From: Burkholderiales bacterium
GTDB lineage: Bacteria; Pseudomonadota; Gammaproteobacteria; Burkholderiales; Burkholderiaceae_C
NCBI GenBank assembly: GCA_028868875.1
Contig: JAGWTS010000013.1
Location: 1-33,999, forward strand
Length of the DNA: 33,999 nucleotides
Reading direction: 5' to 3'
Shown here: positions 1-33,999 of the stretch, in pieces
Layout of the letters: every line of letters begins with the position of its first letter
Numbering within the stretch: the stretch's first letter is position 1
The notes under the pieces: generated by a model
The model's input: only the letters and a program-made list of their open reading frames with translations
Told to the model about the DNA's origin: nothing
The model's database searches: none
Position numbers and translations under genes: made by a program

Positions 1-761
1 AAGAAGCCCAGCGACAGGCCGATCGTCAGGCCGTTCCAGCCGAAGCGGTCTTCGCCATAGAGCGCCCAGACCGTGCCGTACATCGCGCCGACGAAGTTCA
101 TCACGACGTAGATCGCGATGAGCGGCAGCAGCGCCGAAATGCCGAAGGCCCAGCCCAGCGAGGCGAAGGGGTTGAGCGTCGCGAGCTCGAAGCGGCTGGC
201 GCGCCGCCCCGGCCGCGACTCGGGCAGCACGAACAGCGCGAGCGCGAAGTTCAGGCCGTTGAAGGCCGCCGCGGCGATGAAGGGCGCGCGCACCCAGACG
301 TCGCCGAGGGCGCCGCCGAGCACCGGGCCGATGACGAAGCCGATGCCGAACATGGCGTGGAACAGGCCGAAGCGGCGCGCGCGCTCTTGCGGGGTCGAGA
401 TGTCGGTGATGTAGGCCGTCGCCACCGCCATGTTGGCGCTCGTGAGGCCGGCGATGGCGCGGCCCAGCACCAGCATCCAGAGCTGGGGTGCGAAGGCCAT
501 CGCGAGGTAGTCGACCGCGGCGCCCGCCAGCGACAGCAGCAGCACCGGGCGCCGGCCCCAGCGGTCGCTGAGGGCGCCCAGCGCGGGCGCGAACAGGAAC
601 TGGCAGGCGGCGTACAACGCCAGCACGGCGCCGAGCGCGGCCGTGACGTCGCCACTGTGCTCGACGTCGCGCAACAGTGCCGGCAGGATCGGGAAGACGA
701 GGCCGATGCCGACCGAGTCGAGCATCACCGCCAGGAGGATGACGACGAGGGCCTTGTTCAT
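1..761 (-). CDS. TetA-type MFS multidrug/tetracycline exporter (partial)
   Basis: This is an inner-membrane antiporter of the major facilitator superfamily, in the proton-coupled TetA/TCR drug-efflux group. The 253 visible residues start MNKALVVILLAVMLDSVGIG and carry the loop 2-3 signature GALSDRWGRRPVLL, followed by alternating hydrophobic helices. The motif GFVIGPVLGG in helix 5 is the antiporter motif C type found in TetA-like exporters. The C-terminal part, about 140 residues by comparison with the roughly 400-residue family, lies beyond the left edge. The gene is divergent from the hybrid kinase at 968, with 206 bases between them. A GGGAG stretch lies about 11 bases before the ATG. No TetR-type regulator is visible next to it. 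The family assignment is firm; the drug specificity cannot be read, and many chromosomal members are not tetracycline exporters. Confidence 0.9.
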   Translation of the reverse strand, partial: MNKALVVILLAVMLDSVGIGLVFPILPALLRDVEHSGDVTAALGAVLALYAACQFLFAPALGALSDRWGRRPVLLLSLAGAAVDYLAMAFAPQLWMLVLGRAIAGLTSANMAVATAYITDISTPQERARRFGLFHAMFGIGFVIGPVLGGALGDVWVRAPFIAAAAFNGLNFALALFVLPESRPGRRASRFELATLNPFASLGWAFGISALLPLIAIYVVMNFVGAMYGTVWALYGEDRFGWNGLTIGLSLGF

Positions 762-967
762 TCCGGCCGATTCTCCCAAGTCGCCGCAGGACGCTGCGCC
801 GCGATCCGGTCCGGGCCATGGGCCGTTGCGCGGCCCCGGCATCGCCGGTAATAAGGCCGGGTTGGTGCGCTCGCCCTGCGATCGGGGCGCCGGCTTTCGC
901 GGCATCATCGGGTGCCCGCGAACGAGGCGCCCCCGGTGGCGCGGCCGCAGCGCGGGTGCCTGCTTCC
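762..967. promoter_or_regulatory. Divergent intergenic region between MFS exporter and HHK-A
   Basis: These 206 bases separate two divergent genes and should contain a promoter for each. I see no convincing sigma-70 pair and no clear palindromic operator; the stretch is almost as GC-rich as the genes. An open frame from 818 runs into HHK-A, but the extra 50 residues are rich in Ala, Gly and Arg, look non-native and lack a ribosome binding site, so I leave this stretch as non-coding. Confidence 0.4.
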
Positions 968-3900
968 ATGACGTTTTCGCCGGACCCACCCGCTTCGAAC
1001 GATGCCTGCGCCCTGCGGCGCGAGCAATTGCGCCAGCACGCCCTGAACGGCCCGATGGCCGCGGCCGGCGGCTTCGCGCTGGCGGCGATGCTGGTCTGGC
1101 TGCTCGTGCCCGTCGTCGGCCTGCGCCCCGGCCTCGAATGGCTCGGCCTGGTGGCGCTATCGGCGGGGCTGCGCATCGGGGTGGTGCTGGCCTGGCGGCG
1201 GCTGCAGCCGGAGGCTGGCGACGCTTCGGACCGGGCCTGGCTGCGGCGCTTTCGCGCCGGCTTCGCCGCCGCCGGGCTCGCCTGGTCGGCCGCCGTGGCG
1301 CTGGTCTATCCCCCCGGCAACGTGCTCTACGAGTTCCTGCTCGTGTTCCTCATCGCCTCGATCGGCATCGCCTCGCTCACGCTCACGTCCTACGATCGGG
1401 CGGCCTCGATGCTGTTCGCGCTGCCGGCCGTGCTGCCGGCGGCCCTGCGCCTGGCCTTCGGCTCCGAGCAGCCCGCGCTCGTCGCCATCCTGGCGCTGAT
1501 GCTGCCGTACGCCGGCTGGGCCGGCAACCAGGCCCAGCGCGTGATGCGCGAGAACATCATGCTGCGCCTGGCCGAAGCCCGGCGCGCGCAGCACAGCGCC
1601 GAGCTGTTGCGCACGCTGCTCGCCGATGCCGACGGCACGCCGGGCGCGGTGCCGGCCGGCGCCGGCGAGGCCGGCCAGGCGGGCCAAACCGGCCAAACCG
1701 GCCAAACCGGCGGGACCGAGGCCCTGAGCGCCATCGCCCGCATCGTCGCGCGCCAGCATCAGCTCCTCGCCCTGCTCGTGCGGCGCACGCCCGAGGGCTT
1801 CGCGTTCCTCGACGCCGACGGCCGGGTGAGCGACGTCAATCCGGCGCTGTGCGCGATGGTGGGCCTGGCGCGCGAGCAGATCGTCGGCCGTTCGGCGCTC
1901 GAGTTCGTCGCCCCGGCCGAGGCCGAGACGGTGCGCGGGCGCCTGGCCGGAAGCGACGAGGAGTTCGCCGCCGCCGGCGAGATCAGGCTGCTGCGCACCG
2001 ACGGCGGCTTCGTCCATTGCCTGAACCACGCGACCCGCATCCGCGACGCCGACGGCGCGTTGCTGGGCTCGGTCGCGATGTTCACCGACATCAGCGCGAT
2101 CAAGCGCGGCGAGGCCGCGCTGCGCGACTACGAGCTCGTGCTCAACCGCCTGCCCGAGATGGTCAGCCTGATCGATTTCCGCCATGGCCGGTTCAGCTAT
2201 CGCATGGTCAACGACCAGTGGTGCCGGACCACCGGCCTGGCGCGCGAACAGGTGCTCGGGCGATCGCTGGACGAGTTGCTCTCGCTCGCCGATGCCCAGG
2301 AGCGCCGGCGGATGATGCTCCAGTGCCTGCGCCAGCGTGAATCGCGCGTGCTGCGCTCGACCTTCGAGCGCGAAGGCGAGACGCCGCTCCTGATGGAGAC
2401 CTCGTACCACCCGATCGTGGAGGCCGGCGCCCGCGCGCGCAGCGCCATCCTGTTCAGCCGCGACGTGACCCGGCAGGAGAGCGACCGTGCCGCGCTCGCC
2501 ACGAGCCTGGAGAATCTGCGCCTGACGCTCAACACCACCGGCGATGCGCTCTTCGCCTCCGACGTGAGCCGGCCCGACGAGCCGCTGCTGTTCGCCAACG
2601 ACCTCGTGCTGCGGGTGTTCGACATCCCGGCCTCATACGCCGGCCGGCTGACGCCGGATCTGGTCAACGGCCACGCCCGGCGCTTCTTCGTCGACCCCGA
2701 GGCCGAGCTGCGCAAGATCGTCACCGTCATCAAGGCGGGCCTGCCTTACGAGGACCGCATCCGCCTGAACGACGGCCGGGTGCTGCACCGGCGCTGCCTG
2801 CCCTACCGCGAAGGCGGGCGCTACGTCCGGGTCTGGGGTTTCCGCGACGTCACGGCCGAGGAGAATGCGTTCGAGGCCTTGCGCGCCACCGAACACCGCT
2901 ACCGCAGCCTGCTCGACGCCTTCCCCGGCTACATCGCCTGCATCGACGCCGAACTGCGCTACACCTACGTCAACGAACGGCTCGCGGCCCTGCTCGGAAC
3001 CTCGGCCGAGCGCATGGTCGGGCGCGTCATCGGCGAGGCGGCGGGCACCGAGCGCACGCCCCAGACCGAGTCGGCGATCCGGCGCGCCCTGGGCGGGGAG
3101 ACGCTGGTCGTCGAGCGCCACATGCCGGCGCTGCCCACGCGTGCGGCGATGGACCAGCTCGTGACGCTCGCGCCCGGACCGGCGGCCGACGGTGGCGCGG
3201 CGCTGTGCTACGTCTTCGCGACCGACATCACCGCGCTCAAGGCGGCGCAGGCCGCGCTCGTCGGCCTGAAGGAGGAGGCCGAGCGCGCCAACCTGGCCAA
3301 GTCGCAGTTCCTCTCGCGCATGAGCCACGAGCTGCGCACGCCGCTGAATGCGGTGCTCGGCTTCGCCCAGGTGCTGCAGGCGGACCGGGTGCGGCCGCTG
3401 CACCCGGCGCACCGTCCGCACGTCAAGGAGATCGTCGGCGCCGGCCAGCACCTGCTCGAGCTCATCAACGAAGTGCTCGACCTCTCGCGCGTCGAAACCG
3501 GCCAGCTCGACCTCAGCGTCGAGGCGGTGGACCTGGCCGCTCTCGGCGCCGAATGCCTGAGCCTGATGGCGCCGATCGCCCAGACCCACGGCGTGGACCT
3601 CGCCGCGCCGGAGCCGGACGCGGCCGCGCGCTGGGTGCGCGCCGACCGCATGCGGCTCAAGCAGGTGCTGCTGAACCTGCTGTCCAACGGCATCAAGTAC
3701 AACTCCCGCGGCGGCTCGCTCGCGCTCACCTGCACCGCGCTCGGCGCCGAGGTGCGGATCGACGTGACCGACACCGGCCCGGGCCTGGCGCCGCACGAGG
3801 TGGCGCGGCTGTTCCGCCCCTTCGAGCGCCTGAACGCGAACACCACCGGCATCGAGGGCACGGGCATCGGCCTGGCGCTGAGCCAGCGCCTGGTGCGCTC

Positions 3901-4453
3901 GATGGGCGGCGAGATCGGGGTCGAGAGCGAGAGCGGCCGCGGCAGCCGCTTCTGGGTGCGGCTCGCCACCGCGCAGGTGCCCGAGGCGCTGCCCGCAGCT
4001 CGGGCCCCGGAGTCGGCGGCGGCGCAGCCGGTTGAGCCGGTGCCTGCCGTCACCGCCGCGCCCGGCACGCACACCGTGCTCTACATCGAGGACACCGAGT
4101 TCAACATCGCCCTGATGCACGCGGCGATGGAGCATGTGCCCGAGGTCCGCCTCATCGACGCCGAGCTGCCCGAGCAAGGCCTGGCCCTGGCGCAGAGCGA
4201 GCGCCCGACGCTCATCCTGCTGGACATCCAGCTGCCGGGCATCGACGGCTTCGAGGTCCTGCGCCGCCTGCGCGCCGACGCCGCGACGCGCGCGATTCCG
4301 GTGATCGCGCTGAGCGCCAACGCGATGAGCGCCGACATCCGGCGCGCCACCGAGGCCGGCTTCGACGGCTACCTGACCAAGCCGGTCGACCTCGAGCGCC
4401 TCGTCGCGGTCGTGCGCCAGGCCCTGGCCGAAGCGGCGCCGGCCGCGACCTGA
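968..4453 (+). CDS. Membrane-bound four-PAS hybrid histidine kinase (HHK-A)
   Basis: A 1161-residue hybrid sensor kinase. Residues 25 to 200 form several hydrophobic segments without an obvious periplasmic domain. Then come a QTG-repeat linker (about 239 to 247) and four PAS-like domains (about 265-380, 388-502, 515-631, 645-758). The HisKA box FLSRMSHELRTP has the phospho-accepting His at residue 787. The ATPase has the N box LLNLLSNGIKYN, DTGPGLAP and GTGIGLALS. A C-terminal receiver follows with the acidic pair in YIEDTEFN, Asp1086 in LLDIQLPG, Ser in ALSAN and Lys in LTKP, so all receiver catalytic residues are present. There is no HPt, so it would need a separate one; HHK-C and HHK-E nearby have them. 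I chose ATG 968 over the upstream ATG at 818 because the extension is low-complexity. Its stop abuts the stop of the convergent gene at 4454. The signal sensed is unknown. Confidence 0.9.
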   Translation: MTFSPDPPASNDACALRREQLRQHALNGPMAAAGGFALAAMLVWLLVPVVGLRPGLEWLGLVALSAGLRIGVVLAWRRLQPEAGDASDRAWLRRFRAGFAAAGLAWSAAVALVYPPGNVLYEFLLVFLIASIGIASLTLTSYDRAASMLFALPAVLPAALRLAFGSEQPALVAILALMLPYAGWAGNQAQRVMRENIMLRLAEARRAQHSAELLRTLLADADGTPGAVPAGAGEAGQAGQTGQTGQTGGTEALSAIARIVARQHQLLALLVRRTPEGFAFLDADGRVSDVNPALCAMVGLAREQIVGRSALEFVAPAEAETVRGRLAGSDEEFAAAGEIRLLRTDGGFVHCLNHATRIRDADGALLGSVAMFTDISAIKRGEAALRDYELVLNRLPEMVSLIDFRHGRFSYRMVNDQWCRTTGLAREQVLGRSLDELLSLADAQERRRMMLQCLRQRESRVLRSTFEREGETPLLMETSYHPIVEAGARARSAILFSRDVTRQESDRAALATSLENLRLTLNTTGDALFASDVSRPDEPLLFANDLVLRVFDIPASYAGRLTPDLVNGHARRFFVDPEAELRKIVTVIKAGLPYEDRIRLNDGRVLHRRCLPYREGGRYVRVWGFRDVTAEENAFEALRATEHRYRSLLDAFPGYIACIDAELRYTYVNERLAALLGTSAERMVGRVIGEAAGTERTPQTESAIRRALGGETLVVERHMPALPTRAAMDQLVTLAPGPAADGGAALCYVFATDITALKAAQAALVGLKEEAERANLAKSQFLSRMSHELRTPLNAVLGFAQVLQADRVRPLHPAHRPHVKEIVGAGQHLLELINEVLDLSRVETGQLDLSVEAVDLAALGAECLSLMAPIAQTHGVDLAAPEPDAAARWVRADRMRLKQVLLNLLSNGIKYNSRGGSLALTCTALGAEVRIDVTDTGPGLAPHEVARLFRPFERLNANTTGIEGTGIGLALSQRLVRSMGGEIGVESESGRGSRFWVRLATAQVPEALPAARAPESAAAQPVEPVPAVTAAPGTHTVLYIEDTEFNIALMHAAMEHVPEVRLIDAELPEQGLALAQSERPTLILLDIQLPGIDGFEVLRRLRADAATRAIPVIALSANAMSADIRRATEAGFDGYLTKPVDLERLVAVVRQALAEAAPAAT
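1682..1708 (+). repeat. In-frame 9-bp tandem repeat, three units (Gly-Gln-Thr)
   Basis: Three perfect copies of ggccaaacc stand head to tail, in frame in HHK-A, and encode Gly-Gln-Thr three times in the linker between the membrane part and the first PAS domain. Gain or loss of units would keep the frame and only change linker length. Confidence 0.9.
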
Positions 4454-4828
4454 TCAGGCCGCGGCCTGGGCGAGCCAGGCCCGGGCTTCGGCGAGCGTGG
4501 CGAAGATCCGGGTCGGGTAGGTGTTCATCGGCGACTCGGCGTACTGCTGCGCCAGGGCGACGATCTCGGCGTTGGTCGCGACCACGGCAATGACGATGGT
4601 CGGGTTCGTCAGCGCCGCCGCCATGTCGATCGAGGCGATGGTCTGCACCTCGTCCAGGCTGCATGTGACCGACGAGGCGGCGAGGAAGTCGTTGATGACC
4701 CAGCGCAGCTCGTCGAACTGCGCGCTTTCCTCCACCGCGACGAGCGCGCCGATGAGCTCGTTGCCGTCGACGGCGCCGGAGTAGCGCTTGACGGCGCCGC
4801 GGGGTTCCCAATGGATCTCGTAGCTCAT
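4454..4828 (-). CDS. Small conserved-looking protein at operon end, SpoIIAA/STAS-like fold suspected
   Basis: A 124-residue soluble protein starting MSYEIHWEPRGAVKRYSG, with no signal peptide or membrane segment. The order of likely beta strands and helices (an N-terminal two-strand hairpin, a helix around residues 22-35, the strand RWVINDF, a helix, the strand IVIAVVA, and a C-terminal helix after YPTRIF) is reminiscent of SpoIIAA/STAS-like small proteins, but I do not recognise the family with certainty. It is the last gene of the leftward block, 23 bases after the stop of HHK-B, with a strong purine-rich ribosome binding site (GAAGGAAG) just before the ATG. It contains no receiver-type Asp pocket and no His box. 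Position suggests a partner or modulator of the kinases; that is inference. Its TGA stop shares the palindrome TGATCA with the stop of HHK-A. Confidence 0.75.
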   Translation of the reverse strand: MSYEIHWEPRGAVKRYSGAVDGNELIGALVAVEESAQFDELRWVINDFLAASSVTCSLDEVQTIASIDMAAALTNPTIVIAVVATNAEIVALAQQYAESPMNTYPTRIFATLAEARAWLAQAAA

Positions 4829-4851
4829 GGCCTTCCTTCTTCTTTCTTCTT

Positions 4852-7811
<2,960 letters not shown>

Positions 7812-7812
<1 letters not shown>

Positions 7813-10595
7813 CAGGCGCCTGCGTCGGATCCGGGCTCGGGCCGGGTCGCCAGCGCTGCGCCGAGCGCCGCCACCGCGGCCTGCCAGGCGGGCCAGGTTA
7901 CGGCCAGCCGGGTCTCGTCGCCGGCCCGGCATTCCTCTTCGAGCCGTTCGCAGCAGGCGCCCAGCGCCAGGGCGCCGACGGTGCGCGCGGCGGACTTGAG
8001 GCGGTGCGCGGCGGCCCCGAGCCGCACCAGGTCGGCGTCGGCGCGGGCCCGGCTCAGGTCGCGCACGTGTTCCGGCAACTGGGCCTCGAACTTGCGCAGC
8101 AGCGATTCGATCAGCGCCGGCTTGTTGCCGACGTAGCGGCGCAGCTCGTCCACGCGCAGCACGGGCAGGTCGGCCGCCGCGGGCGCCGGAGCCAGGACGT
8201 CGGGCTCGACCCCGGGTTCGGCCTCGGCCTCGGCGGGCGGCAGCGCCGCCAGCAGGCGCGCCAGCACCGCGTCGAGCCGGGGCAGGCTCACCGGCTTGGT
8301 CAGGTATTCGTCCATGCCGGCGCCGATGCAGCGCTCGGCCTCGCCCTTCATGGCGTTGGCGGTGAGGGCGACCACCGGCACCCGGCGCGTGCCGCCGCGG
8401 CGCGCTTCCTCGTTGCGGATCGCCTCCACGAGCTGGTAGCCGTCCATGCCCGGCATGTGCAGGTCGGTCAGGACCAGGGCATAGGGCTTCGCGAGCCAGC
8501 GCTCGAAGGCCTGCGCGCCGTCGACCGCGAGGTCGGCCTCGTGGCCCAGGGCCTCGAGCTGTTCGAGGATCACCGTCTGGTTGATCGGGTTGTCCTCGGC
8601 CACCAGGATGCGGCGGCCGGCGCCGCGCTGCGGCCGCTCGGCCGGCTCGGACGGCGGCTCTGCGGCAGGCAGGTCGGCAGCGCCCGGCGCCCGCTCGACG
8701 GACGCAAGCTCGATGCACGCCAGCAGGCTGCGCTGCGTCAGCAGGTGGGTGTCCGACTGGGTCAGGTCGCTCGCCATGCGGCGCGGGCGCCGGCGCCGGC
8801 CTGCGCCCAGCACGAGGTGCTGGATCGGGGGCTCGCCGGGGGCCGCCGCCTGCAGCCGCGCCGCGGCATCGCGCCAGGGCTGGGCGCCCGGCATGGCGTC
8901 CGCGCCCAGGGACCAGATCCACAGCCGCGCCGGCCGTGCCAGCAGCAGGCCGGCCGCGCCGCGTTCGACGCTGTCCAGCCGCTGCAGCGCCGCGCCGGCG
9001 GCGCTGAGATGGGCGGCGACGTCGTCGGCGGTTTCGCCGCGGCCGACGAGGGCGCAGGCCAGGCCCGCCAGCGGCAGGCGGCCCGGGTGCGGCCCGGCCT
9101 CGTCCAGGGGTTCGAAACCGAGCTGGACCTCGAAGCGCGCACCGCGCCCGGGCTCGCCCTCGGCGACGAGGCTGCCGCCCATCAGCTCGACCAGCCGGCG
9201 CGTGATCACCAGGCCCAGGCCGGTGCCGCCGTAGCGCCGCGTGGTCGAGGCGTCGGCCTGGGTGAAGGGCGCGAACAGGCGCTCGCGGGTGGCCTGGTCC
9301 AGGCCGATGCCGTTGTCGGCGACGCGCAGGGCGATCCAGGCCTTGCCGGCTTCGCGCCGCGCGAGCAGGGCGCGCACCCGCACCGAGCCCGGGTGGTCCA
9401 GGCCGCTGCAGAACTTGACCGCGTTGTGGGTCAGGTTGGTCAGGATCTGGCGCAGGCGTTGGGCGTCGCCGCGCATCAGGCGCGGCAGGGCCGGGTCGAC
9501 GAACAGGCGCAGGTCGACGTCGCGCTCGATCGCGAACTGTTCGAGCAGCGTGCCCACGCCTTCGACCACGTCTTCGATGCGGAAGGGCTCGGGCGCCAGT
9601 TCCATGCGCCCGGCCTCGATCTTGGAGAAGTCCAGGATGTCGTTGAGCAGCCCGAGCTGGGCCTGCGCCGAATCGCGCACCACCTGGGCCATCTTGTGGC
9701 GCCGCGGGTCGAGCCCGGACTGCAGCAGCAGGTCGGCCATGCCGATCACGCCGTTCATCGGCGTGCGGATCTCGTGGCTCATGTTGGCGAGGAACTCGCT
9801 TTTGGCCTGGTTCGCGGCCTCGGCCCCCTCCAGGGCGTGGCGCAACTGGGCGGTGCGCTCGGCGACCGCCTGTTCGAGCTCGTCGCGCTGCGCCGCCAGG
9901 CGTGCGTCGCGCTCGTGGACCTGCTCGATCATCGTATTGAAGCCCTGGGCCAGGCGGTCGAGCTCGGCGATGCGGCTGCCCTGGACGCGCAGGCTGTAGT
10001 CGCCGCCCTGCGAGACCTCGTCCATGAGCCGGCCCAGGCCGCCAAGGGGTTCGAGCACCGAGGGGTTCAGGCGCTCGACGAGGCGCCGGCTCACCGCCAG
10101 GGCCAGCAGCGAGGCCCCGAACGCGACCGCCACTTCCCAGGCGGTCTGGCGGTAGAGCCCGGCCAGGCTCACCTCCAGCACCAGGCGGGCGCGGCCGGCG
10201 GGCGCGCCGTCGATCGGCTGGACCACGGTCAGCGCGCGCGGCCGCAGCTGCAGCGGCGCCTGCGGATCCAGCGCGCCCGGCGCGGCGCGGCCGTAGGCGG
10301 CAAAAGGCTTGCCGCGGCCGTCGAGCAGGGTGGCGGCGATCACCTCGGGCGAATGGCGCAGCGATTGCAGCAGCTCGGACGCCGCCTTCGGGTCGTCGAA
10401 GCTGAGGGCGGCGGAGGCGTTGTCGGCCAGCACCCGGGCCTGGACGCGGCTCGCGTCGACGAGCGCGAGCAGGCCCACGCCGAAGCTGCCGAGCACCACC
10501 GCCAGCGCCACCACCCCGACCGCCGCGCCAAGCGCGATGCGGTTGATGCGCCGCAGCTGGCGTGCCAGAGAAATGCGCGGCGGCGCCGGGCTCAT
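7812..10595 (-). CDS. CHASE8-like HAMP hybrid histidine kinase with HPt (HHK-C), partner of YfiR
   Basis: A 927-residue sensor. TM1 (about 20-45), a short periplasmic region (46-150) and TM2 (about 152-172) resemble the YfiN/TpbB input region: compare [18 protein letters not shown] and the following residues with the same place in YfiN. A HAMP region (about 175-230) follows. HisKA has [14 protein letters not shown] with His274. The ATPase has [20 protein letters not shown] and GTGLGLVIT. Residues 510-640 look like a receiver that has lost its Asp. A complete receiver follows (VAEDNPINQ, Asp711 in LTDLHMPG, Thr in ALTAN, Lys in LTKP), then a C-terminal HPt with His864 in [10 protein letters not shown]. 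The ATG overlaps the stop of the YfiR gene (ATGA). A full His-Asp-His relay can therefore run in one chain. Its N-terminus is paralogous to that of HHK-E, about 57 of 99 residues identical by hand alignment. Confidence 0.9.
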
Positions 10596-11185
10596 TGCCT
10601 GACCTCGGTGGCCAGGCGCAGCAGCTTGGAGCTGAGGTTGAGGTGGGCGGTGCGCGCCGCGCGCAGGTTGGCCTCGAAGCGCACGCGGCCGTCGGCCACG
10701 AGCATGTTGACCATGACCCCGGCCTGCATCGCCCCCGGGCTGTCGGCAAGCAGCAGCACCGGCCGGGCGTGCAGCGCCTCGACGATCTGCGCCAGGCGGT
10801 CGATCGCCGCGGCGGCGACGAAGACGACCTCGCATTCGCGCAGCGACGCGCCCGGGGCGAGCCGGCGCAGGTCGATGGCACGGCCGCCCACGGTCTTGCC
10901 GCGCAGCAGGTCGGCCTCGCTGCCGAAAGGGTCGGCGCCGACGATGCACAGCACGATCGGGCCGGCGGAGGCGTCGGCGGGCCACTCGGTGAACTGGATG
11001 AAGTTGTAGACGAACGCCGCCTTCAGGCGGTATTCGGGCAGGTCGTCGGCGCGCGCCGGCAGCGCGGCCAGGAGGGCCCACGAGGCCGCGGCCAGCAGGC
11101 CGAGCGCGCGCAGCAGCCACTGCGTCGGCCTCGGAGGTCCGAGTCGTGCGGGCACCGGCCGGGTGGAGGGGGGAACGGACTGCAT
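10592..11185 (-). CDS. YfiR/DUF4154 family periplasmic regulator
   Basis: A 197-residue exported protein. A hydrophobic segment (about 23-43) ends in the cleavage-site-like ARA at residue 46. The mature part opens with [19 protein letters not shown], the hallmark N-terminal motif of the DUF4154/YfiR family. Two cysteines, Cys80 in VLCIVG and Cys118 in RECEVV, sit where family members usually have them. In Pseudomonas, YfiR is a periplasmic repressor of the CHASE8 diguanylate cyclase YfiN. Here the gene lies 8 bases after a TonB receptor and overlaps the start of a CHASE8-like kinase by four bases (ATGA), so the likely target is HHK-C rather than a cyclase. No YfiB-type lipoprotein is visible. 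The ATG at 11185 was chosen because it follows closely on the receptor stop and gives a normal signal peptide. Confidence 0.88.
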
Positions 11186-11193
11186 TCCCGGAC

Positions 11194-13209
11194 TCAGAAT
11201 CGGTAGACGAGCTTGGCGCGCAGGCTGCGGCCGTCCTGCGCGATCGCGTTCTGCCAGTTGTTGGGCGAGGCCGGCTGGGCCGCGCGCGAACCGAAGACGT
11301 TGTCCAGGTACAGCGAGAGCTCGAGCCCCTCGACCCACTTGTCCGCGAGCAGGCCGGCGTTGGCGAGCCAGGCGCCGGGCAGGCTGCTGCCGTCCAGCGT
11401 CAGGCGCGCGCTCGTGTACTGCAGCTCGGCCGAGGCCTTCAGCGCGGCGCCCGGGAGCGGCCCCTCCAGGTTGAGCTTGGCGAGCCAGCGCGGCGAATTG
11501 GCAAGCGCCGTGCCGTCGCTGCGGCGCGCGCTCTGGACGCTCAGGCTGCCGCGCAGGCTGGCGCCCGAGGCGAAGCCCTGGCGCGCCGACAGCTCCAGCC
11601 CCTGGGCCGTGGTGCCCGGCCCGTTCTGGTACTGCGTGAGCGCGCTCGCGGGATCGGTCCCCTGGGTGATGAGGTCGCGCAGCAGCCAGCGGTAGGCCGA
11701 GCCGCGCAGCGCGAGGTCGCGGCCGACGCGCCGGTCGAGCACCAGCTCGAGGGTGTCGATCGACTCGACCCGCAGATCCGGGTTCGGGGCCTGGCTGACG
11801 TAGCTGTAGTCGCTCTCGAAGACGTTGGGGGCGCGGTAGGCGCGGCCGAACAAGGCCTTCCAGGTGGTGTCGGCGTCGGCCTGCCAGGCCAGGCCGACGC
11901 GCGGGCTCAAGGCCGGGTGCTCGGTGCTGTTGTCGTCGTAGCGCAGGCCCAGCGTCGCCGCCAGCGTCGGCGTGATCGACCACTCGTCCTGGGCGTAGAC
12001 CCCGGACCGCCAGCCCGAAACCGGAATGCGGACGTCGAGCGCGGGCGCCTGGGTGTCGGCGAAGGCCTGGTCCTGGCGCGAGTTGACCTGGTACTCGACG
12101 CCGGCCATCAGCTTGTGCCCGGCCCAACCGGTGTAGAGCGCCTGCAGCTCGGTGCCGTGCCAGGCGCTGGTGGCGGTCTGCAGCGTCGGGTCGCCCGCGT
12201 AGGTGAAGGGCGCGCCATAGTTCTCGCCGCCGACGAAGACCCGCGCGGAGAGCTGGAGCGCGCCGTCCAGCCGGTCGTCGTGCCAGCGCAGCTGGCCGAG
12301 CAGGTGGCGGTCGCGCTGGTACTGCCCGGGGGTCAGCGGGTCGCTCAGGTAGGTGCCCAGAGGGTCGTTCTTGAGGCGGTCGCCGTACGAGAACTCGAAG
12401 GCCCAGGGGCCGGCCGTGGCGCTGGCGAAGAGCTGCCAGTCGCGCTCGCCGTCGAGGCCGCGCGCGACCCCCGAGAGGCCGGTGGCGCCGAAGTCCAGCG
12501 CCAGGTCCTGGCCGCGCGAGTTCAGGCCCGAGGCCGAGAGCAGCAGGTCGACCCCGTTGTCGAGCTTGCGGCCCCAGCTCGCCCGCCCCTGGCGCGTGGC
12601 CTGGGGCTGCTCGTCGGCGGCGGCGAGTTCGGCCCCGCCCAGGCTCGCGCCCTTGCGCGTGACGACGTTGATGACCGCGAACATCGCGTTCTGGCCGTAG
12701 ACCGCGCCGCCCGGGCCGGCGATGTATTCGATGCGCTCGATCAGGTCGAGATCGAGCGGAAAGTCGTGGCCGAGGTAGGCCTGGTCGAACACCGCGTCGT
12801 TGACCCGGTTGCCGTCGATCGTCAGCAGCACCCGCGTGTTGAAGTCGCCCGGCACCCCCAGGCCCCGGGTGCCGAGGTACTCGTACTGGCGGTCGTAGCT
12901 GCGGTAGACGCCGGGCAGGCTGGCCAGGGCCTCGGCCAGCGAGCGCCAGCCGAAGGCGCGGATCTCCTGGCGCGTGATCACGCTCACCGCGGCCGCGACC
13001 TCGCTCTGCTTCTGCTCGTACTTCGAGGCGCCGACGACCTTGACCTCGAGCAGCTGCTCCAGGCTCATCGAGGTCGGGTCCGCGGGCTGGGCCGCGGCCA
13101 GCGGCAGCGCCGCCACGGCGGCGGCGGCAAAGGCGATCCAGCGCCGCAGCGGGTGCGCGCCGGGGCTCATCGGCCGGCGCGGCCGGCGCGCCTCGCTGGT
13201 TTGCTTCAT
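11194..13209 (-). CDS. TonB-dependent outer-membrane receptor
   Basis: A 671-residue outer-membrane receptor. A signal peptide (hydrophobic about 24-40, ending near AAAQ) is followed by the segment [15 protein letters not shown], typical of the N-terminus of one TonB-receptor group. The plug domain follows ([47 protein letters not shown]). The rest is a beta barrel of amphipathic strands, and the protein ends in Phe (AKLVYRF), the usual assembly signal. There is no N-terminal FecA-type signalling domain and no sigma/anti-sigma pair nearby. The start overlaps the stop of HHK-D (ATGA), and the YfiR gene begins 8 bases after the stop. Placing a receptor inside a kinase operon suggests it admits or senses the ligand read by the downstream YfiR and HHK-C. 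The ligand is unknown. Confidence 0.9.
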
Positions 13210-15029
13210 GCGCTTCTCCGGTCGGGTTCCTGCGTCCCCGGCCCCGGGGTCGACTCCGCGGCCAGCATCGACAGCAGCTCGCTCAGGCGGCGCAGGTCCT
13301 CGGGCAGTTGCAGCGTGGCCCGGCTGCCTTCGAGGCGCGGCGGCGGCGGATCGTCGGCCGCGGCATGGGCCGCCAGCAGCAGCACCGGAATCGAGCTCGT
13401 GCCGGCGCGCGCGCGCAGCGAGGCCAGCAGCGCCGGGGTTTCGGTGTCGGCGCGCTGCAGGTCGAGCAGGATCGCCCGCGGTCCGGCCTCGAGGGCGCGC
13501 TCGAAGCCGTTCGAGGCGCTGGTCTCGGTCCTCAGCTGCCAGTCGGGGTGGGCCGTGAACAGGCCCTTGACGTGCTTCAGGTTCTGCCGATCCTGGGCCA
13601 GGTACAGGACTCCGAATCCGGCCGCTTGCGGCGGGGGGGGCCGGTCCGCCGCGGGCTCCTTCGCTTCTTCCGCCACGGGCAGGTCGATCCAGAAGGTCGA
13701 GCCCTCGCCGAGGCGGGATTCCACGCCGAGCTTGCCCCCCATCAAGGCGGTGAGCTGGTGCGACAACGCGAGCCCGACGCCCATGCCGTCGACGCCGGAG
13801 TCCTCGGCGCCCAGGCGTTCGAAGATGTTGAAGAGCTTGCCGATCTGCGCCGGCGCGATGCCGCGGCCGGTGTCGGCCACGCGCAGGCGCAGGCGGCCCT
13901 CGGACGCGACCGCGTCGACGACGACGCGGCCGTCGTCGCGGTTGTACTTGGCGGCGTTGGACAGCAGGTTCACCAGCACCTGGCGCAGCCGGGTCGGGTC
14001 GGCGAGGACGCAGGCGCCGCCGGGCAGGGCGTCGACGACGCGGATGCGGCGCGCCTGCAGCAGCGGCTCGACGTAGCCCAGGGCCTCGCGCAGCACCGCG
14101 TCGACGCGCACCGGGGCGCGCTCGACCGTGAGCCGGCCGGCCTCGATGCGGCTCAGGTCCAGCAGGTCGTCGATGAGGGCCAGCAGATGCTGGCCCGCGC
14201 GGTGGATGCTGCCCGCGGCGGCGCGCTGGCGCGGCGGCAGCGCTTCGAGCAGCAGCAGCTCCGAGAAGCCGAGGATGGCGTTCATCGGCGTGCGCAGCTC
14301 GTGGCTCATCGAGGTCAGGAACGCCGACTTGGCGGTGCTCGCGATCTCGGCCTCGCGGCGCGACTGCTTCAGGTCCAGGGCCTGCTGCTCGAGCTGCCAG
14401 GTCTGGCGCAGGGCGTCCCAATGGGCCTGGTGCTGCAACTGGCCGCTGCGCACCGAGAACATGAAGAAGGCGAGCGCAAAGGCCAGCAGCACCCAGCTCG
14501 ACTCGCCCGGCACGAACAGCGGCAGGCCGACGAGGCCGACCGGGCAGACGATGAGCGCGTAGGCGACGAGCAGGCGCAGGCGCGGCACCGCGGTGGCGAT
14601 GCCGCCCGAGGTGATGCCCACCGTGGCGATGACCGCGACCGCGGCGGCGCCGTCGAGGCGGCGGATCGAGGCCAGGGTCCAGACCAGGAAGGCGCACCAG
14701 GCGAGCGCCGAGCCGAGGTAGACGGCGCCGATCTCGCGCTCGGTGCGCTTCGGGTCGTGGTCGCGTCCCGCTGCGGTGCGCGCGGCCAGCGCAATGCGCC
14801 CCGCCACGAGGCCGGCGAAGACGAGCGCGAAACCGCCCCAGACCGCGGGCTGGGCGATCAGCCGCGGCGAGAGCGCGACCACGCCGGTGACGCCGACGAG
14901 GTAGAAGAACCCGCCGAAGCGCATGCGCTGCGCCATGTCGCGGTTCGTGTCGCGCAGGATGTCGACGCCGCGCGGCGCCTCGGTCTCGGGCGCCGGCGGT
15001 GCGGGTCGCGTTGCGGCAGCGCGGGGCAT
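13206..15029 (-). CDS. Membrane hybrid histidine kinase with degenerate receiver (HHK-D)
   Basis: A 607-residue kinase. Residues 38 to 190 form about six hydrophobic helices without a large periplasmic domain, then a coiled-coil-like stretch (about 195-230). HisKA has FLTSMSHELRTPMN with His243. The ATPase has LVNLLSNAAKYN, DTGRGIAP and GMGVGLALS, so the kinase core appears intact. The C-terminal 110 residues align with the receiver of HHK-A but are decayed: the acidic pair (YIEDTEFN in HHK-A) reads YLAQDRQN, the Ser/Thr position (ALSAN) reads LLAAH and the Lys (LTKP) reads LQLP. Asp523 is kept in LLDLQRAD. It probably cannot work as a normal phospho-receiver. The gene overlaps the TonB receptor (ATGA) and follows the GGDEF-EAL gene by 18 bases. 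A run of eight C in the coding strand (plus 13633-13640) encodes Pro-rich linker just before the receiver. Confidence 0.88.
   Translation of the reverse strand: MPRAAATRPAPPAPETEAPRGVDILRDTNRDMAQRMRFGGFFYLVGVTGVVALSPRLIAQPAVWGGFALVFAGLVAGRIALAARTAAGRDHDPKRTEREIGAVYLGSALAWCAFLVWTLASIRRLDGAAAVAVIATVGITSGGIATAVPRLRLLVAYALIVCPVGLVGLPLFVPGESSWVLLAFALAFFMFSVRSGQLQHQAHWDALRQTWQLEQQALDLKQSRREAEIASTAKSAFLTSMSHELRTPMNAILGFSELLLLEALPPRQRAAAGSIHRAGQHLLALIDDLLDLSRIEAGRLTVERAPVRVDAVLREALGYVEPLLQARRIRVVDALPGGACVLADPTRLRQVLVNLLSNAAKYNRDDGRVVVDAVASEGRLRLRVADTGRGIAPAQIGKLFNIFERLGAEDSGVDGMGVGLALSHQLTALMGGKLGVESRLGEGSTFWIDLPVAEEAKEPAADRPPPPQAAGFGVLYLAQDRQNLKHVKGLFTAHPDWQLRTETSASNGFERALEAGPRAILLDLQRADTETPALLASLRARAGTSSIPVLLLAAHAAADDPPPPRLEGSRATLQLPEDLRRLSELLSMLAAESTPGPGTQEPDRRSA
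13633..13640. repeat. Homopolymer of eight G (C on the coding strand) inside HHK-D
   Basis: The run encodes part of four prolines in the linker between the ATPase and the degenerate receiver. A slip of one base would remove the receiver while leaving the kinase core intact. Confidence 0.85.
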
Positions 15030-15033
15030 GGGC

Positions 15034-15041
15034 GGGGGGGG
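15034..15041. repeat. Homopolymer of eight G between GGDEF-EAL gene and HHK-D
   Basis: On the coding strand this is a run of eight C lying between a GAGGG ribosome-binding-like motif (15049 to 15045, overlapping the stop of the upstream gene) and the ATG of HHK-D at 15029. A change in run length would alter the spacing between that motif and the start codon. Confidence 0.8.
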
Positions 15042-15047
15042 CTGCCC

Positions 15048-17177
15048 TCAGGCGGCCTGCATCGAGGGCCACTGCCGCTGCAGCAGCGCGGGAATGGCGG
15101 CCGCGGCGACGGGCCGGCTGAAGTAGAAGCCCTGCAGGCAGTCGCAGCCCATCGTGCGCAGCGCCGCGGCCTGCTCGAGGGTCTCGACGCCTTCGGCGGT
15201 GACGCGGATCGCCAGGCTCTTGGCCATGGCCAGGATGGCGCGCACGATCGCCGCGCTCTCGCCTTCGCGGAACAGGCCGTCGACGAAACAGCGGTCGATC
15301 TTGAGGTTGTTGATCGGCATGCGCGTGAGATAGGCGAGCGAAGAATACCCGGTGCCGAAGTCGTCGAGCGCGATGCGCGCGCCCTGGGCCCGCAGCGCCT
15401 GCAGCGCGGCGTGGGTGGCCGCGGTGTTCTCCATGACCGCGCCTTCGGTGACCTCGAGCTCGAGCAGCTCGGGCGCCAGGCCGGTCTGCTGCAGGGTCTG
15501 CAGCACCCGTGCCGGCAGGCCCGGGGCGTTGAACTGCAGCGGCGACAGGTTCACCGCGATGCCCACGCGCGGCCCGCTGCGGTTCCAGCGCGCGGCCTCG
15601 GTGCAGGCGGTCTCGAGCACCCAGTGGCCCAGGCGCTCGATGAGGCCGTTCTCCTCGGCGCGCGGGATGAAGTCCAGCGGCGAGACCAGGCCGCGCGTCG
15701 GGTGGGTCCAGCGCAGCAGCGCCTCGACCGACTCGATCCGCCCCGAGGCGAGGTCGACCTGCGGCTGGTACACGAGGTGGAACTCCTGGCGGTCGAGAGC
15801 GCTGCGCAGGCTGTTGTCGAGCTCCAGCCGCTCGAGGATGGCCTGGGTCAGGCCGATGTGGTAGGTCTGGGCGTTGTTGCGGCCCGAATTCTTGGCGTGG
15901 TACATCGCCGTGTCGGCGTGCTTGAGCAGGGTCGCGGCGTCGCCGCCGTCTTCCGGAAACATCGCGATGCCGACGCTCGTGGTCAGCGTGATCTCGCGCC
16001 CGTCGATGACGAAGGGCCGGCGCATGGCGTCGCCGATGCGCCGCGCCACCGTCATCGCGTGCTCGGGCTGGCTGAGCCCGAGCAGCAGCGCCGTGAATTC
16101 GTCGCCGCCCAGGCGCGCGAGGTCGAACTCGGTGTCCTGCGCCTCCTGCGCCTGCTGCGCGGCGGCGCCGTGGGCGAGCAGGTCCGAGGGCCGCAGGCAT
16201 TCGCGCAGGCGGTCGGCGGCGCGCTCGAGGATCAGGTCGCCGGTGGCGTGGCCCAGGGTGTCGTTGACGCCCTTGAAGCCGTCCAGGTCCATGTACAGCA
16301 CCGCCAGCCGCATCGTCGCGTGCCCGGCGCGCCGGATCTCGCGATCGACGCGCTCGACGAAGGACTGGCGGTTCGGCAGCCCGGTGAGGCTGTCGAAGTA
16401 GGCGAGGCGGGCGATCCGGGCCTCGGCGAGCTTGCGTTCGGTGATGTCGCGCGCGAGCAGGATGAAGCGTGGCGTCTCGCCCTCGGCCACCGCCTTGCGC
16501 GAGGCCGAGATCTCGAACCAGCCCGGCCCCTGGGCGAGCGCGAGTTCGAACTGCTCGCCGTTGGACGCGCCCTGTTCCAGCGCGGCGCGCATCGCCGCCA
16601 TGCAGGCCTGGGCCGCCTTCGGCGGCAGGACCTCGTCGACCCGGCGCCCGGCCAGGTCCTGCAGCGGCAGGGCCAGGGGGTTTGCGCGCGCAGCACGCAG
16701 TTCGATGCAGCGGCCGTCGAGGTCGAGTTCCAGGAGGACGTCGGGAATGGCGTTGAGGATCGCCGCCGTGCGCGCCTCCGAGGCGCGCAGGTCGAGCATC
16801 GCCTGGTGGCCGCGGAACAGGTAGCGCACGCGGTGGCCCATCAGGGCCCAGTTCACGGGCTTGGAGACGAAGTCGGTGGCGCCGTGCTCGTAGGCGGCCT
16901 CGACCGAGGCCAGGTCGTCCATGCCGGTCACCATGACGATCGGCAGCAGCGCGCCGACTTCCGCGCGCAAGGTGCTGCAGACCTCGAAGCCGTCCAGGCC
17001 GGGCATGTCGACGTCGAGCATCACCATGTCGGCGGGCTCGGCGCGGAACTGCGCCAGGGCCTCGCGCCCGCCGCCGGCCGTGCGCACCGCGAAGCCGGCC
17101 CGCACGAGCGCGGCGCGCATGATCAGCAGGGCGTCGGCGTCGTCGTCGACGACCAGGATCGTGAAGCGCGGCTTCAT
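15048..17177 (-). CDS. REC-PAS-GGDEF-EAL cyclic-di-GMP synthase/phosphodiesterase
   Basis: A 709-residue cytoplasmic response regulator. The N-terminal receiver has LVVDDDADA, Asp55 in MLDVDMPG, Thr in MVTGM and Lys in VSKP, all intact. A PAS domain (about 135-270) ends in [10 protein letters not shown]. The GGDEF domain has the intact motif GGDEF at 357-361. The EAL domain has EAL at 485-487 plus [29 protein letters not shown] and AEGVET, the residues expected for an active phosphodiesterase. So both activities are possible. A RPSD sequence that would be the inhibitory site is separated from the GGDEF motif by an extra stretch of about 20 residues. The start overlaps the stop of HHK-E by four bases (ATGA), making it the most likely phosphate acceptor of that kinase's HPt. 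It is the only dedicated output protein in the sensory cluster. Confidence 0.93.
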
Positions 17178-20158
17178 GGTGCGGCCAGGGCGGGGAGCGC
17201 GCGCAGCTCGGCGAGGGCGCGCTCGAGTTCGCGCTGTGCCGGTGCGAGCAGGGCGCGCGCCTCGTCGAGGCGGCCTTCGCGTGCGCATTTCTCGAGCTCG
17301 GCGCAGCAGCGGGCGAGGTGTTCGGCGCCCAGGTTGTAGGCGCTGGACTTGAGCTTGTGGGTGGCCTGGGCCAGGGCCTTCGCATCACCCGCGGCCAGGC
17401 CCGCCGCGGCGCGCTCCAGATGGGCGCCGGCCGAATCCAGGAACGAGGCGACGAGGCTGTGGACCAGTTTGCCGCTGCCCGAGTCGTCGAGTTCGCGCAG
17501 CAGGTCGATCGCGGCGAGGTTGATCGCAGCCGCATTGGCCGGCGGCGGCGCGGCGGCTGGGGCGGACGCGGGCGGTGGCGCGGGGGCGGGAGCCGGAGCC
17601 GGGCTCGGCGCGGCCGGCGCAGCATGAACCGCTTGGGCCGGCGTGGCCGCCAAGGGCGACGAGGCTGCCGCGGGTGATGAGGGTGATGAGGGTGATGAGG
17701 GTGACGAGGGCGCCGGGGCTTGAGGCGCGGCGGCGGCAGCAGCAGCCGCGGACTGGGCCTCACCCGGGGCCGCCGGGGCGGGCTCGAGCCAGTTGACGAG
17801 CTTGGCCGCGAGCGCGGCGCGCGAATAGGGCTTGGCGATGAAGCCGTTCATCCCCGCCGCGAGACAGGCCTGTTCGTCGCCGCGCATCGCGTTCGCGGTG
17901 AGGGCCACGATCGGCAGCGCGGCGCCGCGCTCGGCGGGCAGCTGCCGGATCTCCGCGGTGGCCTGGAAGCCGTCCATGACCGGCATCTGGCAGTCCATCA
18001 GCACGAGGTCGAACCCGGCCTCGCGCACGCGCTCGACGGCTTCGGCGCCGTTGTGGGCGACCGTGCATTCGAGCCCGAAGCTGTCGAGCATGGCCAGCGC
18101 CACCGCCTGGTTGATGAGGTTGTCCTCGACCAGCAGGACGCGCCCGCGCAGGCGGATCTCGGGCCCGGAAGGGGCGCTGCGGCGCGGGCCGGCGGCGCGC
18201 GCTTCGGGGGTCGCGAAGCCGGCCAGCGCCTCGGCCAGTTCGGCGCGCCGCAGCGGCTTGGCGATCCAGCACCGGAAGCCGGCTTGCGCGCGCGCCTCCT
18301 CGTCCACGCCCGAGCGCGCCGCGCCGAGGCCGATGAGGGGGGTGGTGGCGATCTCGGTGCGGCCGCGGATGGCGTGCGCCAGCTCCAGGGCGCTCATGCC
18401 CGGCAGGTCCATGTCGATCAGGGCCAGGCGGTAGCGGTCGCCCGCGGCGGCGCCGCGCTTCAAGGCGTCGAGGGCCTGGCTTGCGCCGTCGACGCCCTGC
18501 ACCCGCATCCCGCGGCCCATCAGCTGCTCGCCCAGGATCTCGCGCCGGGTCGCATTCGCGTCGACCACCAGCACCCGCTGGCCCGCGAGCCCGGCGCTCG
18601 CCGCGGCCGGGCGCCCCGGAGCGCGCGCCAGCGCCAGGCGCAGCTCGACGATGAACTCGGCGCCGGCGCCCGGCTCGCTGCGGACCGCGATGCGGCCTCC
18701 CATCAGGTCGAGCAGGCGGCGGCAGATTGCCAGCCCCAGCCCGGCGCCGCCGTACTGGCGCGTGGTCGAGCCGTCGGCCTGTGAGAAGTGGTCGAAGATC
18801 CGCGCCTGCGACGCCGGCGCGATACCGACCCCGGTGTCCTTGACGCTGATGCGCAAGGCGGCATCGGCCGCCGTCTGCGCGGTCAGCTCGACCGTGACGA
18901 CGACCTCGCCCACCTCGGTGAACTTGAGCGCGTTGCCGACCAGGTTGGAGATCACCTGGCGCATGCGCAAGGGGTCGCCGCGCAGTTCGAGCGGGGCGTC
19001 GTGGGGCACGATGCGCAGCGCCAGCTCGATGCCCTTGGCCTGCGCCGGCAGGGCGAACATCGACACCGCGTCCTCGATCGCCTCGCCGAGGTCGAAGTCG
19101 AGCGCTTCGAGCTCGAGGCGGCCCGACTCGATCCTGGAGAAGTCGAGGATGTCGTTGATCACGCCCAGCAGATGGCGTCCCGCGGTCTGCACCCCCTGCG
19201 CCCATTCGCGCTGGCGCGGCTGGAGCTCGCTGCCGATGAGCATCTCGTTCATGCCCAGCACCCCGTTCAGCGGCGTGCGGATCTCGTGGCTCATGGTGGC
19301 GAGGAACTCGCTCTTGGCGCGGTTGGCGGCTTCGGCGGCTTCCTTCGCGAGCTGGAGCTGGGCCGTGCGCGCAGCGACCTCCTGTTCGAGGTGGTCGCGG
19401 TGCGAGGCCAGCGCCTTGTCGCGCTCGTGGATCTGTTCGAGCATCGCGTTGAAGCCGTCGCCGAGCTTGCGCAGCTCGCGCACGGCGCTGCTGCCGGCGC
19501 GCACGCTGTAGTCGCCGGCGTCCGAGACCTGCGCCATCAACTCGCCCAGGCCCTGCAGCGGGCGCTCGAGCGAGGCGTTCAGGCGCCGTACCAGAACGCG
19601 GCTCACCACCAGCGCCAGCGCCGACGCCAGCGCCGTGATCGCCACGTGCAAGAGGGTCCAGCGGTACAGCGGGCGCAGGCTCACACCCAGCTCCAGCGTG
19701 CCGCCGGCCGGCGTCTCGCCCGGAATGGCCTGGCGCACCGTGAGCGAGCCGGGCCGCAGCACGAGCGCGCGGCCGAGATCGGCCGGCGCCGCCGGCGCCG
19801 GCGCGCCGGCGCGCACGTAGCGCGAGAAGGGCCGGCCGTTGCGGTCGTACAGGGTGGCCTGCAGCACTTCCGGCGCGTTCTGCAGCGAGCCCAGCGTGTC
19901 GGCCGCGGCCTTGACGTCGCCGAAGGCGAGCGCGGCCGTCAGGTTCTGCGCCACGACCCGGGCCTGGACCTGGTGGGTGTCGATCATCGCGAGCAGGCCC
20001 AGGCCGAAGCTGGCGAGCATCACGACGAGCGCGACGACCCCGACCGCCACCCCGAGCGAGAGCTGGCTGATGCGTCGCAGCAGCGTGTTCAGCGAAATCT
20101 CCGACGCCGGCGCGCCGCGGGCGGCTTCGGGGCGGGTCGGGGAGGGCGGGAGCTTCAT
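17174..20158 (-). CDS. CHASE8-like HAMP hybrid histidine kinase with two receivers and HPt (HHK-E)
   Basis: A 994-residue sensor of BarA/LuxQ-like layout. TM1 (about 30-55), a short YfiN-like CHASE8 periplasmic region (58-165) and TM2 (about 170-190) are followed by HAMP. HisKA has [14 protein letters not shown] with His291. The ATPase has [21 protein letters not shown] and GAGLGLAIC. Receiver 1 (about 525-650) keeps Asp582 and Lys (IAKP), but its acidic pair reads VVDAN and the Thr site reads LIGLG, so it is partly decayed. Receiver 2 has LVEDNLINQ, Asp722 in LMDCQMPV, Thr in ALTAN and Lys in IAKP. A Pro/Ala/Ser linker of about 90 residues leads to the HPt with His934 in [12 protein letters not shown]. 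The ATG overlaps the stop of a small upstream frame and the TGA overlaps the GGDEF-EAL start, both ATGA. Confidence 0.92.
17673..17708 (-). repeat. In-frame 9-bp tandem repeat, four units, in HHK-E linker
   Basis: Four copies of ggtgatgag (plus strand; the last has one change, ggtgacgag) encode a repeated Ser-Ser-Pro on the minus strand. They lie in the Pro/Ala-rich linker between receiver 2 and the HPt. Unit number changes would alter the reach of the HPt without breaking the frame. Confidence 0.88.
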
Positions 20159-20382
20159 GGGGGTCCGCGCCGCGGGTCGGCGTTCGGGAGGGCGGGGCGG
20201 GGGGCTGGCAGGTTGTGCATTGTCGGGGCCCGGCGGCTGATGCGCAGCATCAGCAGGCGTTCGAGAGGCAGGTGCAACAGTTGGTCCAGGGTCGTCGGCC
20301 AGGCACTGGCGGGCAGGGCCAGCGCCGCGGCGAGCAGCCAGCGCCAGGCGCCCGCGCGGCCCGGCGCGGCGCTTGCCGCCAA
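20155..20382 (-). CDS. Small putative exported peptide, TonB-receptor N-terminus-like (TTG start)
   Basis: A 75-residue frame with a TTG start at 20382, preceded by AGGG five bases upstream. It reads as a signal peptide (hydrophobic core [13 protein letters not shown]) followed by TTLDQLL and [12 protein letters not shown], then a short Pro-rich tail. This pattern resembles the first mature residues of TonB receptors; compare [14 protein letters not shown] in the receptor at 11194. There is no ATG in this frame near the start, which is why it is easy to miss. Its TGA overlaps the ATG of HHK-E (ATGA), the same junction type as elsewhere in the block. It could be a real small periplasmic partner or the remnant of a receptor gene whose barrel was lost. 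The start codon and expression are uncertain. Confidence 0.5.
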
Positions 20383-20622
20383 GGGGTCCCTGGTTCCGGT
20401 ACGCCGGCTTGTTGTTTTCGCTGGTACCGCATTTCGACGGGGAGTGGCTGGCGGCTGATCGACTCTGTGCCGGATATCGACCACGGCCGCGCCTTTCTTG
20501 AGGCGTGCGGCCGGCGCTGCGGCGCCGACGGGCCTCGAGATCGGGCGCGGCGTGCCGATAATCGGTCCGGCAGGGGCTGCAGGCCCGCACCGCCCCCCGC
20601 AACAAAGGCAGTAGGCAGTTTC
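20383..20622. promoter_or_regulatory. Divergent control region of the kinase operon and the PhnD-HHK-F pair
   Basis: These 240 bases lie between two divergent transcription units and must hold both promoters unless one is transcribed from further away. The visible elements are a palindrome CCGATAATCGG at 20554-20564, which contains GATAAT that could serve as a -10 box for the rightward gene, and somewhat AT-richer sequence near 20410-20435. I find no convincing -35 partner at 16-18 bases. No gene of its own is apparent. Confidence 0.4.
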
Positions 20623-21480
20623 ATGTTGATCGAAGTCAGGCGGCGCGCTTTCGTCCTCGGCCTCGGGTCCGCGCTGACCCTGCGGGCGCGGGCCGGCGAC
20701 GAGGCCTCGCCCACGACCCTGGCGGTCGTGCCGCAACTCACGCCGATCCTGGCTTTCCGCCGCTGGTCGCCCTTGACGGCGCGGCTCGAGTCGGGCAGCG
20801 GGCAGCGTCTGAAGCTGCTGCTGTACAACCGCATCGGCGATTTCGAGGCGCAGCTGCTCGATGGCGTGCCCGACCTCGCGTACCTCAATCCGTACCACAT
20901 GGTGATGGCGCACCGCGCCCAGGGCTACCGGCCGCTGGTGCGCAGCGGCAGCGAAAAGCTCTCGGGCCTGCTGCTGGTGCGCGCCGACGGCCCCGTGCGC
21001 AGCCTGGCCGACCTGCAGGACCGGCGCGTGCTGTTTCCTTCGCCCAACGCTTTCGCCGCCTCGCTGCTGATGCGCTCGATGCTCGAGCAGCAGGAGAAGA
21101 TCCGGATCCAGGTCGAGTACGTCGGCAACCACGACAACGTCTACCGCCGCCTGGTCCTGGGCGACGCGGTGGCCGGCGCCGGCGTGCGTGCGACCTTCGA
21201 GCTGCAGCCGCCCGAGTTGCGCGCACGCCTGCGCGTGCTCTACGAGACGCCGCAGATGCTGCCGCATCCGCTTGCGGCGCATCCGCGCGTGGCGCCGGAG
21301 CGGGCCGAACGCCTGATCGAGGCGCTGCTCGCCCTGAACGCCGATGCCGCAGGTCGCGAACTGCTCGCCCAGGTGGAGATGCCTCAGGTCGTGCGCGCCG
21401 ACTACGAGCGCGACTACGCGCCGCTGGCGCGCCTGGGCCTGGAGCGTTACGTCGTCGGGCCGACCCACCCCGCCTCATGA
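20623..21480 (+). CDS. PhnD-like periplasmic binding protein paired with HHK-F
   Basis: A 285-residue exported protein of the phosphate/phosphite/phosphonate binding-protein family (PhnD type, type-2 periplasmic binding fold). The N-terminus VRRRAFVLGLGSA has a twin-arginine-like motif and a short hydrophobic segment. The mature protein shows the family pattern: LAVVPQLTP, NRIGDFEAQLLDGVPDLAYLNP broken by short loops, then SLADLQDRRVLFPSPNAFA, where the ligand backbone loop is expected, and VEYVGNHDNVYRRLVLGDAVAG. No PhnC or PhnE transporter gene is next to it. Instead a hybrid kinase starts 34 bases downstream, so the protein probably acts as a soluble sensor that presents its ligand to HHK-F, as other binding proteins do for LuxQ-like kinases. 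The ligand is unknown. Confidence 0.85.
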   Translation: MLIEVRRRAFVLGLGSALTLRARAGDEASPTTLAVVPQLTPILAFRRWSPLTARLESGSGQRLKLLLYNRIGDFEAQLLDGVPDLAYLNPYHMVMAHRAQGYRPLVRSGSEKLSGLLLVRADGPVRSLADLQDRRVLFPSPNAFAASLLMRSMLEQQEKIRIQVEYVGNHDNVYRRLVLGDAVAGAGVRATFELQPPELRARLRVLYETPQMLPHPLAAHPRVAPERAERLIEALLALNADAAGRELLAQVEMPQVVRADYERDYAPLARLGLERYVVGPTHPAS

Positions 21481-21514
21481 AGGCCCCGGCCCGAGGCCAG
21501 CGACGGATGCGCGC

Positions 21515-23902
21515 GTGACCCGCCTGCTGCCGCGCCGCTTCAGCCACCAGGTGAGCCTGTCGACCTCGCTCGTGCTGGCGCTGTCGATCGCGGTCATCAC
21601 GGGCTTCTTCGTCAGCCAGACGATCGCGCTGCGCTATCACCGCATCGAGCAGCGCATCGGCGCGATCGCGGCCAACCTGTCCTTCACCGCGGCGCCCTAC
21701 CTGCTCACCGGCGACATCGGCGCGCTCGACCAGGACCTGCTGCAGTCCACCGCCCTGCCCGACATCGAATCGATCACGGTGGTCGACGCCGCCGGCCGGG
21801 TGCGCAGCGAAGCGCGCGACGCGCCCGACGGCGGGGCCCGGCTGCATTACGAAGCGCCGCGCCGGGATCTGCCGCGCACGAGCGCGCGGCGCGTGATCTG
21901 GCATTTCGAATCGGGCGCACATGCTTCGGCCTGGCGTTTCGGCTTCGACGCGGACGCGCTCGAAGTCTGGCAACCGATCGAGGCCGGGCAGCTCGGCTGG
22001 GTGCGGGTGGTCGCGACGGTCGACCCGATCAAGGTCGAAGGCTGGCGCCAGGTCGAGCTCGGCCTGCTGTTCATGGTGCTGGCATCGGTCGCGGCGGTGG
22101 CGATCCTGGGCCGGCTGCTGGCCCCGAAGCTGCGGGCGCTGGCGGAGGCGACCGAATTCGCGCGCCACCTCGCGGCCGGGCGCGGCCACCAGATGGCGGC
22201 GCAGCGCGGGGTGCTCGAGATCGACGAGTTGCGCGAGGCGCTGAACCAGACCGCGGGCCGCATCGACACCCAGGTCGCGGCGCTGCAGGCGCACCACGAC
22301 CGCACCTCGACCCTGCTCGAAAGCCTGGCCGAGGTCGTGCTCACGGTCGACGAGGGCGGCATCGTGCGCTCGGCCAACGGCGCCTTGCCGAAGCTCCTGG
22401 GCTGGAGCGTGGACGAGGTCGTCGGCCACGAGCTCGTGTGCCTGATCCCGCCGGCCGGCCGCGCCGGCCACCTCGCGGGCATGGAGCGGGTGCTGCGCGC
22501 GCCCGCCGTGATGGAGCCGATCCGGCGCGACGTCGAGGCCTTGCACCGGGACGGCCGCTCGATTCCGGTGCGCCTGGCGATCTCCGACTTCCGGGTCGAG
22601 GGCCGGCGCCAGTTCGCCTGCACCCTGCACGACCTGAGCGAGCGCCGGGCGCTGATGGACGCCGAGCTCGCGCACCGCAGCGCCGAGGCGGCGAGCCGCG
22701 CCAAGTCGGAATTCCTGGCCGCCATGAGCCACGAGATCCGGACCCCGATGAACGGCGTCATCGGCCTCATCGACGTGCTCACCGCGACCCGCCTCGACGC
22801 GCGCCAGGCGCGCATGGTGCAGACCATCCGCGACTCGGCCTACACCCAGCTCCAGATCCTCGACGACATCCTCGACTTCTCGAAGATCGAGGCCGGCCAC
22901 CTGCGCATCGAGCCCGAGCCCGGCTCGGTGCGCGAGCTCGTCGAGCGCATCCGCGCCCGCTTCGAGCCGATGGCGCGGCGCCAGGGCATCGAGATCGCGG
23001 CCGAGGTCGATCCGCGCCTGCCGCGCCTTCTCGCGCTGGACCTGCTGCGCGTCGGCCAGGTGCTCTCCAACCTCGTCTCCAACGCCGTCAAGTTCTCGAG
23101 CAAGCTCGAGCGCGCCGGCCGGGTCGGGCTGCAGGCGCGGCTCGGCGCGCGCGAGGCCGCCCGGGTCTGGGTCGAGTTCGTCGTCGAGGACAACGGCATC
23201 GGCATGGACCAGGCGACCCAGGGGCGGCTGTTCCGCATGTTCGAGCAGGGCGAGGCCGGCACCACGCGGCGCTACGGCGGCACCGGGCTCGGGCTGCTCA
23301 TCAGCCGCCGCCTCGCCGAGGCCATGGGCGGGACGATCGCGGTGCGCAGCGCGTCCGGCCTGGGCTCGACCCTCACGGTGCGCCTGCCGCTGGCTCTCGT
23401 CGACGAGGCGGCGGCGGCCGAGCCGGCCGGCACGCAGGCCGAGGCCGCCGCCTGGCCCGCGCGCATCGGCGCGCCCAGCCATGAGCAGGCGCAGGCGCAA
23501 GGCCGGCTCATCCTGGTGGTCGAGGACAACGAGATCAACCAGGAGGTGATCCGGGTCCAGCTCGACCAGCTCGGCTACGCCGCGGGCTTCGCCGCCGACG
23601 GCCGCGAAGGGCTCGAATGCTGGCTGAGCGGGCGCTATGCCCTGGTGCTGACCGACCTGCACATGCCGCATCTGGACGGCTACCAGCTCGCCAACGCGAT
23701 CCGTGCGCACGAAGCGCGCTCCGGCGCGGCGCGCACGCCGATCGTCGCCCTCACCGCCAACGTCACCCACGGCGAAGCCGAGCGCTGCAAGGCCGCGGGC
23801 ATCGACGACTACCTGTCCAAGCCCGTGCTGCTGCCGCAGCTGAGCGCGACGCTCGAAGCGCGGCTCGCGCCCGCCGACGCGGCGCGCGCCCACGCCGGCT
23901 GA
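21515..23902 (+). CDS. PAS hybrid histidine kinase paired with PhnD-like protein (HHK-F)
   Basis: A 795-residue sensor with a GTG start (VTRLLPRRFSHQ); no ATG is available in frame between the stop of the PhnD-like gene and the first membrane helix. TM1 (about 15-35) and TM2 (about 184-205) flank a periplasmic region of about 145 residues. A PAS domain (about 266-375) ends in LHDLSERR. HisKA has [14 protein letters not shown] with His406. The ATPase has LSNLVSNAVKFSS, DNGIGMDQ and GTGLGLLIS. The receiver has LVVEDNEINQ, Asp714 in LTDLHMPH, Thr in ALTAN and Lys in LSKP, all intact. No HPt is present. Its core is closest to HHK-C within the window (shared LTDLHMP and SKIEAG). It probably senses the bound state of the PhnD-like protein and hands phosphate to an HPt in HHK-C, HHK-E or elsewhere. 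Confidence 0.9.
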   Translation: MTRLLPRRFSHQVSLSTSLVLALSIAVITGFFVSQTIALRYHRIEQRIGAIAANLSFTAAPYLLTGDIGALDQDLLQSTALPDIESITVVDAAGRVRSEARDAPDGGARLHYEAPRRDLPRTSARRVIWHFESGAHASAWRFGFDADALEVWQPIEAGQLGWVRVVATVDPIKVEGWRQVELGLLFMVLASVAAVAILGRLLAPKLRALAEATEFARHLAAGRGHQMAAQRGVLEIDELREALNQTAGRIDTQVAALQAHHDRTSTLLESLAEVVLTVDEGGIVRSANGALPKLLGWSVDEVVGHELVCLIPPAGRAGHLAGMERVLRAPAVMEPIRRDVEALHRDGRSIPVRLAISDFRVEGRRQFACTLHDLSERRALMDAELAHRSAEAASRAKSEFLAAMSHEIRTPMNGVIGLIDVLTATRLDARQARMVQTIRDSAYTQLQILDDILDFSKIEAGHLRIEPEPGSVRELVERIRARFEPMARRQGIEIAAEVDPRLPRLLALDLLRVGQVLSNLVSNAVKFSSKLERAGRVGLQARLGAREAARVWVEFVVEDNGIGMDQATQGRLFRMFEQGEAGTTRRYGGTGLGLLISRRLAEAMGGTIAVRSASGLGSTLTVRLPLALVDEAAAAEPAGTQAEAAAWPARIGAPSHEQAQAQGRLILVVEDNEINQEVIRVQLDQLGYAAGFAADGREGLECWLSGRYALVLTDLHMPHLDGYQLANAIRAHEARSGAARTPIVALTANVTHGEAERCKAAGIDDYLSKPVLLPQLSATLEARLAPADAARAHAG

Positions 23903-24037
23903 CGCTGCCGCCGAGCCCACCGGCGCCGGCTGAAGCCGCCGGCCAGGCCCCCCGCGCTGGCTGAAGCGGCCGCCGAACCCGCCCGTGGCGGCTGGCACCT
24001 CCGGCGGGCCCACGGGCGCCGGCTCGAGCCGCCAGCG
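23888..24037. repeat. Array of about five imperfect 27-31 bp GC-rich units with small hairpins
   Basis: Units begin near 23888, 23915, 23946, 23977 and 24008, each built around a GCCCAC-like start, GGCGCCGGCT and a complementary GAAGCCGCC or similar, so most can fold as a short hairpin (CGGCT-GA-AGCCG). The stop codon of HHK-F (23900-23902) is inside the first unit. The array lacks a U-tract, so it is not a classical terminator, and it has no spacers of constant length as in CRISPR. It may act as an mRNA 3'-end stabiliser or a Rho-related end; this is inference. Confidence 0.6.
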
Positions 24038-24073
24038 CGTGCAGCACCATCGGCCTGTCCGCCCCGTCGCCCT

Positions 24074-24124
24074 CGATTGAATCGGGTTTGTACGGAGTGT
24101 TGCTTTGATTCGAGTGCGGATAAT
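24074..24124 (+). promoter_or_regulatory. Probable promoter of the IclR-hydantoinase operon
   Basis: This is the AT-richest stretch in the window. It contains the palindrome CGATTGAATCG (24074-24084), TTGTAC (24088-24093), TTGCTT (24100-24105) and a good -10-like GATAAT (24119-24124). Neither -35 candidate has ideal spacing (25 and 13 bases), so either the promoter is weak and activator-dependent or the true boxes differ. Confidence 0.45.
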
Positions 24125-24151
24125 TCCATTTCATGCAACCTTTGTTCCATT
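24124..24151. promoter_or_regulatory. Direct repeat TTCCATT, candidate IclR operator
   Basis: Two perfect copies of TTCCATT (24124-24130 and 24145-24151) are 21 bases apart start to start, two turns of the helix, directly before the IclR ATG. Self-regulation by binding over the start region is common in the IclR family; that this is the site is inference. Confidence 0.45.
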
Positions 24152-24162
24152 AACCGGCACAA

Positions 24163-24894
24163 ATGACGCCGCTCGAAAACGCCGTCACCGTGCTGCGCTG
24201 CTTTTCGCTGGATGCGCGCGAGCTCACGGTCACCGAGGCCGCGCAGCGGCTCGGTCTGCCCAAGAGCAACGTCTCGCGTCTGCTGCGGGCGATGCGCGAG
24301 GTCGGCCTGCTCGACGCTGGCGTCGAAGGCCGGGGCTACCGCCCTGGGGTCATGCTCGTGGGCTTCGGCCAGATTGCCCAATCCGGCCACAGCCTGGGCG
24401 CACGCGCCAACGCCGCGGCGCGGCGCCTGTCGGAAGTCACCGGCCACTCCGGCTTTGCCTCGGCGCGCATCGGCCGCGAGATGGTCGGGCTCGTGCACCA
24501 CGTCGGCACCAACACCTTGCAGGTCGGCATGACGCTGGGCCAGCGCTTCCCGATCGACGCCTCGGCCACCGGCCGCGCCCTGCTCGCCGGCTGGAGCCGC
24601 GAGCGCGTGACCGAACTGCTGCAAGGCGAGGTCTCGCGCATCAGGCCGCATTCGCCACAAACGATGGACGAGTTGTTCGAGCGCCTGGCCCGGGTGCGCG
24701 CGCAAGGCTGGTCCGAATCGCGCGAGGAAGCCGGCAAGGGCGTCGGCGCACTCGCCGTGGCGGTGCGCGAGCCGCGTACCGGCGAGGAACTCAGCGTCTG
24801 CATCACCTTCCCCGTCGCCACCGTCGACGCCGCCGAACACGCGCAGCTGGTGGCCTTGCTGCTCCAGGCGCGCTCCGAAATCGAGAAACCATGA
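24163..24894 (+). CDS. IclR-family transcriptional regulator
   Basis: A 243-residue DNA-binding regulator of usual family length. The N-terminal winged helix-turn-helix (about 1-65) includes LTVTEAAQRLGLPKSNVSRL, with the recognition helix KSNVSRLLRAM. The effector domain (about 75-240) has the family pattern SGFASARIGREMVGLVH, GQRFPIDASATGRALLA and SREEAGKGVGALAVAV. IclR proteins bind small carbon compounds and act as repressors or activators of catabolic operons. Its stop overlaps the start of the hydantoinase gene (ATGA), so it is co-transcribed with its likely targets. The ATG follows an AT-rich control region. The effector is probably the substrate or product of the downstream enzyme; this is inferred from position. 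Confidence 0.93.
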   Translation: MTPLENAVTVLRCFSLDARELTVTEAAQRLGLPKSNVSRLLRAMREVGLLDAGVEGRGYRPGVMLVGFGQIAQSGHSLGARANAAARRLSEVTGHSGFASARIGREMVGLVHHVGTNTLQVGMTLGQRFPIDASATGRALLAGWSRERVTELLQGEVSRIRPHSPQTMDELFERLARVRAQGWSESREEAGKGVGALAVAVREPRTGEELSVCITFPVATVDAAEHAQLVALLLQARSEIEKP

Positions 24895-27800
24895 ACCGTC
24901 CCGCTTCTTCCGCTCCGTCCCCCGCGCCGCGCCGCTGGCGCATCGGCTTCGACATCGGCGGCACCTTCACCGACTTCGTGCTCTTCGACCGCGCCGAAGG
25001 CCGGGTCCACCTGCACAAGCGCCTGACCTCGGCCGACGACCCTGCGCGCTCGGCGCTGATCGGCCTGGAAGAGCTCATCGCCAAGGCCGGCGTCACGCTC
25101 GCCCAGGTCGACGACATCGTCCACGGCACCACCCTCGTCACCAACGCCATCATCGAGCGCAAGGGCGGGGCGCGCCTGGGCCTGCTCGTGACCGAGGGCT
25201 TCCGCGACCTCCTCGAGCTCGGCACCGAGCAGCGCTACGACATCTACGACCTGTTCCTGAAATACCCCGAGCCGCTGGTGCCGCGCTCGCGCTGCCTCGA
25301 GGTGCGCGAGCGGGTCGACGCCGAGGGCGGCGTCGTCACCGAACTCGACGAGCGCCAGCTGCGCCGCGTGCTGGGCGCCCTCGTCGAGGACGGCGTCAAC
25401 GCGGTCGCGGTGTGCTTTCTCCACGCCTACCGCTTCCCGCAGCACGAGCAGCGCGTCGCGGCGCTGGCGGCGCGCGAGTTTCCGCAGCTCGCGGTCTCGC
25501 TCTCGAGCGCGGTCGTGCCCGAGTTGTCGGAATACCCGCGCTGCGTCACGACCGCCGCCAACGCCTTCGTCCAGCCCTTGATGGGCGCCTATCTCGAAAA
25601 GCTCGAAAGCGAACTCGCGGCGCGCGGCTTCGCCGGGGCGCTGCGCCTGATGCATTCGGCCGGCGGCCTGATGTCGCCGCAGACGGCGCGCGAATTCCCG
25701 ATCCGCCTGCTCGAATCGGGGCCGGCCGGCGGCGGCCTCGCCACGGCCTGGTTCGGCCAGCTCGCCGGCCACCCCGACGTGATCTCGTTCGACATGGGCG
25801 GCACCACCGCGAAGGCGGCGCTGATCGAAGGCGGTCGCTTCGAGATCATGCCGGTGCTCGAAGCCGCGCGCGTGCAGCGCTTCACCAAGGGCTCGGGCCT
25901 GCCGATCAAGACCCCGGTGATCGACATGATCGAGATCGGCGCCGGCGGCGGCTCGATCGCCTCGATCGACACCCTGGGCCTGCTCAAGGTCGGACCGCAG
26001 TCGGCGAGTTCGGCGCCGGGCCCGGCCTGCTACGGCCTGGGCGGAATCGAGCCCACGGTCACCGACGCGTGCCTGCTTCTGGGCTATTACGATCCCGGAT
26101 TCTTCCTCGGAGGCACGATGAAGCTCGACGTCGCCGCGGCCGAGCGCGCAATGGCCCGGGTGGCGCAGCCGCTGGGCCTGTCCATCGCCGAAGCGGCCTG
26201 GGGCATCCACGCCCTCGTCGTCGACAGCATGGCCGCGGCCGCGCGCGTGCACCTCGTCGAGCACGGCAAGGACCCGCGCTCCTTCAGCATGGTCGGCTTC
26301 GGCGGCGCCGGACCGGCCCATGCGGTCGACGTGGCGCGCGTGCTCGGCGTGGCCGAGGTCATCGTGCCGCCGGCCTCGGGCGCGGCCTCGGCCTTCGGCT
26401 TCCTCGCCGCGCCGCTGTCGTTCGAGCAGGTGCAGTCGATGCCGCTGCGCCTGTCCGAGCTGGCAGACGGCGCGCCGCTGAACCGCGTGCTCGGCGAACT
26501 CGAGCGCCAGGGCCGGGCCCAGTTGCGCGCCGCCGGCGTCGCCGACGCCGACGTGAGCGTGAGCCGCTTCGCCGACATGCGCCTCGTGGGCCAAATGCAC
26601 GACATCCGCGTCGCCCTGCCCGAGGGCGAGATCGGCCCGCAGCAGGTGCCGGCCCTGCGCGAAGCCTTCGTCGCCGCCTATCGCAAGCGCTACACCGCGG
26701 TGCCGCCGAGCGCGGCCTTCGAGGCCATCAACTTCCGCGTCAACTGCGCCGGCCCGAGCCCCGAGCTGACGGTGGCAGGCGCCCTGGGCAGCGAGTCCGG
26801 GCGCGAGGCGCGCAAGGGCGTGCGCCGCGCCTGGTTCGGCGACGGCTTCGTCGACGTCGCGGTCTACGACCGCGATGCGCTGCGCCCGGGCGACGACCTC
26901 CCCGGCCCCTGCATCGTCGAGGAGCGCGAGGCCACGACGGTGCTCGGCCCGCTCGACCGCCTGCGCGTCGACCGCCACCTGAACCTGTGCGTGGCGGTGG
27001 GCAGCGCGGTCGCGCGCGAGGTCACGGTGACGCGCGACATGCCGCTGGCGCAGGCCATCGATCGCATCGAGGCCGACCCGATCTCGCTCGAGATCATGTG
27101 GAGCCGCCTCGTCAACGTCGTCGACGAGATGTGGCTCACGGTCTGCCGCACCGCGTTCTCGCTCGTCATCTCCGAAGCCCAGGACTTCGCCTGCGAGATC
27201 CTGAGCCCCGAGGGCGAAACCCTGGCGCATTCGCCGCGCGCAATGCCCGTGTTCAACCTGACGCTGCCGCGCGCCGTCAAGGCCTTGCTCGAACGCTACC
27301 CGGCCGAAACGCTGCAGCCCGGCGACGTGCTCATCACCAACGACCCCTGGTTGTGCGCCGGCCACCTCTTCGACATCGCGATCGTGAGCCCGGTCTTCGT
27401 CGAAGGCCGCGTCGTCGGCCTGCTCGGCACGGTGGGCCATGTCGCCGACATCGGCGGCACCAAGGATTCGCTGCAGGCGCGCGAGATCTACGAGGAAGGC
27501 CTGCAGATCCCGCCGATGAAGCTCGCCCTGGGCGGCGAGCTCAACGAGACCCTGGTGGCGCTGATCGAGAAGAACGTGCGCAACGGCGAGCAGGTGCTGG
27601 GCGACCTGCATTCGTTCATGGCCGCGAACGCGCTCGGCGGCGAGCGCCTGGCCGCCTTCATGCACGAATACGGCATGCAGGACCTGCGCGCGCTGGCCGC
27701 GGTCGTGCAGTCGCGCTCCGAAAAAGCCATGCGCGAGGCGATCTCGCGCCTGCCCGACGGCGTATACCGCTCGGAGATGTGGAACAACCCGCTCGGCACG

Positions 27801-28733
27801 CCGCTGCGCTTTCCGCTCGCGCTCACGGTGGCCGGCGACACGATCGAGATCGACTTCGAAGGCGCGCCGCCGCAGCTCGCGCGCGGGGGCCTCAATTCCA
27901 CGCTCAACTACACCGCGGCCCACGCCACCTACCCGCTCAAGTGCATCCTCACGCCGCAGGTGCGCGGCAACGCCGGCTGCTACAAGCCCTTCACGGTGAA
28001 GGCGCCGGCGGGCTCGATCCTCAACTGCAACTACCCGGCCTCGGTCTCGGTGCGCACGCGCACCGGCTGGTACATCGCGCCCAACATCTTCCGCGCCGTG
28101 GCCGAGGCGGCGCCGCGCGCGGTGCAGTCCTTCACCGGGCTGCCGGTGGCGATGGTCATCTACGGCCAGCAGGCCGACGGCCGCATCTATTCCGACCTGC
28201 TGTTCTCGGGCGGCGGCCAGGGCGCGAGCGACGGCGGCGACGGCAAGTCGGGGCTGATGTACCCGACCTCGGCGGCCAACACCTCGATCGAACTGATCGA
28301 GACCCGGGTGCCGGTGGTCGTGACCGAGAAGGCGCTGCTCCCCGATTCGGGCGGCCCGGGCCGCCAGCGCGGCGGCCTCGCCCAGCGCGTGCGCGTGCGC
28401 AAGCGCATCGACGACGGCCTGCCGATGCAGATCTCGGTCTACCCCGAAGGCGTGGGCCTGGCGTTGGACGGCCTCTTCGGCGGCGCACCGGGCGGCGGCG
28501 CGAGCGCGGCCGTGCTCGGGCCCGACGGCCAGGCCCGGCACGACTGCGGCACGGGCGAGCTGGTCACGGTGAACCGCATCGACGAGCAGGTCGAACTCGT
28601 GCTCGCCGGCGGCTCGGGCTTCGGCAGCCCGGCCGAGCGCGAGCCCGCGGCGCTGGCGCGCGACCTCGAAATGGGTTGGGTGACGCGCGAAGGCGCGGCG
28701 CGCGACTACGGCGCCAAAGCTGAATCGCGCTGA
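24891..28733 (+). CDS. Fused hydantoinase A/B family enzyme (5-oxoprolinase type)
   Basis: A 1280-residue cytoplasmic enzyme. Residues 15 to about 690 are HyuA-like, with ATP-site motifs GFDIGGTFTD (19-28), SFDMGGTTAK (about 299), GAGGGSIASID and FGGAGPAHAVDVA. From about residue 723 (DPISLEIMWSRL) the HyuB-like half begins, with NDPWLCAGHLFDIA, GHVADIGG and GLNSTLNYTAAHATYPLKC. Separate HyuA and HyuB subunits are common in bacteria; one chain of this length is typical of ATP-dependent 5-oxoprolinases, which open pyroglutamate, and of related N-methylhydantoinases, which open cyclic amides or hydantoins with ATP. The exact substrate cannot be read. The neighbouring peptide-type ABC importer suggests the substrate arrives as a small peptide-like or cyclic compound. 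No frameshift or loss of motif is seen. The start overlaps the IclR stop. Confidence 0.9.
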   Translation: MNRPASSAPSPAPRRWRIGFDIGGTFTDFVLFDRAEGRVHLHKRLTSADDPARSALIGLEELIAKAGVTLAQVDDIVHGTTLVTNAIIERKGGARLGLLVTEGFRDLLELGTEQRYDIYDLFLKYPEPLVPRSRCLEVRERVDAEGGVVTELDERQLRRVLGALVEDGVNAVAVCFLHAYRFPQHEQRVAALAAREFPQLAVSLSSAVVPELSEYPRCVTTAANAFVQPLMGAYLEKLESELAARGFAGALRLMHSAGGLMSPQTAREFPIRLLESGPAGGGLATAWFGQLAGHPDVISFDMGGTTAKAALIEGGRFEIMPVLEAARVQRFTKGSGLPIKTPVIDMIEIGAGGGSIASIDTLGLLKVGPQSASSAPGPACYGLGGIEPTVTDACLLLGYYDPGFFLGGTMKLDVAAAERAMARVAQPLGLSIAEAAWGIHALVVDSMAAAARVHLVEHGKDPRSFSMVGFGGAGPAHAVDVARVLGVAEVIVPPASGAASAFGFLAAPLSFEQVQSMPLRLSELADGAPLNRVLGELERQGRAQLRAAGVADADVSVSRFADMRLVGQMHDIRVALPEGEIGPQQVPALREAFVAAYRKRYTAVPPSAAFEAINFRVNCAGPSPELTVAGALGSESGREARKGVRRAWFGDGFVDVAVYDRDALRPGDDLPGPCIVEEREATTVLGPLDRLRVDRHLNLCVAVGSAVAREVTVTRDMPLAQAIDRIEADPISLEIMWSRLVNVVDEMWLTVCRTAFSLVISEAQDFACEILSPEGETLAHSPRAMPVFNLTLPRAVKALLERYPAETLQPGDVLITNDPWLCAGHLFDIAIVSPVFVEGRVVGLLGTVGHVADIGGTKDSLQAREIYEEGLQIPPMKLALGGELNETLVALIEKNVRNGEQVLGDLHSFMAANALGGERLAAFMHEYGMQDLRALAAVVQSRSEKAMREAISRLPDGVYRSEMWNNPLGTPLRFPLALTVAGDTIEIDFEGAPPQLARGGLNSTLNYTAAHATYPLKCILTPQVRGNAGCYKPFTVKAPAGSILNCNYPASVSVRTRTGWYIAPNIFRAVAEAAPRAVQSFTGLPVAMVIYGQQADGRIYSDLLFSGGGQGASDGGDGKSGLMYPTSAANTSIELIETRVPVVVTEKALLPDSGGPGRQRGGLAQRVRVRKRIDDGLPMQISVYPEGVGLALDGLFGGAPGGGASAAVLGPDGQARHDCGTGELVTVNRIDEQVELVLAGGSGFGSPAEREPAALARDLEMGWVTREGAARDYGAKAESR

Positions 28734-28779
28734 TTCGAAGTTGGTTTTTCATCCACCCTGGAACGACGAGGAACGAAGC

Positions 28780-30333
28780 ATGGAACGACGCAAGATCCTG
28801 AAGGCCGCCGCGGGCACGGCGATCGCCCCCGCGCTATGGACGCTGCCCGAAGCGGCGCGCGCCGCCGCGCGCAAGGTGCTGGTCATCGCCTCGGGCCAGG
28901 ACATCACGAACTTCGACCCGCATGTGGCCACCGGCTATTCGGCCTCGATGCTGCTGCGCAACACCTACGACGGCCTCGTGCGCACGGTCGGCAACCCGCC
29001 GAAGATCGTGCCGCATCTCGCTTCCTCGTGGACGGTGTCGCCCGACGGCCTCGAATACGTCTTCAAGCTCGACCCCACGGCCAAGTTCCACGACGGCAGC
29101 CCGGTCACGGCCAACGCCGTCATCTACTCGTTCCAGCGCACGCTGCGCCTGGCCAAGGGCAACGCCTGGATGATCGCCGGCGTCGTCGACCCCAAGGGCA
29201 TCGACGCGCCCGACGTGCAAACCGTGCGCTTCAAGCTGCTCAAGCCCTTCGCGCCGTTTCTTGCGGTGCTGCCCTGGCAGTTCGTCGTCAACCCGGCACT
29301 GGTCGAGATCCACAAGGGCAGCGACGACGGCCAGGACTGGCTGCGCAAGAACATCGCCGGCTCCGGGCGCTTCACCGTCAAGCGCGCCGAGGCCGGCAAC
29401 CTCTACGAATTCGAGCGCGTTCCCAAGCCCTGGAAAGGCAAGGGCAACCTCGACGGCGCGATCTGGAAGATCGTGCGCGAGACCGCGACCCAGCGCCTGA
29501 TGCTCGAGCACGGCGACGTCCACATCGCCGTCGACCTGACGAGCGAGGACATGGACTCGCTCGCCAACAAGCGCGGCGTCGTGCGCATCATCGAGCCCGA
29601 GTTCCGCACCTTCAGCATCAAGATGAACACGGCCGCGGGGCCGCTCGCGGACCTGAACCTGCGCAAGGCGATCTCCTACGCCTTCAACTACCAGGCCATG
29701 CTGAAGTCGGCCGGCTATGCCGACCTCATGGTCGGGCCGCTTCCGGCCGGGCTCATGAACGACCCCAAGCTCGTCGTGCCGCGCACCGACCTGAAGGCGG
29801 CCAAGAGCTGGCTCGCCAAGAGCAAGTATGCGGCCGGCGGCCTGAAGCTGAAGATGGCCTACGTGAGCGGCCTCGAGCAGGAGCGCCAATGGTCGCTGGT
29901 GATGCTCGACAGCCTGAAGGCGCTGGGCATCGACCTCGACGTGCGGCCGCTGGTCTGGCCCGACGTCGTCTCCTCGGCGCGCTCGCCCGAGACCATGCCC
30001 GACTTCTTCCCGGTCTACCAGACCGCGAACTACGCCGACCCCGACAACATCGCCTACGCCGCCTATTCGAGCGAGCGCAACGGCAGCTGGCAGAACCCGG
30101 TCTACAAGAACCCCAAGGTCGACGCCTTGATCGAGAAGGGCCGCAGCGAGCGCAACCCGGCCAAGCGCGCGGCCGTCTATGCCGAGTTCCAGCGCGTCAT
30201 CGTGGCGGACGCGCCGGACATCTTCGGCGTGCTCGAGAAGCGCCGCATCGGGATGCGCGACAGCGTGCTCGACTTCGTCTTCACGCCGGTGGCGAGCAAT
30301 GCGATCGAGCTCCTCGATCTGTCCTTGAAGTAG
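28780..30333 (+). CDS. ABC importer substrate-binding protein, DppA/OppA family 5
   Basis: A 517-residue periplasmic binding protein of the extracellular solute-binding family 5. The N-terminus MERRKILKAAAGTAIAPALW fits a twin-arginine signal (RRKILK), with cleavage likely near ARA. Family landmarks are DITNFDPHVATGYSASMLLRN in two adjoining blocks, LASSWTVSPDGLEYVFKL, FHDGSPVTANAV, FAPFLAVLP and the segment NLRKAISYAFNY. It should bind a di- or oligopeptide or another amide compound and deliver it to the permeases encoded next. GAGGAAC seven bases before the ATG is a good ribosome binding site, which favours this start over an in-frame one at 28741. It lies 46 bases after the hydantoinase stop with no terminator, so it is part of the same operon. 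Confidence 0.92.
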   Translation: MERRKILKAAAGTAIAPALWTLPEAARAAARKVLVIASGQDITNFDPHVATGYSASMLLRNTYDGLVRTVGNPPKIVPHLASSWTVSPDGLEYVFKLDPTAKFHDGSPVTANAVIYSFQRTLRLAKGNAWMIAGVVDPKGIDAPDVQTVRFKLLKPFAPFLAVLPWQFVVNPALVEIHKGSDDGQDWLRKNIAGSGRFTVKRAEAGNLYEFERVPKPWKGKGNLDGAIWKIVRETATQRLMLEHGDVHIAVDLTSEDMDSLANKRGVVRIIEPEFRTFSIKMNTAAGPLADLNLRKAISYAFNYQAMLKSAGYADLMVGPLPAGLMNDPKLVVPRTDLKAAKSWLAKSKYAAGGLKLKMAYVSGLEQERQWSLVMLDSLKALGIDLDVRPLVWPDVVSSARSPETMPDFFPVYQTANYADPDNIAYAAYSSERNGSWQNPVYKNPKVDALIEKGRSERNPAKRAAVYAEFQRVIVADAPDIFGVLEKRRIGMRDSVLDFVFTPVASNAIELLDLSLK

Positions 30334-30348
30334 GACGCGGAGCCGGCC

Positions 30349-31356
30349 TTGCTGCGCTACACCCTGCGTCGCCTCGTATTGCTGGTGCCGGTGCTGCTGG
30401 GCCTGACGATGCTCGTCTTCGCGATCGGGCGGCTGCTGCCGGGCGACCCGGTGCGGCTGGCCGCGGGCCCGAACGCGAGCGATGCCGAGGTGGCCGCGCT
30501 GGCGCGCGAATTCGGCCTCGACCAGCCGATTCCGCTGCAGTACTGGCATTACCTCACCGGGCTGCTGCACGGCGACTGGGGGCGTTCGCTGCAGTCGCGC
30601 GGGCCGGTGCTCGACGACCTGAAGGTGTTCCTGCCGGCCACGCTCGAGCTGGTGTTCGCGGCCATGGCGATCGCCATCGCCGTCGGCATTGCGCTCGGGC
30701 TGCTCGCCGCGGTCTGGCGCAACGGCTGGGTCGACTACAGCGTGCGCCTGCTCTCGCTCGCCTCGATCTCGATGCCGCGCTTCTTTCTCGGCCTGCTGCT
30801 GCAGCTCGTCTTCGCGATGTGGCTGGGCTGGTTCAGCCTGGGCGGGCGCTTTCCCCTCACCGCGAGCCCGCCGCCGACGATCACCGGCATGCTCACGCTC
30901 GACAGCCTGCTCGCGGGCGACATGGGCGCCTTCGTCGAGGCGCTGAAGCATCTGGCCCTGCCGGCGCTGGCGATGAGCCTGTCGCCGCTGGCGACCATCA
31001 CGCGCATGATGCGCGCCTCGACCATCGAGGTGCTGCAGCAGGACTACGTGCTCACCGCGCGCGCCCTCGGCATTCCCGCGGCCAAGCTGATGTTCAAGCA
31101 TGTGCTGCGCAATGCGCTCTCGGCCACGCTCACGGTCATCGGCCTGTACTTCGGCTGGCTGCTCAGCGGCACGGTGCTCGTCGAGACCGTGTTCGACTGG
31201 CCCGGCATCGGGCTGTACGCCACCAAGTCGATCCTGACCCAGGACTTCATGCCGATCATGGGCGTGGTGCTCGTGATCGGCACGCTCTTCGTCGTCTTCA
31301 ACCTGATCGTCGACCTGCTGTACGGCGTGATCGACCCGCGCGTGAAACTCAAATGA
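30349..31356 (+). CDS. dppB: ABC importer permease, DppB type
   Basis: A 335-residue inner-membrane permease with about six helices. The N-terminus LRYTLRRLVLLVPVLLGLT is typical of DppB/OppB/GsiC proteins, followed by LLPGDPVRL and the loop GLDQPIPLQYWHYL. The cytoplasmic EAA-type loop reads QQDYVLTARALGIPAAKLMF. The start is TTG at 30349: the frame is closed by the stop of the preceding gene just upstream, GGAG lies six bases before it, and the first internal ATG is inside the first helix. The stop overlaps the start of the next permease (ATGA). Symbol given at family level only; transported substrate unknown. Confidence 0.93.
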   Translation: MLRYTLRRLVLLVPVLLGLTMLVFAIGRLLPGDPVRLAAGPNASDAEVAALAREFGLDQPIPLQYWHYLTGLLHGDWGRSLQSRGPVLDDLKVFLPATLELVFAAMAIAIAVGIALGLLAAVWRNGWVDYSVRLLSLASISMPRFFLGLLLQLVFAMWLGWFSLGGRFPLTASPPPTITGMLTLDSLLAGDMGAFVEALKHLALPALAMSLSPLATITRMMRASTIEVLQQDYVLTARALGIPAAKLMFKHVLRNALSATLTVIGLYFGWLLSGTVLVETVFDWPGIGLYATKSILTQDFMPIMGVVLVIGTLFVVFNLIVDLLYGVIDPRVKLK

Positions 31357-32243
31357 GCGAGCTCGCCCCCGCCTCGACCCGCGGCCAGGCGCGCATGGAT
31401 GCCCTGCGCCGTGCCGCCTACCGGCTGCGCCAGAGCGGGCTGTCGCTCGTCGGCCTCGTGCTCGTCGTGATGCTGTTGGTGGTCGCTGCGGCCGGGCCCT
31501 GGATGGCGCCTTATGCCGATCAGCTGAGCGGTGCCATCGACGCCGCCGGGCGCCTGCAGCCGCCGTCTGCCGCGCACTGGATGGGCACGAACGAACTCGG
31601 CCAGGACGTGTTCACGCTCGTCCTCGGCGGCGCCCGCATCTCCTTGTTCGCCGGCCTGGCCGTGGTCCTGCTCGGCGCCGCGGTCGGCACCGTGGTCGGC
31701 GCCATCGCGGGCTATCTCGGCGGCTGGACCGACGAGGTGCTGATGCGCTTCACCGACCTCGCCCTGACCCTGCCCGGGCTGATCCTGGCGATGGCGGTGG
31801 CCGCGGCGCTCGGCGCCGGCACCGGCAACATGGTGCTGGCCATCGCCATCACCTGGTGGCCCGGCTATGCGCGCCTCGTGCGCGGCGAGGTGCTGGCACG
31901 GCGCGAGGATGTCTACGTGCTCGCCGCGCGCGCCCTGGGCGCCCGGCCGGGCCGCATCATGGCGCGCCACATCCTGCCCAACATCGTCTCGCCGGTGATC
32001 GTCAAGATGTCGCTGGACGTGGGCTTCGCGGTGCTCACGGTGGCCTCGCTGGGTTTCGTCGGCATCGGCGTGCGCCCGCCGACGCCCGAATGGGGGCAGA
32101 TGCTGTCCTCGGCCCGCGGCTACCTGCCCGACTACTGGTGGACCGCGATCTTCCCCGGCGCCGCGATCTTCGTCGCGGTGCTGGGCTTCAACCTGCTCGG
32201 CGACGGGCTGCGCGACGTGCTCGACCCCAGGTCGCGCCGCTGA
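31353..32243 (+). CDS. dppC: ABC importer permease, DppC type
   Basis: A 296-residue inner-membrane permease. It has the DppC-type N-terminal helix after a basic cytoplasmic lead, then the family motif HWMGTNELGQDVFTLVLGGA, helices with GAIAGYLGGWTDEVLMRFTD, and the EAA loop REDVYVLAARALGARPGRIM. The C-terminal LLGDGLRDVLDPR is a family hallmark. It pairs with the DppB-type protein to form the channel. The first ATG overlaps the dppB stop, and the next gene starts six bases after its stop. Symbol at family level only. Confidence 0.93.
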   Translation: MSELAPASTRGQARMDALRRAAYRLRQSGLSLVGLVLVVMLLVVAAAGPWMAPYADQLSGAIDAAGRLQPPSAAHWMGTNELGQDVFTLVLGGARISLFAGLAVVLLGAAVGTVVGAIAGYLGGWTDEVLMRFTDLALTLPGLILAMAVAAALGAGTGNMVLAIAITWWPGYARLVRGEVLARREDVYVLAARALGARPGRIMARHILPNIVSPVIVKMSLDVGFAVLTVASLGFVGIGVRPPTPEWGQMLSSARGYLPDYWWTAIFPGAAIFVAVLGFNLLGDGLRDVLDPRSRR

Positions 32244-32249
32244 AGCAAG

Positions 32250-33262
32250 ATGAGCCTGCTCCACATCGAAGACCTGCATTTGTCGCTGCGCTCGTTCGAG
32301 GGCGAGGCCCATGTGCTCGCCGGCGTCGAGATCGAACTCCAGCCCGGCGAAATCTGGGGCCTGGCCGGCGAGACCGGCTGCGGCAAGTCGGTCACGGGGC
32401 TCTCGGTCTCGCGCCTCGTCAACACGCCGCCGGCGCGCTATCTCGGCGGGCGCATCCTGTTCGAAGGCCGCGACCTGCTCACGCTCGACGAACGCGCGAT
32501 GCGCGAGCTGCGCGGCAGCCGCATCGGCATGATCTTCCAGGATCCGTCGACGAACCTGAACCCCTCGCTGCGCGTGGGCGAGCAGATCGCCGACGTCGCG
32601 CTCGAAGCCGGCCGCAAGGCGCCCGAGATCCTGGACGTCGACGCGAAAGCCGGCCGCGGCGAGCGCCGGCGCGCGGCGCGGGCGCTCGCGGCCAAGATGC
32701 TCGAACGCGTGGGCATCCGCGACGCGGCGCAGCGCGCGCGCGACTACCCGCACCAGTTCTCGGGCGGCATGCGCCAGCGCGTGCTGATCGCGATGGCGCT
32801 GGTGGCGCGTCCGCGCCTTCTCATCGCCGACGAGCCGACCACGGCACTGGACGTCACGCTGCAGGCGCAGATCCTGGCCTTGCTGCGCGAGCTCGTCGCC
32901 GAGACCGGCACCGCGGTGCTGCTGATCACGCACAACCTGGGCGTGGTGGCGCAGATCTGCAGCCACGTTGCGGTGATGTACGCCGGGCGCGTCGTCGAGT
33001 CCGGCCGCATGGACGAGGTGCTGCGCACGCCGCAGCATCCCTACACCCGGGCGTTGCTGGCGGCGCTGCCGCACCCGGGGCTCGAGCGCGGGCGCCTCAG
33101 CAACCTGCCGGGGCGCGTGCCCGACCTCGTGCGGCCGCCGCCGGGCTGCCGCTTCGCGCCGCGCTGCGAGCGCGCCCAGGCCGATTGCGACCAGGGCCCG
33201 CCGCCGCGCGTGGCCTGCTCGCCCAGCCATCAGGCGGCGTGCCGCCATCTGGAGGGGCGATC

Positions 33263-33266
<4 letters not shown>
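32250..33266 (+). CDS. dppD: ABC importer ATPase, DppD type
   Basis: A 338-residue cytoplasmic ATPase that drives the importer. It has Walker [10 protein letters not shown]-loop [12 protein letters not shown], signature FSGGMRQR, Walker B LLIADEPT and the switch His in LLITHNLG. The C-terminal oligopeptide-transporter extension contains the four-Cys-like region [14 protein letters not shown], which in this family can carry an iron-sulfur cluster. There is an insert of about 30 residues ([18 protein letters not shown]) after the Q-loop, longer than in standard DppD. Its stop overlaps the start of the next ATPase (ATGA). Confidence 0.93.

Positions 33267-33999
<733 letters not shown>

Follow-up and report, generated by a model that had tools for sequence, protein, structure and literature searches.

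The analysed DNA, hereafter the window, comprises 33,999 nt of a Burkholderiales bacterium genome (assembly GCA_028868875.1, contig JAGWTS010000013.1, positions 1-33,999 of the forward strand). Domains were called with Pfam and NCBIfam profiles. A close-packed run of genes on the reverse strand contains the following features:

4852-7812, reverse strand: PAS hybrid kinase P0003, at the end of the gene run (Pfam)
7812-10595, reverse strand: HHK-C (P0001), CHASE8-HAMP-HisKA-HATPase-REC-HPt hybrid kinase of 927 aa with a BarA-like domain order (Pfam)
10254-10451, reverse strand: periplasmic CHASE8 domain, covering residues 49-114 of HHK-C (Pfam)
10398-10400, reverse strand: codon of HHK-C F66, the final residue of AALSF, equivalent to AAVVF of YfiN (alignment A3)
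10592-11185, reverse strand: YfiR-like periplasmic protein P0002, 197 aa (PF13689, NF053591)
10676-10678, reverse strand: codon of YfiR F170, equivalent to P. aeruginosa F162, the proposed YfiN-facing Phe; Phe in 67 of 77 kinase-type YfiRs
11194-13209, reverse strand: TonB-dependent receptor P0004, with four N-terminal residues added (Pfam)
13021-13071, reverse strand: N-terminal element of P0004, 17 residues, in the interval between signal peptide and plug (profile)
13206-15029, reverse strand: histidine kinase P0007, HisKA-HATPase, N-terminal half hydrophobic (Pfam)
15048-17177, reverse strand: REC-PAS-GGDEF-EAL protein P0006, candidate c-di-GMP output (Pfam)
17174-20158, reverse strand: HHK-B (P0008), a further CHASE8 hybrid kinase carrying two receivers and an HPt, AALAF retained (Pfam)
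20155-20382, reverse strand: mini-ORF of 75 codons with a TTG start, an uncertain gene, in ATGA overlap with HHK-B

The receptor gene lies 8 bases upstream of the YfiR gene; if it starts with the ATG at 13209, it shares an ATGA with the stop of the preceding gene. No transcription-factor response regulator was identified. Two members of the run had escaped the initial annotation: HHK-B, and the upstream TonB receptor, which is present instead of YfiB.

The YfiR-like protein and its kinase

The gene pair first described here as a YfiR/DUF4154 gene overlapping a kinase is confirmed: P0002 matches PF13689 with 146.9 bits (E 5.8e-43, cut-off 24.9), and its TGA overlaps the ATG of HHK-C as ATGA. 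It is the only DUF4154 match in the whole genome assembly. P0002 exceeds the cut-off of NF053591, the TOL_0243 family (138.1 vs 125), falls under that of the classical YfiR model NF053586, sequest_YfiR (42.1 vs 85 bits), and is related to the solved YfiR 4yn7 (E 7.5e-7). In alignment A2, all 37 YfiRs match NF053591 at E<=1e-10, and 20 of them also reach this E-value with the classical model.

In HHK-C, the periplasmic region proposed to resemble the input half of YfiN does match the CHASE8 profile (residues 49-114, E 1.5e-15, 57.7 bits vs cut-off 27), over profile positions 9-74 of 102 only, and a HAMP domain follows at 180-227. The remaining Pfam domains are HisKA (264-329), HATPase_c (376-493), Response_reg (663-777) and Hpt (832-913), with no GGDEF found in the protein by Pfam, so that the suggested replacement of GGDEF by a kinase, receivers and an HPt holds apart from the number of receivers, of which Pfam gives one, not several. 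Pfam matches nothing in residues ~510-650 at E<=1. The NCBIfam BarA model, with 368.9 bits below its cut-off of 890, nevertheless spans residues 147-894 and thus crosses this segment, which makes a degenerate first receiver likely there. A structural model of residues 8-245 has a mean pLDDT of 94.1, and the solved folds nearest to the CHASE8 domain are extracytoplasmic PAS/Cache-type sensors; a PDB sequence search with the N-terminal part of HHK-C gave no useful match. Among the N-terminal parts of CHASE8 kinases from the window and 68 relatives, CHASE8 was matched by Pfam in 68 of 69, and the adjacency of YfiR to the CHASE8 gene recurs among the relatives, which together place the pairing beyond chance.

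In the text of Malone et al. 2012 (PMC3375315), Phe residues are proposed for the contact between YfiR and YfiN. The Phe on the CHASE8 side, F66 of HHK-C, is the sole invariant column in alignment A3 of 69 kinases. This AAxxF Phe is kept in 103 of 105 YfiR-adjacent CHASE8 domains versus 10 of 26 other CHASE8 domains, as well as in all 59 domains of an additional set. HHK-B also retains it. The whole motif is loose in the kinases ([AS][AS]xxF in 38 of 76), and among the YfiN-side residues of YfiR, E163 is Glu in just 29 of 77 kinase-type proteins. One Phe-bearing CHASE8 protein (L155) comes from a genome, G101, that has no DUF4154 match. In 12 genomes holding several receptor-YfiR-kinase trios, distance correlation found the true partners in 21 of 25 cases for YfiR-CHASE8 and in 23 of 25 for YfiR-TonB, with 12 expected. 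A two-in-one AlphaFold model, built for a relative in which YfiR and kinase lie in frame across one stop and covering its YfiR and the CHASE8 part, yielded good domains (pLDDT 93.1) and a pTM of 0.56, which means that the domains were not confidently placed against each other.

Since the CHASE8-HAMP input half and the proposed contact Phe (F66, with F170 on the YfiR side) are both kept, gating of HHK-C by YfiR is likely on sequence grounds, with the contact itself proposed from the conserved Phe. The earlier idea that YfiR gates a phosphorelay here is supported to this extent; the output swap behind it is not new. YfiN homologs with GGDEF exchanged for histidine kinase, HPt or GGDEF-EAL, including a hybrid kinase of Thauera MZ1T, are presented in the same text (PMC3375315), and an NCBIfam trio is likewise already known. 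What is new here concerns the input end, namely the TonB linkage, the receptor element and the conservation of the Phe.

TonB receptors in YfiR loci

A survey of 120 YfiR loci, in which output classes were assigned by profiles grown on the window's own proteins (Pfam-checked for alignment A3 and a few proteins only), found YfiR next to a TonB receptor in 67 of 78 CHASE8-kinase loci versus 3 of 16 CHASE8-GGDEF loci. Conversely, an OmpA (YfiB-like) gene was present in 1 of 78 kinase loci (L135) versus 12 of 16 GGDEF loci, these counts being approximate as OmpA genes were called by the motif N..L[SA]..RA and not by Pfam; the motif was absent from the window locus within 2.5 kb on the same strand. 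At the family level, 28 of the 29 kinase families include one or more TonB-linked loci, and 8 of the 9 GGDEF families include an OmpA-linked one. A same-strand TonB gene within 3.5 kb is absent from 11 of 78 kinase loci, and in the named set 9 of 79 loci lack a TonB gene. Among individual loci, that of Aromatoleum evansii (L253) has a TonB-YfiR-CHASE8-GGDEF-EAL arrangement, and that of Geomonas limicola (L216) contains the kinase, with YfiR not flanked by a TonB gene. The receptors precede or follow YfiR, also in tandem, and the loci come from several phyla. Chance coincidence of TonB and kinase genes was considered and rejected: the genome has 9 plug and 76 HisKA matches, and for the 70 HisKA matches off the window's contig, no plug is found within 3.5 kb.

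Some of the YfiR residues that face YfiB change along with the output. At R60, Arg is found in 11 of 16 GGDEF-type YfiRs and E, D or T in 54 of 77 kinase-type ones, while P178 is Pro in 11 of 16 versus 3 of 77. The positions of Cys145 and Cys152 hold Cys in 12 of 16 GGDEF-type proteins, and Cys is outside the five commonest residues there in the kinase type. Other YfiB-contact positions show no clear split between the groups: in kinase-type YfiRs, L181 is kept in 72 of 77 and Arg occupies position R171 in 33 of 77, and in GGDEF-type ones His is found at H177 in just 5 of 16. In many bacteria, the TonB receptor seems to replace the YfiB sensor. Within the parts of the literature covered by our search, and for these alone, no treatment of a YfiR-TonB link was found; the word "TonB" does not occur in the article text of Malone et al. 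2012 (PMC3375315).

Furthermore, the YfiR-linked receptors carry a short element ahead of the plug, approximately LSLEELMNIEVTSASK. A profile detects it in 84 of 87 YfiR-linked TonB receptors, 41 of which had trained the profile (43 of the 46 untrained ones match). None of the 8 other receptors of the window's genome has it. Among the 150 matches listed from 200 genomes, a YfiR is found no more than 5 kb away for 47 of 53 receptors with the element, versus 1 of 97 without it. Earlier pattern counts, 27/90, 41/87 and 55/68 with a recognisable plug (19 further without one), were too strict or mis-anchored and were dropped in favour of the profile count. A similar segment follows a signal-peptide-like start, recognised by eye, in the mini-ORF, which scores 3.6 bits against the element model, a value reached by 4 of 5000 shuffled sequences. 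The mini-ORF was rejected as a widespread partner, as a pattern search upstream of CHASE8 in 20 loci (L173 without upstream sequence) found none.

Proposed signalling route and its alternatives

The best reading of the locus, to which we would give a probability of about 0.55, is a three-layer surface signalling module leading from a TonB receptor through YfiR and a CHASE8 kinase to a phosphorelay. It is built on computed domains, gene order, conserved residues, co-occurrence and the changes in some YfiB-facing residues of YfiR. A ligand would be sensed or imported by the outer-membrane receptor, and we infer that the receptor state is passed on to the periplasmic YfiR-like protein. The conserved CHASE8 Phe of HHK-C, and probably that of HHK-B too, would serve as the dock on which YfiR holds the kinase in one state, presumably by repression, as in YfiN; HHK-B may share the single YfiR of HHK-C. 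The kinase state would then shift either when the N-terminal element of the receptor draws YfiR off, or when ligand binding alters YfiR, and phosphate would pass from HisKA through REC and HPt to a response regulator.

P0006 is one candidate for the latter. The REC-PAS-GGDEF-EAL protein invoked in the initial annotation as the way to c-di-GMP is present, and this branch is no more than plausible. A separate same-strand REC-GGDEF protein within 6 kb occurs in 13 of 78 kinase loci, in 0 of 26 GGDEF or GGDEF-EAL loci, and in 2 of the 15 loci where YfiR has no CHASE8 gene beside it.

In a more specific and tentative version, the receptor element replaces YfiB by trapping YfiR through the hydrophobic pocket that takes YfiB-F57; across several phyla, this would free the CHASE8 kinase or GGDEF-EAL protein. 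Here, one YfiR would serve two kinases, with the mini-ORF as a possible free decoy peptide for HHK-B. It is about equally conceivable that the receptor imports a small molecule and that YfiR, as a binding protein without any receptor contact, informs the CHASE8 kinase of it. In crystals of YfiR, that same pocket is seen to take up vitamin B6 and Trp (PMC4887326), TonB receptors at the loci L183 and L188, which are not linked to YfiR, (one per pair with the element) precede genes for an ABC substrate-binding protein and an sCache_4-GGDEF protein, and elsewhere in the window a PhnD-type binding protein (Pfam) adjoins a further hybrid kinase. However, ligand delivery alone leaves unexplained the conserved N-terminus that marks YfiR-linked receptors and the altered YfiB-contact positions R60 and P178.

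Somewhat less probably, the element is unrelated to YfiR and suits, say, one specific step of TonB/ExbBD action or secretion, with a single inherited operon accounting for the co-occurrence. Six of the 53 element-bearing receptors do lie away from YfiR, three of them in genomes without a DUF4154 match (G020, G024, G150), yet four of the six adjoin c-di-GMP-type genes (GGDEF, REC-GGDEF-EAL or HD_5), and the varying order of the receptors across several phyla also speaks against this view. Least probable is a form of the model put forward initially in which HHK-C is gated by YfiR in the YfiN manner, a redox or other envelope cue is the input, and the TonB gene is a co-transcribed target or passenger. 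It agrees with the conservation of CHASE8 and its Phe, with the retention of the Cys71-Cys110 pair in P0002 (C80 and C118) and with the kinase loci lacking a nearby TonB gene, but a mere passenger is hard to square with the linkage throughout nearly all kinase families or with an element that is mostly restricted to receptors linked to YfiR.

YfiBNR has been studied as an envelope-stress switch. The locus shares with YfiBNR/TpbB/AwsXRO of Pseudomonas a YfiR-family protein, a CHASE8-HAMP membrane protein and the proposed contact Phe on both sides; unlike YfiBNR, it has a kinase phosphorelay and an upstream TonB receptor, no GGDEF in the kinase and no OmpA-like gene found, and its YfiR differs at R60, P178 and the second disulfide. 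The exchange of GGDEF for a hybrid kinase is shared with the output-swapped homologs of Malone et al. The kinase-receiver-HPt order is that of BarA, the CHASE8 sensor is not. Also close are the families NF053590 (TOL_0244 TonB receptor), NF053591 and NF053592 (YfiR-like-associated sensor kinase), a trio as read from the model names, of which P0002 passes its model whereas P0004 (145.2, cut-off 645) and the kinases P0001 (105.4) and P0008 (118.3; cut-off 194) miss theirs; a further difference from that trio is the receiver and HPt of P0001.

Surface signalling of the FecA/FpvA type runs through an anti-sigma and a sigma factor. A TonB receptor is the proposed start of the signal to the cytoplasm here as well, but P0004 has no STN match in Pfam at E<=1, and YfiR and a kinase stand in for the two factors. 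Capture of YfiR by the element, if true, would be another TonB-dependent signalling route beside STN/anti-sigma. From secondary citations (PMC6304351, PMC5174103), OmpS of Alcanivorax dieselolei is a TonB receptor with which alkane sensing reportedly begins, with 40.3% similarity for TOL_0244; the likeness concerns the receptor as signal start, and to that extent our results offer a lead for this receptor. Predictions at the level of single residues and a short peptide follow for F66, F170 and the receptor element. Among the sampled genomes, the YfiR-CHASE8 core is more often tied to an uptake receptor and a kinase, and some TonB "transporters" may therefore double as sensors.

Gene run of the window and the output swap

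The gene for the YfiR-like protein belongs to a close-packed run, given here from its first gene to its last:

17174-20158, minus strand, hybrid kinase HHK-B (P0008)
15048-17177, minus strand, REC-PAS-GGDEF-EAL protein (P0006)
13206-15029, minus strand, histidine kinase (P0007)
11194-13209, minus strand, TonB-dependent receptor (P0004)
10592-11185, minus strand, YfiR-like protein (P0002, PF13689)
7812-10595, minus strand, CHASE8 kinase HHK-C (P0001)
4852-7812, minus strand, PAS hybrid kinase (P0003)

ATGA overlaps join HHK-B to P0006 and YfiR to HHK-C, as well as P0007 to the TonB receptor if the ATG at 13209 is used for the latter, and HHK-C and P0003 overlap by one base. The initial annotation had described a YfiR/DUF4154 gene overlapping a kinase with a CHASE8-like periplasmic region, and Pfam bears this out, with YfiR matching PF13689 at 146.9 bits and CHASE8 scoring above the cut-off in the periplasmic region of HHK-C (57.7 bits) and in HHK-B (57.3 bits). 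Both kinases also carry HAMP, HisKA, HATPase, receiver and HPt domains. The only DUF4154 match of the assembly and its two CHASE8 matches above the cut-off are inside the window, and a weak CHASE8 match is found on another contig (C567).

The output swap itself, in which YfiR would gate a kinase instead of a cyclase, is not a new idea. In the relevant passages of Malone et al. 2012 (PMC3375315), many distant Yfi operons have GGDEF exchanged for GGDEF-EAL, HPt or sensor histidine kinases, a Thauera hybrid kinase being named among them, and almost all of these output-swapped operons are without yfiB. A word search of the text of the same paper did not find 'TonB'. Since NCBIfam has families named for the TonB receptor, the YfiR-like protein and the associated kinase, the trio has probably already been seen by its curators; in the portions of the literature covered by a limited search, no paper appeared to treat YfiR and the TonB receptor together.

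Elsewhere in the window, the gene of a PhnD-type binding protein (20623-21480, plus strand) adjoins that of a PAS hybrid kinase (21515-23902, plus strand). The periplasmic part of this kinase resembles CHASE8 weakly under a grown profile, not under Pfam, and has Thr at the position of the Phe of YfiR-linked kinases. Another hybrid kinase with several PAS domains is encoded at 818-4453 (plus strand), and six HisKA matches fall within about 20 kb of the window. At 24163-33266 (plus strand), the gene of an IclR regulator is accompanied by those of an ABC transporter of the oligopeptide type (binding protein, permease, ATPase), and hydantoinase/oxoprolinase-like genes, recognized by eye, lie between the two.

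Neighbours of YfiR across genomes

A scan of 200 genomes of the order showed DUF4154 in 41, and one of 299 genomes of the phylum in 70. Sixty of the 62 places of the order scan were fetched, the other two being the window and one with internal stops, which was left out. The phylum scan added 82 places, of which 60 were fetched (22 left); one of those fetched, L152, held no YfiR under the profile used. The 120 loci, window included, comprise 78 with a CHASE8 kinase, 16 with CHASE8-GGDEF, 10 with CHASE8-GGDEF-EAL, one fusion of YfiR with a kinase, and 15 in which no CHASE8 gene adjoins YfiR. A TonB receptor gene in the same orientation, up to 3.5 kb away, accompanies 67/78 kinase, 3/16 GGDEF and 7/10 GGDEF-EAL loci and 11/15 of those without CHASE8, while an OmpA-like gene is found in 1/78, 12/16 and 0/10 loci of the first three types. 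The difference in TonB linkage between kinase and GGDEF loci has a Fisher p of 3e-7, p-values being only a guide because the loci are related by descent; counted by family, at least one TonB-linked locus occurs in 28 of 29 kinase families and an OmpA-linked locus in 8 of 9 GGDEF families.

A separate scan of named genomes was restricted to the best 80 matches and biased by its query, for which ten YfiRs, most of them TonB-linked, had been used. Its 79 loci belong to Burkholderiales, Nitrosomonas, Nitrospirota, Acidobacteria, Verrucomicrobia, deltaproteobacterial groups and others; TonB adjoins YfiR in 70, a CHASE8 gene next to YfiR is missing in 24, and the arrangement is of the kinase type in 46 (37 with TonB). 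TonB-YfiR pairs with no CHASE8 gene within 1.5 kb of YfiR were seen in Nitrosomonas (L202, L204, L211, L214, L215, L217, L221-L223, L227, L229, L230, L233, L240, L241, L244, L262). At L093, in a genome with seven DUF4154 matches (G015), the YfiR domain is part of a single frame of 881 aa that also encodes kinase and receiver domains.

An N-terminal element of YfiR-linked receptors

In YfiR-linked receptors, the region that separates the signal peptide from the plug contains an element approximating L-x-x-L-S-L-E-[EQ]-L-M-N-I-E-V-T-S-[AV]-S-[KR], found by a 22-column profile (>3 bits) in 84 of 87 such receptors and, in the named set, in 84 of 90 TonB ORFs. By eye, it is absent from the other eight receptors of the window's genome, in which the signal peptide is followed directly by a TonB-box-like segment. 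Among the 150 matches listed for a 34-row receptor model (A1) in the 200 genomes of the order, weaker matches lying outside, YfiR is within 5 kb of 47 of 53 receptors with the element and 1 of 97 without; A1 itself includes about 22 of the 47, and their exclusion gives 25/31.

The six unlinked element receptors have varied neighbours. L183 and L188, in genomes without a DUF4154 match, have TonB receptors in tandem, of which one bears the element, followed by an ABC substrate-binding protein (ABC_sub_bind) and a sCache_4-GGDEF protein, possibly a parallel system with a different periplasmic go-between. The receptor of L187 adjoins a REC-PAS-GGDEF-EAL gene, and that of L184 (3675-7200, minus strand; no DUF4154 match in the order scan) is followed by an HD_5-domain gene, which we take to be of the HD-GYP kind; L185 and L186 have no such neighbour by the profiles used. 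In the window, a mini-ORF with a TTG start (20155-20382, minus strand), in ATGA overlap with HHK-B, encodes a signal-peptide-like start plus [23 protein letters not shown]. This segment resembles the receptor element (a score reached by 4 of 5000 shuffles), and the mini-ORF may be what is left of a former receptor gene.

A proposed YfiR-CHASE8 face and chain

The Phe of AAVVF in YfiN is the proposed YfiR site (PMC3375315). Its counterpart occurs in 103 of 105 YfiR-adjacent CHASE8 proteins (kinases 75/76, GGDEF-EAL 9/9, GGDEF 15/16, unclassified 4/4), in 59/59 of the named set, and is the sole invariant column of A3, an alignment of the window and 68 of 74 kinase stretches. Without adjacent YfiR the count is 10/26, a set that includes proteins of 20 loci picked from the stronger YfiR-less CHASE8 matches, about as many weaker ones being left unfetched, and in which weak domains are harder to align. 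Nine of these ten are in genomes with YfiR elsewhere or nearby (exception L155). Because some non-Phe proteins are also in YfiR-containing genomes, the Phe rule, as read from these sequences, is one of adjacency to YfiR.

In YfiR (P. aeruginosa numbering; 77 of 78 kinase-type loci, sequences matched over <100 residues being excluded), F162 is retained in 67/77 kinase-type proteins and E163 in only 29/77. Among the YfiB contacts taken from passages of PMC4887326, R60 is Arg in 11/16 GGDEF-type proteins and E, D or T in 54/77 kinase-type ones, and P178 is Pro in 11/16 versus 3/77; other contacts separate the groups poorly (L181 retained, R171 partly retained, H177 variable in both). Cys145 and Cys152 are Cys in 12/16 GGDEF-type proteins and outside the five commonest residues in the kinase type.

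An AlphaFold model of HHK-C residues 8-245 from 69 sequences (mean pLDDT 94.1) gave only two PDB matches with E<=0.001, both integrative models (WalK-YycH, McpB), followed by the WalK, DctB and CitA sensor domains (E 0.0025 to 0.007), in line with a predicted PAS/Cache-type sensor. In a two-in-one model of YfiR and the kinase N-terminal part from a relative (L058), the domains themselves are confident, but the pTM of 0.56 is taken to mean that their mutual placement is without confidence.

Over 75 loci with all three proteins, distance correlations are 0.68 for YfiR-CHASE8 and 0.54 for YfiR-TonB. Twelve genomes have several trios each; there, 21/25 and 23/25 loci, respectively, were matched to their true partner (12 expected). 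Such correlations show that the genes are inherited as units and do not show contact. We give most weight to a chain in which the TonB receptor would act on YfiR, and YfiR on the CHASE8 kinase; the receptor may either hold YfiR or feed it a ligand, and the sign of control, the phosphate-receiving regulator and the role of P0006 are parts of the chain that we infer. HHK-B has no adjoining YfiR gene but retains AALAF and belongs to the same gene run, so a single YfiR may serve both HHK-C and HHK-B, and a comparable layout is seen at L037, where the gene of a CHASE8 kinase, read in the direction of the YfiR gene, precedes it by some genes.
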